Part shown: one piece after another, positions 1-64,000 of the stretch
Numbering within the stretch: position 1 is the first letter of the stretch
Layout: each line of letters opens with the position of its first letter
Source of the DNA: an uncultured Deferribacteres bacterium
GTDB lineage: Bacteria > Zhuqueibacterota > JdFR-76 > DREG01
NCBI GenBank assembly: GCA_913009825.1
Contig: CAJVYQ010000026.1
Coordinates: forward strand, 1 to 64,000
DNA length: 64,000 nucleotides
Direction of reading: 5' to 3'
Program-made: the position numbers and the translations under genes
Notes under the pieces: generated by a model
Seen by the model: only the letters and a program-made list of their open reading frames with translations
Databases searched by the model: none
Told to the model about the DNA's origin: nothing

Positions 1-479
1 CCTTGTTCCCACCTTTTGACCAGTATTTCTTCTTCAGCCATTTACGGGATTTCTTCGAGTGTCTTCTTCGTAACATTCGCCACAGTTGTTCATATACATA
101 CTTATCAACACGGCTAAACGCTTCCGAGGCCACCACATGGCGGTGATAATTCGCCCAACCTCGTAACGTTTCGTTGAGTTTCTTAATCAATCCCACCATC
201 GGTGCGCTTGTGTATTTGCGGATCAGTGCTCCCACTTTTCGAATGAGGGCGAGGACTCCCTCTTTTGCAGGTGTGATATGAAGTTTGTTTCCATGTTTGC
301 CTGCCTGCGCAGGCAGGCGAAAAGTTTGGCCGGGGAAAGTAAATCCGTCTCTGATGTAAGTGATCTTCGTTTTCTCTGCGGAAAGTGTCAGACCCCGGGC
401 TTCAAGGAACTTCTTCACTACCGGCAGAACATATTTTGTCAATATGGCTTTCGATTTTGCCGTGATGATAAAATCCTGC
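1..479 (-). pseudogene. Group II intron reverse transcriptase/maturase, C-terminal fragment
   Basis: Reading the minus strand gives a continuous frame through the thumb and maturase (X) region of an LtrA-type intron-encoded protein. Recognisable pieces, in order: QDFIITAKSKA (from the usual ADDFIVTAKS next to the catalytic YADD box), FLEARGLTLSAEKTK, and GWANYHRHVVASEAF. The protein runs off the left edge of the window. Its N-terminal half, including YADD, is missing: homology stops at about 479, where unrelated methylase sequence begins on the other strand. An 18-bp palindrome interrupts the frame without breaking it. Taken as a recombination or deletion remnant; part of the gene lies outside the window, so a longer functional version cannot be fully excluded. 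Confidence 0.85.
300..317. repeat. 18-bp palindrome inserted in frame in the maturase
   Basis: The perfect palindrome CCTGCCTGCGCAGGCAGG lies inside the maturase frame and adds six residues (LPAQAG). Removing exactly these 18 bases restores the expected QTFR-KHGNK join of the family (compare FLGQNFRKY-GK). Related 18-19 bp copies occur at 3145-3163, 3344-3361, 24581-24598, 24728-24745 and 62827-62844. Confidence 0.8.
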
Positions 480-1716
480 ATGAGTATCATCGCACCGGAA
501 AAGGCAGAGACCCGATCATTCATTTTTATGAGACCTTTCTGGCAATTTACGATCCTGAAATTCGTGAACGGCGCGGTGTTTATTACACGCCGGAACCGGT
601 GGTCGGTTATATCGTCCGTTCCATTCATTCCATTCTAAAATCGCATTTTGATCTGGCGGATGGCTTGGCCAGTGAAGACGTAAAATTACTTGATCCAGCC
701 GGTGGGACGCTAACTTTCCCCGCCGAAGCCATTCGTCTGGCAGCCGATGAGTTTATAGATAAATTCGGCAGAGGTGGATTGCATCGCTGGATCAAAAAAC
801 ACATTCTGGCTAATTTTTACGCCTTTGAACTGATGATGGCGCCTTACGCTTTCGGTCATTTGAAGATCGGCATATTTATTATCAAGACAATATTGTTTTT
901 CGAACTCGACGCGAAGTCATGCGCCACATGCTGGAAGAGAATATTTCATTGTGCTTTATGCGTCAGTTTTCGGGGAACGTTCCTTATTCCCATTTCTTGA
1001 TAACAGAATATATGGTTGATAATCGCACTTTCTTTAGCAGTGAAGGAATTATTCAACAAGCGCCGCTTTATCTTTATCCTGATGAGGGAAAAAACAAGCC
1101 AAACCCGGGTGTTACTATGATGATGGTTTTTAAACCTAAAGAAACCTATGGCAAAAAGCCCAACATATCCCCAATTATTTTTGAGAAATTGGAACAGGTG
1201 TTTAAACATAGACCTTCACCGGAAGAGATTCTTTATTACATCTACGGCGTGTTCTACAGCAACATCTACCGCCAAACCTACGCAGAATTTCTAAAGATCG
1301 ATTTTCCGCGCGTGCCGTTTACTGCTGATTACAGTGTATTCAAAAAAATGAGTTACCTGGGCGGAGAACTGGCAGATTTGCATCTGCTGAAAAGCGCAGC
1401 ACTGGATAATCCTATTGCCAAATATCAGGGTAGCGGCACAAACGACCGGATTGAAAAAATCACCTACAAAGAAGACGAACAACGCATTTACATCAACAGC
1501 GATAAGTATTTTGAAGGCGCAGCACCGGAAGTGTGGAACTACCACATTGGCGGCTATCAGGTGTTGCAGAAATATCTGAAAGACCGCAAAGGGAGAAATA
1601 TGGATGATGCACCGCGTTATTGTAGAATAGTAGCCGCGTTAAGTAAAACAATTGAAATACAAGAACAGATAGACGAAATATATCCTGAAGTAGAACAAGA
1701 ATTAATCCAATTTTAA
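478..1716 (+). pseudogene. Type ISP restriction-modification N6-adenine methylase remnant
   Basis: Two frames together match a large single-chain type ISP/IIG-like restriction-modification enzyme. The first (to about 872) carries HFYETFLAIYDPEIRERRGV, YYTPEPVV and the SAM-binding region LLDPAGGT (usual form DPATGTGTF). The second (from about 873, open to 1716) carries TRREVMRHMLEEN, PLYLYP and the target-recognition end VWNYHIGGYQVLQKYL, finishing with EIQEQIDEIYPEVE. The N-terminal nuclease/helicase part is absent and replaced by the maturase fragment. The catalytic NPPY segment lies in an internal deletion at about 872, where the frame also shifts. It cannot encode an active enzyme. Confidence 0.8.
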
Positions 1717-2142
1717 AAAGGAATATCAATAAATAAAAAACCACATAACAACTGTCTCAACCTGACCACAGGAGCTGTGCGGTTTTTCAAGTTTTGCAGC
1801 ACGCATCAGGTTTTTTAGTTAATCAAAGTCTGTGCCCTGCAAGCCTGCGGCAGGTAAGCCAAAACGTTACTATTTCACAAATAGCACAACATAGGTTACC
1901 TTTTTTTAATGGTGGTCTTATACAGGACATGGGTTACTTTGTGACCAATAAACATGCATCCTTTTTAAACCGCTGAAAGCGGTTAGTACAATCTAACCGT
2001 TTTAGCCCGCGACCTGAGTCGTGGGCTGATTAATAAAATATATTTGATAACCGTTTTAACGGTTTTTTAGGGCTATCCATCTCCTGTGATTGATTACGTT
2101 GCTCTCTATTTAAATGCGTAGTAAAGAATTGGAAACGTCCGC
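1717..2142. other. Gene-free stretch with hairpin repeats
   Basis: No coding signal. It holds three short inverted repeats in a row: an AACCGCTGAAAGCGGTT hairpin at about 1967-1983, a GC-rich hairpin at 2004-2027 (AGCCCGCGACC paired with the TCGTGGGCT side), and AACCGTTTTAACGGTT at about 2050-2065. These look like a composite dispersed repeat rather than a terminator of the methylase remnant. A short CCTGCGGCAGG palindrome sits at about 1844-1854. Nothing else is recognised. Confidence 0.5.
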
Positions 2143-3045
2143 TTGATTTGCAAGAAATTGAACCGGGAAAACCGGCAGAGGAAGCTTGAAATTTCTCACG
2201 GTTGGTTCAGCAAAAAATGGCGGTTGTATTTTGCGTTTGCAAACGTTGTTGGCATCCTTTTTTCTTTGCCTGTTAACTGTCCGGCTCAGGAAAAACATGC
2301 GTTCACGTTTTCCTGCTTGAATGACAATTTTTTATTTGAAGATTACCTGGAAGATTATTTCGCCAAAGGAAAAGATGACCATGTAACGGCCGGTTTGTGG
2401 CTGCAATACCGGCGGGGCACGGAGAGGATCAATTGGAATTATTCGGTCAATTTCAATGTGTTAACCAACCGGGATCTTCTTTATCGCACCGATATTTTAT
2501 CGTTTTTAGTAGTTAAAAATCGCGCCTTTTTACCGGCAGCCCTGCAAACCGGAATCGGTTTGGTTTTGCGCGGAAATTTTGGCGGGCAGCAACTGCAAAA
2601 TAAATTCCATGATTGGTTTGGATACAGCCGGCTTACACTGCCCTATTTCCCGGAACCGCAAGCCGGCCTGCTGTTTCATCTGGACGGCAGTTATGATTTT
2701 TTGCAGAGCGCACCATGGCATGCGACCGCTTATTTTGCCGGCAATCTGGTTACTTCTGCCGCGCCGGGGAAAATGGAAACCGGCCTGCAATTAAAATGGG
2801 ATGTGACAGAATCGGTTGCTTTTCGCTTAACAAGCGGCTATCTTCGTTTTTTTCGAACCGATAAATGATTGCGGCCGCTGTTTCGGCATGGCAGGTTTTG
2901 GCGGTTCAGGCTGCGGAAAAGGATCTGGGAAAAATGGCATATTATGGTGTGGATGTCCGCAGGCCGGTTTGGCATCCCGGGTGAGTATCATTACGGTCTG
3001 GCCTTTTCCCTGAATTCGGATGAAGTGCATTTTTATTTTCCATGA
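2143..3045 (+). pseudogene. Frameshifted outer-membrane protein, LpxR/DUF2219-like
   Basis: The first 241 codons (to 2868) encode a signal peptide (hydrophobic core about residues 30-46, ending in PAQ) and a beta-rich protein. A near-N-terminal LNDNF and a central QNKFHDWFGY resemble the Asn-Asp and His positions of LpxR-type lipid A 3-O-deacylases (family knowledge; weak match). The frame stops early, but barrel-like sequence resumes in other frames, ending at 3045 with EYHYGLAFSLNSDEVHFYFP, a typical outer-membrane C-terminus. That implies at least two frameshifts, at about 2865 and 2985. The TTG start at 2143 is uncertain. Either a decayed gene or sequencing errors; function tentative. Confidence 0.45.
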
Positions 3046-3144
3046 AAATATGAAAAGATTGTCTGAGAATAATCTGCCCTCCCGGGTTTATAATTGTAAC
3101 CATTCAGTTTTGTTTGCAAAACAGAAGCATAACCATGCTGAGCG

Positions 3145-3163
3145 CCTGCCCGACTCAGGCGGG
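3145..3163. repeat. Variant of the 18-bp palindrome
   Basis: CCTGCCCGACTCAGGCGGG has the same six-base arms as the 18-bp element at 24728-24745 (CCTGCC and GGCGGG) with a one-base longer loop. It lies just upstream of the small cysteine-rich gene starting at 3175. Confidence 0.55.
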
Positions 3164-3174
3164 GAATCGAAAGA

Positions 3175-3435
3175 GTGGAAAGCCGTTTGTGCGAAGACTT
3201 TTGCCCCATCTGCGTTCATTTCAATGAAACCGAAGGAATCTGCAGCCGGCTGCGGGAAAATATACGCCGCTATCCCAAACGGTTTGTGAAGAAATGCAAC
3301 GGCAAATTTTTTAGCCTGAAAAATTCATTCGCCACGAAGGCACCCCGCCTGCACGGGCAGGAAAGACACAAAGGTGGAAAAATAAAGTGTTATGTAAAAT
3401 TATACGTAAATAGAAAAATACACAAAAAAAACTGA
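3175..3435 (+). CDS. Small cysteine-rich protein with a repeat-derived tail
   Basis: The GTG-started frame of 86 codons begins with about 45 residues containing C6, C10, C13, C23 and a later KKCNGKFF. This spacing suggests a small metal-binding or zinc-ribbon-like protein, but I do not recognise the family. From about residue 46 on, the frame runs inside the dispersed repeat at 3310-3519, so the native C-terminus has been overwritten, and the tail includes the translated 18-bp palindrome. It may be non-functional. Evidence is limited to cysteine spacing and the sharp change at the repeat boundary. Confidence 0.35.
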   Translation: MESRLCEDFCPICVHFNETEGICSRLRENIRRYPKRFVKKCNGKFFSLKNSFATKAPRLHGQERHKGGKIKCYVKLYVNRKIHKKN

Positions 3436-3519
3436 GTTAATATTAGGTTTTTACTTTAAATATAATATTTTTCGTGCCTTAGTGTCTTTGTGGCAACGGT
3501 TTGTGAATAATGCAGGTTA
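3310..3519. repeat. MITE-like repeat family B, copy 1
   Basis: About 210 bp, almost identical to 24547-24775. The ends are imperfect inverted repeats (TTAGCCTGAAAAATTCATT at the left; the right end reads TTAACCTGCATTATTCAC on the other strand). The interior is AT-rich and non-coding. The left arm carries an 18-bp palindrome (3344-3361). The right arm does not, so the junction 3489/3490 is the empty site of the insertion seen at 24728-24745. Confidence 0.8.
3344..3361. repeat. 18-bp palindrome in MITE-B copy 1
   Basis: CCCGCCTGCACGGGCAGG lies between AAGGCAC and AAAGACAC. It is the exact reverse complement of the element at 24728-24745, and the same insertion is present at 24581-24598. Confidence 0.8.
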
Positions 3520-3645
3520 AATAGTGTCTGTCCGAAAATACCCTTTTTTATCATTTCGATCCGCCAAAAGGCGGAGAGAAATCTGTTTAACCCTTTAAGT
3601 TATTGTAACATACAGATTCCTCGAGTTTTCGGACAGACACTATTT
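3519..3645. repeat. MITE-like repeat family A, copy 1
   Basis: 127 bp with perfect 20-bp terminal inverted repeats (AAATAGTGTCTGTCCGAAAA and its complement). A TA dinucleotide on each side of GTGTCTG is compatible with a Tc1/mariner/IS630-type target duplication (inference). The interior holds a GGCGGA/TCCGCC hairpin. An ATG near one end reads outward through the TIR. Other copies: 5350-5469, 10262-10417 and a truncated one at 24316-24379. Confidence 0.85.
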
Positions 3646-3776
3646 ATCTTACAGAACAATCATATTCTAAAGAAATAAATTTAGACATAGACAAAAATTG
3701 CGGATTAAACATTGCATAAGTACCTAATAATCAATATATATATAAGTATATTATTTCTGTTCACAAAAAATTGGTG

Positions 3777-4289
3777 ATGTCTATGTTTAAAACCAATTCC
3801 GGCCATTTACAATCCGATCTATTTGATCTGTTTTCTTTCTATCCGAAACCCTGTTGGAAACAGATGAAGCAATCGGAAGAATATGAAATCACTCCGGTTC
3901 AAACGGCCATAAGAGGCAAAAGCCCGGAAGTTGAAATAGAAATCAGCCAACAATCCGAAACGGAATATACAGTGAAGTGTCACAAACAGAAAGTTAAATC
4001 GGAGTCGAGCCGAACCCGCTATAAAGCTGAATTTGATCGAACAATATGCGGCAATTGTCCGTACAGGGGAAAATGCCCGACAATTGTAATGAAGCATCGT
4101 CGTGTTTATTATTTCTCTCATGCCGGTTATGTAAGCAAAAAAATGCGGAAAATCACTATAACTCTTCCGCCGGAAAGACGGAAATTACGTTGCAATGTGG
4201 AAGCTACCGTTTTTTTACCCAATTCTATTCATTGTTTCCGAAAATGCGGAATTTGTAAAAATGGCAACTTTTTAAAACCTTGTTTTTAG
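3777..4289 (+). pseudogene. IS1182-like transposase, internally deleted
   Basis: The first ~30 residues (FKTNSGHLQSDLFDLF) match the start of IS1182-type transposases, and the rest matches their C-terminal zinc-like region: CGNCPYRGKCP, then PPERRKLRCNVEATV. The whole central DDE catalytic core is missing, with the two ends joined at about residue 33 in the same frame. The final ~30 residues (after VEATV) no longer match. At about 170 aa against roughly 450-550 aa for the family it cannot transpose by itself. No clear terminal inverted repeats were found around it. Confidence 0.7.
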
Positions 4290-4408
4290 AATGGACTCAT
4301 TAATAGAAAATAAACTTCATTTGAAAAATCTAATAGTATAAGAAAATGAAAATTCATCTAGATAATTAAAACAAATAGAAAAAATTTACAACTAAAAGGA
4401 TATACACA

Positions 4409-5284
4409 ATGTATATCTCAGATTTCAATTATCACAAACCTCAATCCTTAAAGGAAGCCTGCCGGATTTTGGCTAGTAGTCCTGATGCTGCTCTACTTGC
4501 CGGAGGTACGGATTTATTAGTTGAAATAAAACAAGGATTGCGGCATCATCAAGATATTGTTTCGATCAATGATATCCCGGAACTTAAATTGATTAACATC
4601 GAAAATAATTACCTACAGATTGGAGCAGCTGTTACTCATAATGAGATTGCGAATTCAAAAATTATCAAGGGATTCTGCCCGGCTATTTCTGAGTCAGCTG
4701 CAAAAATAGGTTCTGACCAGATTAGAAATGTTGGCACTATTGGCGGCAATCTTTGCACCGGCGCATCTTGTTGTGATATGGGACCAATATTATTGGCATT
4801 AGATGCTGCGCTTGAAATATTTTCTACCAAAGGTACGAGAACGGTTTCGTTACGGGATTTTTTCATAAACCACAAAGAAACCAGTTTAAATAATGGGGAA
4901 GTGCTATCAAAAATTATTGTTTCTAAGACACAATCGGAAACAGGAGCCTATTTTGAGAAATTTGGTTTGAGAGAGGCTGCTTCAATTTCCGTTGCTTCCG
5001 TGGCTGCTGTAATAGAGTCTGAAAACGGAATGTGCACAAACGCTTGTATTGTTATTGGCGCTGTTGCCCCTACTCCCAGGATAAGCAATAAAGCAAATCA
5101 AATTTTAAAAGGTTGTAAAATTACCGAACTTACAGAAAACTCCCCATTGCTCGTGAAAACGGGAGAGGCAGCTTCGGATGATTCTCTTCCTATTGATGAT
5201 ATCAGAAGTAGTACAGAATATCGCCGGGATCTAATCAAATCGCTAACTCAACGAGCAGTATTAAAAGCGCTAAAAAATAATTGA
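4409..5284 (+). CDS. Molybdenum hydroxylase FAD-binding (medium) subunit
   Basis: 291 aa, the normal length for the CoxM/XdhB-type FAD subunit of xanthine dehydrogenase/aldehyde oxidase-family enzymes. FAD_binding_5 signatures are clear: LLAGGTDLLVEIKQG near residue 31 and VGTIGGNLCTGASCCDMGP near residue 108 (the TIGGN flavin loop). The C-terminal domain has the usual APTPRI. The subunit passes electrons from 2Fe-2S clusters to FAD in the cytoplasm. The partner gene follows 200 bp downstream, separated by a family A MITE. Substrate cannot be told from this subunit. Start ATG at 4409 follows an AAAAGGATAT stretch, a plausible ribosome binding site. Confidence 0.9.
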   Translation: MYISDFNYHKPQSLKEACRILASSPDAALLAGGTDLLVEIKQGLRHHQDIVSINDIPELKLINIENNYLQIGAAVTHNEIANSKIIKGFCPAISESAAKIGSDQIRNVGTIGGNLCTGASCCDMGPILLALDAALEIFSTKGTRTVSLRDFFINHKETSLNNGEVLSKIIVSKTQSETGAYFEKFGLREAASISVASVAAVIESENGMCTNACIVIGAVAPTPRISNKANQILKGCKITELTENSPLLVKTGEAASDDSLPIDDIRSSTEYRRDLIKSLTQRAVLKALKNN

Positions 5285-5349
5285 TGAAAATGTGAAAATA
5301 ATAGACGAAATCAATAAAAATCATTTGAGTTATGAACCAATGATCTAAA

Positions 5350-5469
5350 CTGTGTCTGTCCGAAAACTCGAGGAATCTGTATGTTACAATAACTTAAAGG
5401 GTTAAACAGATTTCTCTCCGACTTTTGGCGGATCGAAATGACAAAAAAGGGTATTTTCGGACAGATACT
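5350..5469. repeat. MITE-like repeat family A, copy 2
   Basis: About 120 bp, in the opposite orientation to the copy at 3519-3645, with TIRs TGTGTCTGTCCGAAAA and TTTTCGGACAGATACT. It sits between the FAD subunit gene and the fused 2Fe-2S/Mo subunit gene. An ATG inside it (5438) is in frame with the downstream gene, so transcription and possibly translation of that gene pass through the repeat. Confidence 0.85.
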
Positions 5470-5485
5470 AAACCGGTTTAACAAG

Positions 5486-8284
5486 ATGAAGCATATTATC
5501 AAAGTAAATGTGAATGATACGGATTATGAGGTTGCAGTTAAACCTGGTGCCGCGCTGCTCGAATTAATTCGAGAAGAATTAAATCTGATTGGTACAAAAA
5601 GAGGTTGCGGACTTGGTGATTGTGGCGCATGTACGGTTCTGCTTGACGGTAAACCGGTAAACTCTTGTATAATTCTTGCTCTTGAAGTAAATGGCAAAAA
5701 AGTGCAAACAATTGAAGGACTGGCGACCGGAGAAACATTACACCCTATTCAACAAGCTTTTATAGAAAAAGGCGCAATCCAGTGTGGATTTTGTTCGCCA
5801 GGAATGATTTTGAGAACGAAGTCCCTTTTAGATGAAAAACCTAATGCAACTACAGAAGAAATAAAACATGATTTAAGCGGAAATTTATGCAGGTGCACCG
5901 GTTACACAAAGATACTTGAAGCTATAGAAACAGCCAAAGCATACTTGAACGGTGAAAAACCAAAGGATATTGAGTTTCAACCACAAAAATCTGTAATGAA
6001 TTTGTCTGTTGTGGGAAAACGTCTCCCAAAACTTGATGCCCCTGATAAAGCAACAGGCCGGGCAATTTATACAGATGATATTCGTTTACCAAATATGATT
6101 TATGGGAAATTGCTTCTTAGTCCTGTACCTCATGCCCAAATTAGATCAATCGATACGACCGAAGCTGAGAAAGTTCCGGGAGTGAAAGTGATTTTGACGG
6201 GTGCGGATGTCCCCGATGTTAAATGGGGGACTTCTCCTGCCAGGTATGATGAAACAGTTTTGGCAAAAGATAAAGTTAGGTTTGTCGGTGATGTAGTGGC
6301 GGCTATTGCTGCTATTGATGAAGAGACATGTTATAAGGCAATGAAATTAATAAAGGTTGATTATAAAGAACTTCCTGCCGTTTTTGATCCGGAAGAAGCG
6401 ATGAAAGATGGCGCTCCCCGTCTCTTTGACAACAAATATGAAAATAATATTAACACTCGTGTGGATCATCATTTTGGCGATATAGAAAAAGGATTTGCTG
6501 AAGCCGATCATATCAGGGAAGCCCGGTTTGTGGGGAACCGGACTTACCAGAATCCGCTGGAACCCCATTGTGCTATCGCAGAATGGGACAGACATAATAA
6601 AGTAACTCTTTATACTTCTACCCAGGTAGTTCATTATGTTCATCATCAACTTTCGAGAATTCTAGACCTTCCGCTTGGAAATATCAGGGTGATAATGACA
6701 AATTGTGGCGGTGGTTTTGGTGTAAAAGCAGCCACCAATACATTGGAGATACTGTCAGTTTTTTTAGCGAAAAGAACCGGATGTCCTGTAAAAATGCGGT
6801 TTACACGGGAAGAGATGTATCTTTACGGCCGGGGCCGTCATAAGCAATATATTGATTTAAAAATTGGCGTTAAAAATGACGGGACGATTACCGCCGTAAA
6901 ACAAAAAGCGGTGTTAGAGGGTGGAGCCTACTCCAGTTTTGGCATTGTATCCACCTACTATGCCGGTTCGATGCTGGCCACACTCTATAAATTCCCTAAT
7001 TACAAATTTGACGGGTATCGTGTGAATACAAACCTGCCGCCTTGCGGCGCTTTCAGGGGCCACGGCTGTCCTCATCCACGATTTGCTTTCGAATCGTTGT
7101 TATCCATGATCGCCGATGATATAGGCATGGATCATATCGATATCCGGAAAAAAAATGCGATGGAACCGGAATATCATACCTGTAATGATCTTGATATTCA
7201 CTCTTGTGAATTTCAAGCCTGTTTAGATCTTGTACGGAAAAAATCGGGATGGAATAAGAAAAAAGGCAAACTTCCTTCTGGTCGTGGAATTGGGATTGGT
7301 TGTGGCGGATTTGTTTCCGGCGCAGGCTATCCTATCTATCGATCTAAATTTCCTCACTCCAATGCAATAATAAAAGTAGAAGAGGATGGTTCCAAAGCAG
7401 TTCTTTTTGTGGGTGATGCTGATATTGGCCAGGGATCTGATACGATTCTTGCCCAATCTGCAGCAGAAGCTATGGGAATTTCTTTTGATAGAATATCCGT
7501 AATTTCTGCGGATAGTGATATAACACCACTTGGATTTGGAGCCTATTCAAGCCGGGTTACTTTAATGGGTGGAAACGCCTCAAAAATGGCGGGCGAAGAA
7601 GTGAAAAAAAAGGTTTTATCTGCAGCCGCGCAGGTTTTAAATATTAGTGAAGAAAATCTAGATGCTAAAGATAATAAAGTGTTTGTAAAGGATAATCCAG
7701 AGAAAAATATATCTTGGCAAGAAGCTGCTGCAGCTTATTTCTCAACCGGCGGCCCGCTTGTTGGCAAAGGTCATTATTCACCTCCGGAAGGTCTTGGCGG
7801 AACGTATAAAGGCGCTGCTGTAGGCACTTCGCCGGCGTACTCTTTTTCTGCAACCGTTTGTGAAGTTAAAGTCGATATGGCAACCGGTAAAGTGAGAGTA
7901 CTGAATTTTTGGGACGCACACGACTGCGGCACCGCCATCAATCCGATGGCGGTAGAAGGCCAGGCAGAAGGAGCCGTATTAATGGGGATGAGTGAAGTAC
8001 TATTTGAAGATGAAGTGTTTGATCATCGTGGTAAAATTTTAAATGCCGATTTGCATAATTACCTTATTGCATCTTCCGCTGATATGCCCTTAATCGATTC
8101 TTCTATTGTAGATGGTTATGAACCTCAAGGCCCTTTCGGTGCAAAGGAAGTGGGTGAAGGAGCAACTCTTCCTGTGTTTGGCGCGATTGCTAATGCAATA
8201 GAAGATGCCATTGGTGTTAGAATTTATGACTTACCAATCACTCCGGAGAAAATTCTTAAGGCGATTAAAAGTAAGAGTAAATAA
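5486..8284 (+). CDS. Molybdenum hydroxylase, fused 2Fe-2S and Mo-cofactor subunit
   Basis: 932 aa, close to the length of single-chain aldehyde oxidoreductases (Mop type). Residues 1-160 hold two 2Fe-2S domains: plant-type GCGLGDCGACTVLLDGKP, and the helical domain QCGFCSPGM with LCRCTGYTKI. The rest is the molybdopterin domain with GGGFGVKA, CGAFRGHGCPHP and, near the C-terminus, GPFGAKEVGEG, whose last Glu is the expected catalytic base. It lacks the AYRCSFR loop of true CO dehydrogenase, so hydroxylation of an aldehyde, purine or N-heterocycle is more likely. Start chosen at ATG 5486 from family alignment; a frame-compatible ATG at 5438 would add 16 residues encoded by the MITE. Confidence 0.9.
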   Translation: MKHIIKVNVNDTDYEVAVKPGAALLELIREELNLIGTKRGCGLGDCGACTVLLDGKPVNSCIILALEVNGKKVQTIEGLATGETLHPIQQAFIEKGAIQCGFCSPGMILRTKSLLDEKPNATTEEIKHDLSGNLCRCTGYTKILEAIETAKAYLNGEKPKDIEFQPQKSVMNLSVVGKRLPKLDAPDKATGRAIYTDDIRLPNMIYGKLLLSPVPHAQIRSIDTTEAEKVPGVKVILTGADVPDVKWGTSPARYDETVLAKDKVRFVGDVVAAIAAIDEETCYKAMKLIKVDYKELPAVFDPEEAMKDGAPRLFDNKYENNINTRVDHHFGDIEKGFAEADHIREARFVGNRTYQNPLEPHCAIAEWDRHNKVTLYTSTQVVHYVHHQLSRILDLPLGNIRVIMTNCGGGFGVKAATNTLEILSVFLAKRTGCPVKMRFTREEMYLYGRGRHKQYIDLKIGVKNDGTITAVKQKAVLEGGAYSSFGIVSTYYAGSMLATLYKFPNYKFDGYRVNTNLPPCGAFRGHGCPHPRFAFESLLSMIADDIGMDHIDIRKKNAMEPEYHTCNDLDIHSCEFQACLDLVRKKSGWNKKKGKLPSGRGIGIGCGGFVSGAGYPIYRSKFPHSNAIIKVEEDGSKAVLFVGDADIGQGSDTILAQSAAEAMGISFDRISVISADSDITPLGFGAYSSRVTLMGGNASKMAGEEVKKKVLSAAAQVLNISEENLDAKDNKVFVKDNPEKNISWQEAAAAYFSTGGPLVGKGHYSPPEGLGGTYKGAAVGTSPAYSFSATVCEVKVDMATGKVRVLNFWDAHDCGTAINPMAVEGQAEGAVLMGMSEVLFEDEVFDHRGKILNADLHNYLIASSADMPLIDSSIVDGYEPQGPFGAKEVGEGATLPVFGAIANAIEDAIGVRIYDLPITPEKILKAIKSKSK

Positions 8285-8407
8285 AAATCTCTAAAAGACG
8301 CTATGAACGCATAGGAATAACAGGAAATGATTTTTAGAATTATGGATGTACTTTAAGAGTAAAATGCTTCTCTGCGTGCTTTGCGACTTTGCGTGATGCC
8401 AATAACT

Positions 8408-8716
8408 ATGGTCGATTTCGAAGAATTCCTGCCCGATCCGCTTAAACTGGAAATCCCACTTCCTGGAAATCCACTTCAAAGTATTGATTCCTGTCTTGTC
8501 AAAGGAAGAGATACGCATTTAAAGACCGGCACAGTATTAAATCGGGAAGAATGTCTCCATGCGATGGAAACGGCCTTAGATCAGCTTGATATTGATTTGG
8601 AAAAGACTGAATTTTTTATCACTCATCTGCATGCAGATCATATCGGTTTGCTGTCGAGAATTGCATCAAATAAATCTTTATCTTTTCAACATTATGAGAA
8701 ATCCAATATATATTGA
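8408..8716 (+). pseudogene. Metallo-beta-lactamase-fold hydrolase, N-terminal fragment
   Basis: About 100 residues. LPGNPLQSIDSCLVKG is the opening beta-strand region of MBL-fold hydrolases, and FFITHLHADHIGLLSRI is the metal-binding HxHxDH motif. After that motif only ~20 residues remain (family length is ~250-320), so the catalytic domain is truncated. The 8340-8400 stretch just upstream contains TCTCTGCGTGCTTTGCGACT, a phrase typical of dispersed repeats, so both gene ends look disturbed. Confidence 0.7.
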
Positions 8717-8849
8717 CTTTTATTTTTTCATTGCCTTTAAAATCCTTTGGAGGAAAAAACCTAAAAAATTTATCTAATATTGTGATGCTTCACTTTTTTG
8801 TTTAATCAATGATTGATTATATTAAAATAAATGTTGAGTGAGGTGAACA

Positions 8850-9959
8850 ATGCCACAATATGTACGAAATATATTACTGGATATCCCCCCTTATATTCCG
8901 GGAAGATCAATAGAATCTATTCAAAAACAATTTGGAATTTCAAAAGTCTATAAGCTGGCATCCAATGAGAATCCGCTTGGTCCATCGCCAAAAGCAATGA
9001 AAGCGGTAAAACAACATGTTAAAAATATACATCGCTATCCCGATCCCAATGCGACAAATCTAAAAAATAAATTGGCCTCCAAATTTAATCTTTCATCCCC
9101 AAATTTTCTGATTGGTAATGGTCTTGCTGAGGTAATTGATCTCATTGCGTTAGCATTGATTGATCCGGGAGATATTGTATTATTGGGTTATCCAACATTT
9201 CCCAAATATTTTTTATCTTCGACGAGAGTCAGTGGCCATGTGATACATGTAAAGATGAAAAACTTCCATCATGATTATAAAGAGATATTAAAACGGGTTA
9301 CGGATAAAACAAAAATTATTTTTATCGATAATCCAAACAATCCGGTTGGCAGTAAACTTAGCAAAAGCGAGCAAGAAGAGATTCTTCGTTTACTTCCTGA
9401 TCATGTGGTTTTAATTTTGGATGAGTCTTATCGAGATTATATCGATGAATCGGAATGCCTTGATTATGGTAGTGTAATCCATAAACGAAAGAATATTGTT
9501 TTTTTACGATCGTTTTCTAAAGGCTATGGATTATCCGGTTTGCGAGTAGGTTTTGCAATAGGTCACCCAGATATTATCTTAGATATTAACAGAGTGAGAG
9601 AAGTTTTTAACACCAATTCTCTTGCCCTGGTTGCTGCAGAGGCGGCGCTGGATGACGACCGGCATTTAAAAAAGTCTCGCGCAGCGAATGAAAAAAAGAA
9701 AAAGTATTTGTATCGCCATTTGAACCGGCTTGGATATGAGTTTCAGCCTACATTTACAAATTTTATTTTTGTAAACACATTTCGCAATTTGGAGCTAGTG
9801 GATAATTTTCTTTTGCAACATGGAGTTATTATTCGCCCAATGAGATTAAAAAACTTCCCTGATGAATATATTCGGGTATCCATTGGAAAATCATCTGAAA
9901 ATTGGGCTTTTATCCATGCAATGGAGGAAATGAAAAAGAGTTTGCCCGAGTTTCAGTAA
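8850..9959 (+). CDS. hisC: Histidinol-phosphate aminotransferase
   Basis: 369 aa, a fold type I PLP aminotransferase of normal HisC length. Visible motifs: YKLASNENPLGPSP near residue 35 (substrate/phosphate region), NPNNPVG near residue 161, DESYRDYI, and FLRSFSKGYGLSGLRVGF, where the SFSK lysine binds PLP and the following Arg region contacts phosphate. It would convert imidazole-acetol phosphate and glutamate to histidinol phosphate, though stand-alone HisC paralogues may use other substrates. No other his genes are nearby. Start ATG 8850 is preceded by GTGAGGTGAACA, a good ribosome binding site. Confidence 0.88.
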   Translation: MPQYVRNILLDIPPYIPGRSIESIQKQFGISKVYKLASNENPLGPSPKAMKAVKQHVKNIHRYPDPNATNLKNKLASKFNLSSPNFLIGNGLAEVIDLIALALIDPGDIVLLGYPTFPKYFLSSTRVSGHVIHVKMKNFHHDYKEILKRVTDKTKIIFIDNPNNPVGSKLSKSEQEEILRLLPDHVVLILDESYRDYIDESECLDYGSVIHKRKNIVFLRSFSKGYGLSGLRVGFAIGHPDIILDINRVREVFNTNSLALVAAEAALDDDRHLKKSRAANEKKKKYLYRHLNRLGYEFQPTFTNFIFVNTFRNLELVDNFLLQHGVIIRPMRLKNFPDEYIRVSIGKSSENWAFIHAMEEMKKSLPEFQ

Positions 9960-10029
9960 ATTAAAAAAAGAGGTTCTTCATCATTTTGTGTGGGTAACTT
10001 GAATAAATTTGTTACCGGTGTTTGATGCG

Positions 10030-10170
10030 CTGTAACTACTCAGGTGTGTTCGTTGAATTAATTATAATCACGTTTCGACTGAGTTTATCCTGAGCTTGCC
10101 GAGGGGCTCAGGATAAACTCAGTCAAGCGTGAATAAAGTTGAAATTTTAAGCATACTTGAGTAGTTACAG
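10030..10170. repeat. MITE-like repeat family C, copy 1, with a nested hairpin
   Basis: Outer inverted repeats are CTGTAACTACTCAGGTGTG at 10030 and the complementary GTAGTTACAG ending at 10170. Inside is a 19-bp perfect stem (GACTGAGTTTATCCTGAGC) around a 10-base loop at about 10077-10124. A second copy is at 52714-52850, and end fragments lie at about 24490-24508 and 62520-62545. The 9960-10553 interval holds this repeat, the next one, and no recognised gene. Confidence 0.8.
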
Positions 10171-10261
10171 GCTAACATAAGAATGCGCCGCTTTTGTATT
10201 CCCTTTACCCTTTTAATTTGCCGATCATCTTAACTTCAAACGTCCCTTCCGGGACTAAACA

Positions 10262-10417
10262 ATGTCTGTCCGAAAACTCGAGAAATATGTCATTCCGAGC
10301 GAAGCAAAGCGGAGTCGAGGAATCTGTATGTTACAATAACTTAAAGGGTTAGACATATTTCTCTCCGCCTTATGGCGGATCGAAATGACAGAAAAGCGGA
10401 GTTTTCGGACAGACACT
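10262..10417. repeat. MITE-like repeat family A, copy 3 (with extra insert)
   Basis: Ends ATGTCTGTCCGAAAACTCGA and its near complement. It is about 35 bp longer than copies 1 and 2 because of an extra block (TCATTCCGAGCGAAGC and neighbours) near the left end, itself a common dispersed phrase also seen at about 28090. The outward-reading ATG near the right end is kept (10385). Confidence 0.8.
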
Positions 10418-10553
10418 ATTTATGCCGCTATTACCGCTTTTACCATCACCCTTCCGGTATCGGTGAGAAGCTATTCGGTCGAAAACGGCATAATGGACTC
10501 TCAATCCCACCCACGCAAAATGATGAGGAACCCCTTTTTTAATATAGCCCGGA

Positions 10554-11684
10554 TTAAAAATTATATTTTAACTTTAACTGCATTCGTCTGTTATTTCTGA
10601 AACCGCCAAAGAAGCTACCGGAGCCTCCGCCCAGAATATCTCCGACGATATTCAATGTGACGCCATCGGTAATGTTGTAGGAGAAATTGGGACGCAGGTA
10701 GTAATCCTCACTCTTGATGTTGTAAACCCCCTGCAGTGACAGCCTGGCAAATTCACCCAGCTCGTATTCAAATGTCCCGCTTATTGATTTCCGGAAGATG
10801 TGGTTCAGGTCATCTTTGCGATATTCGACATCGTTTTTCGGTATCTCCTGAATCCACTGTAGCAACACAAACAGATTATTATCACTAATCAAATCGTTCC
10901 GCCCGGAATAATAACTAACCGAAAAATCCCAGCCTGAAATTGTGGAAGCAATCTTTCCGGCAAATTGAGCACTCTTTAAACCTTCATCTGGCAAATTCGG
11001 ATTAAGAAACTCGTAGGAGGCTTTTAATATCGGTGAGCCGGCCGTTGGATACATTGGATTGGGAATCTCTTTCGGAAAAGCCGGAAACCAACGGGATTTT
11101 TCCGACGGCAGAATACTCGGCGTGAAAGCCGGCACCAGAATTCCTTCGAAAGACCAATTGCCGATATAATTATTAGCCTTCAAAGCAACGATTCCAATCC
11201 GCTCATCCTCGGTGTCCAGAAAATCGCTGAAATCCCAGGGGGTAATATTGTCTGTGGGATTTATGCCATCGGCTTTACCCCAGACGATGATCTGCTTGCC
11301 GAGCCGAAAATCGAAACTGCCGGGGTAAAGATCAATATACGCTTCATCCAGATAAGTTCGATTTCTTGAGGGATCGGATTGGTCTTCTCTGAACTCTACG
11401 GCAGAAAAAATGGCTGCCTGATCGCCCAGGCCCGACCTAAATTCCACCTGCAGGATACCCTGATTACGGCCGTTAATTTTTTGCTCACTTTTTTTAAAAT
11501 ACGAAATATGATCGATCTCGACAAAACCGTTCAGTTCCAGGTTCTGGGCAGGTAAGAATTCTGACACAGTTAATAAAATTAAAAATGTCCATAGATATTT
11601 TGGAAAATTTTTTAAAAATTCAGGTAAAAAATTCGTGGTAATCCGTGTTCCATGAAAGTCTTTGTTGCGTTTCGGCGGATTCAT
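10554..11684 (-). CDS. DUF1302-like outer-membrane beta-barrel protein
   Basis: 376 aa with a signal sequence (hydrophobic LWTFLILLTVSEF at about residues 31-43, then PAQ) and alternating beta-strand pattern, ending in KLKYNF as barrel proteins do. RLGKQIIVWGKADGINPTD resembles the RLG(R/K)Q..WG signature of DUF1302 proteins, which often partner LolA-like proteins and RND/MMPL exporters. The gene directly follows such a LolA-like remnant with an ATGA overlap, which supports both the start at 11684 and an old export operon. The N-terminal ~18 residues lie in a sequence common to dispersed repeats (GGTAATCCGTGTTCCATG). Substrate unknown. Confidence 0.65.
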   Translation of the reverse strand: MNPPKRNKDFHGTRITTNFLPEFLKNFPKYLWTFLILLTVSEFLPAQNLELNGFVEIDHISYFKKSEQKINGRNQGILQVEFRSGLGDQAAIFSAVEFREDQSDPSRNRTYLDEAYIDLYPGSFDFRLGKQIIVWGKADGINPTDNITPWDFSDFLDTEDERIGIVALKANNYIGNWSFEGILVPAFTPSILPSEKSRWFPAFPKEIPNPMYPTAGSPILKASYEFLNPNLPDEGLKSAQFAGKIASTISGWDFSVSYYSGRNDLISDNNLFVLLQWIQEIPKNDVEYRKDDLNHIFRKSISGTFEYELGEFARLSLQGVYNIKSEDYYLRPNFSYNITDGVTLNIVGDILGGGSGSFFGGFRNNRRMQLKLKYNF

Positions 11685-11926
11685 CTTCCTCGTTCCAGAT
11701 ATCTTTTCGTGAAAAATTTATCTTCTATTCCTTTATTGATAACAAAATTGCTAAAAAGAAGCACTGTTTTATGAGCAGTTTTGATATTTTCCATATCCAT
11801 CCGGTGGGCTCGCCATTTGTCCGATCCGTCAATCATGCGGATATCGCTGGTCCTGAATATTTTCAACAACTCCCCTTTCCTGTCATAATATTTAGTGCGG
11901 ATGCCAACCAAAAAAGCAGGAGACAT
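11681..11926 (-). pseudogene. Outer-membrane lipoprotein-sorting (LolA-like) protein, C-terminal remnant
   Basis: About 81 codons matching only the end of LolA-like outer-membrane lipoprotein-sorting proteins: KYYDRKGELLKIFRTSDIR, then HKTVLLFSNFVINKGIEDKF and FTKRYLER (the family ends in FTqryLeR). The N-terminal two-thirds, including the signal peptide, are absent. Sequence beyond 11926 is unrelated. Its stop codon overlaps the ATG of the DUF1302-like gene, showing that the two were an operon before truncation. Confidence 0.65.
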
Positions 11927-12336
11927 TACCTGAATACCAAGAATGGTGAATACGAGTTTTGCCGATCTTCTTCTATTTCAGGTATTTTACAAAATTTGCA
12001 GACAAGCGGAAAAATTGCTGAGAATTTGGAAAAAATCCATCCTTTCGATCATTTGAAAAAATGGGGGAATGTTTTAAGTGGTTGATAAGAAAATCTCTAC
12101 TTTGGGATTAAAATTTTAACAAAAATTCCAAATATCCATTTGAAAAGCCAGGCAGGCTGAATATCGGCCTGTCGGAAACAGGATATAAATATAAAGTCGA
12201 TATTTGACCGAACTTCTGAGGAATTTCCAAAAACTGCTTATGGAGAAAATATCTGAGAGTTGGCAAGCATGAAATTTGAAACATTTTGTCATTTTGGCTC
12301 CGGTATCAAATGAAAAAACGTAGGTAACTACAATAA
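11927..12336. other. Gene-poor stretch, remnants only
   Basis: No confident gene. A short plus-strand frame ends at 12085 with EKIHPFDHLKKWGNVLSG and could be the tail of a lost gene, but I cannot place it. The phrase GCAGGAGACATTA at about 11919 recurs downstream of the second HicB copy (about 15984), so small pieces of that locus are duplicated here too. No HicA-like frame precedes the orphan hicB. Confidence 0.4.
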
Positions 12337-12555
12337 ATGAAAGACTATCATATCAACATTTTCTACAGGGAAGAGGACGGAGGATATATTGCCGATATAC
12401 CCGATTTAAGCCATTGTTCTGCCTTTGGCCAAACCCCGCAAGAAGCGCTTTTAGAGGTACTAAAGGCGAAGAATGCCTGGATTGAATCAGCGCGTTCCAA
12501 CGGAAAACCTGTTCCGGAGCCGCATTACCGCCCGGTTGTTTACCAGGTTGCTTGA
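12337..12555 (+). CDS. hicB: Orphan HicB-family antitoxin (duplicate)
   Basis: 72 aa HicB N-terminal fold: NIFYREEDGGYIADIPDL, then CSAFGQTPQEAL. Differs from the HicB at 15716-15934 at only a few residues (LEVLKAKN against SEVLKAKD), and the near-identity starts only at the bases just before the ATG. There is no HicA toxin gene upstream, so this copy is a solitary antitoxin, possibly able to neutralise the nearby HicA. It lacks a C-terminal DNA-binding domain. Confidence 0.85.
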   Translation: MKDYHINIFYREEDGGYIADIPDLSHCSAFGQTPQEALLEVLKAKNAWIESARSNGKPVPEPHYRPVVYQVA

Positions 12556-12626
12556 ATACCGGGAATGAGGAAAATGAGTTTAGATATGAATTTGATGGTG
12601 TAGAAAGATTGACAGTTAACAAACAG

Positions 12627-12654
12627 TTGACATTTTTTAAAAACTTGTTATATT
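12627..12654 (+). promoter_or_regulatory. Sigma70-type promoter of the ABC-3C locus
   Basis: TTGACA (12627-12632), a 16-base spacer, and TATATT (12649-12654), 53 bases before the HNH gene. The same boxes with an almost identical spacer (ending AAACTTGT) occur at 16145-16172. Confidence 0.65.
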
Positions 12655-12706
12655 TATTATAAACGCTTTTTTCTAATCAAGTTGTCACTTTCCGATAATT
12701 AATTTT

Positions 12707-13471
12707 ATGGGCAAAAAAGATCAAGTTATGAGCCCTAAAAAACATATACCTGCAAGAGAAATCAAAATCCTCTGGGGCCGTGCGCACAACCGGTGCACGC
12801 TTTGCAAGACACCGCTGATCATGCAAGCACAGAGCGGCCCGCCTTATATCATTGGCAAAAATGCCCACATAGAAGGCGAGAACCCAAACTCTGCCCGATA
12901 TAATCCAAACCTTGATTATCCCGAGAAGAATGCCTATGATAATCTCATACTCCTTTGTCCAACTTGTCATGATAAAGTTGACAACGATCCACGGACTTTT
13001 ACTGTCTAAAAATTAAAGGAAATCAAAAAACAACACGAAGAGTGGGCGGAGCGAGGCGTGAGAAATCAAATGCCGGACATTACTTTTGCGGAACTTGAGG
13101 TCATTGTAAGGTATTTAACAAGCAATGAATTGCCGGAATTCGATGAAACTTTGATTCCACCGCATCCAAAAGAAAAAATAGAAAAAAATAAATTATCTGC
13201 AAAAGTTGAACACAATATTCGTATGGGATCGATGCAGGCACCCCTTGTAAAAGATTATATCAACAGATCACCGGACATCCAATTTGGTGACCGGCTGCGA
13301 AATTACTTTATTGAAAAATACAATGACTTGCGTGACGAACAGCAAAACGATGATTTGTTTTACTCCCTTTGGGATATTGCATGTGGAAAGTCATCTGAAT
13401 TTAATTTGCGGGCAGCGGGAGTGGCTGTGATTACCTATTTTTTTAACCAATGCGATATTTTTGAATCATGA
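12707..13471 (+). pseudogene. ABC-3C system HNH effector, interrupted by one stop codon
   Basis: One frame of 254 codons broken by a single TAA at 13007-13009 (codon 101). Residues 1-95 are an HNH nuclease with all key positions present: C30-x2-C33, H54 (KNAHIEGENP), N79 (YDNLILL), C84-x2-C87 and H88. After the stop the same frame continues KLKEIKKQHEEWAERG and ends in a helical domain (FGDRLRNYFIEKYNDL, AAGVAVITYFF) like the C-terminal domain that ties effectors to ABC-three-component systems. One base change (TAA from GAA, Glu) would explain the break. The end overlaps the middle-component gene by four bases. As read, only a bare HNH domain would be made unless there is read-through. Confidence 0.8.
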
Positions 13472-13695
13472 TCGTACCGAATAAAAATATTCGATTGCAA
13501 AATTCTTTGCTTGGCATGGGCGCACAACTGCTGGCGCAACTCCGGCATTCGCAAACCGTCTCATCGCTCTGGGATCGTGCGAAAACCGTAAAAGAAATAA
13601 ACTCGTACGACAAATTTGTTTTAACTCTGGATTTTCTGTTCATGATGAATCTGGTCGAATATAAAGATGGACTCGTATTAAAGGCGCAGCCATGA
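13468..13695 (+). CDS. ABC-3C system middle component
   Basis: 75 aa. NSLLGMGAQLLAQLRHSQTV, SLWDRA and DKFVLTLDFLFMMNLVEY match the small winged-helix-like middle component (MC6-type) of ABC-three-component defence systems, which bridges ATPase and effector (family knowledge: ABC-3C as defined by Krishnan and colleagues). It overlaps the effector upstream (ATGATC at 13468) and the ATPase downstream (ATGA at 13692), so the three genes are translationally coupled. Intact. Confidence 0.8.
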   Translation: MIVPNKNIRLQNSLLGMGAQLLAQLRHSQTVSSLWDRAKTVKEINSYDKFVLTLDFLFMMNLVEYKDGLVLKAQP

Positions 13696-15446
13696 TCAAG
13701 GCCGTACGATGTGACAAATCCTCATTCAAAGAAATCCATTTTTCTCCAGGATTCAATGTTGTTCTGGCTGAACGCACGGAAGCATCGTCCGACAAAGATT
13801 CCAGGAACGGACTTGGCAAGTCGACGCTCATCGAGATTATCCATTTTTGCCTGGGGGCGGACGCCACACCCAACAAAGGATTACGTGTCCCGGAACTGGA
13901 AGACTGGACATTCTTTTTAGATTTGACCTTAAACAACAGAGACTTAACCGTTGCCCGAAATACAAAGAATTTTGGCCACGTTAAATTAGAGGGAGATTTT
14001 AGCACCTGGCCTGTGCAACCCGAATTTAATGAAAAAGAAAAAGCATTCGTTTTAAAAATTAAGGATTGGAATCTTTGTCTCGGTTATCTTTTCTTTGGTC
14101 TTGAACCGGAAATTGTCAAACAGCAGTATTCGCCCACCTTTCGCAGCCTGTTTTCCTATTTTGCCAGAAGGGGGACGGAAGGATTTGCAAACCCATTCGC
14201 TCACCATTCCCAACAAAAACCGTGGGACATCCAGGTCAACAACGCCTGGCTGCTCGGTTTGAACTGGGAGTATGCAGCGCAATTTCAAATCCTGAAGGAT
14301 AAAGAAAAGCTGCTCAAAGATTTGGGCAGAGCCGCAAAACAAGGCATACTGACCGGCTACCTGGGAAGCATCGGAGAACTGGAAGCCGAACGCACAACGT
14401 TGTCCGAGCAAATAGAAAAAAACGCCTCCCAGCTTAAAAGCTTCAAAGTCCATCCCCAGTATACGGATATTCAAAATGAAGCAAATATATTGACCGCACA
14501 GACTCATGCGATTGTGAATGAACAAACGATGAATAAACGCTTATTGGAACAATACCAAAACAGCATTACAGAGGAAAAAGATGTTCCGGTCTCTGATGTC
14601 GAACTGGTTTATACAAAAGCCGGCGTGGTCTTTTCCGATGTGGTGAAAAAGCGTCTTGAGGATGTTGTTGATTTCCATCAACAAATTGTCGGCAATCGAA
14701 AGTCCTATTTGCAGGATGAGATCAAGCGGCTGCAACGTGAGATTGAACAACAAAGCGCAACAATTAAAAATCTTGGGGACAAACGAGCCGGATTGCTGCA
14801 GATACTGCAAACACACGGCGCTCTTGACGAATATACAAAACTGAACCGGCGTCAGACAGATTTACAGCAGCAGTTGTCCGAGATTGAAAACCGTATAAAA
14901 AACCTCAAACAATTTGAAACCGGCATCAGCAACCTGAAAATTGAGCGGGAAGAACTGCGCCAAAAAGCCCGCCGGGATTTTGAGGAACGCCAACTCATCA
15001 CCGACAATGCCCGCCGACTTTTTAACGCCAACTCGGAATACCTTTATGCCGAGCCGGGTTCCCTGATCATTGACCTGACCGACACCGGCTATAAATTTGA
15101 CATCGACATAAAACGGGCGGGCAGCTTGGGCATCGGCTATATGAAGGTATTCTGCTATGACCTGATGCTCATCAAACTGCAAAAAGATAAATCGCTCTCC
15201 CCCGGACTCTTAATACACGACAGCACTATTTTTAACGGGGTTGATGAAAGGCAGGTGGCCAAGGCATTAGAATTGGCCATGTCGGAAACTGATAAGAATG
15301 GTTTTCAATATATCGTGACGTTGAATTCGGACCAGGCGCCGAGGGATGATTTTAGTGACGATGCTATGGCGCAGTTTGAGGATGGCATAAAAATAAAATT
15401 TACGGATGCGACGGATGAGGGGGGATTGTTGGGAGTTCGCTATTGA
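13692..15446 (+). CDS. ABC-3C system ATPase (DUF2326-type)
   Basis: 584 aa SMC/RecN-like ABC ATPase. Walker A is at residues 40-45 (GLGKST). A long Gln/Glu/Lys-rich coiled coil spans roughly residues 225-440. The C-terminal lobe carries LGIGYMKVFCYDLMLI and the D-loop/Walker B region LLIHDSTIFNGVDERQ (about 506-521), then IVTLNSDQAPRDDF. This arrangement is characteristic of the ATPase of ABC-three-component anti-phage systems, which senses and licenses the effector. The gene is intact even though its effector is broken. A second, truncated copy of the C-terminal lobe lies at 17083-17568. Confidence 0.88.
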   Translation: MIKAVRCDKSSFKEIHFSPGFNVVLAERTEASSDKDSRNGLGKSTLIEIIHFCLGADATPNKGLRVPELEDWTFFLDLTLNNRDLTVARNTKNFGHVKLEGDFSTWPVQPEFNEKEKAFVLKIKDWNLCLGYLFFGLEPEIVKQQYSPTFRSLFSYFARRGTEGFANPFAHHSQQKPWDIQVNNAWLLGLNWEYAAQFQILKDKEKLLKDLGRAAKQGILTGYLGSIGELEAERTTLSEQIEKNASQLKSFKVHPQYTDIQNEANILTAQTHAIVNEQTMNKRLLEQYQNSITEEKDVPVSDVELVYTKAGVVFSDVVKKRLEDVVDFHQQIVGNRKSYLQDEIKRLQREIEQQSATIKNLGDKRAGLLQILQTHGALDEYTKLNRRQTDLQQQLSEIENRIKNLKQFETGISNLKIEREELRQKARRDFEERQLITDNARRLFNANSEYLYAEPGSLIIDLTDTGYKFDIDIKRAGSLGIGYMKVFCYDLMLIKLQKDKSLSPGLLIHDSTIFNGVDERQVAKALELAMSETDKNGFQYIVTLNSDQAPRDDFSDDAMAQFEDGIKIKFTDATDEGGLLGVRY

Positions 15447-15464
15447 TTTTATTTGTATGGGAAA

Positions 15465-15719
15465 ATGAAAGAACGTAAATTACTACAAAAATTAATATCA
15501 GGATCCAAGAATGTTCGATTCTCCGAAGCAACGGCAGTTGCCAGGGCTTTTGGTTTTAAATTAGATCGGATTACAGGCAGCCATCATATTTTTATACATC
15601 CTGATTTACCGGAATTGATTAATTTGCAAAACGTAAACGGAAAAGCGAAACCATACCAGATAAAACAACTATTAAAAATAGTTGAGAAATATAATCTCCG
15701 GATGGAGGACGATAAATGA
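15465..15719 (+). CDS. hicA: HicA-family mRNA interferase toxin
   Basis: 84 aa from ATG 15465. The dsRBD-like HicA fold is seen in FGFKLDRITGSHHIFIHPDL, where the GSHH histidine is the catalytic residue, followed by INLQNVNGKAKPYQIKQLLK. HicA toxins cleave mRNA. Its stop overlaps the hicB start (ATGA at 15716), the usual toxin-first hicAB layout. It starts 18 bases after the ABC-3C ATPase stop, so it may be co-transcribed with that system. A TTG at 15453 would extend it by four residues. Confidence 0.9.
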   Translation: MKERKLLQKLISGSKNVRFSEATAVARAFGFKLDRITGSHHIFIHPDLPELINLQNVNGKAKPYQIKQLLKIVEKYNLRMEDDK

Positions 15720-15934
15720 AAGACTATCATATCAACATTTTCTACAGGGAAGAGGACGGAGGATATATTGCCGATATACCCGATTTAAGCCATTGTTCTG
15801 CCTTTGGCCAAACCCCGCAAGAAGCGCTTTCGGAGGTTCTGAAAGCGAAGGATGCCTGGATTGAATCAGCGCGTTCCAACGGAAAACCTGTTCCGGAGCC
15901 GCATTACCGCCCGGTTGTTTACCAGGTTGCTTGA
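15716..15934 (+). CDS. hicB: HicB-family antitoxin
   Basis: 72 aa, paired with hicA through an ATGA overlap. It has the HicB partial-RNase-H-like fold (YREEDGGYIADIPDLSHC and a GQTPQEAL helix) and no DNA-binding C-terminal domain, so autoregulation would need another factor. Near-identical copy at 12337-12555. After 15934 the two loci diverge at once. Confidence 0.9.
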   Translation: MKDYHINIFYREEDGGYIADIPDLSHCSAFGQTPQEALSEVLKAKDAWIESARSNGKPVPEPHYRPVVYQVA

Positions 15935-16144
15935 ACTTAAAAAAACGAGAAAGCGCGTCCGACAGGCCGCATAATGGGCAAAAGCAGGAGACATTATTTG
16001 AATACAAAGGGAAAAGACCGAAATAATTGACGACACGATTCAGGTTGACAATGTGAGATTCGAGCTAAGGACCGCATGGTTTTATGGGTGGGACATCAGA
16101 TCTTTAATAATTGAAAGGGATTATGGAGAATATTTTTTAACTAG
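15935..16144. other. Gene-free stretch before the second defence cassette
   Basis: No coding signal. Contains GCAGGAGACATTATTTGAATAC at about 15984, shared with 11919, and ends at the promoter at 16145. The upstream gene-free region of the nuclease (to 16280) otherwise holds nothing recognised. Confidence 0.4.
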
Positions 16145-16172
16145 TTGACATTTTTAAAAAACTTGTTATATT
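16145..16172 (+). promoter_or_regulatory. Second copy of the ABC-3C-type promoter
   Basis: TTGACA (16145-16150), 16-base spacer ending in AACTTGT, TATATT (16167-16172). Boxes and spacer are almost identical to 12627-12654, although the genes that follow differ. The nuclease start is 109 bases downstream, leaving a longer leader than at the first copy. Confidence 0.65.
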
Positions 16173-16280
16173 AAATGCAAGCAATATTGAAAAAGAGGTT
16201 TTATCGTCCCTTATCTTCAATTTAAGCGGTTCCTCTCCAGGTATTAATTGTGTGGGTATAATTAAAATTGAAAGATTTCT

Positions 16281-16697
16281 ATGTACTCATTAGAAATACA
16301 ACTTGTTGAAGATTTCAAAAACAACCTGCTTCCACTAGATCATCCGTTTAGAATAACCGAATTAGCAGATGAATTTAATTATTTGAACGGCAGGGTTGAT
16401 GTTATTGCTAAATCTGAAGAGGGTTTATTGATTGCATTTGAAGCCAAGTTAAAAAAGTGGAGAATCGCTTTAAATCAGGCGTATCGTAATTCATCATTCG
16501 CCCATCTTTCCTATGTTGTTTTACCCACTGACAGTGCAACGAACGCCTTGAAGAATTACAATGAATTCCTGAAACGGGGCGTAGGTCTATGTTCTGTCAA
16601 CTCTGAAGGAATTAAAATTGAAATTAATGCTAAAAAAAATAAACCGTTGCAACCCTGGTTAACTGATTCCGCATTTAATTTTATCGCGAGCGCTTAA
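16281..16697 (+). CDS. PD-(D/E)XK-type nuclease domain protein
   Basis: 138 aa. The catalytic pattern of a restriction-endonuclease-like fold is visible: GRVDVIA (Asp) followed by LIAFEAKLKKW (E-x-K) about 17 residues later, then QAYRNSSFAHLSYVVLP, which resembles the conserved helix and strand after the core. A single-domain nuclease; partner and target unknown. It is followed after one base by a kinase-like gene, then by the remnant of an ABC-3C ATPase, and is served by an ABC-3C-type promoter. It may be an alternative effector of a degraded second system, or a foreign cassette that replaced it. Confidence 0.65.
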   Translation: MYSLEIQLVEDFKNNLLPLDHPFRITELADEFNYLNGRVDVIAKSEEGLLIAFEAKLKKWRIALNQAYRNSSFAHLSYVVLPTDSATNALKNYNEFLKRGVGLCSVNSEGIKIEINAKKNKPLQPWLTDSAFNFIASA

Positions 16698-16698
16698 T

Positions 16699-17082
16699 AT
16701 GTCCGATGAGCCAGAACTTGAAAGTATCGCTTTAGAATTTGCCATTAAGAAAAACTTGAACGTTATAAAATTTGCCGGAAAAGGGGCATTTAAAGAAACC
16801 TATTGGTCAAATCGTATTCTTTCTCAATTCAAAGAAGAACCGGGGAAAGCCTGGGCTGGATTATCGTGGCGGCATTATCTAAGCTGGTTTGGCAAAACTG
16901 AAAGGGAAATATCAAATGGTAATCCAATCAAAACTGTAAAAGATTGGTTAAAAAATGCTGAGACAAACAGGCTGATGTTGGAAGATGAAGAAATCCTGTT
17001 GGAAGAACCGCGGAATAATGGTTCATGGCTAAGACCCTGGCGGCAGGCCATGGCAAAGTTTTCTAAATTTTATGACGTGTAA
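16699..17082 (+). CDS. Kinase glycine-loop fragment joined to an unknown domain
   Basis: 127 aa, starting one base after the nuclease stop. Residues 1-35 look like the start of a Ser/Thr protein kinase (SIALEFAIKKNLNVIKFAGK, then GAFKETY as the glycine-rich ATP loop), but no catalytic HRD or DFG follows. Residues 36-127 (WAGLSWRHYLSWFGK, SWLRPWRQAMAKFSKFYDV) belong to something I do not recognise. The simplest reading is an internal deletion that fused a kinase N-terminus to the end of another gene. Function should not be assumed. Confidence 0.4.
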   Translation: MSDEPELESIALEFAIKKNLNVIKFAGKGAFKETYWSNRILSQFKEEPGKAWAGLSWRHYLSWFGKTEREISNGNPIKTVKDWLKNAETNRLMLEDEEILLEEPRNNGSWLRPWRQAMAKFSKFYDV

Positions 17083-17568
17083 CAAAAAGCGCACAGATGT
17101 TTTAATGAACGACAAACTATAACAGACAAGGAAAGACAGATTTTAAATCAGAATTTCGAAAACCTTTGTAATGAGCCGAGCCGGCTGATTGTTTCACTGA
17201 GCGAACCCGGCTATCAATTTCATATCGAAATTAAGCGGACCCGCAGTTTGGGCATTGGTTACATGAAAGTGTTCTGCTATGACCTTATGCTTGTCAATCT
17301 GCAAAAAAATAAACCGTTCTCACCTGATGTCTTAATTCAAGACAGCAACATTTTTAACGGGGTTGATGAGCGGCAGGTGGCAAAAGCGCTGGAACTGGCT
17401 ATAAAAGAATCTGATGAAAACGGCTTTCAATATATTGTGACGTTGAATTCGGATCAGGTGCCGCGAAATGATTTTAGTGAGGATGCTATGGCGCAGTTTG
17501 AGGATGCTATAAAAGTGAAATTTACAGATGCGATGGATGATGGTGGATTGTTGGGGATACGATTTTAA
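17083..17568 (+). pseudogene. Second ABC-3C ATPase, C-terminal remnant
   Basis: An open frame of about 160 codons that matches only the C-terminal lobe of the ATPase at 13692-15446: CFNERQTITD, NEPSRLIVSLSEPGYQFHIE, LGIGYMKVFCYDLMLV, FNGVDERQVAKALELA and the same terminal GGLLGIRF. Walker A and the coiled coil are missing. The two differ at many silent and amino acid positions, so this is a diverged paralogue, not a recent duplicate. The homology starts right at the stop codon of the kinase-like gene. Internal starts exist (TTG 17248), but a functional product is unlikely. Confidence 0.8.
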
Positions 17569-17830
17569 TGAAATGATTAGATAATTCGGAGTTTGGTACT
17601 AATTTAAATGATACATCTCTTAGGACAGAAAAATTGATTATATATTATAAAAAATAAGATACTTTGAAAGCTTGGCCACAATTATACACAATATAGCTAT
17701 TTATTTAACCGACTATTTTGGCTTGAACAATTAATTGATTGAGCTTATCAACTCTGTGTAACATTGAAAACAATAACGTGTGCTGAGCTAACTGCCTAGT
17801 CATTTAATTTATAAATGAAGGAGTTCGAAC

Positions 17831-18970
17831 ATGAAAAGTTTTAGAGTAGCATTTTTGTCCATTTTAATTTTGCCTATTTTAATAACCTGTTCAACTAAGC
17901 AATATGAGACAATAAAAATTGGCGCCATCCTTCCTTTGACAGGAGATGCAGCCTCTTATGGGAGAAGTCTTCAGAACGGGGTCGAAGTAGCTGTGAATGA
18001 AATTAATAATAATGGTGGAATAAATAATAAAAAAATTCTTGTAATCTATGAAGATACTAAAGCACTTCCCGCTACAGGAGTTTCTGCATTCCGAAAACTT
18101 GTTGATGTTGATAAAGTAAAAATTGTAATCGGTGCGGCAACTAGTTCAGTTGCTTTAGCTGTTGCACCAATTGCGGAAGAAAAAAAAATAATTTTTCTAA
18201 CTCCTTTGGCAAGCGCACCCGCAATTTCAAAAGCAGGGGACTACATTTTTAGAAATGTGCCTTCAGATAATTTTGGCGGGAAAATAGCCGCTAATTTTGC
18301 AATAGTTACAGAAAAATTTAAAACATTAGCTATTCTTTATATTAATAATGATTTCGGTGTAGGCCTTCGCGAAGCTTTCCAAAATGAGGTGAATAGATTA
18401 GGAGGCAATGTGGTTATAATTGAGTCATTTACTCAAGGAACTACAGATTTTAGGACTCAACTTACTAAAATTGGTTCTGTTCGACCTAAACCTGAAGCTG
18501 TGTTTGTAGTTTCTTATAAAGAAGCAGCATATATCTTTCTACAAGCAAAGCAGCTTAACTTGGATTTTCATTTCATTGGAACGGGATTGCTCGAAGATCC
18601 AGATATAATTAAAATAGCAGGAAAAGCGTCAGAAGGAGTTTTTTTTACTCAACTTCCTTATGATCCTTCATCAACCGAAGAAGTTGTTCAGAATTATTTA
18701 GGAAATTTTAAAGAAAAATTTAACAAAGAACCAGATATTATTTCTGCTTATGGTTATGATGGAATTAAAGTTCTGGCTTCTGCTATGGGAAAAAGTGATC
18801 TGTCTACTGAAAATATTAAAATGCATTTATACGAGATTAAGAATTTTAATGGAGTAACCGGGCTGATAACAATAGACAAGAACGGAGATGTTATTCAACC
18901 TATGGGCATAAAAATTATAAAAGATGGCAAATTTAATTGGTATTTAAAACAGCAAAACATAAAAGATTAG
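17831..18970 (+). CDS. livK: Branched-chain amino acid ABC transporter substrate-binding lipoprotein
   Basis: 379 aa. Signal peptide with lipobox LITC (lipidated Cys about residue 21), so a lipoprotein. The mature part is a type I periplasmic-binding fold of the Leu/Ile/Val family: KIGAILPLTGDAASYG, EINNNGGINNKK and IGAATSSVALAVAPIAEE (substrate-binding Ser/Thr region). Delivers leucine, isoleucine, valine or a related ligand to LivHMGF. Preceded by GAAGGAGTTCGAAC, a strong ribosome binding site. The DNA is markedly AT-rich compared with livM, livG and livF. Separated from livH by three unrelated genes. Confidence 0.9.
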   Translation: MKSFRVAFLSILILPILITCSTKQYETIKIGAILPLTGDAASYGRSLQNGVEVAVNEINNNGGINNKKILVIYEDTKALPATGVSAFRKLVDVDKVKIVIGAATSSVALAVAPIAEEKKIIFLTPLASAPAISKAGDYIFRNVPSDNFGGKIAANFAIVTEKFKTLAILYINNDFGVGLREAFQNEVNRLGGNVVIIESFTQGTTDFRTQLTKIGSVRPKPEAVFVVSYKEAAYIFLQAKQLNLDFHFIGTGLLEDPDIIKIAGKASEGVFFTQLPYDPSSTEEVVQNYLGNFKEKFNKEPDIISAYGYDGIKVLASAMGKSDLSTENIKMHLYEIKNFNGVTGLITIDKNGDVIQPMGIKIIKDGKFNWYLKQQNIKD

Positions 18971-18994
18971 ATTTATTGCACTATTATATACTTA

Positions 18995-19018
18995 TTTTTC
19001 TTTTTCTTTTTCTTTTTG
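18995..19018. repeat. Four-copy TTTTTC hexamer tract
   Basis: Tandem TTTTTC repeats between livK and the 54-aa peptide gene, ending about 44 bases before its ATG. Could act as a slippery transcript end or as a length-variable spacer; too short to say. Confidence 0.5.
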
Positions 19019-19061
19019 TTTTATATATTCTATCTATAAATAAAAACTGAGAGGTAAAAAA

Positions 19062-19226
19062 ATGGGACAGGCTTTACTCCATATAACAAAAGTCTTTGAT
19101 CAAATTGAAAAGAATAGTAAATCTAAAAAGCTTTTCAATTTGAAAAACAAAAAAAAGGATTTTAAAAAACGTGAATCAATTTCTAAAATAAATTCCATAA
19201 AGCAAAATGTAAAAATTAACGAATAG
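19062..19226 (+). CDS. Small Lys-rich peptide upstream of a prenyl synthase
   Basis: 54 aa: starts MGQALLHITKVFDQIEK, then a strongly basic stretch (KKLFNLKNKKKDFKKRE), and ends KQNVKINE. ATG 19062 has a GAGGT ribosome binding site ten bases upstream, and the stop is 11 bases before the GTG of the prenyl synthase gene, so the two are co-transcribed and probably coupled. No signal peptide, no Trp and no Cys, so it does not look like a ComX-type prenylated pheromone. Family not recognised. The codon use is as AT-rich as its neighbours. Supported by RBS, spacing and context only. Confidence 0.5.
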   Translation: MGQALLHITKVFDQIEKNSKSKKLFNLKNKKKDFKKRESISKINSIKQNVKINE

Positions 19227-19237
19227 GCAGGGTTATA

Positions 19238-20239
19238 GTGTCTAAAGTAGAAAAACTTCTAAAAGAGACGAATCCTATTGTAAAAGACTGGATGGAAAAA
19301 TATTTTTCAAATGATGAATTTTTGCCTTTAAAATCTCAAATTGAATATGCAATAAACTACACTGATCCAGATTATGACAGGGCGTTGCTTGTAAGGTTGG
19401 GATGTGAATTGATGGGTGGTAACTTGAAACAAGCACTTCCTGGGATGGTGGCCTGGGAGCTTTTCAACATCTCCCTTTTAGTAACTGATGATTTTTTTGA
19501 TCAACGTAAAGGCTTTAGAATGGGGCAAGAACCCATATACAAAAAATGGAATGATAAGGCTTCAGTTTCATTGGGTTTTTATTTTGACAGTCTTGCATAT
19601 GAGATAATAATAAATTCATATAAAAATAATAAACAAATAAATCCTATAGACACCGTAGATGTTTTAACTTGGTCGGCTAAGTGGCAATACTTTAGTCAAG
19701 ATCAGGAGGAGCAACTGACAAAACGTAACCTGGATGAAATTACACTCGAAGACTATTTTGATTTAATTAAAAACGCAACCGCCGTTGGTACAGCTGGCGC
19801 AATAGAATTAGGAGGCATTCTTGGTGGTGCAAGCCAAGCGCAAAGATATCAATTTAGAGAATTCGGTTTAGATTTTGGCTGTCTTCTTCAAATCAGAGAC
19901 GACCTTATTGATTATATTGATAATGAGTCAATTACCCAAAAAAGCCCTTTTAATGATTTACTAATGAAAAGAAAACGTCTTCCCTTTCTTGTTTGCTATT
20001 GGAAAGGCAATAAAACAGAAAAAAAGAAACTTTTAGAATTAATTCAAAAACCAACAATAGAAGATAATGAAATTTCTTTTGTCCTAGACATTCTCACATC
20101 CCATAAAGTAAAATATGAAATAAGACGTCTGGTTGAAAAAATTCACAAACGAGCTGTTTATCGACTTGAAACATTACCGGGAAATAATGACATAAAAAGT
20201 TATGTATTGGAATGGTTATCGATTATGTCTAGTATTTAA
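19238..20239 (+). CDS. Class I polyprenyl synthase-like protein
   Basis: 333 aa all-alpha isoprenoid synthase. Both Asp-rich metal-binding motifs are intact: DDFFD at residues 84-88 (first, followed by QRKGFR) and DDLID at 221-225 (second). It resembles chain-elongating prenyl diphosphate synthases and the related ComQ prenyltransferases more than squalene/phytoene synthases. No isoprenoid genes are near; instead it sits between a small peptide gene and a membrane protein inside a liv operon, so a dedicated role (peptide or lipid prenylation) is possible but unproven. GTG start at 19238, chosen by the short gap to the upstream gene. Confidence 0.75.
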   Translation: MSKVEKLLKETNPIVKDWMEKYFSNDEFLPLKSQIEYAINYTDPDYDRALLVRLGCELMGGNLKQALPGMVAWELFNISLLVTDDFFDQRKGFRMGQEPIYKKWNDKASVSLGFYFDSLAYEIIINSYKNNKQINPIDTVDVLTWSAKWQYFSQDQEEQLTKRNLDEITLEDYFDLIKNATAVGTAGAIELGGILGGASQAQRYQFREFGLDFGCLLQIRDDLIDYIDNESITQKSPFNDLLMKRKRLPFLVCYWKGNKTEKKKLLELIQKPTIEDNEISFVLDILTSHKVKYEIRRLVEKIHKRAVYRLETLPGNNDIKSYVLEWLSIMSSI

Positions 20240-20283
20240 AGTATTAAGAATAGAAACTCTCTTTAGATTTAGGAGGCTTTTCT

Positions 20284-21900
20284 TTGAAAATTTATGATAT
20301 TAAGAACAAGTTAAAAAGACCTGTTTGGTATATTCTGTTTTTCCTTGTCACATTTTCAACCTTGATTATAACATTTATTGTTTTTTTAAATATTACAAAA
20401 CTAAGTTCTAAAGCCCTATTGGAATTCTTGAGTGATTATTGGGGAATTCCACTCGTATACATTTTATCGATAGCCCTGTTTTTTTATGTTTCAACCCTAG
20501 TTGAATCCTCTTTCATAATACGCAGAAGTTTTAACCAATTGATTTTTGTTTTAGATGAATTTATAACATTACTCGTTGCTTTAGTACTCGCAGGAATGGT
20601 GTGGTTATTATTAGGGCCGAAATTTTCTACTTATTTATCATTACCCAAGTCATCTCCAACTGACACAACAAAAACAATTAGTCTATTTAAATACAATAAA
20701 GCAGATAGCGTAAATCTCATAACTGAAGACAGATTGAGAGCTTTTGAGAAAAGACAAGAACATTTTTTTCAAAGCGTTGAGGAGAGACAAAAACGCGCTT
20801 TTCAAAGCTTTGATAGTAGTGAAGGAAGAATGCTCAGCTTAATGGAAGTATTAGCTGCTGTATTAACCATAGCTGGTGCAATACTTGTTTTTATTGTGCG
20901 CCGAAAAGTAAATGATGTTGAAAAATTAACTGGTCAGATAGAAAGCCTAAACCAATCCCTAATAATATCGACAGAGCTTATTCTTCTCAGATTGCCCGAT
21001 TTTACTGAAACGCAGCATATTCCCATGGAAGTAGTGAAAATGTTGCGGGAAATTGAAAGGCTTGTTTTTCGTAATTCTGAAATACAAAACACATTGGAGA
21101 GACAGGGAAATGGATCGAGGTTAGATCTTGCTATGGGGGTATATTTATTTTCACAAAAAGATAATATATGTAGAAAATATTTTGCAAAGGTAAAAAAGAA
21201 TCAGCTTGCAGAAATGAATATCAGGATGTGTGCTAGAATTAGGTTAGGAATTGCTTATCGTCAATATAAAAATTATGTACAATCTAAAAATGAGTTTGAA
21301 GATATTATAAATGAAACATCCATTGGCGAATATTTTAATGAGGTCGCTCAAATTGGAAAATCAATCACATTAATTGCAATGGGTAAAACGGAAGATGCTT
21401 ATAATGAATTGAAATCACTTTGGAATAACAAAGAGATTAGTAGTGGTACTAAAGTTTTCGCTGGTTTTTACTATCTACGTTCATTAATAAAAGAAAAAAG
21501 TAGTTATGAAATAATTAGGGGAGAAGAAGAAAAGCTAAAAGAAATAAACGAATTCATGGAAGAGAAAATTATCAAAATTAGAGAGTCTTCAACTGGAGGA
21601 GAAATTAAAGGAATAAATTTGATTGGCCCATTTCATAGTGATAAAGCGATTCAAGCAAATTTTTTTGAAGCCATTGGAATTTCATATTTTATATTTTGGA
21701 AGCGTAATCTTAATAATAAGCAAAAGCGCTATAAGAATATATGCAGGATTGCTTTTAATAATGCAAAAAATGCAGTACAAGAGTTAAAGAAGCAGCGTTA
21801 TGATCTTCAAGTTACAGTTTTATCTGAAGAGGAATTGAGGGATGTCTCAGTTGAACAATTCGAAAATGAAATAGATAAATTTAAAATACTTGTTAGCTAA
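20284..21900 (+). CDS. Four-TM membrane protein with a long cytoplasmic helical domain
   Basis: 538 aa. Start is TTG 20284, fixed by AGGAGG at 20271-20276. Four hydrophobic segments: about residues 15-38, 50-72, 80-106 (WLLLGPKF end) and 186-208. Between the third and fourth is a charged helical linker (FEKRQEHFFQSVEERQKR). Residues 210-538 are soluble and helical, with short repeats suggestive of TPR-like packing (RLGIAYRQYKNYVQSKNEF). No kinase or nuclease motif seen. Family not recognised. It follows the prenyl synthase by 44 bases and precedes livH by 25, so it belongs to the same transcript. Confidence 0.55.
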   Translation: MKIYDIKNKLKRPVWYILFFLVTFSTLIITFIVFLNITKLSSKALLEFLSDYWGIPLVYILSIALFFYVSTLVESSFIIRRSFNQLIFVLDEFITLLVALVLAGMVWLLLGPKFSTYLSLPKSSPTDTTKTISLFKYNKADSVNLITEDRLRAFEKRQEHFFQSVEERQKRAFQSFDSSEGRMLSLMEVLAAVLTIAGAILVFIVRRKVNDVEKLTGQIESLNQSLIISTELILLRLPDFTETQHIPMEVVKMLREIERLVFRNSEIQNTLERQGNGSRLDLAMGVYLFSQKDNICRKYFAKVKKNQLAEMNIRMCARIRLGIAYRQYKNYVQSKNEFEDIINETSIGEYFNEVAQIGKSITLIAMGKTEDAYNELKSLWNNKEISSGTKVFAGFYYLRSLIKEKSSYEIIRGEEEKLKEINEFMEEKIIKIRESSTGGEIKGINLIGPFHSDKAIQANFFEAIGISYFIFWKRNLNNKQKRYKNICRIAFNNAKNAVQELKKQRYDLQVTVLSEEELRDVSVEQFENEIDKFKILVS

Positions 21901-21925
21901 TTTTTTTAGACGATTTCAATATTAA

Positions 21926-22804
21926 ATGTTAAAACAATTATTATTAAATGGCCTCATCTCTGGGAGTATTTATGCCTTAGTCGCTCTAGGATTTGCAATA
22001 ATATACAGAACAGTGAGGTTTTTTCATTTCGCACATGCCATTGTTTTCACCTCAGGACCTTACTTCACGTTTTTGTTTAAAAATGTTTTTTTAATCCCCA
22101 TCTATTTATCCATTCCGCTTGCGATAATTTCTTCAACATTTCTCGGTTGCCTTCTTGATATATCTATCTATCGTCCACTCAGACAGAAAAAAGCGTCATC
22201 AATGATCCTGCTTTTAGCTTCGTTAGGTATTTATATTGTTTTACAAAATCTACTTTCGATGGTATTTGGAGATGATACAAAATCTATCTGCATTTCAAAA
22301 ATACTTGAAGGAATAAATATTTTTGGCGCACGTATAACTTCTATCCAAATTGCTATTATTTGTATTACCATTATTCTTTTATTATCTATAGTGATATGGA
22401 TGAAAAAGACAAAAATGGGCAAACTTGTACGAACTGTTTCAAATGATGCTGAACTTGCAGATATTTCAGGGATAGATAGTGATAAAGTCATATTAAGTAC
22501 ATTTGCTATAGGCTCTTCTTTAGCAAGTGTTGCAGGTATTTTAGTTGCATTTGATGTCGCCATGACACCTACGATGGGATTCGATGCTCTAATGATGGGG
22601 GTTATTGCTGTGATAATAGGCGGAATTGGAAGTATATCAGGAATTGCACTTGGCGCCTTGTTGCTTGGATTAGCACAGAATCTTGGAGTTTGGTATATTA
22701 ATTCTCAGTGGCAGGATGCCATTGCCTTTGCCATCATGCTCATCTTTCTGCTTTTCCGCCCCCAGGGCTTTTTCGGCAAACCGCTAAAAAAAGCGGAAAT
22801 TTGA
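21926..22804 (+). CDS. livH: Branched-chain amino acid ABC transporter permease LivH
   Basis: 292 aa inner-membrane permease with about eight TM segments. Family marks: LISGSIYALVALGFAIIYRT at the start, FFHFAHAIVF, the cytoplasmic EAA-like loop (SNDAELADISGID) that docks on the ATPases, and VIIGGIGSISGIALGALLLG near the end. Works with LivM, LivG, LivF and LivK. Composition is uneven: the first ~780 bases are AT-rich like the upstream genes, while the last ~95 (from about 22708, QDAIAFAIMLIFLLFRPQGF) are GC-rich like livM. This suggests a recombination breakpoint inside the gene. Confidence 0.9.
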   Translation: MLKQLLLNGLISGSIYALVALGFAIIYRTVRFFHFAHAIVFTSGPYFTFLFKNVFLIPIYLSIPLAIISSTFLGCLLDISIYRPLRQKKASSMILLLASLGIYIVLQNLLSMVFGDDTKSICISKILEGINIFGARITSIQIAIICITIILLLSIVIWMKKTKMGKLVRTVSNDAELADISGIDSDKVILSTFAIGSSLASVAGILVAFDVAMTPTMGFDALMMGVIAVIIGGIGSISGIALGALLLGLAQNLGVWYINSQWQDAIAFAIMLIFLLFRPQGFFGKPLKKAEI

Positions 22805-22808
22805 GACT

Positions 22809-22877
22809 GGTAGCTGGTCACTGGCAACGGGTTACTGGTAACAAGAAACCAGTAACAAGCACAACCAGAAACAAGTA
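22809..22877. repeat. CCAGTAAC-type repeats upstream of the S23 gene
   Basis: Repeated ACCAGTAAC/GTTACTGGT words, including the inverted pair GTTACTGGTAAC ... ACCAGTAAC. The matching direct words AACCAGCAACCAGTAACCAG lie just after the S23 gene (about 23287-23307). They bracket the gene and mark the edges of an insertion between livH and livM. Confidence 0.55.
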
Positions 22878-22897
22878 AACAGAAACCGGAGAATATT

Positions 22898-23269
22898 TTG
22901 AGTTATCGTAATTTAGAAATTTGGAAATTAGCCAGGGATGTTTCTGTAATAGTTCATAAAATGACTTTGCAAAAACTTCCAAAATTTGAGATGTATGAAG
23001 AAGGTGGTCAGATAAGAAGATCGAGTAAATCGGTAAAATCGACTATTGTAGAGGGATATGGCAGAAGAAGATATGTAATGGATTATATTAAATTTCTAAT
23101 CTATGCTCAAGCTTCAAATGATGAAACGATTGATCATCTGGAAACTCTATACGAAACCGGTTCATTGAAAGATAAAGAACTATTTAACATACTGCATAAA
23201 AAAATAGATACATTAGGAAAAATGATCAATAAATTTATTCAATCAATAGAAAATGCCGGAAACAGGTAA
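22898..23269 (+). CDS. Four-helix-bundle protein, S23/23S rRNA intervening-sequence family
   Basis: 123 aa. [20 protein letters not shown], the [20 protein letters not shown] core and [19 protein letters not shown] match the S23/IVP family (diversity-generating accessory proteins and rRNA intervening-sequence proteins share the fold). TTG start at 22898 with GGAGAA upstream. Here it lies between livH and livM, not in an rRNA gene, flanked by short CCAGTAAC repeats as such free-standing copies often are. Biological role unknown; behaves as a small mobile or passenger gene. Confidence 0.85.
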
Positions 23270-23318
23270 TTCCGATCGCTGTGCTTCAACCAGCAACCAG
23301 TAACCAGAGACCAATAAT

Positions 23319-24194
23319 ATGGATTATTTTTTACACATATTGATTCTAATAAACATCTACATCATCATTGCGATTTCGTTGAACCTAATTTCCGGCTACA
23401 CCGGTTTGCTGTCCCTGGCCCATGCCGCATTCTATGGCATCGGCGCTTATGCCACGGCGCTGATGTGGCTGTATCTAAAAACCGGGTTTTGGGTCAATAT
23501 CTGGGTGGGCATCCTGGTTTCGGCCATCCTGGGCATCATTATCGCCTACCCCTCCCTGCGCATTTATGATGATTATTTCGCCATTGCCACTTTTGGCTTT
23601 CAAATGATCGTGTTCAGCATTTTCAACAACTGGGTGGGATTCACCAAAGGGCCGCTGGGCATTCCCGGTATTCCTTCCCCTTCTATTTTTGGGTGGGAGG
23701 TTTCTTCCCATTGGGCCTATTTGCTGTTGTCCGGTTTCTTCGCTGTTTTAGTTTACTGGCTAACGCACCGGCTGGTCAATTCGCCTTTTGGCTTGGCACT
23801 CAAAGGTATTCGGGAGGATGAGATTTTCACCAAAGCCTCGGGAAAAAATATTACCAGATACAAGATGCTCGTTTTCATCATCGGCGGCTCCATGGCCTCC
23901 ATCGCCGGGGCGCTGTATGCGCATTATATTTCCTACATCGATCCCACCAGTTTTACCATCAACGAGTCGATTTTCATGATCTCCATCGTCATCATCGGCG
24001 GCATGGCCAGTCTGCGGGGTTCGGTGCTGGGAGCGGTTGTTCTGGTAATCCTGCCGGAGGCGCTGCGTTTTATCGGCCTGCCCAACGCCGTGGCCGCCAA
24101 CCTGCGGCAGATATTTTACGGCGCCCTGCTGGTGCTGTTTATGATGTACCGGCCGCGGGGGTTTGTGGGGGAGTATGAGCTTACTAAGAAGTAA
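23319..24194 (+). CDS. livM: Branched-chain amino acid ABC transporter permease LivM
   Basis: 291 aa inner-membrane permease. Marks: ISLNLISGYTGLLSLAHAAF, LRIYDDYFAIATFGFQMI, the docking loop ALKGIREDEIFTKASGKN, and IIGGMASLRGSVLGAVVLVI near the C-terminus. GC-rich, in contrast to livK and most of livH. The last 206 bases (23989-24194) recur at 26438-26640 and, in part, at 27355-27478. The present copy ends in ELTKK, while both downstream copies end in QMQK, so the tail now fused to livM is a different allele from the displaced ones. Confidence 0.92.
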   Translation: MDYFLHILILINIYIIIAISLNLISGYTGLLSLAHAAFYGIGAYATALMWLYLKTGFWVNIWVGILVSAILGIIIAYPSLRIYDDYFAIATFGFQMIVFSIFNNWVGFTKGPLGIPGIPSPSIFGWEVSSHWAYLLLSGFFAVLVYWLTHRLVNSPFGLALKGIREDEIFTKASGKNITRYKMLVFIIGGSMASIAGALYAHYISYIDPTSFTINESIFMISIVIIGGMASLRGSVLGAVVLVILPEALRFIGLPNAVAANLRQIFYGALLVLFMMYRPRGFVGEYELTKK

Positions 24195-24315
24195 GAAGTA
24201 AAAAGATTAAAGACTGGATAATATAGGAAATAGGGGCCCAGGAAAATATGGGTATGGTGAATAAGGAAGCGGCATAAGGGCGAAGAGATGAAACGTGGAA
24301 TTAATTTGAAATTGG

Positions 24316-24379
24316 AAATCTGTTTAACCCTTTAAGTTATTGTAAAATAGAGATTTCTCGAGTTTTCGGACAGACACTA
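24316..24379. repeat. MITE-like repeat family A, copy 4 (truncated)
   Basis: Half of a family A element: from AAATCTGTTTAACCC to the terminal GTTTTCGGACAGACAC, followed by TA. The other TIR is gone. Confidence 0.75.
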
Positions 24380-24417
24380 ATTAACGGATAAGCAACAAGG
24401 ATCTATTAGAATTAGTT

Positions 24418-24508
24418 GTAACATCCCCCTAAATCCCCCTTTGAAGGGGGCAAGGGGGATGTTAAAATTAAATTCAAATCAAAAAATAAGCACACCTGAG
24501 TAGTTACA
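24418..24508. repeat. MITE-like repeat related to family C
   Basis: Starts TGTAAC and ends CACACCTGAGTAGTTACA, the family C right end. The interior is a different hairpin (ATCCCCCTAAATCCCCC against GGGGGCAAGGGGGAT). A hybrid or nested repeat. Confidence 0.6.
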
Positions 24509-24580
24509 AAAAAACTATAATTTTGTTCTGTACTACAAGGAAGTTCTTTAGCCTGAAAAATTCATTCGCCACGAAGGCAC

Positions 24581-24598
24581 CCCGCCTGCACGGGCAGG
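24581..24598. repeat. 18-bp palindrome, left arm of MITE-B copy 2
   Basis: CCCGCCTGCACGGGCAGG, same place and orientation as 3344-3361, so this insertion predates the spread of the MITE copies. Confidence 0.8.
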
Positions 24599-24727
24599 AA
24601 AGACACAAAGGCTGAAAAAATAAAGTGTTATGTAAAATTATACGTAAATAGAAAAATACACAAAATAAACTGAGTTAATATTAGGTTTTTACTTTAAATA
24701 TAATATTTTTCGTGCCTTAGTGTCTTT

Positions 24728-24745
24728 CCTGCCCGTGCAGGCGGG
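24728..24745. repeat. 18-bp palindrome, right arm of MITE-B copy 2
   Basis: CCTGCCCGTGCAGGCGGG inserted between GTCTTT and GTGGCAACGG. The other MITE-B copy reads GTCTTTGTGGCAACGG without it (3484-3499). No base was lost and no clear target duplication is seen. Confidence 0.85.
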
Positions 24746-24819
24746 GTGGCAACGGTTTGTGAATAATGCAGGTTAGGATATTACAAGTGAAATTATGTAC
24801 AAAAACGGCAAAATATTTT

Positions 24820-25594
24820 TATCAGACATGATTAAGCTGCCCTATCAATGCCGACGTCGGCAGAGACGGCAAGCAGGCTGCTGTTATAGCCTCGAGACGC
24901 TAAGATGCGGTTGACGACCCTGCGAGAGGTGGGGGAAGTCTGCTACTGACTGTGCGGTAACGGCGCAAACAGTCAGGGCCGCCGGGATGGTTCTCAGTTG
25001 TATGTTTGCGAACGGTTATTGTGTGAACGCAGGAGATCTCCTTTACCGGGATTGACCATCTCAAGCGACTTGAAATAAAGCGCAAGGCGGAAATTCAAGT
25101 TGGGTTCAGGAGAAGTCAGATGAGCTCATAGTAGCGCTGATCCCCGGGAAGGTAAAACCGGGAGTAGCGAAGGAGCTCTACCTTATTCACGCTTTTAAAG
25201 AACAGGAGTACGATTCCATTGTCCACAGGACTAAAAAGAATAGAATCAAAAGTACGCCGGTATCAGCGAAAGCTTTATCTCAAGGCCAAGCAGGACGTAG
25301 AAAGAGTCAACGACGCAGCGAGTCGATGGTCATAGAGCCTACGAGCATCTGATAAAATCAGGACTTGTTGTTTTGTAACGTCGTCGCTCCCGGCGAATAC
25401 CTTGCGATGAAGAATAAGCGCCCAAGTCCCGCTGTGGCGGGAGAAAACCGCACGTACGGATGGGGAAAGGGGGCGCTGATGACGCCTGATGAAATAGCCT
25501 GGAGTAGCGCCCGAAAGGACTGCACGAAACAGGCGGCTAAGTCAGCGCTCTACTCGATCGTTAAATTCTCTTCTATTTCTTGTCCGGGTTAGGA
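24820..25594 (+). mobile_element. ORF-deleted group II intron remnant
   Basis: The RNA-like sequence matches bacterial group II intron text: the domain I block GGGGGAAGTCTGCTACTGAC followed by GTGCGGTAACGGCGCAAAC, a region GGAGAAGTCAGATGAGCTCA, and near the 3' end ACCGCACGTACGGATGGGG (domain V-like). Between them, about 25240-25320 encodes the usual start of the intron protein (RIESKVRRYQRKLYLKAKQD) but a stop follows soon, and the reverse transcriptase body is missing. Boundaries are approximate because folding could not be computed. Lies in the 1.6-kb gene-poor stretch after livM. Confidence 0.7.
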
Positions 25595-25808
25595 TTATCC
25601 TGTTTACAAATTGTGTAATCGTTTTCCAAAGGGATCGGTACTGGGAGTATTGTTGCTTATTATTTTGCTGAATGCGCAATGTTCTATCTGTCTGTCTAAT
25701 ACAAGGCGATGTATTAGCGATATTTTTTACGGCATTAGAGAGATATAAATAAGTTGAATTTTTCAAATTCATTTTTTATTATTATCAGTAAATATAGGAT
25801 TAACATTT

Positions 25809-26156
25809 ATGGAAACTTTGCTTAATCATCGTGCATCAAAGAAAAAAATAAAACCAATCCCTGTTGATAAGAACATTACTATTCTGAATTTAGGTCATGT
25901 TAAATACATTTTTAAATCACCTTTTCCTGTTAATATTGTGTTGGAAGATAATGTTTATATTGCCTTCTCCTACGATTTGAATCTGTTTGGTTATGGAGAG
26001 AATGAAGATGAAGCGGTACGAGATCTTTGTGAAAGTATAATTGAGCATTATGAACACCTAAAATCTAACCGGGAAAATCTTGGTTATCTTTTGAAACGTG
26101 ACTGGGAATTTCTAACTCGATTGATTATTGAGTTAGAGGAGGCTACTTGCAATTAA
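25809..26156 (+). CDS. Putative HicB-like antitoxin
   Basis: 115 aa. The middle resembles a HicB-type half domain (NIVLEDNVYIAFSYDLNLFG, YGENEDEAVRDLCESIIEHY); the rest is not recognised. Overlaps the next gene by ten bases and precedes it, so an antitoxin-first pair is likely. Together with the HicA-like gene it forms the cargo just upstream of the second livM 3' end. Assignment rests mainly on pairing. Confidence 0.5.
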   Translation: METLLNHRASKKKIKPIPVDKNITILNLGHVKYIFKSPFPVNIVLEDNVYIAFSYDLNLFGYGENEDEAVRDLCESIIEHYEHLKSNRENLGYLLKRDWEFLTRLIIELEEATCN

Positions 26157-26425
26157 AGAAAAGAGAAATGCGCAGTGTTTTCTCGAAGTTAAAAATGCGG
26201 ATAGCTCACACCCATCATAAAATTGCTTACTTTGAATATAAGGGAACCGAATATCTTAAAACTCGCGTCTCGCATGGACAAGGTGATATTCCAAAACCGG
26301 TAATTGATCGTATTCGCAAACAACTATTTTTGAATCGATCTCAATTTAAGGATTTGGTAAAATGTCCACTGGGATATGATGAATTTGTTGTAATTTTAAA
26401 GGGAAAAAACATTATCTCGAAATAA
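26147..26425 (+). CDS. Putative HicA-like toxin
   Basis: 92 aa. IAHTHHKIAYFEYKGTEYLK, TRVSHGQGDIP and RKQLFLNRSQFKDLVKCPL fit a HicA-like toxin group with H-x-HH and SHG motifs (a dsRBD-like RNA-cleaving fold in the family). TTG start at 26147 is supported by GAGGAGGCT just upstream; ATG 26168 is an alternative. Its stop at 26425 is only about a dozen bases from the start of the duplicated livM end, so the cargo boundary is tight. Confidence 0.6.
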   Translation: MQLKKREMRSVFSKLKMRIAHTHHKIAYFEYKGTEYLKTRVSHGQGDIPKPVIDRIRKQLFLNRSQFKDLVKCPLGYDEFVVILKGKNIISK

Positions 26426-26437
26426 TGAGTGTAGTGT

Positions 26438-26640
26438 TCATCATCGGCGGCATGGCCAGTCTGCGGGGTTCGGTGCTGGGAGCGGTTGTTCTGGTCATTC
26501 TGCCGGAACTGCTGCGCTTCATCGGCCTGCCCAACGCCGTGGCCGCCAACCTGCGGCAGATATTTTACGGCGCCCTGCTGGTGCTGTTTATGATGTACCG
26601 GCCGCGGGGGTTTGTGGGAGAGTACCAGATGCAAAAGTAA
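26438..26640 (+). pseudogene. Duplicated livM 3' end, copy 2
   Basis: 203 bases matching the end of livM, from the codons for IIGGMASLRG to the stop, with a handful of mostly silent differences from 23989-24194 and a different tail (GEYQMQK). A short in-frame start exists upstream (26425), but a 70-residue piece of a permease has no expected function. Best read as a displaced gene end. Confidence 0.85.
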
Positions 26641-26718
26641 GGGGATTATTTGCTTGATTAAAGGTCTTTATGTGGATATATTTGATTGTAAAGACGAAAT
26701 TGAGCGGGAGGAATTGTG

Positions 26719-26934
26719 ATGATTACACGAGAAGTCGTCATCGAAGAAATTCGGAAAATACCCGAATCGAATCTTGAAGAGCTTTTTAAGATTATCAGGG
26801 ATTTTGAATCTGCCGAAAAAATCAAGTCCGGGCCTGGCCTTATGTCCAAATTAAGAGATATTAAAATTTCTGCCGCCGATGATTTTTCACAGACTGCGGA
26901 TTTATACAAATCCGGAGATGATAATAATGAATAG
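26719..26934 (+). CDS. VapB-like antitoxin of a VapBC-type pair
   Basis: 71 aa from ATG 26719 (GGGAGGAA ribosome binding site). ITREVVIEEIRKIPESNLEE is like the N-terminal region of small antitoxins such as those with DUF2281-type folds; the C-terminal half is acidic and probably wraps the toxin. Overlaps the start of the PIN toxin gene by eight bases. Confidence 0.55.
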   Translation: MITREVVIEEIRKIPESNLEELFKIIRDFESAEKIKSGPGLMSKLRDIKISAADDFSQTADLYKSGDDNNE

Positions 26935-27330
26935 CGCTTTTATCGATACCGCATTTGTAGTGCCTTGATTAACCGGAATGATGTATACCATTCTCAAGCA
27001 ACAGAATTATCCAGGAAATACGAAAATAAACCAATGATTACGACAAACATTGTATTGCTGGAAATTGGGAATGCTTTGGCCCGAAATTACAAACGTGAAG
27101 CGGTACAGATTATCAAACCATTTAGGTCTTCCGATGAGGTGACGATTGTTGAATTGAATGCACTTGTTTTTAAAAAGGGATTTGAAATCTATGAACAGTA
27201 TGACGATAAAAGCTGGGGATTGGTAGACTGCATTTCGTTTGTCGTGATGCGAAATAATGATGTTACAGACGCACTAACATCTGATACTCATTTCGGGCAG
27301 GCGGGTTTCAATGTCTTGATGCAAAAATGA
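26927..27330 (+). pseudogene. VapC-type PIN-domain toxin, one-base frameshift
   Basis: Reading from ATG 26927 gives MNSAFIDTAFVV and then a stop. If one G is restored at about 26962, the frame continues ALINRNDVYHSQA to 27330, with the PIN acidic residues at FIDTAF, LLEIGNAL, WGLVDCISFVVM and TSDTHFGQAGF. So a normal ~134-aa VapC RNase has lost one base after codon 12. The antitoxin gene is intact. Either genuine inactivation or a read error. Confidence 0.75.
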
Positions 27331-27354
27331 TAATAACGAATCCATTTTCAAAAT

Positions 27355-27478
27355 CTTCATCGGCCTGCCCAACGCCGTGGCCGCCAACCTGCGGCAGATT
27401 TTTTACGGCGCCCTGCTGGTGCTGTTTATGATGTACCGGCCGCGGGGGTTTGTGGGGGAGTATCAGATGCAAAAGTAG
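27355..27478 (+). pseudogene. Duplicated livM 3' end, copy 3
   Basis: 124 bases, starting 25 bases after the VapC stop, matching livM from the codons for FIGLPNAVAANLRQ to the stop. Ends GEYQMQK like copy 2, with about four single-base differences from it. Shorter than copy 2 and with no start codon of its own. Confidence 0.85.
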
Positions 27479-27576
27479 CTGGTGGTTTTTGGCGCTCTGA
27501 TATTAACTTGCAAAATTAATTGTGATTTATACATTACAACACGATGACAAGGCAATAATTATTGGAGACAAAAGAT

Positions 27577-27765
27577 ATGAGAGATGTTAAAAACAAAGTT
27601 ATTAGCCTGGTTGAATCCTTGCCGGACAATGTCACATTGGATGATATTATGGCGGAACTGTATTTTAAACTCGAGGTTGATGCCGGTCTTGCGGAACTGG
27701 ATGAAGGAAGGGGCATACCACACAACAGGGTTAAAGAACGGATTGGAAAATGGCCAAAGAAATAA
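27577..27765 (+). CDS. Small antitoxin of a RelE/ParE-type pair
   Basis: 62 aa from ATG 27577 (GGAGA 9 bases upstream; a TTG at 27562 is less likely). VKNKVISLVESLPDNVTLDD, ELYFKLEVDAGLAELDEGRG and HNRVKERIGKW match short antitoxins that partner ParE/RelE toxins. Overlaps the toxin by 16 bases. Confidence 0.75.
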   Translation: MRDVKNKVISLVESLPDNVTLDDIMAELYFKLEVDAGLAELDEGRGIPHNRVKERIGKWPKK

Positions 27766-28043
27766 TCTGGTCGCCGCGGGCGGCGGAAAACCTTGAGGAC
27801 ATTTTCGGATATATCGCTAAAAATTCTGAACATTATGCCTCTATGGTCGCCAAAAGAATTCTTCAAATAATAGAAACAATACCTGAATTCCCCTACATGG
27901 GGCGAGTCGTCCCTGAATACAAAGATGACTCGCTAAGAGAACAATTTTATAAACACTATCGCATCGTATATAGAATTAAAGAAAAATCGATTGAGATTGT
28001 TGCTATCGTTCATGGCGCGCGGTTATTAAAAGATATCAGTTGA
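27750..28043 (+). CDS. RelE/ParE-family toxin
   Basis: 97 aa. IIWSPRAAENLEDIFGYIAK, IPEFPYMGRVVPEY, REQFYKHYRIVYRI and the HGARLL ending are standard for the ParE/RelE (plasmid stabilisation) fold. Residues cannot decide between gyrase poisoning and ribosome-dependent mRNA cleavage. Third TA module between livM and livG, and the first not followed by another livM end. Confidence 0.85.
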   Translation: MAKEIIWSPRAAENLEDIFGYIAKNSEHYASMVAKRILQIIETIPEFPYMGRVVPEYKDDSLREQFYKHYRIVYRIKEKSIEIVAIVHGARLLKDIS

Positions 28044-28065
28044 TTTGCACAAAAAAATAGATGAG

Positions 28066-28200
28066 TTGCTCGTAAAAAGTCATAGAATGTCATTGCGAGC
28101 GAAGCGAAGCAATCTGGATGTCGGCTAAAGTGCAGTTTTTTAAAGATCGCTTCCCCGATAATTCTGGGCTCCGCTCCTCGCGATAACCCCAAAAGATTTT
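28066..28200. repeat. Dispersed repeat fragments after the ParE-type toxin
   Basis: GATGAGTTGCTCGTAAAAAGTC at 28063 resembles the left end of the family D element at 63240-63362, and TGTCATTGCGAGCGAAGCGA at 28089 plus CTCCGCTCCTCGCGATAA near 28170 are common dispersed-repeat arms. The 28044-28290 gap holds nothing else recognisable. Confidence 0.45.
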
Positions 28201-28290
28201 ACTTGATTACATGACTATTGTTAAATATATTGTACCGTTCAATCAGATTGAACTTTTATAATTATTGAACAGACTAAAACAAAAAACAAG

Positions 28291-29337
28291 ATGCCTTACA
28301 GGACTATTTTAAATACATGCGTTGAACGCCTCGGGGAATTCCCGCCTGTTCAAAGCGTCTCTCCTGCCATTGTGAGTGATGCTGAACAGGTGGAAATTAT
28401 TATCGATAACGCAAAAATTATCTTTCGAACAGAAATAAAGGGAATTTTAAAACGGCCGCTCCCGTATCATTTGTTCGTTAAACGTGCTGAGAAAAGCGAA
28501 AGGCCTTTGCTTTTACTTGCCGAATATGTAAATGATTCAATTGCTTCGGATCTGAAAAAGCATGGCATTAATTTTATCGATTGTGCAGGAAATGCGTTCA
28601 TTCATGTTCCGGGCAAAGCATACCTGGAAATCCGGGGCAAGACAAATCCACGACAAAAAGAAAGACAAACATCAGCTCTTTTCCAACCAAAGGGTTTGCG
28701 GCTACTTTACATTTTGCTTGTAAAAAAGGAATCTTTAAATCAAACGGTTCGGCAACTTGCAAAAATCTCCGGTATTTCAACCGGACGTGTCGTTCAGATT
28801 TTAAAAGAACTGAGAGAGAAAGGATATATTTTTAAAAACAATTCCGGCCAGTTCCAATTTGCTAATACACAGAAATTGTTTGAACAATGGCTGGCAAACT
28901 ATGGAGACCGGCTCAGGCCAAAACTTGTACTGGAGAGTTTTAAAATCTTACCAACTCTGGTCGATAAAATTCCTTTTATGCTAAAAGATGCTTTTTCTGA
29001 TAGTCCTGCCGATTATGCCATTGGTGGAAGCCTGGGCGCCAATATTTTGACGAGTTACTATCGAGGCCACACAACGGAAATTTATGTGCGTCCGGCCATA
29101 CTGACCAGGTTGAAAGAAACTCTGAAATTAATGCCCGCACGGGAAACTGATGTAACCGTATTTAATTTATTCTCGCCGTATGTTATTTTTGAATCTGAGA
29201 AAACTGGTTTTTCTACGGCGCATCCGCTGTTCATTTATGCTGAATTATTGCACCAGGGCGGCAGCCGGGAACGTGAAACGGCACAAATAATTTATAACAC
29301 TTATCTTGAACAGATTTTTGCTAAAAATGGAACCTGA
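28291..29337 (+). CDS. AbiEi-family antitoxin (type IV TA)
   Basis: 348 aa. FIDCAGNAFIHVPGKAYLEI, QTVRQLAKISGISTGRVVQI (winged HTH) and LKELREKGYIFK are characteristic of a long AbiEi-type antitoxin. The C-terminal half (ADYAIGGSLGANILTSYYRG, TEIYVRP) is the antitoxin domain. It would repress the operon and counteract the nucleotidyltransferase toxin. Overlaps abiEii by 11 bases. Confidence 0.8.
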   Translation: MPYRTILNTCVERLGEFPPVQSVSPAIVSDAEQVEIIIDNAKIIFRTEIKGILKRPLPYHLFVKRAEKSERPLLLLAEYVNDSIASDLKKHGINFIDCAGNAFIHVPGKAYLEIRGKTNPRQKERQTSALFQPKGLRLLYILLVKKESLNQTVRQLAKISGISTGRVVQILKELREKGYIFKNNSGQFQFANTQKLFEQWLANYGDRLRPKLVLESFKILPTLVDKIPFMLKDAFSDSPADYAIGGSLGANILTSYYRGHTTEIYVRPAILTRLKETLKLMPARETDVTVFNLFSPYVIFESEKTGFSTAHPLFIYAELLHQGGSRERETAQIIYNTYLEQIFAKNGT

Positions 29338-30124
29338 CCTACAAGTTGTTCTTGAAAAACTCGCGGAATCATTTAGGAAAAATGATGTCCAATTCGTTTT
29401 GATTGGTGCCATTGTTCCGGAGATTCTGATTGATGGAAAAGAAAAGGACGGCAAAGGATTTGGCATCAGAAAAACCCATGACGTGGATTGCACAATTCGT
29501 GTAAAAAACTGGGATGAATATAAAGACATCTTTGCAAAATTAATGCAAACGGGATTTGAAAAGCGGAAAAATCAGCCGGAACACCGTCTTTATTTTCGGG
29601 ATATTCCGGCTGATATTTTGCCGTACGGAATCGGACTTGTTCAGGAAGATCAAATTATCTGGCCGCAAACGGGAAACCGAATGCGCACGACGGGTTTCGA
29701 TTTATTATTTGCAATGGCGACGGAAGAACCCATTTCAGATTCTCTTTCCATACCGGTCATTCCATTGTCTTTGGCCGTCTATTCCAAAGTGATAGCATTT
29801 CTGGATCGCAAGGCATCCAAAGATTTGACGGATATATTTTATATCCTGTCGCACTATGAAGAAGGTACTGTGAGCGAAAGGCGGGTTGACCCTGATATAC
29901 CAGAGGTATTGCCTTATGAAACAAGAGGTGCCTATTTACTCGGACTGGATCTGGGAGGTATATTGCCAAATAATGAAAAACAACTAGTGCAATCTTTTTT
30001 TGACTATATCAATATCCCTGATGTAGCATACGTAACTGAAGCTTGCAGAACGATTCGTATAGATACAAGTGAATTTTTTGAATTAATCAACGTATTCAAA
30101 AGAGCCTTGTTTTCTTTCTCCTGA
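29327..30124 (+). CDS. AbiEii-like nucleotidyltransferase toxin
   Basis: 265 aa from ATG 29327, overlapping the AbiEi gene. A DNA polymerase-beta-like nucleotidyltransferase: FVLIGAIVPEILI, then KTHDVDCTIRV supplying the D-x-D metal pair, and YSKVIAFLDRKASKDLTDIF (the K/R...D of the AbiEii/MenT family). Such toxins modify tRNA with nucleotides and give phage abortive infection. Last inserted module before livG. Confidence 0.75.
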   Translation: MEPDLQVVLEKLAESFRKNDVQFVLIGAIVPEILIDGKEKDGKGFGIRKTHDVDCTIRVKNWDEYKDIFAKLMQTGFEKRKNQPEHRLYFRDIPADILPYGIGLVQEDQIIWPQTGNRMRTTGFDLLFAMATEEPISDSLSIPVIPLSLAVYSKVIAFLDRKASKDLTDIFYILSHYEEGTVSERRVDPDIPEVLPYETRGAYLLGLDLGGILPNNEKQLVQSFFDYINIPDVAYVTEACRTIRIDTSEFFELINVFKRALFSFS

Positions 30125-30169
30125 CAAGAGGCGCTGCAACATTTAAAGTATTGTTATATTTTAACTGAT

Positions 30170-30922
30170 ATGAGTGAATTTGAAATAAAAAATATATGCA
30201 AAACCTTTGACGGCATCCGGGCGGTCAATGACTTTTCTTTTGAATGGAAAGATCATAAAATCGTCGGCCTCATCGGTCCGAACGGCGCCGGAAAAACGAC
30301 GCTATTTAACATTATTACCGGATTTCTGCCGGCAGATTCAGGGCAATTTATTTTCAAAGATAAAGATATATTGCGTTCACCGGCGCATCGAATCGTTTAC
30401 AAAGGCATCGCCCGCACATTTCAGAATTTGCGGCTGCTTCGGCAAATCACAGTGCTGGAGAATATTTTGTTTTGCCGTCTCAACCAGGTTGGCGAGTCGC
30501 CGATATCGGCGTGGATTAAAAACAAAACGTATCGGGTTAGTCAGAAACAGAACCGGGAAAAGGCGGAGTCCATTCTTGAATTCATCGGCCTTGCGGATAA
30601 ACGCCATGACCTGGCGGAAGCATTATCTTACGGACAACAAAAATTATTGTCGCTGGGCTGCTGCCTGGCGACGGAAGCGGAATATTTGCTCCTGGACGAA
30701 CCTGTCTCCGGCGTCAATCCGGCGATGATTGAAAAAATAATGGAATTGCTCAAATCCCTGGCCGGGCAAGGCCGGAAAATATTGTTGATTGAACATAACA
30801 TCCAGGCCGTCAGGGAAATTTGCGAGCGGTTGATCGTAATGGATGAGGGCAAAAAAATCGCCGAAGGTAAACCTGACCGGGTTTTAAAAAGAGAAGAAAT
30901 CATCGAGGCTTATCTGGATTGA
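30170..30922 (+). CDS. livG: Branched-chain amino acid ABC transporter ATP-binding protein LivG
   Basis: 250 aa cytoplasmic ATPase. Walker A GLIGPNGAGKTT, signature ALSYGQQKLLSLGCC, Walker B YLLLDEPVSGVNP and the LIEHN H-loop are intact. LivG-type rather than LivF-type by the inserted helix region around residues 100-135. Energises LivHM together with LivF, whose start lies two bases after the LivG stop. Must now be reached by transcription through the TA modules, or use a local promoter (TTGTTATATTTT at 30150 is a candidate -10 region). Confidence 0.93.
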   Translation: MSEFEIKNICKTFDGIRAVNDFSFEWKDHKIVGLIGPNGAGKTTLFNIITGFLPADSGQFIFKDKDILRSPAHRIVYKGIARTFQNLRLLRQITVLENILFCRLNQVGESPISAWIKNKTYRVSQKQNREKAESILEFIGLADKRHDLAEALSYGQQKLLSLGCCLATEAEYLLLDEPVSGVNPAMIEKIMELLKSLAGQGRKILLIEHNIQAVREICERLIVMDEGKKIAEGKPDRVLKREEIIEAYLD

Positions 30923-30924
30923 AT

Positions 30925-31626
30925 ATGCTGGAAATACGTCACCTCAAAACAGGATACGGGAAAAAATTAATCATCGACGATGTGTCCCTGGATTTGTGTG
31001 AGGGGGAAATAGTGGCTCTTATCGGCCACAACGGCGCCGGGAAATCTACTATTTTGAAATCGATTATCGGTGTGCTGCCGAAATGGAGCGGGGAAATTGT
31101 TTTTGAGGGAAATACACTTGATTCCAGGCCTCACCAAATCGTGCGCCGGGGTATCTCCATGATCCCGCAAGGCAGCCAGGTGTTCGATGAGATGACAGTG
31201 CAGGAAAATCTGGAAGTTGCTTCATTTATTTTCAAAGACAAAAAACCGGTGCGGCAGCGCTTTGAAGAAGTCTACCGGCAGTTCCCGCTTTTGCGGGAAC
31301 GCCGCAAACAATCCGCCGGTAAGCTCAGCGGCGGCGAGCAGCAGATGCTGGCACTGGGAATGGCGCTGATCCAACGCCCGAAATTACTTTTGATGGACGA
31401 ACCCTCTTTGGGACTTTCACCCGCCTATGTAAAACAAGCTTTTCAGATGATCAAAGACCTGAATGAAAGATACGGCATGTCCATTCTCATCGTTGAACAA
31501 AAGGTAAAAGAAGTTTTAAAATTCTCCAACCGCACCTATGTTTTGCGCCTGGGAAAAGTGGCGCTGACAGGAGACGCACGGGAAGTGTTGGATAAAGGGG
31601 AGTATAAAAAAATATTTCTAACCTGA
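30925..31626 (+). CDS. livF: Branched-chain amino acid ABC transporter ATP-binding protein LivF
   Basis: 233 aa ATPase, the usual LivF length. Walker A ALIGHNGAGKST, signature KLSGGEQQMLALGMA, Walker B LLLMDEPSLGLSP and LIVEQ are intact. Start chosen at ATG 30925; a TTG at 30919 overlapping the livG stop is possible. Last gene of the liv operon; no clear terminator between it and the convergent rhodanese remnant. Confidence 0.93.
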   Translation: MLEIRHLKTGYGKKLIIDDVSLDLCEGEIVALIGHNGAGKSTILKSIIGVLPKWSGEIVFEGNTLDSRPHQIVRRGISMIPQGSQVFDEMTVQENLEVASFIFKDKKPVRQRFEEVYRQFPLLRERRKQSAGKLSGGEQQMLALGMALIQRPKLLLMDEPSLGLSPAYVKQAFQMIKDLNERYGMSILIVEQKVKEVLKFSNRTYVLRLGKVALTGDAREVLDKGEYKKIFLT

Positions 31627-31702
31627 CAGAGAACCTCTCTGAATCTGCTCGGTGGCGCCGGATTGGTTACCGGGTTGAAAAATACAGCGCTCACCATGTT
31701 CG

Positions 31703-32131
31703 TCAACGGGCTTCAAGTCCTAAACTGCCGGTTTTGAATACGGCGCTGATGTCTGTTTTTTCAAGTTTAACTTTTCGGAAAGCCCGGTAGGATGCAATTT
31801 TTTGGGGACGATTGACAGAGTCGGCAATCGGCGCGCCCACCGGATTGACCCATTCCGTCCATGAACCGTCGGAGTTACGCACGTTTTTAAAGCCGGGCAG
31901 GTAAGAGAGAACAAACCGGGTCAGCGCGGCCCGCTCGCCGTTGCGGCAGTAAACAATGACCTCATCATCCGGACTTAGCCGCAGGTTTTGCAGAAAAATT
32001 TCCGCTAATTTGTTATAAGATCTGAATTTGCCGTCTTCAGCCATTGCATCGATCCGTTCGGAATGAATTGCGGTTGGGATATGCCCGCCGCGCAGGGCGC
32101 CTTCCTGCAGATAGTTTTCCTTGTGCAGCAA
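31703..32131 (-). pseudogene. Rhodanese-like sulfurtransferase, 5'-truncated
   Basis: 142 codons covering the active half of a rhodanese: EGALRGGHIPTAIHSE, then VIVYCRNGERAALTRFVLSY with the catalytic Cys in the CRNGER loop, and NVRNSDGSWTEWVNPVGAPI. The preceding DVRSxxEF part and any second domain are missing: upstream in the same frame a stop occurs at about 32173, and the neighbouring gene ends at 32222. A start at 32131 would give a half domain. Likely non-functional. Confidence 0.65.
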
Positions 32132-32221
32132 TGTGCCGTTTACTCCCCTGTTGTTTGGTTGAATTTACTCCTCAGGAATCATCCCCGGTCAAACCCATGC
32201 CGCCCAAATTTTATTCACGGT

Positions 32222-33058
32222 TCAGCGAAAGCGGAGATGAACCAATGGCAGCAAAAAAAACTGTTTCAGACGCATGGGGAAATATTTCCTCCGGTCAAGA
32301 TGTTTTAAGATCAACAAATAGCTGTTAAAAATCGGTTTTAAATCGGTTAGTGATTTGGGCCGCAGTTCAAGATTGATGATACCGGAGTACGCATGGTCTT
32401 TGAGAAAATGAAGAATCTTTTCGATTGGCAAATCACCCTCTCCCATGAACGGAATGTGCAAATCTTTCTCTCGGGTGCAATCGGACAGATGCACTAAACG
32501 GATTTTATTAAAATGTTTTTCCAGCATGGGGAACAGATCGCCGCGACTGATGTAGGCATGCGGGCCGTCGAAACAGATACCGGTTAAATGATTACCCAGT
32601 TTTTCTTCGGCCTTTACCAGAAAAGTGTCAAAGTTAAAATGAGCATTTTCAAAGGTGTTTTCCAAAATAACCGGAGCCTGGATTTTTTTTAGGTTTTCAA
32701 ATAAGAAGTCCCCGGATATCCGGCATTTGGTTTCGAAAAGATGCGCTTCTGTGGGGTGGGAAAGAACATATTGCAGATTCAATGGGCGCTGATATTTGTT
32801 GATATTATCGATGATTTCATCGATCTCCCTTTGATGTTCCACGCAGGAAAAATCAAAACCGTTTTCGGAAATGATCGGTAAATGCAGCCCCAGTTTCATG
32901 CCTCCCGCACTGTGCATCACCTTTTCCGGCTCGGCAAAAACTTTGACGGTAACTTCGGCAAATTCGACACCAATTCGCCTGATTTGTGCGAGAATCACCG
33001 CGGGTGTAATCCCTTTGAAAGCATCTACGGTTAATCCCGTTAAAATTTTATTTATCAT
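32222..33058 (-). CDS. Sugar phosphate isomerase/epimerase-like TIM-barrel protein
   Basis: 278 aa AP-endonuclease-2/xylose isomerase-like fold. Metal-binding positions typical of the family appear in ILENTF (Glu), GICFDGPHAYIS (Asp/His), IRLVHLSDC (His) and MGEGDLPIEKI followed by GIINLELRP (Glu). Substrate unknown. Downstream of nadB in the same direction (75-base gap), possibly an operon. Confidence 0.75.
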   Translation of the reverse strand: MINKILTGLTVDAFKGITPAVILAQIRRIGVEFAEVTVKVFAEPEKVMHSAGGMKLGLHLPIISENGFDFSCVEHQREIDEIIDNINKYQRPLNLQYVLSHPTEAHLFETKCRISGDFLFENLKKIQAPVILENTFENAHFNFDTFLVKAEEKLGNHLTGICFDGPHAYISRGDLFPMLEKHFNKIRLVHLSDCTREKDLHIPFMGEGDLPIEKILHFLKDHAYSGIINLELRPKSLTDLKPIFNSYLLILKHLDRRKYFPMRLKQFFLLPLVHLRFR

Positions 33059-33133
33059 TCTATGATCTGATTATTTATTCCGGTTCATTTTACATTTTTT
33101 TTTCTGCAGACAAATGGATCTTATTAAAGAATA

Positions 33134-34777
33134 CTACCATTCAAAGGGCCCCGGCAGACACATTTGAATACCGAAGTGTTGATGGATCAATGTGTCATGT
33201 CCCCAGAATCGGTCGTCTCTTTCCGGGTAATCGGTCGTGAAATGCAGTCCGCGGCTCTCTTTGCGAAAGCGGGCGCTGTCGATAATCAATGTAGCCACGC
33301 AGGCCAGATTGCGCAGCTCCAGCAGTTCTTCGTTGACCCGCGTACGTTTATAAAAATCCTCAATTTCATCAGCGATCAAACGAATACGCCTTTCAGCACG
33401 GCTCAGCCTTAAATCGCTGCGGACAATGCCGACATAATCCCACATCAACCGTTGGATTTCCTGCCGGTCGTGGGAGATCAGCACCCATTCTTCGCTATTC
33501 AGGGTGCCTTCTTCACTCCATTCCGGAATTTTGTCTGCCGGAACGGAAACATGTTTAATGAATTCAGCGGCATTTAAATTGGCCAGATGGGCAAAAACCA
33601 GGGCTTCCAACAAAGAATTGGATGCCAGCCGGTTTGCCCCGTGAACACCGGTAAAGGCTACTTCTCCGGCGGCATACAGCCCGACAATTGAGGTTCTGGA
33701 GTGCATATCCGTGGCCACACCACCGCAGGCGTAATGGGCGGCGGGAACTACCGGAATCATCTCTTTGGTGCAATCGATGCCGTATTGCAGGCAGGTATTG
33801 TAAATATTGGGGAACCGTTCAATGACACGGTCGGCGGGAGAATGAGTGACATCCAGATAAACGCAATCGTCGCCGCGTTTTTTCAATTCGGCATCGATCG
33901 CGCGGGCGACAATATCTCTGGGGGCCAGATCTTTCATCTCGTGATAATTTTCCATAAAAGTTTCCCCGTCCCGGGTGCGCAATATAGCGCCAAAACCCCG
34001 CACAGCTTCCGAGATCAGGAAAGAATTCGCCTGCGGGTGAAACAAAGAAGTGGGGTGAAACTGCATAAATTCCATATTGCCTACCCACGCGCCGGCACGG
34101 TAAGCCATGGCAACGCCGTCCCCGGTGGCAATGTCCGGATTTGTGGTATGCAGATACACATGACCAATGCTGCCGGTAGCCAACAGCACCGCCTTTGCTA
34201 AGAAACGATCAACCCGGTTTTGGGTGGTGTCTAATGCGTAAGTACCCCAGCAATGCGGCGATTTGATCACTTTCTGCACGGTTTTATCCAGATGATGCTC
34301 GGTGATCAACTCGATGGCTGTGTGTTCTTCAAACACCGAAATGTCCGGATTTGTTTTCACCGCATTCAGGAGAGACAGCTCCACTTCGTGTCCGGTCAGG
34401 TCCTTCGCATGGACGATACGGTTGCAGGAATGACCGCCTTCCCGTCCCAAATCCAGTTGTCCCTTTTCATCTCTGGAAAATTCAACGCCCCATTTCATTA
34501 ATTCTTTGATCCGCTCCGGTCCCGTTTCCACAATTTGACGCACGGCATCTTTATGGCAGATTCCCACACCACAAATCAACGTATCCCGGATATGATCGTC
34601 GAAGGAATCATTTTGGCTCATCACCGAGGCGATACCGCCCTGGGCGTAGTTGGTGTTGGAATCTGCCCTCTCTTTTTTGGTGATGAGGTTTACCGTTCCG
34701 TGTTTTGCCGCTTTTAACGCAAATGTCAAACCGGCTATACCGCTGCCGATGACTAAAAAATCCGATTGATACAACAT
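33134..34777 (-). CDS. nadB: L-aspartate oxidase
   Basis: 547 aa FAD enzyme of NAD biosynthesis, converting aspartate to iminoaspartate. FAD loop LVIGSGIAGLTFAL near the start, NTNYAQGGIAS, REGGHSCNRIVHAKDLTG, MEFMQFHPTSLF (active site His/Thr), AVRGFGAIL, and HYACGGV...GLYAAGEVAFTGVHG distinguish it from succinate dehydrogenase. ATG at 34777 is preferred (GGAG upstream); the ATG at 34804 adds nine residues without a ribosome binding site. No nadA or nadC in the window. Confidence 0.93.
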   Translation of the reverse strand: MLYQSDFLVIGSGIAGLTFALKAAKHGTVNLITKKERADSNTNYAQGGIASVMSQNDSFDDHIRDTLICGVGICHKDAVRQIVETGPERIKELMKWGVEFSRDEKGQLDLGREGGHSCNRIVHAKDLTGHEVELSLLNAVKTNPDISVFEEHTAIELITEHHLDKTVQKVIKSPHCWGTYALDTTQNRVDRFLAKAVLLATGSIGHVYLHTTNPDIATGDGVAMAYRAGAWVGNMEFMQFHPTSLFHPQANSFLISEAVRGFGAILRTRDGETFMENYHEMKDLAPRDIVARAIDAELKKRGDDCVYLDVTHSPADRVIERFPNIYNTCLQYGIDCTKEMIPVVPAAHYACGGVATDMHSRTSIVGLYAAGEVAFTGVHGANRLASNSLLEALVFAHLANLNAAEFIKHVSVPADKIPEWSEEGTLNSEEWVLISHDRQEIQRLMWDYVGIVRSDLRLSRAERRIRLIADEIEDFYKRTRVNEELLELRNLACVATLIIDSARFRKESRGLHFTTDYPERDDRFWGHDTLIHQHFGIQMCLPGPFEW

Positions 34778-34870
34778 GGTTTCTTTTTCTCCGTGTATTT
34801 CCATAAAGTAAAGTACAAAATATCTGATTTATCTTCAACTTTGTTTGAACCGCTCTCTTTTCCGGCCCGG

Positions 34871-36169
34871 TCAAATCAGGAGTTTCGCTTTCTCCTTCGC
34901 TTCCTGTTCGTTGACAAAAAACAGCAAAATGGCTCCGGAAATAAACAACAGCGAAATGGAAGTGATGCTGATTCTGGAGGCTGTATCGCTGCTGTAGCCC
35001 ATCGATTTGATCAGAACACCGAAGGAGCCGATTAAAAGCGGACCGATGACTACAGCGAATTTGCCTAACAGATTGTAAAAACCAAAATACTCCGCAGACT
35101 TGTTGATTGGAATAATTTTAGCATAAAAGGAGCGGCTGAGCGCCTGTATCCCGCCCTGTACCAAACCGATCACAATGGCGAGAATATAAAATTCGTATTG
35201 ATTATGCATGAAAGCGCCCCAGATGGAGATAAACAGATAGACAGCGATGCAGAAAAAAATGGAGCGTTTTGCGCCGAACTTTGGACCAAAATAGCCGAAC
35301 GCCAGCGCCGACGGAAAACCGACAAATTGAGTGATCAGCAGAGCTAAAATTAAATTGTTCGTGTCGAAGCCAATGGAAATTCCGTAATCTATTGCCATGC
35401 GGACAATGGTATTCACACCATCGATGTAAAGCCAGTACGCCGCTAAAAACATAAAAATGGTTTTTAAATGCCGGATTTCCCGGAATGTTTTTTTTAGCTC
35501 GGTGAAACCTGCGCGGACTAAACCGAATCCCCTCTGCTTGCGTTCAATTTGCGGCTCCCCGACAAAAAGAAAGATTGGTATGGAAAACAGTCCCCACCAG
35601 ATTCCGACGGTGAGACATGAAAATCGCGCCGCTTCCCCACTGTCCGCAAAACCGAACATGGCAGGTTTAATGGTCATCCAGACGTTAACGGCAAATAGCA
35701 GGCCGCCACCCAGGTAGCCCATCGCATATCCCAGCGAAGAAACAAAGTCGAGTTTTTTTTCGGAAGCAACGCCGGTGAGCAGTGAATCATAAAAAATATT
35801 ACCGCCGGAAAAACCGATGGAAGCCAATACGTACAACAATACTGCCATTGCCCAATTCCCTTCGGCAACCAGAAACAGGGCGGATGCCATGACCACGCCC
35901 ATGTAGGCGAAAAACAGGAGAAATTTTTTCCGGGAAGCGCCCTTGTCTGCAATAGCTCCCATAATCGGAGCCAGCAGAGCTACTACAATCCCCGCTGCAG
36001 AATTTGCCAGGCCAAGCCGGGCAGTGGTCAGTGTGGTGTCTGTACCAACGCTCCAGAACTTGTTGAAAAGAATGGGGAAAAAGGCGGCGGTTACAGTGGT
36101 AATAAAAGCGGAATTAGCCCAATCGTACATGGCCCAGCTAAAAATCGCTTTTTTATTATCATGCTGCAT
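34871..36169 (-). CDS. MFS transporter, UMF1/Atg22-like
   Basis: 432 aa, about 12 TM segments. SWAMYDWANSAF at residues 11-22 is the hallmark of the UMF1/Atg22-type major facilitator group, followed by APIMGAIADKGASRKK. Probably an efflux or uptake permease for small metabolites; substrate unknown. Downstream of the Roadblock gene cluster and upstream of nadB on the same strand; gaps of ~95 and ~220 bases. Confidence 0.85.
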   Translation of the reverse strand: MQHDNKKAIFSWAMYDWANSAFITTVTAAFFPILFNKFWSVGTDTTLTTARLGLANSAAGIVVALLAPIMGAIADKGASRKKFLLFFAYMGVVMASALFLVAEGNWAMAVLLYVLASIGFSGGNIFYDSLLTGVASEKKLDFVSSLGYAMGYLGGGLLFAVNVWMTIKPAMFGFADSGEAARFSCLTVGIWWGLFSIPIFLFVGEPQIERKQRGFGLVRAGFTELKKTFREIRHLKTIFMFLAAYWLYIDGVNTIVRMAIDYGISIGFDTNNLILALLITQFVGFPSALAFGYFGPKFGAKRSIFFCIAVYLFISIWGAFMHNQYEFYILAIVIGLVQGGIQALSRSFYAKIIPINKSAEYFGFYNLLGKFAVVIGPLLIGSFGVLIKSMGYSSDTASRISITSISLLFISGAILLFFVNEQEAKEKAKLLI

Positions 36170-36387
36170 CAGGCACGCCGGTTTGAATTAGCAGAGAAAA
36201 ACTTCCCCAAATTGAAAGTTGACATGATAGGGAGCAGGCTCGGTAAATTTTTTTTACTCCGGCGGGTAGTTGGCCGGATTCCTCGCTAAACAGAGGGGGA
36301 AACAGGGGCTTTTGAGGCCGTAAAATTATTTTTACGGATGTGGTGAATTCAGCAGGCCAACGGGTATTTTCGGCAAGATCAATCGAA

Positions 36388-36822
36388 TTATTCAATCTCT
36401 CTCTGCCCGATTTTTTGGATATTACGGATTAACCGGTTTGTGTGAGAACGGTATGTTTTGCTGCGGGGGACAACCAAAATCAGCGTTAAACGCTGCCCAA
36501 ACGCCTGAAAAGGCCGAACACTGATTTTTTTCCGGGTTTGTGACACAAAGAGCAGTTCCTGGCTTCCGTTGAAATTGTCCGATTCCTCTAAAAGTTTGAG
36601 CGCTTCATAGACCGAATAGATCAATTCGGCTGCCTGGTTGTTGGTGAAATCGCTGCCACCCTGAATACCGGCCATCAATAACCCTTCTTCGGAAAATACA
36701 TAAGCGCATTCAATGTTGCCCAGGTTGATGATTTTTGTCAGTTCATTCTCGATCTTTTCCTGGGGAGTTCGTTTGCTGATCTTCAGAGAAAAATCGTTTT
36801 CCCGGTCTAAAAGTTTAAGCAT
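36388..36822 (-). CDS. Roadblock/LC7-domain protein (distal)
   Basis: 144 aa, single Roadblock/LC7 domain: NIECAYVFSEEGLLMAGIQG, then ELIYSVYEALKLLEES, ending in a basic tail. Such proteins bind and activate (GAP) or dock MglA-like GTPases. Its start overlaps the end of the GTPase gene by eight bases. One of two Roadblock proteins flanking the GTPase. Confidence 0.75.
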   Translation of the reverse strand: MLKLLDRENDFSLKISKRTPQEKIENELTKIINLGNIECAYVFSEEGLLMAGIQGGSDFTNNQAAELIYSVYEALKLLEESDNFNGSQELLFVSQTRKKISVRPFQAFGQRLTLILVVPRSKTYRSHTNRLIRNIQKIGQREIE

Positions 36823-37405
36823 TTAATTTCCTCGAAATATCTGTAATTACTTTTTGAATAATTGTCTTCAGGGTTTCGGAAACCTCTATTCCCCGGACGG
36901 CGACGGCTTCAAATGTGGATACCCGGTTAAAATTCAATTTCTGCTGTAGAAATTCCACCGGATGAATAGCGTCCAGATCTCTTTTGTTGAATTGCAGCAC
37001 CCAGGGGATCTCTTCCAATGAACGGTTTTGCAAAATAAGGTTTTGCTCCAGGTCCAGCATGGAAGCCAGATTATCGGTCAATCTGTTCCGCTGGGAATCG
37101 GCCACAAATACAATCCCATCGACACCGTTTAAAATGATGCGGCGGCTGGCGGCATAATAATGCTGCCCGGGAACCGTGTATAAACTGAATTTAGGTCGTT
37201 TGCCATGAATGGGTGGTAAACGAAATTGCATAAGATCAAAAAAAATAGTTCTTTCTTCTTTTGTTTTCAGGGAAACCATTTTGCTTCTGTGCTCGGGAGC
37301 AATACGCCGGTAAATTTGTTCCAGGTTTGTTGTCTTTCCGCTTAACCCAGGTCCGTAATACACAATTTTCAGCAGGATTTCTTTCAGGGCCCAATTGATT
37401 AACAT
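36815..37405 (-). CDS. MglA-like small GTPase
   Basis: 196 aa Ras-like GTPase. G1 loop YYGPGLSGKTTNLEQIY at about residue 16, switch region KEERTIFFDLMQ, G3 TVPGQHYY, G4 LQFNKRDL. The Gly/Ser pattern and GLSGKTT are MglA-type. Controls cell polarity or related surface processes in bacteria with Roadblock (MglB) partners; here both neighbours are Roadblock proteins. Complete. Confidence 0.88.
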   Translation of the reverse strand: MLINWALKEILLKIVYYGPGLSGKTTNLEQIYRRIAPEHRSKMVSLKTKEERTIFFDLMQFRLPPIHGKRPKFSLYTVPGQHYYAASRRIILNGVDGIVFVADSQRNRLTDNLASMLDLEQNLILQNRSLEEIPWVLQFNKRDLDAIHPVEFLQQKLNFNRVSTFEAVAVRGIEVSETLKTIIQKVITDISRKLNA

Positions 37406-37414
37406 AAATGATTC

Positions 37415-37924
37415 TTAGCTGAGTATTTTATCCAGTCCTTCTACCACAAAAGATTTGAATTCGGAATCGATAATATCGCCATATTTTATACTTTCCCGGT
37501 GACCGGAATCGATGATCTCGTTGATCTTTTCGATGGTTTTTTTAGTAAAAATCCGAACCATTCCCAACGTGACCGAGGTGTCGAAAATCACAGCTAAAAA
37601 TAGTTGAGGTACCACGGCGGAGATATAAAGATTGCGATTGCTGCCTTCATGGAAGTGGAGATGAAAATGATTTTTTTTGCCTAAAATTTTGGCAATTTCA
37701 GAAGTGGCGGAAAAATCACTGCTGATCAAAGCCGTTAAAATAGAAAGATCCACACCGGGCATGTCACCTTTCCGGCTGATGAGCTGGCCGTTCATATCAC
37801 CAAACAGCAGCATCTGTGAATTGATTTTACTGCGCAGAGAATCCAATTCCGCGGAAATCCGGTGATACTGTTCTTCCGATAGCAGAATTTGATCATTTTC
37901 TTCGTGTTGCTGTTTGTCTAACAT
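37415..37924 (-). CDS. Roadblock/LC7-domain protein, MglB-like
   Basis: 169 aa from ATG 37924 (GGGAGGATATTCT upstream). Residues 20-60 form a helical, Gln/Glu-rich segment, then a Roadblock fold: LLFGDMNGQLISRKGDMPGV, LTALISSDFSATSEIAKIL, LYISAVVPQLFLAVIFD. Ten bases from the GTPase gene. A start at 37981 would overlap the phosphoesterase gene and lacks a ribosome binding site. Confidence 0.8.
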   Translation of the reverse strand: MLDKQQHEENDQILLSEEQYHRISAELDSLRSKINSQMLLFGDMNGQLISRKGDMPGVDLSILTALISSDFSATSEIAKILGKKNHFHLHFHEGSNRNLYISAVVPQLFLAVIFDTSVTLGMVRIFTKKTIEKINEIIDSGHRESIKYGDIIDSEFKSFVVEGLDKILS

Positions 37925-37955
37925 AGAATATCCTCCCGATCCGTGTGAGAAAAAT

Positions 37956-38681
37956 TTATCTTCCGTAAGAAAGGCGATCAACCAGATAGGCAGGTAACCT
38001 CTCTTCCTGCATCTGATATTGCGTAGATTCTATATCGTAAGGGATGCGGTGAAATGCAAAGCTTTTCATCTCCCGGTCATAAATGCCGTAGGAAGCGCGG
38101 GCGTCGTAATCCCGGGGCTGCCCAACCGAACCGACATTGATAATATATTTTGACTGATCGTCGATATAAATCTGATTTTCAATTAGAAACTCGTAGGATT
38201 CATTTTTTTGGCGGAAAATCCCGGCAGCATGTGTATGCCCGACAAAGCAGAGTTGTGTTTGCAGGGCGGAAAACTGGAAAACGGCATCGTTTCTGTTCAG
38301 CACATACGTCCAGGCCTGCGGTTCAAACGGTGCACTGTGGACGTAGGTGCAATCGTTTTCGATGACAATAAACGGCAACGCCCGGAGGTACTCTTCCGCC
38401 TCCGGTGACATTCTAACCTGAGTCCACAAAACCGCCTCCCGGGCAAAGGTGTTGAAATACGCCAGATCTTCGTTTCCCAGAACAGCCCAATCATGATTGC
38501 CCATCAGGCAGATATCAGCCCGCTCTTTGATCAATTCCACGCACTCGTTGGGAGAGGGCCCGTAGCCAACCACATCACCCAGGCAGATGATCTTGTCGGC
38601 GTGACGATGATAAATATCTGCCAGTACCGCCCGAAGGGCAAAGAGATTACTGTGTATGTCCGAGATAATGGCGATTCGCAT
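37956..38681 (-). CDS. Metallophosphoesterase (YfcE/Ap4A-like)
   Basis: 241 aa calcineurin-like fold with the metal motifs in order: SDIHSN (D-x-H), CLGDVVGYGP (GD), MGNHDW (GNHD), YVHSAP and FVGHTHAAG (GHTH). Probably a nucleotide or phospho-ester phosphatase; substrate unknown. First gene of the cluster that continues with Roadblock-GTPase-Roadblock, 31 bases ahead. Confidence 0.88.
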   Translation of the reverse strand: MRIAIISDIHSNLFALRAVLADIYHRHADKIICLGDVVGYGPSPNECVELIKERADICLMGNHDWAVLGNEDLAYFNTFAREAVLWTQVRMSPEAEEYLRALPFIVIENDCTYVHSAPFEPQAWTYVLNRNDAVFQFSALQTQLCFVGHTHAAGIFRQKNESYEFLIENQIYIDDQSKYIINVGSVGQPRDYDARASYGIYDREMKSFAFHRIPYDIESTQYQMQEERLPAYLVDRLSYGR

Positions 38682-39071
38682 TGGTTGAAAATGAAAAATT
38701 ACGGCTCCGGGCCATTTGGATTAATTTGAAAAATAGGCGTAAAACTACAGACTTTCACTGCTCATTCATATGTTTGTTGATTTAATGCAAAAAACTTCCA
38801 AAGTTTTTGATCAATTCTGTAAAATGTGATTCATATTTTTAGAATATACAATATGTTGACAAACGCCTCCGGGAAAACTCTGGAAGTCTCATTTACAAAC
38901 TGAATCATTCATTTAGAATGTTTTTGTACTTCAAAAAGCAGTTCAGATGATCTTTTGCTTGCTATTTCCTTGTTTCGTAATTCGTTTACTTGTTTAATTT
39001 TTTGAATATAATGAAGTGTGAGTAAAATAGCAAGTATTGTTTCACTCATTCTTTTGTATGACCGGCGAAAT
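38682..39071. other. Intergenic region between priA and the phosphoesterase gene
   Basis: No supported gene. AT-rich; likely contains the promoter of the minus-strand cluster (TTGACA at 38856-38861 is on the plus strand and faces priA's 3' end, so it is probably chance). A 62-codon minus-strand frame here overlaps the end of priA and has no ribosome binding site. Confidence 0.4.
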
Positions 39072-41573
39072 TTAAAACAGATCCGTCGGATCCACATCGA
39101 CGATGATCTTTACTCCCTGGGACCCCTTTTTGCCCAATTTTCGGCTCACCCTTTGAATTTCATCCCGGGTTTTTTTACCTTGGGGATCGGTAGAGCGATT
39201 ATATTTGATGATGATATGGTAGCGGTATTCATCCTTCAGCCGGGATAACGGCGCCGGCGCCGGACCAAGCAACCGGTAAAAAGGTTGCGCGATCATATTC
39301 CGGGCGAAAACATCGGCGACTAATTTTACTTTTTCTTCCCCGCTCTCGCGGAATTCGATCTTGATCAACCTGCTGAAAGGCGGATAGGACAGATCTTTTC
39401 TTTCCATAATCTCACCGGCAAAAAAGCGCAGGTAGTCATGCTTTTTACTGAAAATAATGCTGTGATCCTGCGGTGAGTAGGTCTGGATGATTACTTCCCC
39501 CTGTTTGGTTTTGCGCCCGGATCGCCCCGCCACCTGGGTGAGCAATTGAAAAGTACGTTCCGCAGCCCGAAAATCCGGCAGCCGCAGCGTGGTATCTGCG
39601 GAGATCACGCCAACCAATGTAACGTTGGGAAAATCCAATCCTTTGGCCACCATTTGTGTGCCCAGCAGGATATCATATTCTCCTTCCTCGAAATCGCGCA
39701 AAATACGATCATGGGACCCCTTTCTGCGGGTTGTATCCATGTCCATACGCACAACCCGGGCCGCCGGGAAATGGGTTCTAATTTCTTCCTCGACCCGTTG
39801 GGTTCCCGTGCCTTTGTAATTAATTTGAATGCCGCCGCAGGATGGGCAGGTTTGCGGTGCGGCTTTCTGGTAATCGCAATAATGACAGCGTAAACGATGT
39901 TCATGGATATGATAAGTTAACGTAATGTTGCAATTGATGCATCGTTCAACATGGCCGCAATCCCTGCATAAAATAAAGGTAGAGAAGCCGCGCCGGTTTT
40001 GTAACAAAATGACCTGTTCTTTTTGGTCAAGTTTCTCGGCAATTTTTTGCATCAGCCGGTGAGAGAAAATGAGCGAAGGTTTCCCTTTGTATTTTTGCCA
40101 TTCTTCCCGCATGTCGACAATCTCAACTTCCGGCAAGGGCAAAGCTTCGACGCGGTGCGGCATTTCCAGAATTTTGAATTTGTGTATTCTCGCATTGTAA
40201 TAGGATTCAAGGCTGGGCGTTGCCGAACCCAAAATAACAATGGCCCGGTTCATTTGTCCCCGGATCAGAGCAACGTCTCTGGCATGGTAGCGGGGACTCT
40301 GATCATTTTGTTTGTAGGAATTTTCCTGCTCTTCATCTACCACGATGAGGCCGATATTGGCCAACGGAGCAAAGATTGCCGATCTGGGTCCGATGACAAT
40401 GTGAACCTGGCCGTTGTGAATTTTCCGCCAGGAATCGTAACGTTCTCCGTTGGACATGCGGCTGTGTAAGACAGCGATATCGTCGCCAAAATGAGCTTTA
40501 AAGCGGCTGACCGTTTGTGGTGTCAGGGCGATCTCCGGCACCAGTACAATAGCGTTGCGGTTTTTTTTGCGTACTTCTTTCAGCACATCGATGTAAACCT
40601 GTGTTTTACCGCTGCCGGTTACGCCATAAAGCAAAACCGGGATGAATTGTCGTTCATCGATGTACCCTATCAGTTTCTGCAGCGCTTGTTCCTGATCGGC
40701 ATTCAACGTAAGCAACTCCGGTTTTTTCGCCTCGAACTGACCGTAGTAATCCCGGAACGTCTCTTTTCTGGTGATGTCGATCAGCCCATTTTCCCGCGCC
40801 TTTTTAAGCGTTGAACTGCTTGTTTTGGTGCAACGCAGCAACTCTGTTTGTAACATCCCGGCGGGATGTTTGGCTAACTCCATCACCAAATCTGCCTGAC
40901 GCAGATTGCTTTTCATCAACCGGGCAACGGTTTTCTCCAGTTCTCCCTGCGGCTCAATCCCGGATGAAAGTCTGACAAAATTCTGGAATTTTATTTTTGT
41001 CTTCGGTTCGATCAGTTCTCTGGAAAAAAATAGAAGTCCCCGTTTTTGAAGAATCATCAAATTGTAATTCAGGTTCTGCTTACCCAAACTGCTTTCTAAT
41101 TGGCTCACGACCTGTTTGCCTTTTCGGTGCAGCAGGAGCAATAAGTTCCGCTGATCTTTGTTGATTTTTTCCAGCGCTAAAATTTTTTCACGATCCAGTT
41201 CCCCGGATAACGCAACTTTTTTCCGGCTCTCCAGATTGATCCCTGCCGGCAAGGCAGCTTCGATCACTTCTCCCCAGGAAGCCATGTAGTATTCGGCGAT
41301 CCATTTGGTTAGTTTCAGGATTTCGGGAGTAACGATCGGTTTGTCATCCAGAATATCTTCCACTTCTTTCAATTCGGTGATCTTTGTTTGTGCCGGTAAA
41401 CCGGTCACAAATCCCGTCAGCTTACGCCGGCCAAAAGGAACCAGCACACGGTAGCCCGGTTTGAGAATAGGCCGTAAATGGGGAGGAATTTGGTAGGTAA
41501 AACCATGACGAATGGGAAGCGGGAAAACAACTTCACACAAAGCGGGAGATATAATTCTGATTTTGCTGCTCAT
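39072..41573 (-). CDS. priA: Primosomal protein N' (replication restart helicase)
   Basis: 833 aa, complete PriA. N-terminal DNA-binding region (FTYQIPPHLRPILKPGYRVL), helicase lobe with Walker A YGVTGSGKTQVY, DEEQENSYKQND (usual DEEH; here Gln), QNRRGFST, the zinc-binding region CRDCGHVERCINCN...CHYC...CPSCGG, and LLGTQMVAKGLDFP, VAGRSGR. Reloads the replisome at stalled forks. Stand-alone on the minus strand. The Gln in place of His in the Walker B box is a conservative variant seen in some lineages; not taken as inactivating. Confidence 0.95.
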   Translation of the reverse strand: MSSKIRIISPALCEVVFPLPIRHGFTYQIPPHLRPILKPGYRVLVPFGRRKLTGFVTGLPAQTKITELKEVEDILDDKPIVTPEILKLTKWIAEYYMASWGEVIEAALPAGINLESRKKVALSGELDREKILALEKINKDQRNLLLLLHRKGKQVVSQLESSLGKQNLNYNLMILQKRGLLFFSRELIEPKTKIKFQNFVRLSSGIEPQGELEKTVARLMKSNLRQADLVMELAKHPAGMLQTELLRCTKTSSSTLKKARENGLIDITRKETFRDYYGQFEAKKPELLTLNADQEQALQKLIGYIDERQFIPVLLYGVTGSGKTQVYIDVLKEVRKKNRNAIVLVPEIALTPQTVSRFKAHFGDDIAVLHSRMSNGERYDSWRKIHNGQVHIVIGPRSAIFAPLANIGLIVVDEEQENSYKQNDQSPRYHARDVALIRGQMNRAIVILGSATPSLESYYNARIHKFKILEMPHRVEALPLPEVEIVDMREEWQKYKGKPSLIFSHRLMQKIAEKLDQKEQVILLQNRRGFSTFILCRDCGHVERCINCNITLTYHIHEHRLRCHYCDYQKAAPQTCPSCGGIQINYKGTGTQRVEEEIRTHFPAARVVRMDMDTTRRKGSHDRILRDFEEGEYDILLGTQMVAKGLDFPNVTLVGVISADTTLRLPDFRAAERTFQLLTQVAGRSGRKTKQGEVIIQTYSPQDHSIIFSKKHDYLRFFAGEIMERKDLSYPPFSRLIKIEFRESGEEKVKLVADVFARNMIAQPFYRLLGPAPAPLSRLKDEYRYHIIIKYNRSTDPQGKKTRDEIQRVSRKLGKKGSQGVKIIVDVDPTDLF

Positions 41574-41665
41574 GATTATTTAAAATAACCAAATTTGTGG
41601 TGAAACACAAATTCAATTTATAATTCTCTTTGCTTTTAAACAGAGATATTTTGTATTATTTTAGA

Positions 41666-41780
41666 ATGACCCGAATCGCCAACCGGATTTACGCTAAAAA
41701 ATGAAAACCCGTTTGGCAACAGCAACAAGCTCAAAAACAAGAGAATCACTCAATTCAGAAATGAAAAAACCAAGATGATC
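41666..41780. repeat. Dispersed repeat family E, copy 1
   Basis: ATCGCCAACCGGATTTACGC ... CAAGCTCAAAAACAAGAGAA ... TTCAATTC-like end, matching 54660-54765 at most positions, with a decayed third copy near 56571-56615. Non-coding, no clear TIR. Lies just before the AGE epimerase gene and may carry its upstream signals. Confidence 0.55.
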
Positions 41781-41797
41781 GAATTGGGAAAACCAAC

Positions 41798-43039
41798 ATG
41801 AATGAAATTCCACTTTCCTGGTTTCAGCGCCATTTAACCCGGGAATTGTTGCCGCACCGGCACCAGGCGTCCGTAACAAAAGACGGTTTTTTTTACCCGT
41901 ATCTCAGTTGTGACTGGCGTCGCAAAGATGGCGGAGCCGCAACACTGGTAACCCAATCCCGCTTGATCTATGTCTTCTCTGTCGGTTTTTGGGCGACGAA
42001 AAACAGAAAGTATTTGGCTGCCGCAATCAACGGCGGCAATTTTTTACTGCGTCATTTTTTTGATGAAAAACACGGCGGATTCTTTTACAGTTGTGATGAA
42101 AACGGCTTTGTTGTCTCTAAGCAGAAAGATGCTTACGGACATGCGTTTGTTTTGTTGGCGCTCAGTTATGCGTACAAAGTCAGCGGTGAAAAAAAGTTTT
42201 TGGCCGGCGCGGTTCAGGCGTACCGTGTATTGAATCACAATTTTCGGGATGATCTCCACGGTCTGGTATGGAAAATGAGCCGGGATTGGCATGACCTGGA
42301 TGAATATCGCGCCCAAAATCCGATGATGCACTTTTTTGAAGCGCTGCTTGCTTTTTATGAAGCGCTTGCCGGGCAGAAACAGCAGAACGAATTGGAACAG
42401 CTGCCCGATCCTCAAGCTGTTTTGCGCACGGCAGAGGAGATCGTCCATTTTTTATTTTCCGGCGTGCAAAACAAAAAACCGTTTTTCCTGTCTGAATTTT
42501 ACACGCTTGAGTGGCAGCCCTATTATTTAAACAGAAGCGGTCCTATCTCCATTGGCCACCATTTCGAATGGGCTTTCCTCTTGTCAGGGGCAGTAACCAA
42601 AGGTTTGCCCGGAAAATTTCTGATGATTGCGGAAAACTGCCTGCGAACCGCGCTGCAATACGGGTTGGATGAAAAAACCGGCGCCATCCGTTCTTACATC
42701 GACTTCAATGGTGAAGTGACGGACAAAACATATTACTGGTGGGAACATTCAGAGGCCTTGCGCTCACTGCTGCATTTTATCATCCGCAGAAACAAAACCG
42801 AATTGACCGAAGCCTTTTTTGTAATTTTTGATTTTGTGAAGAAAAATTTCCTCGATCACCGGTTCGGCGGCTGGTATACCCAACTGAACGAACAAAAGAT
42901 GGTCATCGATGGAGATAAAGGATCCGGGGGCAAATTGGATTACCATCAAACGGCGCTTTGTTACGAAGCGATTAAACTGCATCATCTCTCGAAAAATCCG
43001 GTTGTGTCTGAACGGATCAGGAGAAAAGTAAATAATTAA
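41798..43039 (+). CDS. AGE-family sugar 2-epimerase/isomerase
   Basis: 413 aa alpha/alpha-barrel of the N-acylglucosamine 2-epimerase family (includes cellobiose epimerase and mannose isomerase). Catalytic-type residues: DAYGHAFVLLALS, NPMMHFFEALLA, IGHHFEWAFLL (His pair) and YYWWEHSEALR; C-terminal GGKLDYHQTALCYE. The exact sugar cannot be assigned. Start ATG 41798. Confidence 0.85.
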   Translation: MNEIPLSWFQRHLTRELLPHRHQASVTKDGFFYPYLSCDWRRKDGGAATLVTQSRLIYVFSVGFWATKNRKYLAAAINGGNFLLRHFFDEKHGGFFYSCDENGFVVSKQKDAYGHAFVLLALSYAYKVSGEKKFLAGAVQAYRVLNHNFRDDLHGLVWKMSRDWHDLDEYRAQNPMMHFFEALLAFYEALAGQKQQNELEQLPDPQAVLRTAEEIVHFLFSGVQNKKPFFLSEFYTLEWQPYYLNRSGPISIGHHFEWAFLLSGAVTKGLPGKFLMIAENCLRTALQYGLDEKTGAIRSYIDFNGEVTDKTYYWWEHSEALRSLLHFIIRRNKTELTEAFFVIFDFVKKNFLDHRFGGWYTQLNEQKMVIDGDKGSGGKLDYHQTALCYEAIKLHHLSKNPVVSERIRRKVNN

Positions 43040-43132
43040 AATAAATTAGGGAACAAATTCTGTCTCGTCTTTGTAAACCAATTAGAATTTTTGCTAATCC
43101 AAATATTCCTCTTACTTAGGAAGGAGGCCGCT

Positions 43133-44272
43133 ATGAATAAGTTTTGGCTACCAATTCGCTTTTCATTACTAACAGTGTTTCTGCTTTTCACCATCGGCTG
43201 CTATACACAGTTAGGCACGATAAAAAAGACCACACAAAAAGAGTACGAACCGCCTCAGGAGCAACAGGTGTATGAACCGGAATATCAGGATAATGTGGAT
43301 ACGACGGATGTTCAGGAAAATCAAGCTCCGGTTTACCAATACAATTTTTACGGCACAGACCCTCTTTATTCTGATTTTTATTTCTCTCCGTTTTACAGCG
43401 GATTTTCTTTAGGGTTCGGTTATTATGATCCCTGGTTTTACGATCCCTGGGATTTTAATCCGTTCTACGCGGATTATCGTTTCGGTTCATTCTACAGCCC
43501 TTATTCATATAATCGCTGGTATTCACGTCCATGGAGTTATTCCGGTGGATATTACGGAGGTTATTGGGACGGATATTATGGATATTCCAGCCCTTACTAT
43601 GACACCTACGATCCTTACTGGGGATCTGTATATTCTGATTATACTGTTAAAATGCCGCAAAAACGGCGTAATTTTGGCCAGCGGCGCGGAATAGATCCTG
43701 CCCCTGACCGTACTTCTCACATTCCTTATATGGCAACAACAACGTCGGGAGCAAAAAATATCTCCCGGGTGGAACGGATCCGAAAAACAAAACCAAGCAC
43801 TTTAGACAGAATCAGCACCCTGACCAGCACATCCAGGGAACGCACACGACACAGTGATCAAACAAGAAGCAGAATCTTATCAACAAAACCGGTGCGTAAA
43901 GTTAGTTCTCAGGGAAGGATTTCCAGAACTTCCACAAGAATTCGCTCAAAAAGCACAACACCGGCGCCTTCCGGTCGTAGTAAAATTACTACGCATCGGC
44001 GAACGTCCAAATCCGTTCCCAATGTGAGTTCCAAACCATCCAGAACACGAAAGAGTTCTACTCCTTCGAGCGTACGCAGAACCAAGAGAACAAAATCCTA
44101 TTCACCTTCATCTTCAAGAAAAAGCAGCAGTTCAGGAACAACCCGGAGAAGCGGCTCGAGCTATAAACCGAGGACTTCCCGTTCATCCGGTTCTGCCGTC
44201 AGATCAACCAGAAGTACGACTTCGAGATCAAGCAGCAGAGGCAGTTCTTCATCCCGAACTAAAAAGAAATAG
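43133..44272 (+). CDS. Lipoprotein with Tyr-rich middle and Ser/Arg/Lys-rich tail
   Basis: 379 aa from ATG 43133 (AAGGAGGCCGCT upstream). Signal peptide with lipobox FTIGC, so lipid-anchored. Residues ~65-175 are rich in Tyr, Trp, Phe, Gly and Asp (FYFSPFYSGFSLGFGYYDPW), and residues ~195-379 are almost all Ser, Thr, Arg, Lys and Pro (for example SGTTRRSGSSYKPRTSRSSG), a strongly basic, disordered tail. I do not recognise the family. May bind polyanions such as LPS, nucleic acid or peptidoglycan; this is inference. Followed after 43 bases by an outer-membrane barrel gene. Confidence 0.6.
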   Translation: MNKFWLPIRFSLLTVFLLFTIGCYTQLGTIKKTTQKEYEPPQEQQVYEPEYQDNVDTTDVQENQAPVYQYNFYGTDPLYSDFYFSPFYSGFSLGFGYYDPWFYDPWDFNPFYADYRFGSFYSPYSYNRWYSRPWSYSGGYYGGYWDGYYGYSSPYYDTYDPYWGSVYSDYTVKMPQKRRNFGQRRGIDPAPDRTSHIPYMATTTSGAKNISRVERIRKTKPSTLDRISTLTSTSRERTRHSDQTRSRILSTKPVRKVSSQGRISRTSTRIRSKSTTPAPSGRSKITTHRRTSKSVPNVSSKPSRTRKSSTPSSVRRTKRTKSYSPSSSRKSSSSGTTRRSGSSYKPRTSRSSGSAVRSTRSTTSRSSSRGSSSSRTKKK

Positions 44273-44315
44273 TAAAATTGGCATAGCAGATTTGATATTA
44301 AATCAGGAGAATAAA

Positions 44316-45575
44316 ATGCGACGGTTAGGAATTACAGCAATAGCTCTATTAATCCTCCTCTTTTGCTTTTCAGCCTCCGGTTTTAGTCAAACCAATATTC
44401 CGATGCTTGGTATAGAATATGGAGTAGGTGTAAGAGCGTTGGGAATGGGCGGAGCTTTCACCGGAATAGCAGACGATTATTCCGCCAGTTACTGGAATCC
44501 GGCCGGTTTGGGGCAAATGAGGAGAATGGAATTAACGGCAGGTTTTAACTCTCTTGCTTATAAGAGCAATACAACATATTATGGCAATTTATCGGGCAGC
44601 AGCAGGAATTATACCGGTTTGAATTCGGTTGGGTATGTGTACCCGGTGCCAACCTATAAAGGCAGTATGGTATTTTCCGTCGGTTATAATAAAGCGGCTA
44701 ATTACAGCAGCACTTTTCTCATTCAAGGGTTCAATGATTCTTCGCAGGATTCCGTGTACCAGAGCGGAGAACAACTGGATCGTGGCGGGTTGAACCAATG
44801 GGTTATTGCCGGGGCTGTGCAGTTGTCCGAGCAACTCTATTTGGGCGGTGCTGTCAATTTTTGGACCGGAAAATATAATTACACCTGGACATTAAATGAA
44901 TATGATGACTACGATTTATATGAACAATCTCAATGGCAGGTGCTGGATGATATTAATACGAAGATTACCGGGTTCAACGTAAAATTTGGTATTTTGTACA
45001 ATCTTTTTAATCGGATTCGCTTTGGCGCCGCCATCGAAACGCCGGTTACCTTTTCCGGTAAAGAAGACTGGACCCGATACGATAAAACCAGTTATGACGA
45101 CAATACTTATTGGGATTCAACAGCAACGGGAGATTATAAATATAAAATTCAAAAGCCCTTAACGATGAGCGCCGGTGCTTCTCTTGTCCTGCCGCTTATA
45201 ACCGTATCCGGCAGCGTTGAATATGCGGATTGGTCGCAGCTTGAATATAAAACGCCGGCCGAACTAAAAACCGAGAACCGAAACTTTATGAGAAATCTGC
45301 AGCCCACTCTCAATTACCGGTTGGGCGCGGAATTGAAGCTGCCATTGGTTGGTACCAGATTCAGGGCCGGATATATTTTAGCCCCCAATCCGGATCGAAC
45401 CGTTACCGGTGGCGATAAAAATTTTATTACGGCGGGAGTTGGTTTTCTTTTAGACCGGCAATTTATGATCGATCTGGCTGTTGTCCATGGTTGGTGGAAT
45501 AACAATTCAGGAGGGAACTACACCGAAGAAATAAAAACATTTAATTACTTTGCTTCTGCATCATTCAGATTTTAA
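44316..45575 (+). CDS. PorV/FadL-like outer-membrane beta-barrel protein
   Basis: 419 aa from ATG 44316 (AGGAGA upstream), signal peptide ending SGFSQ. VGVRALGMGGAFTGIADDYS, ASYWNPAGLGQM is the defining N-terminal motif of the PorV/UPF0164/FadL-like family (a hatch-like segment before the barrel). Ends in a Phe-terminated strand (FASASFRF). Likely transport or secretion-shuttle role. The terminator at 45628-45662 closes the transcript. Confidence 0.8.
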   Translation: MRRLGITAIALLILLFCFSASGFSQTNIPMLGIEYGVGVRALGMGGAFTGIADDYSASYWNPAGLGQMRRMELTAGFNSLAYKSNTTYYGNLSGSSRNYTGLNSVGYVYPVPTYKGSMVFSVGYNKAANYSSTFLIQGFNDSSQDSVYQSGEQLDRGGLNQWVIAGAVQLSEQLYLGGAVNFWTGKYNYTWTLNEYDDYDLYEQSQWQVLDDINTKITGFNVKFGILYNLFNRIRFGAAIETPVTFSGKEDWTRYDKTSYDDNTYWDSTATGDYKYKIQKPLTMSAGASLVLPLITVSGSVEYADWSQLEYKTPAELKTENRNFMRNLQPTLNYRLGAELKLPLVGTRFRAGYILAPNPDRTVTGGDKNFITAGVGFLLDRQFMIDLAVVHGWWNNNSGGNYTEEIKTFNYFASASFRF

Positions 45576-45627
45576 AAAGGACCTTTTTTCATAATAGCCT
45601 ACTTAACATAGTCAGGCTTCCTCCCAG

Positions 45628-45662
45628 AAAAAATCTCCGCCATTTATTGACGGAGATTTTTA
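45628..45662 (+). terminator. Rho-independent terminator
   Basis: Stem AAAAATCTCCG (45629-45639) pairs with CGGAGATTTTT (45651-45661) around an 11-base loop, followed by TATTTTA. About 50 bases after the PorV-like gene. Confidence 0.8.
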
Positions 45663-46176
45663 TTTTAGGGTAAAAAATAAACTCAAGGAAGGTTTACTTT
45701 CAGAATATTTTAATAGACATTTTAATCCGTAAGAATCAGCGTAATCCGCGCCATCCGTGTTCTGTTTTTTACAACAAATGTAACTTTACCGGGTTCAGGG
45801 TTAAAAAGATGCGTTTTTGCAGAGATGGCTTTCGACCTTAATTGAGCGATTCTTAACCTCAGACTATCACCTATCAAGTGAAATGTCATCTAGTAGGAAT
45901 CTTGTTATTTTGATGTTAAAAATTAAAAAGATTCCTCCCCGCCTGCAATTCGTCGGGCAGGCTGAATGACAGAAGAATCGCTCAGTTTAGGTTCGATATA
46001 AAAAAGGGGTGATATATGGTGACTTTTTTCAAACAATTAAAATTAACCGGATATTTTTAAATTACACAATTTCCTCTCCTGCCATCAACCATGTTTAAGG
46101 CAAAATCATATTTTATGCTTGCATGTCGGCCAAAAATATCTAAATTTTTAAACAGGAACTTAATCGGGAGAATCCA
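45663..46176. other. Gene-free stretch with dispersed-repeat pieces
   Basis: Contains AATCAGCGTAATCCGCGCCA (about 45735), and a 24-base palindrome-like element at 45938-45961 (arms CCCGCC and GGGCAGG) inside a larger repeat that starts AAATGTCATC at about 45881 and ends GAATGACAG. No coding signal. Promoter for 46177 presumably lies in the last 100 bases; none stands out. Confidence 0.45.
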
Positions 46177-46929
46177 ATGAAAAGGATCATCGTTTTACTG
46201 TTTGCTGTTTTAGGTTTCACATCCATTAATTTTGCGCAAAATAAAACACCGCCTCCCCTGGAACTGATCGATATGCCCACTGCAGCAACACTGGAAAGGG
46301 GAAGCTATGTGAGCAATCTTCGTCTTTATCCCGAAGGCGGCCTGTTAGGCGGTTTGCAGATCGGCCTGTCCGACCGGTTTTATCTCGGCGTTTTCTTCGG
46401 CGGAGAGAACATCATCGGTGAAGGTAAAATTAACTGGAACCCGGAACCGGGATTGCAATTTGCTTATCGCATTATCGATGAGAATATTCTTCTGCCGGGA
46501 ATCGCCATCGGTTACAATTCGCAAGGTTACGGAGCCTATATCAAAGGCGAAAAACGGTATACCATAAAATCACGCGGTTTTTATGCCGTAGCCGGCAAGA
46601 ATTACGCTTTTTTAGGTGATTTAAGCTTTCACGGCGGCATCAACTATTCTTTGGAAAGAGAGGACGGCGACAAGGATGTTAACCTGTTTGCCGGTATTTT
46701 AAAGAGTCTGAGTAACGATTTTTCACTTTTAGCTGAATACGATGTGGCCGTTAATGACAACGATTTCCATTCCATTGGCAGAGGGAAGGGTTATTTGAAT
46801 GTGGGCATACGCTGGCTTTTTGCCGGGCGGTTGTCATTGCAATTTCAATTTAAAAACATTTTGGAAAACAAAGAAAATGTGCCTTACTCAAACCGGGAAA
46901 TTAAGATAGCCTATCTGGAACATTTTTAA
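46177..46929 (+). CDS. Outer-membrane protein of unknown function
   Basis: 250 aa with signal peptide (VLLFAVLGFTSINFAQ). Beta-rich: LYPEGGLLGGLQIGLSDRFY, LGVFFGGENIIG, and repeated aromatic-Gly strands; resembles YjbH-type or other small barrels, family uncertain. Followed after 12 bases by the penicillin acylase gene, so co-transcribed. Confidence 0.6.
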   Translation: MKRIIVLLFAVLGFTSINFAQNKTPPPLELIDMPTAATLERGSYVSNLRLYPEGGLLGGLQIGLSDRFYLGVFFGGENIIGEGKINWNPEPGLQFAYRIIDENILLPGIAIGYNSQGYGAYIKGEKRYTIKSRGFYAVAGKNYAFLGDLSFHGGINYSLEREDGDKDVNLFAGILKSLSNDFSLLAEYDVAVNDNDFHSIGRGKGYLNVGIRWLFAGRLSLQFQFKNILENKENVPYSNREIKIAYLEHF

Positions 46930-46941
46930 GCCGGATTGGAA

Positions 46942-49332
46942 ATGAAACGAACTATTCTCGCTATATTTGTCCTTCTCCTCACGGTTCTTATCATCACCGT
47001 CTTTTTTAGTTACCGCACTTTTCGCAGATCTCTGCCGCAGACGAAAGGGCATATCGAAATTCAGACCCTGCAAGACAATGTGCAGATTTATCGCGATAAA
47101 AACGGAGTGCCCCATATTTTTGCCAGCAATGACCACGATTTGTATTTCGCCCAGGGATACACAATAGCGCAGGATCGTCTCTGGCAGTTGGAATTGATAA
47201 GAAGGATGGTTAACGGCAGATTGTCCGAAATTTTAGGCGATACCACGGTTGCGGTTGATCAATTAATGCTGACCATCGGTTTTAAGAGAATAGCCGGTGA
47301 TCTTTACAAAAAAATATCCGAGCGATCCAAATCCGTTGTTCGGGCTTACACGGATGGGATCAATTCTTTTATCCGAACCAATCCGGAAAAGCTACCCGTG
47401 GAATTTATGTTGTTGGATTTTCAACCCGGATTGTGGAATCCAGAGGATTGTCTGGCATTTTCCCGTCTGATGGGGTGGGAATTGTCGCTCAGTTGGTACG
47501 TTGAATGGGTGGCCGCGACTTTGAAAAAAAAGATAGGAATTCAATATACAAATGAACTTTTTGCGGATGATCTGTCTCAGTGGCCGATAATCGGTTCGGG
47601 AAAATTGAGTGATTTCGATTTTAGCATTTTGCGCCACATTACATGCCAATTGAATCGGATATCCGGCATAGAAAACTGGCCGAAGGGGAGCAATAATTGG
47701 GTTATTTCCGGTTTAAAAGCAGAGAACGGAAAGCCGATGCTGGCCAACGATCCTCATCTGCCTTTGGTTAATCCGTCCAGTTGGTACATGGCGCATCTGA
47801 TGGCGCCGGGAATAAATAGCGCCGGATTTTCCATGCCGGGCAGTCCGGGCATTGCAATCGGTTTTAATCAAAAGATTGCCTGGGGATTTACTAATGCGAT
47901 GATCGACGATGCCGATTTTTTCGTCGAACAGATCGATACTTCCGACTCAACCCGGTATTTTGCCAATGGCCAATGGCGGAAAATGAACAGGTACGACGAA
48001 GTTATCCCGATCGAAGGCGAAGAGGCGAAGCGAATAAAAATCTATTCAACCAACCACGGTCCGGTTATCAACGCGGTTCATCCGCGTCTGAAAAAAGTAA
48101 CGCAAAAAGTTTCTTTTCGCTGGACCGGACAGGATTATTCGGATGAAACAGATGCCTTCTACCGATTAAATAGGGCGCAGGATTGGCGGGATTTTCAAAG
48201 TGCCGTGCGCAAGCTTAAAGTGCCCGGCCAGAATATTGTGTATTGCGATACTCAGGGGAATATCGGCTACTGGAGCTGTGGCAGGATTCCGATACGTGCC
48301 AATCCCACGGTAAATCAGGGACAGCAGGAGTGGATCGGTTTTATCCCCTTTGCCGAACTTCCCCACGCATTCAATCCCCAAAAGGGATTTTTAGCAACGG
48401 CCAACAACCGCATTGCGCCAAAAGATTACCCGTATTACATTTCCAATCTGTGGGAGCCGCCATCCCGGATTTTACGCATTAATCAGTTGTTGTCGGGGGA
48501 TAAAAAATTATCTGTCGCGAATTTTAAAGCCATGCAGATGGACACTTTTTCGCCGTTTGCACAGTTCCTGGCGCCCAGGATTTTACCCGAATTGAAAAAA
48601 TTAGCCGGTGGCGATGAAGCATTTCGACGCATTTATCAGTTTTTGCAGGGATGGGATTTTTATATGCGCGGCGAAAGTGTGGCGGCAACCATCTTCCAGG
48701 TTTTTTTGCAAACCTTGCTCGATAACACGTTTAAAGACGAATTGGGGGAGGAGAGTTTCCACGATTATCTTTTCTTTTCCGGATTCAGTTACCGCGCACT
48801 GCGAAAAATTTTTACACGGCGTCTTTATCATTGGTTCGATGACGTCACCACCAAAAACAAACGGGAAACCCCAGCGGATATCATTCAAAAAAGCTGGCGG
48901 CAAACGAAAGATAAGTTAATCCGGCGAATGGGAGATGACCCTATCAAATGGCGTTGGGATCGACTGCACCGGGTTACTTTTCGCCATTTTTTGGGTGACC
49001 AGCCGCTTATGAGCAAAATATTTAACATCGGGCCTTTTCCCATGGGCGGCAGCAATACAACCATCGACAATGGTTATTACAATTTTACCAAGCCGTATGA
49101 TTGCATTGTTGGTCCCTCCATGCGTATGATTGTGGATATGGCCAATCCAGGCAGAGCGGAGGTGATCAATCCGCCGGGGCAGGTCGGTCATCCTCTCAGC
49201 AGTCATTATCGGGATCAGACGGAATTCTGGCTGAATGGACTTTATCTCACGCTGGAAACGGATACTACATTGATCAGAAATTCCAATTTTGATCTGTTGG
49301 AATTGACGGTGCCAAAACAGACAAAGCGGTAA
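46942..49332 (+). CDS. Penicillin acylase-family (Ntn) hydrolase
   Basis: 796 aa from ATG 46942. N-terminal hydrophobic anchor (ILAIFVLLLTVLIITVFF). RDKNGVPHIFASNDHDLYFA and GYTIAQDRLWQLELIRR define the alpha part; the autocatalytic cleavage site is at WPKGSNNWVISG, where the Ser becomes the N-terminal nucleophile of the beta chain. MLANDPHL and GFTNAMIDDADFF follow. Acts in the periplasm or outside on amides (beta-lactams, acyl-homoserine lactones or peptides). Activity type cannot be told from sequence. Confidence 0.88.
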   Translation: MKRTILAIFVLLLTVLIITVFFSYRTFRRSLPQTKGHIEIQTLQDNVQIYRDKNGVPHIFASNDHDLYFAQGYTIAQDRLWQLELIRRMVNGRLSEILGDTTVAVDQLMLTIGFKRIAGDLYKKISERSKSVVRAYTDGINSFIRTNPEKLPVEFMLLDFQPGLWNPEDCLAFSRLMGWELSLSWYVEWVAATLKKKIGIQYTNELFADDLSQWPIIGSGKLSDFDFSILRHITCQLNRISGIENWPKGSNNWVISGLKAENGKPMLANDPHLPLVNPSSWYMAHLMAPGINSAGFSMPGSPGIAIGFNQKIAWGFTNAMIDDADFFVEQIDTSDSTRYFANGQWRKMNRYDEVIPIEGEEAKRIKIYSTNHGPVINAVHPRLKKVTQKVSFRWTGQDYSDETDAFYRLNRAQDWRDFQSAVRKLKVPGQNIVYCDTQGNIGYWSCGRIPIRANPTVNQGQQEWIGFIPFAELPHAFNPQKGFLATANNRIAPKDYPYYISNLWEPPSRILRINQLLSGDKKLSVANFKAMQMDTFSPFAQFLAPRILPELKKLAGGDEAFRRIYQFLQGWDFYMRGESVAATIFQVFLQTLLDNTFKDELGEESFHDYLFFSGFSYRALRKIFTRRLYHWFDDVTTKNKRETPADIIQKSWRQTKDKLIRRMGDDPIKWRWDRLHRVTFRHFLGDQPLMSKIFNIGPFPMGGSNTTIDNGYYNFTKPYDCIVGPSMRMIVDMANPGRAEVINPPGQVGHPLSSHYRDQTEFWLNGLYLTLETDTTLIRNSNFDLLELTVPKQTKR

Positions 49333-49337
49333 GATGC

Positions 49338-50333
49338 ATGCAACAACCCATTGAAATTAAGAAATTGAATCCGGGCGATGAAATCACCGGTTTTTTTGTG
49401 ATTCGCAAAAAAGAACTCCGCACCAAGAAATCGGACGGCGCTCCCTACCTTGCTTTCGAACTGGGCAACGCCACGGGCAGAATTTCCGCAACACTCTGGC
49501 AGGATGTGAAAGAAGGGAATGAAGAATATCGGATCGGCAGCATGGTCAAGGTGTTTGGCAAAGTGATCGACTACAAAGGGGGACACACATTTGTTGTCGA
49601 AAAGATCAGAATGGTGCAGCCGGAAGACAAAATCGATCCTAGCCATTTTCTGCCCAAAGCAAAAAGAGAATTGCCGGAATTAAAAGCAGAGTTAAAGGAG
49701 TTGCTCCAGTCTGTCTCTGATCCTCATTTTAGCGCGTTACTGCATAAAATTTTCACCGATGCCGGCTTTTTGGCCGCCTACGAGACTGCTCCCGCGGGAA
49801 AATTGTGGCACCATAACCGGCTCTCCGGTTTACTGGAACATAGCCTCTCCATCGCTTCTGTGTGCGATTTTTTATGCCGGAATAATCCTCATGTTCACCG
49901 CGATCTTCTAATCACCGGCGCACTGCTGCATGATATCGGCAAGATACAAAGTTACACCACCCGGCAGGGTTTTATCGAATACACCGATGAAGGCCGTTTA
50001 CTTGGTCATCTTTCCATCGGCGCCGGTTGGTTGGAAGATATTATCTCCGGAATACAGGATTTTCCGGATGAGAAACGCAAACAATTGCTGCATCTGATCC
50101 TTAGTCATCACGGAGAGTTGGCAAAGGGTTCTCCTGTGGTTCCCATGACTTTGGAAGCGTTAATCCTGTATCATGTTGATGAACTGGATTCGAAGATGGA
50201 TGCATTCCGGCGTATTACCGAAACTGAAAAATCGCCGGAGCGCAGATGGAGTAACTATGTACGGCTGCTCGATCGTTTTTTGTATTTTCCGAACGACCGG
50301 GATGAGAATAACGAAAACTCAGAAAATGAATGA
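49338..50333 (+). CDS. YhaM-type 3'-5' exoribonuclease (OB fold plus HD domain)
   Basis: 331 aa. OB fold in residues 1-95 (LAFELGNATGRISATLWQDV, GSMVKVFGKVIDYKGG) and an HD phosphohydrolase domain with RLSGLLEHSLSIASV (H), GALLHDIGKI (HD) and GRLLGHLSIG, LSHHG. This order is typical of YhaM/CBF1-like nucleases. Start ATG 49338, 5 bases after the acylase stop. The 3' end overlaps the GT9 gene by four bases. Confidence 0.85.
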   Translation: MQQPIEIKKLNPGDEITGFFVIRKKELRTKKSDGAPYLAFELGNATGRISATLWQDVKEGNEEYRIGSMVKVFGKVIDYKGGHTFVVEKIRMVQPEDKIDPSHFLPKAKRELPELKAELKELLQSVSDPHFSALLHKIFTDAGFLAAYETAPAGKLWHHNRLSGLLEHSLSIASVCDFLCRNNPHVHRDLLITGALLHDIGKIQSYTTRQGFIEYTDEGRLLGHLSIGAGWLEDIISGIQDFPDEKRKQLLHLILSHHGELAKGSPVVPMTLEALILYHVDELDSKMDAFRRITETEKSPERRWSNYVRLLDRFLYFPNDRDENNENSENE

Positions 50334-51280
50334 AGCGATTTCTGATCATCTATCCCGGCGCTCTGGGCGACACGCTGCTCACCCGCGCCGCCATTCTGAC
50401 AATAAAAAAAACCTATCCCGGCTGCGCTGTTGATTACGCAGGGAACCCGGGCTACCTGGCGCTTTTTGCCGATGAGCTACATCAAATATGGGATTATTTT
50501 TCGGCCGGACTGCTGCCCCTTTTTTCGGCAGATCCTGAGTTGGAAAAGTCTTGCCGAAACTGGCTGATAGGTTACGATTGCATTATTTTCTGGACGGCGC
50601 GTAAATCGGAACTGCAACAGAAAAAATTAGCCGCACTGCACGTGCCGTGTGTGATTTATGATTCCATCAAACCACCGGAAAATTATGAATTTCACCAAAC
50701 GCGCTTCATGTTAACCACGCTTGAAGTATTAAAATTGAGCGCAAATGTCACGCCAACCAATGAGATTCTTCCACTGCAAATTCCGGATAATCAAAAAAAA
50801 GTTATTCCCGAACCGTTTTTTGCCATCCATCCCGGCAGCGGAAGTGCAAAGAAAAATTTACCGGTTTCTTTCTATATCGAGTTAGCGGAAGCGCTGCGGG
50901 AAAAATTGAATATGGCCGCTGTTTGCACGCTGGGGCCGGCGGAAGAGAGCAGGCTCTCTGAATATGGAAAGGGAGATTGGCAGATAGAAAGGCCGGAAAA
51001 TGTGCAACAATTGGCAAACCTCATCGGTGGAGCAGGATTTTACATCGGCAATGATTCCGGTGTAACCCATTTGGCGGCCCAACTGGGGATACCAACTTTT
51101 GCTATTTTTGTTGCATCTAATCCCCAGGTTTGGGCGCCCATTGGTCGGGAAGTTTACGTGCTGCAGCAGCAGAATAAATGGCGCAGATACGGACATTATT
51201 ATTTTCTTCATGAATTAACGCCGGAAAGCGTTGGTCGTTTTGTGATTGAAATGGAAGTCAAGCACCAAATTCCGGGTTAG
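50330..51280 (+). CDS. Glycosyltransferase family 9 (heptosyltransferase-like)
   Basis: 316 aa GT-B fold. LIIYPGALGDTLLTRAAILT at the start, FFAIHPGSGSAKKNLPVSFY (donor-site region), and GGAGFYIGNDSGVTHLAAQL (the D-S-G-x-x-H motif) are those of ADP-heptose:LPS heptosyltransferases, implying an LPS-type outer leaflet or another glycolipid. ATGA overlap with the upstream HD gene (50330). Confidence 0.85.
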   Translation: MKRFLIIYPGALGDTLLTRAAILTIKKTYPGCAVDYAGNPGYLALFADELHQIWDYFSAGLLPLFSADPELEKSCRNWLIGYDCIIFWTARKSELQQKKLAALHVPCVIYDSIKPPENYEFHQTRFMLTTLEVLKLSANVTPTNEILPLQIPDNQKKVIPEPFFAIHPGSGSAKKNLPVSFYIELAEALREKLNMAAVCTLGPAEESRLSEYGKGDWQIERPENVQQLANLIGGAGFYIGNDSGVTHLAAQLGIPTFAIFVASNPQVWAPIGREVYVLQQQNKWRRYGHYYFLHELTPESVGRFVIEMEVKHQIPG

Positions 51281-51285
51281 CTTCA

Positions 51286-52545
51286 ATGAACCGTGAAAAA
51301 TATGATCTTTCTACTGATGTGGCGATTTTGGGCGCCGGACCGGCTGGAGTTAGCACCGCTTTATTTCTGGCCCGGGCCGGGATTGAGCATATTATTTTTG
51401 ACCAGACTACATTCCCGCGGGAAAAAATTTGCGGCGATGCGCTGAGCGGAAAAGTCGTTGATGTGCTAAAAAAAATCGATCCGGTTTTACGGGATAAATT
51501 AGAGGAAGCGCAGGGTAAATTTATCCCTTCCCGGGGAGCGATTTTTGGGGCGCCGAACGGCCAAAGGCTGGAACTTCCCTTCCAATCGCGATGGGGGGAG
51601 ACTGTTCATGCTTCCGGTTTCATCGGCAAAAGACTTCATTTTGACAATCTTTTGGTAAATATGTTGCACGATCAGGTGACACGGAAAGAGTTTGGCGCCA
51701 AAGTGACGGATGTTCATCGGGTGGCAGGTGGAGTTGAAATTCGGTTCAAAAAAAACGGAGAGGAAAGATGCTGTCTGGCAAAAATGGTAGTCGGTGCGGA
51801 AGGAGACCGCTCGCTGGTGGCCAGAAAGTTTGCCGGATTTTCAGTGGAACCGGAACATTACAGCGCTGGTGTTCGCACCTATTTTAAAAATATCACCGGC
51901 TTCCACGAACAGAATTATATCGAACTGTATTTTTTTAAAGAGTTGCTGCCCGGTTATTTTTGGCTTTTCCCTTTGCCCGGCAATCTTGCAAATGTGGGTA
52001 TCGGTATGCCGTCCCAACTTGTGCGGAGGGGAAAATTGAATCTGAAAGCGATGATGTTACGGATTATCAAAGAAAATCCTGAAATGAAAGAACGGTTCAA
52101 AAATACCGTAATGGTTGACAGGATAAAGGGCTGGCGCCTGCCGCTGGGCACAAAAAAAAGAAAACTTTCCGGCGACCGGTTTTTACTGGTGGGAGATGCA
52201 GCCTCTCTCATAGATCCGTTTACCGGTGAGGGTGTAGGTAATGCGCTCACCAGCGGTATGGTTGCGGCGGACATCATAAAATCTGCGCTGGCACGGCATG
52301 ATTTCTCAGCGGAATTTTTGTCCGTATACGATGCCGCACTTTACGATCAACTGTGGGATGAACTGCAGCTCAGCGGTAAACTGCTGAAATTAGTAAAAAA
52401 ATCCTGGTTGGTCAATTTGGTGGTGAACAAGGCCAATAAAAGCAAAACTCTGCGGGAAACCATCGGCGCCATGTTTGAAGATCTGGATATGCGGGACAAA
52501 CTGCGTTCGCCTTTGTTTTATCTCAAATTGCTTTTCAATGGTTGA
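51286..52545 (+). CDS. Geranylgeranyl reductase-family FAD oxidoreductase
   Basis: 419 aa. FAD-binding VAILGAGPAGVSTALFLARA at residues 12-31, FPREKICGDALSGK (substrate loop), and FLLVGDAASLIDPFTGEGVG (second FAD motif) are those of geranylgeranyl reductase-like flavoproteins. May reduce isoprenoid chains of quinones or lipids. Five bases from GT9. Note a class I prenyl synthase at 19.2 kb, not obviously linked. Confidence 0.85.
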   Translation: MNREKYDLSTDVAILGAGPAGVSTALFLARAGIEHIIFDQTTFPREKICGDALSGKVVDVLKKIDPVLRDKLEEAQGKFIPSRGAIFGAPNGQRLELPFQSRWGETVHASGFIGKRLHFDNLLVNMLHDQVTRKEFGAKVTDVHRVAGGVEIRFKKNGEERCCLAKMVVGAEGDRSLVARKFAGFSVEPEHYSAGVRTYFKNITGFHEQNYIELYFFKELLPGYFWLFPLPGNLANVGIGMPSQLVRRGKLNLKAMMLRIIKENPEMKERFKNTVMVDRIKGWRLPLGTKKRKLSGDRFLLVGDAASLIDPFTGEGVGNALTSGMVAADIIKSALARHDFSAEFLSVYDAALYDQLWDELQLSGKLLKLVKKSWLVNLVVNKANKSKTLRETIGAMFEDLDMRDKLRSPLFYLKLLFNG

Positions 52546-52713
52546 GGCCGGACAGAAAAGATCCGCACCGTGAATTTCGCTAATTAACGCTCATTGGTTT
52601 TAACAAGTCAGGTTGTTTGTAATTCGCGGTTTTTATAATTGATTCATGAGCAGAAACGGTTATTGTAAACAATGCTTGATTTGTAGTTGGAATCTCATTA
52701 TTTTAAAAATCAA

Positions 52714-52850
52714 TGTAACTATTCAGGCATGCTTTATCTATTGACAATAATCACGCTTCGACTCCGCTAAGCATTGCTTTTTAAGCCGGCCAAAGCGGAG
52801 ACTCGAAGGCTTATCTCACATCGGGAATCCAGCATACCTGAATAGTTACA
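52714..52850. repeat. MITE-like repeat family C, copy 2
   Basis: 137 bp with 20-bp ends TGTAACTATTCAGGCATGCT and AGCATACCTGAATAGTTACA, a near-perfect inverted pair. The interior has a weaker hairpin (CTTCGACTCCGC ... GCGGAGACTCGAAG). Fills most of the 52546-52890 gap, which holds no gene. Confidence 0.8.
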
Positions 52851-52890
52851 AATCGATTATCGTAAAATAAACATAACTTTGGAGGAAATT

Positions 52891-53067
52891 ATGGCAAAGG
52901 AAGAGTTGTTCACCGCCGGTAAACTGGCAAAGGAATGGGGCGTTCCACCTAAAAAAGTGAAAATTGCCATCGAAAAAGCGGGCGTTGCCCCGGATGTGAA
53001 AAAGGGAAAATGTAATTATTTTGTCGGTGAAACGGTTGCCAAAATCAAGGCAAACTTGCCGGAATAA
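52891..53067 (+). CDS. Small winged-helix-like DNA-binding protein
   Basis: 58 aa, ATG 52891 with GGAGGAA eight bases upstream. ELFTAGKLAKEWGVPPKKVK and AIEKAGVAPDVKKGKCNYF look like a short HTH of MerR/excisionase type. Starts 40 bases after the family C MITE, whose end may carry part of its promoter. Target unknown. Confidence 0.6.
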   Translation: MAKEELFTAGKLAKEWGVPPKKVKIAIEKAGVAPDVKKGKCNYFVGETVAKIKANLPE

Positions 53068-53162
53068 TGAGAACTTGAAATTGGGTGACCATTTAGGTCT
53101 TTGAAAAAACCGGCGGCTTTTTATCAGTATATAATTTATTACTGCAACAATATTGGTCAATG

Positions 53163-53289
53163 AAATGTCATTTCGAACGGAGTCCCGATGGTTTTTATCG
53201 GAGCGAAGTGAGAAATCTATAACCCAAATAAAAAACAGAGAGGTATGAGATTCCTCACCCCAAAAAGCGGGGATTCGGAATGACATGGT
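53163..53289. repeat. Dispersed repeat family F, copy 1
   Basis: Starts ATGTCATTTCGAACGGAGTC, then the shared CCGATGGTTTTTATCGGAGC, and ends GGATTCGGAATGACATG. The second copy is at 62697-62852. The 53068-53438 gap holds no gene apart from this repeat. Confidence 0.65.
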
Positions 53290-53438
53290 TGAAACTTGTT
53301 TTAATAAGGAAAAGGCACAGTTTACAGAATACAAAAAATGTCACCCAATTTCTTCTTGTGATAAAACGTAATGATTCTTTCAGTTTTTTATTCAGCAGCG
53401 AACCCGCGTTGTTAAATTAAGAGTGAATATCTGAATTT

Positions 53439-54626
53439 ATGTCTGATCCGTTATTAACCAATCCCACACAAATCCTTGCCTTTCTGATTTTTGTCATTGG
53501 TCTGGTTTACCGGCTCGATCAAATGCCGGCGCTTTCCGGCTTTTTTCGTTATCTTACGCCGGTGATCTGGATTTATTTTTTACCTATGTTGGCAACAACA
53601 CTGGGGATCATTCCGCAGGATTCTGCGGTTTATGCCTGGATCCGCCGCCATTTGCTGCCGGCTGCATTGATCCTTCTCCTGCTTTCCGCCAACCTGCCCA
53701 CTATCACCAAACTGGGAGGGAAAGCAATCCTCACTATGCTGGCGGGCACATTTGGTATTGTCATCGGCGGACCGATCGTTGTTATACTGTTTAAAAATTT
53801 TCTGCCGGCGGAAGCCTGGCGGGGTATCGCCGCGCTTTCCGGCAGTTGGATCGGCGGCAGTGTGAATATGGTGGCAATCTCGGAAAGTGTACATACTCCG
53901 GAATCTTTGCTGGGGCCTATCATCGTAGTTGATACGGTTGTCGGGTACGGTTGGATGGGGGTGGTTATCGCACTGTCCGGTTTTCAAAACCGTTTTGATA
54001 AATGGGCCGGGGTGGACCGGAATATTGTTGATGACATCAATGAAAAGATGGGAGAAATCAATGAGACTAAACGACGTCCCCTGAAATTTTTTGATCTGGC
54101 CCTGATGATGACTCTTGCTTTTGTCGGCGGCTATATCTGTTTGGCATTGGGCGATTGGCTGCCGCCGCTTGGGGAGGTAATTACCTCGTTCGCCTGGACG
54201 ATTATCCTGGTTTCGGTTTTAGGCATCGTCCTTTCCTTCACCAGGCTATCGGATCTGGAATATGCCGGGGCTTCGCACTTGGGCAATTATTTTCTGTTTC
54301 TTCTCCTGGCTTCCATCGGCGCCCGCGCCGACCTGAGGGCAATTTTGGCAGTGCCGGTTTTTGTGCTGGTAGGCATCGTCTGGATTGCGATTCATGCCAC
54401 CTGTCTATTTATCGCGGGAAAGTTGCTTAAAACACCCATGTTTCTCATGGCCACGGCAAGTCAGGCCAATATCGGCGGGCCGGTCACGGCGCCGATTGTT
54501 GCTTCTGTTTATCAAAGTTCCATGGCTCCGGTTGGTTTGCTCATGGCCGTATTCGGCGGAATTCTGGGTATTTATGCGGGCTTACTTACGGCTCAACTCT
54601 GTTTTTGGGCGGATAAGTTGTTTTAA
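53439..54626 (+). CDS. DUF819-family integral membrane protein
   Basis: 395 aa with about ten TM segments. Two related halves, each with a Gly-rich core: GSWIGGSVNMVAISESV near residue 145 and ATASQANIGGPVTAPIVASV near residue 350, the signature of DUF819 proteins (YjcL-like, distantly related to transporters). Function unknown; probably a carrier. No operon partner. Confidence 0.85.
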   Translation: MSDPLLTNPTQILAFLIFVIGLVYRLDQMPALSGFFRYLTPVIWIYFLPMLATTLGIIPQDSAVYAWIRRHLLPAALILLLLSANLPTITKLGGKAILTMLAGTFGIVIGGPIVVILFKNFLPAEAWRGIAALSGSWIGGSVNMVAISESVHTPESLLGPIIVVDTVVGYGWMGVVIALSGFQNRFDKWAGVDRNIVDDINEKMGEINETKRRPLKFFDLALMMTLAFVGGYICLALGDWLPPLGEVITSFAWTIILVSVLGIVLSFTRLSDLEYAGASHLGNYFLFLLLASIGARADLRAILAVPVFVLVGIVWIAIHATCLFIAGKLLKTPMFLMATASQANIGGPVTAPIVASVYQSSMAPVGLLMAVFGGILGIYAGLLTAQLCFWADKLF

Positions 54627-54639
54627 AATCTGAATTGAA

Positions 54640-54765
54640 CTATTGTCGGAAGATTCGCTGAATCGCCAACCGGATTTGCATTAAAAGTGAAAATCCGTTT
54701 AGCAGCAAAACCAAGCTCAAAAACAAGAGAATCGCTTAATTCAAGTAAAAATTAGGATGATGATA
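54640..54765. repeat. Dispersed repeat family E, copy 2
   Basis: Matches 41666-41780: AATCGCCAACCGGATTTGCA, then CAAGCTCAAAAACAAGAGAA and TCGCTTAATTCA. Falls between a stop codon and the next gene, like copy 1. Confidence 0.55.
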
Positions 54766-54888
54766 AAATACTGGAAATCGATCACAAGGCAATTTGGCCG
54801 GATTAAAAAAGTGATCTGCTTTCACTCATCATGAATTGTTCAAGCCAATAAAAATTTGAACTGACCGGTTATGAACCCGGAGAAAAGA

Positions 54889-56355
54889 ATGAAACGGCAA
54901 CGGTTGCAGGAAATGCTTTCTACGGCAAGTTTCGCGGATAAATTAAGCGAAATCTATGGTGAGGATCAGGGCTTAAAATTTGAACTGAGCCGGAGACTGA
55001 AAAGCCAGTTGGATAGTTTTTCCCGGCGTTTTCAGGCGGAGAATGTTTATCTCGTTCGCGCACCGGGACGCGTAAATCTGATTGGCGAACACACGGATTA
55101 TAATGGTTATCCGGTGATGCCCATGGCGCTTAACCGGGATATTCTGATTGTCGCAGCCGCCACGGACGAACCGGTGGTGCGGCTTGGGAATACAAATCCG
55201 GCGTTTCCGGATCGTGAATTTTCTATAGAATCTGAAATTCTTCCTTTTGGAATGGGTAACTGGGGTAATTATGTGAAAGCTGCGGTTCAGGGCTTGTTGT
55301 CTTTGGTTCTGCAGCAAGGTAGAAAAGTAAAGGGCTTCTCTGCCATTTACGACGGGAATATTCCCGGTGCGGCGGGACTCTCCTCCTCCTCAGGCATGGT
55401 TGTAGCTTCGGCGCTGGCGTTTCTCCGGGCAAATCGGATGCATATTCACAAACTGGAACTGGCGGAAATCCTGGCGCGTGCAGAGCATTTCGTCGGAACC
55501 CAGGGTGGCGGCATGGACCAGGCTATTTCCCTGCTGGCCGAAAAAGATGCCGTCCTGAAGATTGATTTTTTCCCGCTTCGGGTTCAGGCGCACCCGCTTC
55601 ATCCCGATTATCGTATTGTCGTCTGCAATTCGCTGATCCGCGCGCCCAAAACGGAATCGGCCATGCAGGAATACAATCGCCGGCCGATGGAATGTCGCCT
55701 GGCTACGGCGCTTATTGCAGATGCCATCGGTGTTCCGTTGGAACAGGCAAAACGGATGGCTGATCTGGAACGATTTCCGGAATATAAACACAGACAGAAA
55801 GAACTTTTGGCACAAGTCCTCTCACCACCAGTCATGACCCTGGCGCAGATTAGCGGGAAATTACATTTGTCCGAAGCTGAATGCCGTGAGAAATTTCTTA
55901 AATTAAAATCCGGCCGTTATTTTTCACCATCCGCCGATGGTTTTAAACCGGCCCGGCGCTTCACACATGTCATTGAAGAAGCGCAGCGCGTAGAACTGGC
56001 CACCGCAGCTCTGTCGGCAGGGAACATGGAACGGTTCGGCGAACTGATGAACGCTTCGCACCAAAGCTGTCGTGATCTGTACGAAATCAGCACCCCGGAG
56101 ATGGACAAGCTGGTGGAAATTGCCCGGGAAAACGGAGCAATCGGTGCACGTTTGACCGGCGCCGGTTTTGGCGGCTGCACGGTGAATCTTATAGCCAAAG
56201 AAAAAATCGGCTCATTTGTGCGAGGCGTGCGGCAGGATTATTATGAAACCTATCTATCGCAAACCCACTCCCAAATTAATTGGCGGGCGCTGCCGGCAGA
56301 GTCTCTTCTATTCCCAACATCTCCTGTGAAAGGCGCGGATGTAATTCTGGAATAG
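54889..56355 (+). CDS. galK: Galactokinase of the long, GALK2/Gal1-like type
   Basis: 488 aa GHMP kinase. Substrate motif VYLVRAPGRVNLIGEHTDYN, ATP motif GAAGLSSSSGMVVASA, and the third GHMP motif ARLTGAGFGGCTVN are intact. It is ~100 aa longer than typical bacterial GalK and has an extra region (about residues 300-350: LAQISGKLHLSEAECREKFL) like eukaryotic Gal1/GALK2 proteins; LMNASHQSCRDLYEISTPEM is also nearest to that group. May act on galactose or GalNAc. ATG 54889 preferred because GGAG precedes it; ATG 54871 adds six residues. Confidence 0.85.
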   Translation: MKRQRLQEMLSTASFADKLSEIYGEDQGLKFELSRRLKSQLDSFSRRFQAENVYLVRAPGRVNLIGEHTDYNGYPVMPMALNRDILIVAAATDEPVVRLGNTNPAFPDREFSIESEILPFGMGNWGNYVKAAVQGLLSLVLQQGRKVKGFSAIYDGNIPGAAGLSSSSGMVVASALAFLRANRMHIHKLELAEILARAEHFVGTQGGGMDQAISLLAEKDAVLKIDFFPLRVQAHPLHPDYRIVVCNSLIRAPKTESAMQEYNRRPMECRLATALIADAIGVPLEQAKRMADLERFPEYKHRQKELLAQVLSPPVMTLAQISGKLHLSEAECREKFLKLKSGRYFSPSADGFKPARRFTHVIEEAQRVELATAALSAGNMERFGELMNASHQSCRDLYEISTPEMDKLVEIARENGAIGARLTGAGFGGCTVNLIAKEKIGSFVRGVRQDYYETYLSQTHSQINWRALPAESLLFPTSPVKGADVILE

Positions 56356-56747
56356 TTTTTCTGTTTCGGGCGAGTTTGCTTAAAAATCATGCAATCGCTC
56401 AAAGACTATTTTAGGAGTGTAATTTTGGAGAGGAATGGGAATATTTTAGTTATTTGAAAAACAATAAGTAATTTGGAGACTTTGATTCCCGAATATTCCT
56501 ATCGGCCTGACAGGGGCAGTAGATGACATCGATCAAACTAATTTAAATAATTTCTGAATTGAGTCATTGCAAGGCGAGTTGCTGAATCGTTAACATGATT
56601 TACACTAAGAATAGGCAAGCAATTTTTTGTTTATTGGAAGCGGAAAAACGAAGTTCTGCCTTACCCGCCGATAGAAAAGATATTCTTGAAAGTGATTTTT
56701 AAACGCAATATATTTTACCCGTTTTTTAAACAACAGGGTGAGTTGAT
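56356..56747. other. Gene-free stretch before sufB
   Basis: No coding signal. A decayed family E repeat near 56571-56615 (GCTGAATCGTTAACATGATT) and a CGGCCTGACAGGGGC phrase at 56502. GGTGAG at 56739 is the sufB ribosome binding site. Presumably holds the suf promoter; no clear -35/-10 pair and no IscR-like box was recognised. Confidence 0.4.
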
Positions 56748-58190
56748 ATGAATGATGAACAGCAAGCGATAGATAAACATTTAAAAAGCGAGTATAAATA
56801 CGGTTTCACCACGGACATCGACACCGAAACCGCGGCAAAAGGTCTCAGTGAAGATGTGGTCCGGTTCATTTCCGAAAAGAAAAAGGAACCGGCATGGATG
56901 CTGGAATGGCGTCTAAAAGCGTTTCGCCGCTGGTCGAAAATGACGGAGCCAAACTGGGCACATATCCATTATCCACCCATCGATTATCAGGATGCCATTT
57001 ATTATGCGGCTCCTAAGCAGAAAAAAAATCTGGAAAGTCTGGATCAGGTGGATCCAAAATTGATCGAAGCGTTTGACAAACTGGGTATTCCGCTGGAAGA
57101 ACGGAAGATGTTGTCCGGCGTTGCGGTAGATGCGGTGATGGACAGTGTATCGGTGGCCACTACCTTCAAAAAAGATCTGGAGAAGTTGGGCATTATCTTT
57201 TGCCCTTTTTCCGAAGCCCTTCGGGAACATCCGGATCTGGTGCGTAAATATATGGGTTCCGTTGTGCCGGTTGGGGACAATTTCTTTGCCTCATTGAATT
57301 CGGCGGTTTTCAGCGACGGTTCTTTTGTTTTTGTGCCCAAAGGGGTGCGCTGCCCCATGGAACTGTCCACCTATTTCCGCATCAATACGGCCAATACCGG
57401 CCAGTTTGAACGTACCCTGATTGTGGCGGAAGAGGGCGCGTATGTGAGCTATCTGGAAGGCTGCACGGCGCCCATGTACGATGAAAATCAACTACATGCA
57501 GCTGTGGTTGAATTGATTGCCCATAAAGATGCGGAGATAAAGTATTCCACCGTGCAAAACTGGTATCCGGGAGATGAAGAAGGGAAAGGCGGTATTTATA
57601 ATTTTGTCACCAAGCGCGGCATTTGTCAGGAAAATGCAAAAATTTCCTGGACCCAGGTGGAAACCGGATCGGCAATCACCTGGAAATATCCCAGCATTAT
57701 TCTGAAAGGGGACAATTCCGTGGGAGAATTTTATTCCGTGGCGCTGACAAACAATTTTCAGCAGGCGGATACCGGCACAAAAATGATCCATGTGGGTAAA
57801 AACACCAAAAGCACCATCGTTTCCAAAGGCATCTCAGCAGGACGGAGCAACAATTCCTATCGCGGCTTAGTGAAAATATTGAAGAATGCGCAAAATGCCA
57901 GAAATTATTCCCAATGTGATTCGTTGCTGGTGGGCGATAAATGTGGTGCGCACACGTTTCCTTACATCGAAATCAAGAATAAAACTGCCAAAGTTGAGCA
58001 TGAAGCCACTACATCCAAAATTGGCGATGATCAAATTTTTTATTGCAACCAGCGTGGTATCGGCACGGAAAATGCCATTCGTCTGATCGTGAACGGCTAT
58101 TGTAAAGAAGTTTTTAAAGAACTACCTATGGAATTTGCTGTGGAAGCCCAGCGTTTGCTGGAGATCAGTCTGGAAGGAAGTGTGGGGTAA
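56748..58190 (+). CDS. sufB: Fe-S cluster assembly scaffold SufB
   Basis: 480 aa, normal SufB length. [80 protein letters not shown] (with the Cys that takes part in cluster assembly) and [20 protein letters not shown] are standard. Forms SufBC2D, on which Fe-S clusters are built in the cytoplasm. First of sufB-sufC-sufD-DUF59. No sufS/sufU cysteine desulfurase is in the window. Confidence 0.96.
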
Positions 58191-58345
58191 ATGAAGAGAC
58201 TGTAGAATCATTTAGCCCGTGAATTACAAAAAATCCTGCGAATAGGAATTATATGGTTAAATATTCGCATTTTTAGCGTTATAAGCGGGCAATCTTGAGT
58301 AGTCAAGAAAAAGAAAAAAATAAGTCTGAATGAGAGAGAGAATAC

Positions 58346-59110
58346 ATGTTAAAAATAAAAAATCTGCATGTTTCCGTTGAAAACACGGAAATATTGCAAG
58401 GGATCAACCTTGAAGTGAAAAAGGGAGAAACCCATGCCATCATGGGACCGAACGGTTCGGGAAAAAGCACACTGGCCAACGTTTTAGCCGGCCGGGAAGA
58501 ATATATGGTTACCGACGGAGAAATTGAATATTTGGGACAAAACCTGCTGGATTTATCGCCGGAGGCGAGGGCCGTAGCCGGGATTTTTCTGGCCTTTCAA
58601 TATCCGGTGGAAATCCCCGGTGTGAGTACGGCGAATTTTTTAAAAACCGCGCTTAATGATATCCGGGAACAGAGAAGCGAAGAGAAATTGACGGCCACAC
58701 AATTCCTTTCACTGGTTCGGGAAAAAATGAAACTGGTGCAGATGGATGAAAAATTTCTCGGTCGCGCCGTGAACGAAGGGTTCTCCGGCGGTGAAAAGAA
58801 AAGGAATGAAATTTTCCAATTGCTGCTTCTGGATCCCAAGCTGGCCGTGCTGGATGAGACGGATTCCGGCCTGGATATCGATGCGCTGAAAATTGTAGCC
58901 GAAGGGGTGAATAAATTCCGGCAGCAGGAAAATGCGCTTATTTTGGTAACCCACTACCAAAGATTACTGGACTATATCACGCCGGATTTTGTTCATGTGT
59001 TGTACAACGGCCGCATTGTAAAATCGGGCGATAAAAACCTGGCTCTGGAACTGGAGGACAAAGGCTACGATTGGATCAGGGAAGAAGTGAAAGAACTTAG
59101 TTCTGTATGA
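58346..59110 (+). CDS. sufC: Fe-S assembly ATPase SufC
   Basis: 254 aa ABC-type ATPase. Walker A HAIMGPNGSGKSTLANVLAG, SGGEKKRNEIFQLLLLDPKL and Walker B LAVLDETDSGLDIDALKIVA mark SufC (FSGGEKKRNE is specific). 155 bases after sufB, a gap with an unstructured leader; GAGAGAGAA precedes the ATG. Confidence 0.96.
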   Translation: MLKIKNLHVSVENTEILQGINLEVKKGETHAIMGPNGSGKSTLANVLAGREEYMVTDGEIEYLGQNLLDLSPEARAVAGIFLAFQYPVEIPGVSTANFLKTALNDIREQRSEEKLTATQFLSLVREKMKLVQMDEKFLGRAVNEGFSGGEKKRNEIFQLLLLDPKLAVLDETDSGLDIDALKIVAEGVNKFRQQENALILVTHYQRLLDYITPDFVHVLYNGRIVKSGDKNLALELEDKGYDWIREEVKELSSV

Positions 59111-59311
59111 CTAAACAAGATTTCATGGTTTCTTTTTTCCCCCGGGGGGAACTGAAAGTCCACTCTTGAGAGGGGATTAAGGGGTGTGTCTCTCCACTCT
59201 ATCCAAACAGTTCCCGCATTTTTAAATTTCCGCCAAACTTTCGTCCGAACACAGGTTGTCGGATGTGGAATTAAACAATTTCTGACTTACACAGTTAAAA
59301 CGAGACTCCTG

Positions 59312-60655
59312 ATGGTAAATAAAAATGTTGATAAACAGGATATCAAAAATTGGTATCTGAGTGAATTTGCACGGTTCGAACAAAGACTGCACGGGGGGAA
59401 AAGTCATCCGTTTCATAATACAAGGAAAAACGCCATTGCTGCCTTTTCGAAGTTGGGTTTTCCCCATGTAAAAATGGAAGAATGGCGCTATACCGACATT
59501 TCCCAACTGTTGCAACATCGTTTTCAATTTGCCGGGAAGGCGGTCGATCCCTCCCGGATCGATCTTGCCCCTTTCCTCTTTGAAGGCCTGAACGCCGGTC
59601 TGTTGGTTTTTATTAACGGCCAATTTTCACCGGAATTATCGAAGTTGGAATTTCCGGTAAAAGATGTTTTTTTTTCGGATCTGGCCGGCGCTTTTGAGAA
59701 AAACCCGAGCCTGATCGAAGACCATTTGACCAGATATGCCGACAGCAGCAACAGCGCGTTTACAGCGCTGAATACCGCGTTTACCCGGGATGGCGCCGTG
59801 ATTTACCTGCCGGACAACAGAACGGCCGGGAAGCCGGTCGATATTTTGAATATTTCTGATGCCCGTGACTCTTCTTTTGTTTCTCATCCCCGTAATTTAA
59901 TTGTGGTAGGGAAGAACAGCCGGGTTGAAATTGTGGAGAGCTATTACGCCGTTGGGGACGGCGTCTATTTCAATAATCCGGTTTGCGAATTGGTTTTGGC
60001 TGAAAATGCCGTTGTCGATTATCTGCGTATTCAAAAGGAAAGCGAAGCTGCGTTTCATATCTCCACCACACAAGTTTTCCAGCAAAAGGACAGTGTGTTC
60101 ACCGGAATGAATATCGATCTGGGCGGCGGTTTGGTGAGAAACAGTCTGAATGTGCTCTTGAATGGTGAAAACTGCCAAACCAAGCTGTACGGATATTACA
60201 TGGTATCCGGTTCTCAGTTTGTTGATAATCATACTTACATCGACCATGCCAGGCCGCATGGCACCAGCAACCAGCTTTACAAAGGAATTTTGGCCGATTC
60301 GGCAAAAGGGGTGTTCAGCGGTATCGTCCACGTCCGGCCCGATGCGCAAAAGACAAACGCATTCCAACAGAATAAAAATCTGCTCCTTTCCGACAATGCG
60401 GAAGTTAGCGCCAAACCGCAGCTAAAAATATATGCCGATGATGTTCGCTGCACCCACGGGGCTACGGTAGGTCAGATCGATGAAAAAGCGGTTTTCTATC
60501 TGCGTCAGCGCGGTGTAAAAAAGGAAAATGCGCTGGCCATGTTGCGCTACGCTTTTGCCGCCGATGTTCTCGATAATATCGGCACGGATGTCCTGCGCTT
60601 GAAAGTGGACCGGTTAGTAAAAGAAAAATTTGCTCGAGACAAAGGTGAAGTATGA
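59312..60655 (+). CDS. sufD: Fe-S assembly protein SufD
   Basis: 447 aa from ATG 59312; earlier in-frame starts (to 59186) would add residues with no family match. FPHVKMEEWRYTDISQL, GVFSGIVHVRPDAQKTNAFQ, ADDVRCTHGATVGQIDEKAV (His of the assembly site) and FYLRQRGVKKENALAML are typical. Its stop overlaps the DUF59 start (ATGA at 60652). Confidence 0.95.
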   Translation: MVNKNVDKQDIKNWYLSEFARFEQRLHGGKSHPFHNTRKNAIAAFSKLGFPHVKMEEWRYTDISQLLQHRFQFAGKAVDPSRIDLAPFLFEGLNAGLLVFINGQFSPELSKLEFPVKDVFFSDLAGAFEKNPSLIEDHLTRYADSSNSAFTALNTAFTRDGAVIYLPDNRTAGKPVDILNISDARDSSFVSHPRNLIVVGKNSRVEIVESYYAVGDGVYFNNPVCELVLAENAVVDYLRIQKESEAAFHISTTQVFQQKDSVFTGMNIDLGGGLVRNSLNVLLNGENCQTKLYGYYMVSGSQFVDNHTYIDHARPHGTSNQLYKGILADSAKGVFSGIVHVRPDAQKTNAFQQNKNLLLSDNAEVSAKPQLKIYADDVRCTHGATVGQIDEKAVFYLRQRGVKKENALAMLRYAFAADVLDNIGTDVLRLKVDRLVKEKFARDKGEV

Positions 60656-60969
60656 GCGTCGACGAAAAAGAATTGCGCAATGAAATCATCCGTATTTTGG
60701 AAACAGTGTACGATCCGGAAATTCCGGTGAATATTTATGAGTTGGGGTTGATCTATGATATCCACATCGAAGATTCCGGCAATGTGGCCATAACGATGAC
60801 ACTCACTTCCCCCGGCTGTCCGGTAGCCGGCAGTATGTCTAGAGAGATCGAACATAAATTGAAAAACATCCCCGAAGTGAAAGATGTTGTTGTCTCCGTC
60901 GTCTGGGATCCGCTCTGGACACAGGAGATGATGAGCGATGCCGCCAGATTGGAATTGGGCTTGTTTTAA
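60652..60969 (+). CDS. SufT/MIP18-family (DUF59) Fe-S assembly factor
   Basis: 105 aa. LETVYDPEIPVNIYELGLIY and TLTSPGCPVAGSMSREIEHK (with the reactive Cys) define the DUF59 family that helps mature or transfer Fe-S clusters. Translationally coupled to sufD by ATGA overlap. Last gene of the suf operon. Confidence 0.9.
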   Translation: MSVDEKELRNEIIRILETVYDPEIPVNIYELGLIYDIHIEDSGNVAITMTLTSPGCPVAGSMSREIEHKLKNIPEVKDVVVSVVWDPLWTQEMMSDAARLELGLF

Positions 60970-61175
60970 ATTTATTTGAACCGTTGCAGGCCGTGTTGCC
61001 CAATTAAAAAATTGATGTTGCTATTCAGCCCGCGAATAACGCAAATTTCCCGAATAAATATTTCTAATGCCACAGAAATAATTTAGCACAAAGTTTGATT
61101 TTTGCTTTTTTCTGTGGCTAAAAGTTCTTCTTCAAAAACATGCAATTTTTTACTTCAACTTTTTTTGATCATTAT

Positions 61176-61721
61176 CTAACCAAACATCACCCTGCAGATG
61201 AACAGAGCCGCCATAATGCCGACAAAATCCGCCATCAAACCGGAAGGGACGGCATGGCGCGTTTTTTTGATATTCACCGCGCCGAAATAAACCGCCAGCA
61301 CATAAAATGTGGTTTCCGTTGACCCGTAAATAGTAGAGGCAAATCTGCCGATGAACGAGTCCGGGCCGTGGGCTTTCATCAATTCGGTAACAATGCCCAG
61401 TGTGCCGCTGCCGGATAACGGCCGCATGATGGCGGCAGGCAGTGCATCGGGTGGGAATCCGATGAGATCTGTGATCGGGGAAACCATTTTAGCAAAGATA
61501 TCCATAGCGCCGGAAGCGCGGAACATACCAATGGCTACCAATATGGCAACCAGGTAAGGAATGATGACTACCGCAACCTGAAAACCTTCCTTTGCTCCTT
61601 CGACAAATTCTTCGTAAATTTTTACTTTTTTGAAAAAAGCCAGGACGGGAATAAAAAAGAGCAAAAATGGAATGGCAAGAACAGAGACTTTTTCTATGAT
61701 TAAGCGAAAAATATCACCCAT
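61176..61721 (-). CDS. spmB: SpmB-like (nucleoside-recognition/gate domain) membrane protein
   Basis: 181 aa, ~5 TM segments. VAVVIIPYLVAILVAIGMFR, MRPLSGSGTLGIVTELMKAH and GRFASTIYGSTETTFYVLAV are the SpmB motifs (the gate domain with S-G-S-G). In Bacillus the pair acts in spore core dehydration; here, outside spore formers, a transport role is more likely. Two bases downstream of spmA. Confidence 0.88.
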   Translation of the reverse strand: MGDIFRLIIEKVSVLAIPFLLFFIPVLAFFKKVKIYEEFVEGAKEGFQVAVVIIPYLVAILVAIGMFRASGAMDIFAKMVSPITDLIGFPPDALPAAIMRPLSGSGTLGIVTELMKAHGPDSFIGRFASTIYGSTETTFYVLAVYFGAVNIKKTRHAVPSGLMADFVGIMAALFICRVMFG

Positions 61722-61723
61722 GA

Positions 61724-62356
61724 TTATTTCTCCTCATTGTTGGTAATTTCAGTGTCGTTGTTTTTTGTTTTGATTTTAAAAACCGGCATCCGCTGAAACA
61801 GTTTAGCGAAGATAACGGCGGTGATGGAGGCACAGGTAGAGGCAAAAATGGTGGTGCCGATAATTTCCCACGGCGCCGCCGAACCCATCTGAACCCGCAC
61901 CGCTAAAATGGTTGCCGGAATCAGTGTGATGCTGCCGGTGTTTAAACCAAGGAAAACCACCATATCGTCCGTGGCAATGTCTTTGTTAGGATTTATTTTT
62001 TGCAGCTCTTCCATCGCTTTAAGACCTAATGGCGTTGCCGCATTACTCAAACCCAGCCAATTGGCGGAGATATTCAGAATCATGGCGCCCATTGCCGGAT
62101 GATCCGCCGGAACACCCGGGAAAAGCCTGGTCATCACCGGGCGTAATGCCCGTGCCAGTAAGCGCACCAATCCCGCTTTTTCCGCAATGCGCATGATGCC
62201 CAGCCATAACGCCATAACGCCGATAAGGCCGATGGCAATATCAACGGCAACACCGGCGTATTTAAAAGCAGCTTCGGTAACTGCCTGAAGCTTGCCGTTT
62301 ATTGCTCCCACAATAATGGATACGGATATCAGGAATATCCAGACGTAATTTAACAT
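61724..62356 (-). CDS. spmA: SpmA-like (nucleoside-recognition/gate domain) membrane protein
   Basis: 210 aa. VDIAIGLIGVMALWLGIMRI, LFPGVPADHPAMGAMILNIS, and NWLGLSNAATPLGLKAMEEL are the SpmA signature; ends in a charged tail. Partner of spmB in a two-gene operon. Start ATG 62356 with GGAGAA upstream. Confidence 0.88.
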   Translation of the reverse strand: MLNYVWIFLISVSIIVGAINGKLQAVTEAAFKYAGVAVDIAIGLIGVMALWLGIMRIAEKAGLVRLLARALRPVMTRLFPGVPADHPAMGAMILNISANWLGLSNAATPLGLKAMEELQKINPNKDIATDDMVVFLGLNTGSITLIPATILAVRVQMGSAAPWEIIGTTIFASTCASITAVIFAKLFQRMPVFKIKTKNNDTEITNNEEK

Positions 62357-62696
62357 AAAATTTCTCCGGGTTGTAGTGAATAGATTTGTGTGATTAATGA
62401 AATCAAGACGACTACTTATGATGTGCTTAAAATTTTATTTGCAGAGAATCTTCGGATCCGCTCAGGTTAATTTAAACAAAAATACTGAACGGAGTTAAAG
62501 CGTGATTACAATTAATTTATGAAGCACACCTGAATGATTTCAAATCAAGTTAAAATTTTTTTGTTCTTTTTCAAGGGATTTTTTACGGAATTGTGGATCA
62601 CCGGGAATGAGGTATGAAATTTGTGCAGGATCGTAACATTTTAGAATAAGCGCGTTTTTTCAGCATATATTTTCTACAGCGAATTCTGTCCATAAA

Positions 62697-62852
62697 ATGT
62701 CATTTAGAACGCCGGCCCAACCCAAGCGGGGAATTCCGATGGTTTTTATTGGAGTGAGGTGAGAGATCCCTTGCCTGCCGGTATATTTGTAATCAGAGAT
62801 TTCTCATGCCGATGAATCGGGATTCGTCCGCCTGCTCGGACAGGAAATGACA
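62697..62852. repeat. Dispersed repeat family F, copy 2
   Basis: Starts ATGTCATTTAGAACGCCGGC, contains TTCCGATGGTTTTTATTGGAGT, ends AGGAAATGACATG. Same ends and core as 53163-53289. Near its right end it contains an 18-bp palindrome-type insert (62827-62844). Confidence 0.65.
62827..62844. repeat. 18-bp palindrome variant in repeat F
   Basis: TCCGCCTGCTCGGACAGG; its complement, CCTGTCCGAGCAGGCGGA, matches CCTGCCCGTGCAGGCGGG with three changes. Copy 1 of repeat F lacks it at the same place. Confidence 0.6.
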
Positions 62853-63239
62853 TGTTTGTGTTGATACATATTGATTACAGACCATCTGCTTTTTCGAAGA
62901 AGTAAAATGTTATAAAAAAGGTTTTTTAACTTCAAAAGCGGTGTATAAAAAATTCATTTGTCTATAGCGCACTCTTACTAAAGATAGCACCGAAGGTGTT
63001 GAATAATAAAGCCCGGGGTTACAAAAATTAGCGGAGTAACCCCGGGTATCATTCCGTGAACAGAATAAAAAACCCTGTAAGGATTTCATAAAATAGACTG
63101 GCCGAATATGCAGGCAGCTTTTTCCGGCCAGGCAACCCTTTCGGGGTATGGAATAATAAACGATCTTTTCTTCCCCGGGGTGCGCTTCGCTTGACCCCGG
63201 GCGGATGTACAAACAAAACAATCCATTTAGTTTTTAACT

Positions 63240-63362
63240 ATGATGAGCTCGTAAAAAGTCCAAAAATCTGAGAACGAATCTATATACGGTGTGCGATTAA
63301 ATGCAATCTATGCCATATATTGATCATATTTTTATTATGTTGACTTTTTACGAGTCCATCAT
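63240..63362. repeat. MITE-like repeat family D
   Basis: Ends ATGATGAGCTCGTAAAAAGTC and GACTTTTTACGAGTCCATCAT, a 21-bp inverted pair with two mismatches. TGATG...CATCA is flanked by TA on both sides, compatible with an IS630/Tc1-type target. The AT-rich interior is non-coding. A partial copy lies near 28063. Confidence 0.75.
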
Positions 63363-63420
63363 AATTGAATATTTCAAATTTAAACTTTGAAAATCTATTG
63401 CATTTAGGAAAACCGTTATT

Positions 63421-64000
63421 ATGAGTAAAAATGATTTGAAGAAATCAAAAAAATCAATTTGTCCGAACTGCGAAACGGGTACTTTGATTGCTTTCTATGA
63501 TGTTTGGGAGGTACCTGTCCACAGTGTTCTACTTATGCATAGTAAGGATCAGGCATTAAAATACCCTAAGGGTGATATTAGATTAGGTTATTGTCCAAAA
63601 TGTAGCTTTGTTTCAAATATATTATTCGATTCAAGTCATCATGAATATTCATCAGACTATGAAGAAACTCAAGGTTTTTCAAATACATTTAATTCCTTTC
63701 AAAAACAATTGGCTCAATATCTTATCAGTAAATATGATCTTTATCAAAAGGACATCATAGAGATTGGATGTGGGAAAGGAGATTTCTTGGCTCTCCTTTG
63801 TGAACTTGGCAATAACCGTGGTATTGGTTTTGATCCAGCTTTTGTTGAAGAACGAAAAAAGATAAATTCGAAAAATCAAATAACTTTTATTAAAGATTTC
63901 TATTCTGAAAAATATTCAAGATATCATGGCGATTTTATTTGTTGCAAAATGACCTTAGAGCATATTTACGAAACGAAAAAATTTGTTCAAATCATCCGTC
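63421..64000 (+). CDS. Class I SAM-dependent methyltransferase with N-terminal zinc ribbon, partial
   Basis: Open to the window edge; about 193 codons seen. N-terminal zinc-binding pairs CPNCETG (about residues 15-18) and YCPKCSF (about residue 60), then the SAM-binding loop DIIEIGCGKGDFLALL and the later acidic region GIGFDPAF. This order (Cys pairs, then class I methyltransferase) is that of sugar C-methyltransferase-type proteins, often in surface polysaccharide loci. The C-terminus lies outside the window. AT-rich relative to the housekeeping genes. Confidence 0.75.
   Translation, partial: MSKNDLKKSKKSICPNCETGTLIAFYDVWEVPVHSVLLMHSKDQALKYPKGDIRLGYCPKCSFVSNILFDSSHHEYSSDYEETQGFSNTFNSFQKQLAQYLISKYDLYQKDIIEIGCGKGDFLALLCELGNNRGIGFDPAFVEERKKINSKNQITFIKDFYSEKYSRYHGDFICCKMTLEHIYETKKFVQIIR

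Follow-up and report, generated by a model that had tools for sequence, protein, structure and literature searches.

A prenyl-synthase homologue and a membrane protein as one of several exchangeable cassettes beside the permease genes of liv-type importer operons

Why should a liv-type importer operon carry a prenyl-synthase homologue and a large membrane protein between its solute-binding protein (SBP) and its LivH permease? The question arises from a 64,000-nucleotide stretch of one contig (the window) in a 5.1-Mb draft genome, labelled G000. A sequence-only reading had singled out three closely spaced genes in an AT-rich block of the operon, and had likened them to the ComQ-ComX-ComP logic of prenyltransferase, peptide and membrane receptor. 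The three open reading frames lie where that reading put them, all on the + strand, with the SBP gene upstream and LivH downstream (Table 1). The block is indeed AT-rich (30-34% GC vs 43-48% further downstream) but is not confined to the trio, as the SBP and most of LivH also lie inside it. An RNA family search of the region gave no match, and promoter- and terminator-like sites occur at a frequency near the shuffled background. The surroundings look defence-like: upstream of the operon, the stretch 13692-17568 holds a DUF2326/ABC-3C-type protein and a copy of its C-terminal part (17248-17568), with a HicA/HicB pair between the two.

Table 1. Features of the liv-type locus, with positions in the window
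Feature	Position	Strand	Basis or remark
liv/HAAT-type solute-binding lipoprotein (SBP, Peripla_BP_6)	17831..18970	+	PF13458, 202 bits; cassette-specific
Lys-rich 54-aa frame, doubtful coding status	19062..19226	+	
Class I prenyl-synthase homologue, 333 aa, GTG start	19238..20239	+	PF00348, 100 bits
DYDR, residues 45-48, at the IPP-site KRxR position	19370..19381	+	alignment with housekeeping synthases
First Asp-rich motif DDFFD, residues 84-88	19487..19501	+	alignment
Second Asp-rich motif DDLID, residues 221-225	19898..19912	+	alignment
Membrane protein of 538 aa starting with TTG; helical TPR-like domain after four TM helices	20284..21900	+	hydropathy
LivH permease	21926..22804	+	identity to G062 switches at ~22.69 kb
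LivM permease, conserved chassis	23319..24194	+	PF02653, 169 bits; 88% nt identity to G062
3'-terminal remnant of a second LivM	26438..26624	+	96.8% nt identity to G062 LivM
Another short match, to the G062 contig at its LivM end	27356..27464	+	99% nt identity to L043 1-109
LivG ATPase, conserved chassis	30170..30922	+	54% identity to LivG of G048/G053
LivF ATPase, conserved chassis	30919..31626	+	53% identity to LivF of G048/G053

The assignment of the middle gene to the class I prenyl synthases, with both DDxxD motifs, is borne out, and these motifs are shared with ordinary trans-polyprenyl diphosphate synthases. Their GGKRxRP signature is absent, however, the window protein reading DPDYDRA, and RMGQEPIY stands in place of RRGxxTVH. 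Alignment with the housekeeping-type synthases of the phylum shows that the IPP-site Lys of GGKRxRP is changed to Asp45 and the first Arg is lost with Arg48 kept, that the second Arg of RRG is Met and the following His is Tyr101, and that the Lys of the KT pair is Ala180. The protein scores far under every curated NCBIfam synthase cut-off, and its top match in other genomes reaches ~101 bits. Two further synthase genes of G000, on C70 and C5, are presumably the housekeeping ones. In a small tree the window synthase falls outside the ordinary GGPP/octaprenyl clade, a result that leaves the idea of an unusual system standing on this point, although the placement is unsure because its end branch measures 10 substitutions per site (median 0.68). 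Two scans of genome contigs with the window synthase gave no match; the second is a weak negative, as it yielded a single pattern from an alignment with added rows of artificial variants intended to widen the search motifs. Viral contigs were also scanned with alignments containing artificial synthase variants. The small molecule that the enzyme would make or modify is perhaps an isoprenoid or an isoprenoid-modified compound. IDS-derived terpene synthases (PMC7484799) belong to the same isoprenyl-diphosphate-synthase fold family and likewise have altered IPP-site residues, but the Arg of KKxR is kept in the window synthase and the genomic context is different. Terpene synthase activity of that kind is possible for the window protein, the IPP-site changes being only suggestive.

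The third gene also agrees with its first description as a protein of four TM helices and a helical C-terminus: hydropathy gives four hydrophobic segments, and residues 316-406 weakly match a TPR-type protein (E 5.9e-4), the sole homology signal; the family libraries otherwise gave no match. By sequence, no relative of this 538-aa protein was found in 388 genomes (where there was one weak TPR-type match), plasmids or viral contigs. AlphaFold single-sequence models of the synthase and of the membrane protein were unusable (mean pLDDT 41 and 39, respectively).

The peptide fared less well. The 54-aa frame is preceded by AGAGG and separated from the synthase by 11 nt; when the gap is shuffled, 0.9% of the copies contain a frame of at least 54 aa. 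Real gene segments have codon scores in the range of that of the 54-aa frame (0.093 bits/codon), yet frame +2 of the same DNA scores no worse (0.103), and the family libraries gave no match to the peptide above chance. In G115, the only other SBP/prenyl-synthase-like cassette found, the SBP stop overlaps the start of the synthase-like gene, and therefore no room is left for a peptide gene. The frame is not conserved, and its proposed part in the system finds no support; its coding status is doubtful, and we regard it as unsupported rather than disproved.

Membership of the ComQXP family was also considered and rejected, as none of the three defining features that we examined is present. The second Asp motif of ComQ is a pseudo-SARM of the form NDxxx or GDxxx (PMC5331326), whereas the window synthase has DDLID; the ComX precursor bears a Trp near its C-terminus (PMC4008528), whereas the 54-aa frame has none; and ComP joins a TM region to histidine-kinase and ATP-binding domains (PMC4008528), for which the 538-aa protein gives no family match. 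Common to both are a PF00348 enzyme, a membrane protein and varying specificity genes beside a more conserved part. ComQXP is without an importer chassis, which the window locus has, and the window locus resembles ComQXP in logic only. Of the earlier interpretation, the unusual cassette in a liv operon stands, and the ComQXP details and peptide component are not supported. The trio was also said to match no described system, and we found none in the family libraries or the open-access papers searched, nor any description in the open-access literature of an SBP-LivH slot of this kind.

The gene order is not unique to the window. We gathered related SBPs from the 388 genomes and examined 83 loci. 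LivH directly follows the SBP in 47 of them, the commonest arrangement in ordinary relatives, and one, G115, has LivH ~2 kb away. This genome belongs to another phylum, and its order of SBP, PF00348 protein (38.8 bits), TM protein, LivH and LivM is that of the window. The two synthase-like proteins are 21% identical over 300 columns (E 2e-7, in a single comparison) and have an ELFNIS stretch in common. In the G115 protein the GGK motif is gone and little of the first Asp motif remains (NIAFD), so prenyl-transferring activity may be absent; the second Asp motif is kept as NDLAD. Because the order recurs, the pairing of enzyme and membrane protein, for which a neighbourhood search had been suggested, is not accidental. 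The recurrence is visible through gene position only and not through the sequence of the 538-aa protein. The sample comprised four genomes in the phylum of G115 and three in that of G121, the only locus that a LivH search around G115 added.

Retrieval of the operon from phylum mates via LivH and SBP searches showed that the same slot holds other genes. It contains a 336-aa protein with two TM segments and a B12-radical SAM enzyme in G035, a 435-aa two-TM protein and a KamA-family radical SAM enzyme in G053, a 424-aa two-TM protein and an SDR in G048, and a 222-aa protein without family beside a 362-aa protein with about four TM segments in G080. The slot of G121, in another phylum, holds a 327-aa TM protein, with two SPASM-type radical SAM genes upstream of the SBP. 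A related but different layout occurs in G046, where LivM-LivG-LivF precede the SBP, and the SBP in turn precedes a methyltransferase-containing protein and one that is guanine-deaminase-like. The membrane proteins and enzymes of the phylum mates have no BLAST similarity to one another. Profile and BLAST comparisons likewise detected no similarity among the membrane proteins of different cassettes, so these perhaps do not have one common role. The SBPs of G000, G035, G053, G048 and G080 are mutually 31-42% identical, and the window SBP shares 28-42% identity with those at the same place in relatives. Across about eight loci, all in draft assemblies, each related genome thus has a different membrane protein, a different enzyme and a strongly diverged SBP, and LivM-LivG-LivF are conserved. 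The variable unit takes in the SBP besides the membrane protein and one or two enzymes, and the slot genes of relatives are non-homologous.

The limits of the replaced part can be followed in closely related pairs. G048 and G053 are two species of one genus. Their nucleotide identity is 99.94% over 3345 bp extending from LivM as far as the next gene, a dehydrogenase, 92.7% in the DNA upstream and 89% in LivH. Across the SBP-TM-enzyme DNA there is no similarity: the SBPs are 36% identical, and the membrane proteins and the enzymes give no mutual BLAST match. The flanks of G080 are like those of these two genomes, and in this comparison identity rises at the first LivH codons. The 99.94% stretch between flanks of ~92% (L031/L032) could reflect recent transfer or assembly carry-over. 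The window and G062 share 95% amino-acid identity in LivM and 60% in LivH. Along LivH, nucleotide identity is 40-75% before ~22.69 kb and ~92% after it, a recombination-like breakpoint near the end of the AT-rich block. The G062 contig (L043) has a LivH without its 5' end, beside which a 506-aa frame that is transposase-like by inspection lies on the opposite strand. G115 and G121 are 80% identical in LivM and 40% in LivH (amino acids). Thus, in three backgrounds the downstream part is conserved and the upstream part replaced. The boundary falls at the beginning of LivH, within it or at its end, a pattern that recombination through conserved permease genes would be expected to leave. We consider cassette exchange well supported. 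The LivM remnants of the window and a duplicate of the LivH 5' end in G035 (L018 4319-4681) look like possible recombination scars. In G035 a PIN-like ORF accompanies this LivH fragment ahead of the complete LivH (L018 4319-5650), much like the scar of an earlier exchange.

Among SBPs of solved structure, 3td9 and 4gnr come closest; both bind branched-chain amino acids. In HAAT SBPs the ligand alpha-ammonium is paired with an acid, which is E226 in LivJ/LivK of E. coli. The corresponding column is acidic (Asp or Glu) in 75 of the 83 related SBPs vs two of seven cassette SBPs (Fisher p 5e-4; the G115 SBP, which is not acidic here, was counted among the 83 controls). It holds Gly in the window SBP and E, Q, P, I, Y and D in the others. 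At the positions where a hydroxyl would be expected to bind the carboxylate, cassette SBPs have Ser in 7/7 and Thr or Ser in 6/7 cases. With the ammonium-pairing acid mostly lost and the carboxylate hydroxyls mostly kept, many cassette pockets may therefore no longer be suited to plain alpha-amino acids.

We propose that the cassettes are exchangeable ligand-specificity modules on a conserved liv-type (HAAT) ABC importer, and that the ligand of each is made or modified by an enzyme of the same cassette. Beyond the exchange itself the proposal concerns function, which we infer, and we put it at an even chance. Like a LivKHMGF/HAAT importer, the window locus has SBP, LivH, LivM, LivG and LivF; it differs in that, at cassette loci, SBP and LivH are separated by at least two additional genes that are exchanged along with the SBP, and in the loss from most cassette SBPs of the acid typical of amino-acid binders. 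Each cassette would set the identity of one ligand: the enzyme would make or modify a private small molecule, the SBP would capture it in the periplasm, and LivHMGF, common to the cassettes, would import it. The membrane protein has a large soluble domain and might relay a signal or handle the ligand at the membrane, the whole forming a polymorphic signalling or retrieval system. Co-location and joint replacement suggest a common ligand for enzyme, SBP and membrane protein, and a catabolic role would be just as possible for the KamA- and deaminase-type enzymes. More tentatively, and with rather less than even confidence, the loci may form a new class of polymorphic recognition locus, in which a conserved importer is combined with swapped non-homologous modules (binding protein, signal-making enzyme and membrane transducer) and unrelated enzymes confer pherotype-like private small-molecule identities.

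The cassettes might instead be nutrient specialities, each SBP importing its own nutrient, the enzyme starting its breakdown and the membrane protein being an accessory, so that catabolic abilities are what is exchanged. Liv-type operons with catabolic enzymes are common, the conserved part here is an importer, and KamA, SDR and guanine-deaminase-like enzymes are present, as is a GcvT/LigM-like gene before LivH in G112 (named by sequence inspection only). We nevertheless find this account unlikely, since a prenyl-synthase homologue and B12- and SPASM-type radical SAM enzymes would be unusual first steps of breakdown, every SBP-LivH cassette encodes a membrane protein whose soluble domain is large, and no complete catabolic pathway adjoins the cassettes.

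Less probable still are conflict or anti-phage modules, with enzyme and membrane protein as sensor and effector and the hypervariability born of an arms race. Pairs of a signal synthase and a TM effector are known, and the enzyme and TM protein here are reminiscent of them; toxin-antitoxin and ABC-3C-type genes lie nearby in the window. Diversifying conflict systems with variable domains, one including a periplasmic-binding domain, have been described (PMC7159879) and resemble the cassettes in having a constant core with rapidly replaced parts. They differ in that we found no core genes in common and that the constant part in the window is an ABC importer with its own binding protein. Moreover, PADLOC models gave no convincing match to window proteins (best E 0.51), and no known effector domain was found. 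Chance insertion of unrelated genes into a decaying operon would fit the other insertions, namely a 23S-rRNA-IVP/four-helix-bundle ORF between LivH and LivM (22898-23269) and, in the LivM-LivG gap (25809-30124), PIN-domain and AbiEi/AbiEii-like toxin-antitoxin genes together with the LivM remnants. It is a very improbable account of the cassettes, which lie tightly packed, at the same place and on the same strand, in several genomes from different phyla, the SBP being replaced along with the insert and the window's gene order recurring in G115.

Were the ligand-module reading true, a polymorphic recognition system would be built on a common nutrient-importer design, each cassette would pair a binding protein with the enzyme for its ligand, and matched sets of enzyme, ligand and receptor would be at hand for study. 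Even if the ligands are nutrients, the loci are a clear case of non-homologous module exchange beside conserved permease genes, and two altered prenyl-synthase homologues are placed in a defined genomic context. The novelty lies in the locus architecture; if the nutrient reading is right, it would be a new variant of catabolic importer operons.

Two further loci bear on the extent of such cassettes. In G046 (L034/L045), 1074-aa and 618-aa proteins without family accompany the methyltransferase and guanine-deaminase-like genes after the SBP, perhaps a larger relative of the cassettes. In G294 (L052), Ser occupies the acid column of a related SBP, and the gene directly downstream is not LivH but a 419-aa unrecognised open frame.

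Follow-up and report, generated by a model that had tools for sequence, protein, structure and literature searches.

Known routes to partial gene duplication around foreign DNA

In Escherichia coli, linear DNA that is circularized and integrated by a single crossover leaves partial duplications of 109–950 bp (PMC3240628). The livM locus described here resembles that system in having a partial duplication of the homologous locus around foreign DNA, but the E. coli case is a laboratory product, whereas the livM case is natural, repeated, and carries toxin-antitoxin (TA) cargo. The insertion with long target duplication known from restriction-modification (RM) systems (Nobusato et al. 2000, as cited by PMC3874152 and PMC1643837) likewise combines addiction cargo with long, variable direct repeats and no transposase; as portrayed in the citing papers, it differs from the present case, in which most of the cargo is TA and gene ends of different alleles serve as the repeats, in a tandem stack at livM. 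In the T6SS immunity-gene arrays of Vibrio cholerae (PMC5361080), a new module beside a conserved gene also shifts old 3' ends and genes downstream, but there the immunity gene and the 3' end of the effector itself are displaced, whereas at livM an unrelated transporter gene has its end displaced. Operon insertion of RM systems and the junction duplication in Helicobacter pylori (PMC4615327) share a selfish module co-directional in an operon and a duplication with one homologous and one non-homologous junction, although they belong to an RM and ICE context and involve a 1577-bp duplication. Superintegron TA cassettes, too, are co-directional arrays of TA modules separated by repeats; unlike these, no integrase was found near livM, and what separates the modules there are host-gene pieces rather than attC sites. 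Integration through a common gene-end sequence without an integrase is a known recombination accident, but its recurrent tie to addiction genes appears to be undescribed.

The livM locus

The window, meaning the whole stretch of 64,000 nucleotides that was analysed, contains the 3' end of livM three times with TA-like cargo in between, at the coordinates given by the original prediction. The features from livM to livF are as follows:

23319–24194, + strand: livM, intact, with tail ELTKK (Pfam BPD_transp_2, 1.7e-49)
23989–24194, + strand: end 1, the last 206 nt of livM
24195–24760, no strand: spacer 3' of livM with dispersed repeats, including a palindromic element (24578–24748) that has copies elsewhere in the genome
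24885–25545, + strand: ORF-less group II intron remnant, end approximate (Rfam RF02005, E=4.6e-7, and RF01998, E=0.0015, both below the gathering score)
25809–26156, + strand: cargo 1, first gene, antitoxin-like, HicB-like by weak similarity only
26147–26425, + strand: cargo 1, second gene, toxin-like, without a family match
26438–26640, + strand: end 2, displaced copy of the livM 3' end, with tail QMQK
26716–26934, + strand: cargo 2 antitoxin in the VapB position (a closely similar antitoxin lies 5' of a VapC relative in genome G069)
26928–27330, + strand: cargo 2 toxin VapC (PIN), frame broken near its start (Pfam PIN, 1.1e-6, on 26965–27330)
27355–27478, + strand: end 3, second displaced copy of the livM 3' end, with tail QMQK
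27580–28043, + strand: small ORF in the antitoxin position and ParE-type toxin (27750–28043; Pfam ParE_toxin, 2e-18)
28291–30124, + strand: AbiEi-like regulator (28291–29337; Pfam AbiEi_2, 2.5e-16) and AbiEii-like nucleotidyltransferase (29342–30124; AbiEii matches weak)
30170–31626, + strand: livG and livF, which lie directly 3' of livM in the relatives checked

End 2 is 96% identical over 187 nt and end 3 is 97–98% identical over 111–123 nt. A 26-base probe from the livM end finds exactly three sites at ≤3 mismatches, with 0 expected by chance; it detects no fourth end 5' of livG, and the whole genome holds no further copy. The two different tails were confirmed, as were the tight cargo boundaries, with 12 and 24 intervening bases before ends 2 and 3. 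Over 203 sites, ends 1 and 2 have 17 differences and share an uninterrupted identical stretch of 98 nt (p=1e-4, or p=0.011 when the tail is excluded). Divergence between the copies runs in blocks and the tails also differ, which indicates alleles rather than one target copied. As judged from these sequences, the copies are different alleles whose short near-identical stretches look like the footprint of homologous crossover.

Reading the first cargo (25809–26425) as a HicAB-like pair, as originally proposed, is plausible but lacks HMM support. At normal thresholds, Pfam, NCBIfam, and PADLOC give no family match for either gene product, and both proteins lack the HicA and HicB domain matches (Pfam) that HicAB requires. 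The first protein aligns weakly (BLASTP, 30% over 43 aa) with the HicB encoded at 15716, while for the second gene the other 81 phylum genomes searched yielded no homologue at E≤1e-8. Neither protein was found in plasmid records, nor the second in viral contigs or the first in phage records; their predicted structures have a mean pLDDT of 53 and 44, too low to support a fold comparison. The proposed VapBC-like pair (26719–27330) has a PIN match and an antitoxin ORF, but because of the frameshift VapC is probably broken in this assembly. Intact relatives exist.

The gap between livM and cargo 1 holds ~600 bp of dispersed repeats and the intron remnant; a fluoride riboswitch candidate (Rfam) in the gap scored far below the gathering score and was taken as a chance match. 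Two further TA systems, ParE and AbiE-like, separate end 3 from livG. No integrase or recombinase occurs among the ORFs from livM to livG, in agreement with the original prediction, and the window contains no tRNA gene. We rejected an integron cassette array at livM, as the repeats are livM coding sequence rather than attC and the locus has no integrase ORF.

Relatives at livM

A single, uninterrupted livM–livG junction is seen in genomes G078, G035, and G071, which are too distant to show the exact empty site. As livM is followed directly by livG in these relatives, ~6 kb has been inserted here. The displaced livM ends represent another allele, one that resembles livM of genome G048. Together, this G048-like allele and the uninterrupted junction back the earlier proposal that the cargo brought a gene end along, left livM intact, and pushed the old end downstream.

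Comparison with the livM of G048 gives 1 difference in the last 111 nt versus 101 in the preceding 747 (Fisher 1e-5), and at fourfold sites 0/22 versus 37/113. The near-identity of the last 111 nt beside a divergent preceding 747 marks the livM end, on this comparison, as recently exchanged between lineages. Real matches to the 125-nt livM end occur only in G000 and G048 among the 82 genomes of the phylum, many weak matches in these genomes being attributed to chance, and the viral contigs scanned contain no match. Identical blocks lie inside divergent copies. Because the contig of G048 breaks off one base into the tail, it provides no complete donor haplotype and does not prove the donor/recipient phase of the livM ends.

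The same anatomy at other loci

A second locus in the window, an ABC-3C module, has the same arrangement:

13692–15446, + strand: ABC-3C system ATPase (DUF2326), repeated in its 3' end at 14961–15446 (Pfam DUF2326, 1.3e-37; PADLOC PDC-M68B, 8.6e-196)
15453–17082, + strand: cargo of HicA (15453–15719; Pfam HicA, 7.9e-9), HicB (15716–15934; Pfam HicB_lk, 4.8e-5), and an unknown pair (16281–16697 and 16699–17082)
17083–17568, + strand: displaced copy of the ATPase 3' end, 80% identical over 386 nt, directly 3' of the cargo stop codon
12330–12556, + strand: second hicB copy (97%) on the opposite side of the ABC-3C module, with hicA lost

The combination of intact gene, cargo, and partial copy also occurs at hsdM and at a Wzi-like gene of the same genome; the hsdM cargo is an ORF6N gene, not TA, which counts against the TA link. 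Relatives with the same anatomy include G078 (cyclase gene with VapBC) and G079 (aldehyde dehydrogenase gene with BrnT). Genome G035 presents the mirror case, in which a livH 5' fragment is followed by VapBC and then by intact livH, with an 86-nt identical run inside divergent copies. The target genes differ between brackets, and so do the breakpoints, at 203 and 124 nt in livM and with partial copies of 124–486 nt across loci. Copies at loci other than livM differ by 5–27%, so some of these events are old and could have had other origins. The scan for repeat brackets covered ~2.46 of the 5.1 Mb of the genome, and the many local repeat pairs that are paralogues, dispersed repeats, or tandem arrays were left out of the count. 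One TA island, C7, was considered as a possible integron; its inter-module repeats match sequence 3' of the Wzi-like gene and by eye were not recognised as attC.

Of 13 TA toxins located independently, four have locus-specific direct repeats on both sides, a placement shared by 2.3% of random positions; the test is small, and three of the four positives fall on two contigs, one of them the window's. Toxin family counts of 4 PIN, 10 ParE, and 7 HicA served as the TA baseline. Surviving cargo may be mostly TA because addiction would select against its easy loss by recombination between the direct repeats.

Proposed mechanism and alternatives

The explanation we favor, and consider reasonably probable, is that foreign DNA comprising a gene end and its TA neighbor was circularized by end joining and integrated by one homologous crossover in the gene end. 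DNA carrying a gene end and an adjoining TA module would enter the cell, and end joining would close it into a circle, fusing the cargo's distal edge to a shortened gene-end copy. A single RecA crossover inside the common gene-end sequence would then leave the host gene chimeric but intact, place the cargo on its strand, and displace a partial gene end that begins at the point where the circle had been joined. At least two such events would have occurred at livM. The partial copies of 124–486 nt compare with ~0.1–1 kb expected of a single crossover, foreign DNA lies between them, and livM is intact. The order of events and the circular intermediate are what we infer from this anatomy; no donor molecule, circle, or insertion-free strain of the same genus was seen, which counts against this explanation.

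Homology-facilitated illegitimate recombination of a linear fragment, with homology at the gene end and an illegitimate joint at the other side, follows the same one-sided logic and has been proposed for the V. cholerae effector-immunity arrays, where the effector 3' end is shifted back (PMC5361080). We regard it as unlikely here, as its predicted outcome in the E. coli test is partial deletion of the locus, the duplications having come from circularized molecules (PMC3240628), and a duplication by this route requires a second joint upstream of the gene's own end. Nor do we expect that the cargo inserted in the manner of RM systems and host sequence was copied on site, an improbable course even though, as described in the papers citing such insertions (PMC3874152, PMC1643837), topology, variable lengths of ~100 bp, and addiction cargo are the same, and long direct repeats of the host target accompany an empty site in relatives, albeit distant ones. 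Local copying predicts initially identical repeats, whereas the livM copies are different alleles by their block-wise differences and tails, and the comparison with G048 already suggests that the displaced end matches, allele for allele, that of a donor lineage.

The original prediction likened the insertion to site-specific integration at tRNA 3' ends, and this part was not supported. An integrative element that has lost its integrase would account for a gene kept intact by an element-borne 3' end and for the near-identical 105-nt stretch common to different families. It is nevertheless very improbable, given that livM to livG encodes no recombinase, there is no fixed attachment core, and the breakpoints differ; moreover, other genes and one 5' end carry the same structure. 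Given variable breakpoints, other targets, and the mirror 5' case, a homologous single crossover suffices without an integrase. The faintest prospect is unrelated stepwise segmental duplication or misassembly: the assembly is a draft of 123 contigs and a 98-nt exact repeat could mislead short-read assembly, but the copies differ in sequence and the pattern recurs in independent genomes. With three distinct left and three distinct right flanks, and 98 bp as the longest exact run common to ends 1 and 2, an artefact is unlikely.

Implications for the spread of TA modules

It is not settled how chromosomal TA modules move when no plasmid, phage, or transposon carries them. If modules linked to gene ends enter by ordinary homologous recombination and are kept by addiction, this would account for why they follow the stop codons of unrelated genes, share one orientation, and stack. 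An intact gene, a TA module, and a partial copy of the same gene's end would form a signature that can be searched for in all genomes. More speculatively, and with considerable doubt, TA plus a host gene piece may act in this phylum as an integrase-free mobile cassette: RecA recombination between the repeats would free a circle of cargo and gene end, which could insert again at the corresponding gene end in a different cell and be retained by addiction, so that ends like those of livM may serve as docking sites for TA arrays.

Three copies of the livM 3' end

The 3' end of livM occurs three times, as the original prediction held: within livM itself (end 1, 23989-24194), at 26438-26640 (end 2, the last 187-206 nt at 96% identity) and at 27355-27478 (end 3, the last 124 nt at 97-98% identity). 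A probe from the livM end hit only these sites, with 0 expected by chance, and the remaining genome holds no further copy. The flanks on either side differ from copy to copy, so all three are real whatever the assembler did with their common core. Ends 1 and 2 match exactly over at most 98 consecutive nt, and the predicted difference in tails was confirmed, ends 2 and 3 carrying QMQK.

23319-24194, intact livM, tail ELTKK
24885-25545, group II intron remnant lacking an ORF, after livM and dispersed repeats
25809-26425, cargo 1 (between ends 1 and 2), two-gene pair after the intron remnant

Dispersed repeats totalling about 600 bp lie directly 3' of livM, and the intron remnant occurs just once in the 2.46 Mb of genome scanned. 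A palindromic dispersed element with long inverted arms occupies 24541-24748 and 3304-3519, with related copies on at least contigs C1, C2, C5, C7, C12, and C28. Cargo 1, proposed as HicAB-like, is indeed a gene pair, but neither protein was recognized by any family library searched; a weak likeness of the first to the HicB at 15716 (30% over 43 aa) makes a HicAB pair plausible. Cargo 2, between ends 2 and 3, comprises the anticipated VapB-position gene and PIN toxin, but the toxin reading frame is broken near its start. Downstream of end 3, a ParE-type toxin gene and an AbiE-like pair precede livG and livF. All of them, like the cargo genes, run in the same direction as livM.

Uninterrupted livM-livG junctions, which the original prediction proposed seeking in relatives, exist in three genomes of the phylum (G078, G035, and G071), where livG follows directly or within about 75 bp; therefore, about 6 kb was added here. 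All three are distant (53-66% protein identity), and the exact empty site is not among them.

Origin of the livM end

The closest livM is that of G048, from a different family of the same phylum; identity rises from 83% in the first 300 nt to 88% in the following 370 and 96% in the end region. The last 111 nt contain one difference versus 101 in the preceding 747, and 0/22 fourfold sites differ versus 37/113 before, so exchange between lineages affected the livM end more recently than the remainder of the gene. G048 and end 2 have PELLRF where intact livM has PEALRF, and only the first base of the tail is present in the G048 contig, a base common to ends 2 and 3. These data fit the predicted order, in which an old QMQK end would have been displaced by a new ELTKK end, but do not prove it: the G048 tail is unsequenced, and the more distant G078, G079, and G035 have YELK. 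The G048 contig (C403; loci L058 and L032) ends one base past the conserved livM core, which is where it would be expected to break if that core were multi-copy in that sample too.

The neighboring livH (21926-22804) is AT-rich, but GC and similarity to G048 jump in its last part, which suggests a possible recombination joint inside the gene. Between livH and livM, a 23S rRNA-intervening-sequence (four-helix bundle) protein gene (22898-23269) has CCAGTAACCAG-type repeats on either side.

The same anatomy at other loci

One further bracketed gene lies in the window itself (the first below), and a scan of 2.46 Mb of this genome identified two more:

13692-15446, ABC-3C ATPase gene (DUF2326; PADLOC PDC-M68B)
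Contig C65, locus L230, 10830-11915, minus strand, hsdM, then an ORF6N gene, then a copied hsdM end (9736-9930)
Contig C7, locus L121, 11433-12956, Wzi-like gene, then a TumE-type pair

The ATPase 3' end (14961-15446) is copied at 17083-17568, starting immediately after the stop codon of the cargo (HicAB plus an unknown pair). The ABC-3C module lies between two copies of hicB with 97% identity, the second on the side opposite the HicAB cargo. The ABC-three-component system (12707-15446; PADLOC PDC-M68) comprises HNH, CTD10, MC6, and the DUF2326 ATPase. L230 9736-13359 is a type I restriction operon whose hsdM frame is split into two overlapping ORFs; the ORF6N cargo and copied hsdM end precede hsdS. 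On C7, the end and 3' flank of the Wzi-like gene recur at 14425-14867, beyond the TumE-type pair. From there to a second Wzi-like gene the sequence is rich in toxin-antitoxin (TA) genes, with more Wzi-flank pieces between modules. The interval between the two Wzi-like genes (L121 11433-20000 and L196) spans roughly 20 kb and holds ~10 TA-type pairs, all in one direction; between them lie copies of the Wzi 3' flank or of another local repeat.

The relatives' scan covered 538 kb of loci originally picked for other reasons. In G078 (L244), VapBC lies between a cyclase gene and a copy of the cyclase end; G079 (L095, L097) has an aldehyde dehydrogenase gene, BrnT and likely BrnA, then a copied end, and G077 contains a similar repeat. 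In G035 (L099) the arrangement is mirrored (livH 5' fragment, VapBC, intact livH); therefore, 5' ends can be involved as well as 3' ends.

TA bias and a possible mechanism

Among 13 TA toxins found through family searches only, with the livM locus excluded, four lie between locus-specific direct repeats versus 2.3% of random positions. The binomial probability is ~2e-4, but the hits are concentrated on C7, C26, and C30, and the pattern itself was the reason for choosing the window.

Such loci could form if a linear fragment, homologous at one of its two ends, were circularized by end joining and then entered the chromosome via a single crossover. In E. coli, circularized linear DNA gave 109-950 bp partial duplications of the homologous locus, whereas strict homology-facilitated illegitimate recombination predicted deletions instead (PMC3240628). 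The product expected from the circle is the one observed: an intact gene, cargo, and a partial copy whose starting point is arbitrary. Also expected and found are copies that appear to be different alleles but are identical around the putative crossover, over 98 nt at livM and 86 nt at livH. Both 3' and 5' versions are expected from a circle and single crossover, and both are observed.

Similar processes are known. Restriction-modification (RM) systems can generate long target duplications of variable length as they insert (PMC3874152, PMC1643837), RM operon insertion is described alongside a mixed homologous/non-homologous duplication in Helicobacter (PMC4615327), and Vibrio immunity arrays are described as products of sequential displacement (PMC5361080). 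The literature searched, with partial coverage, gave no description of TA modules as cargo of these mechanisms; therefore, the mechanisms have precedents while TA cargo is apparently undescribed. Direct repeats this long should also permit cargo loss by recombination, and cargo that kills cells losing it would persist longest, which may account for the TA bias.
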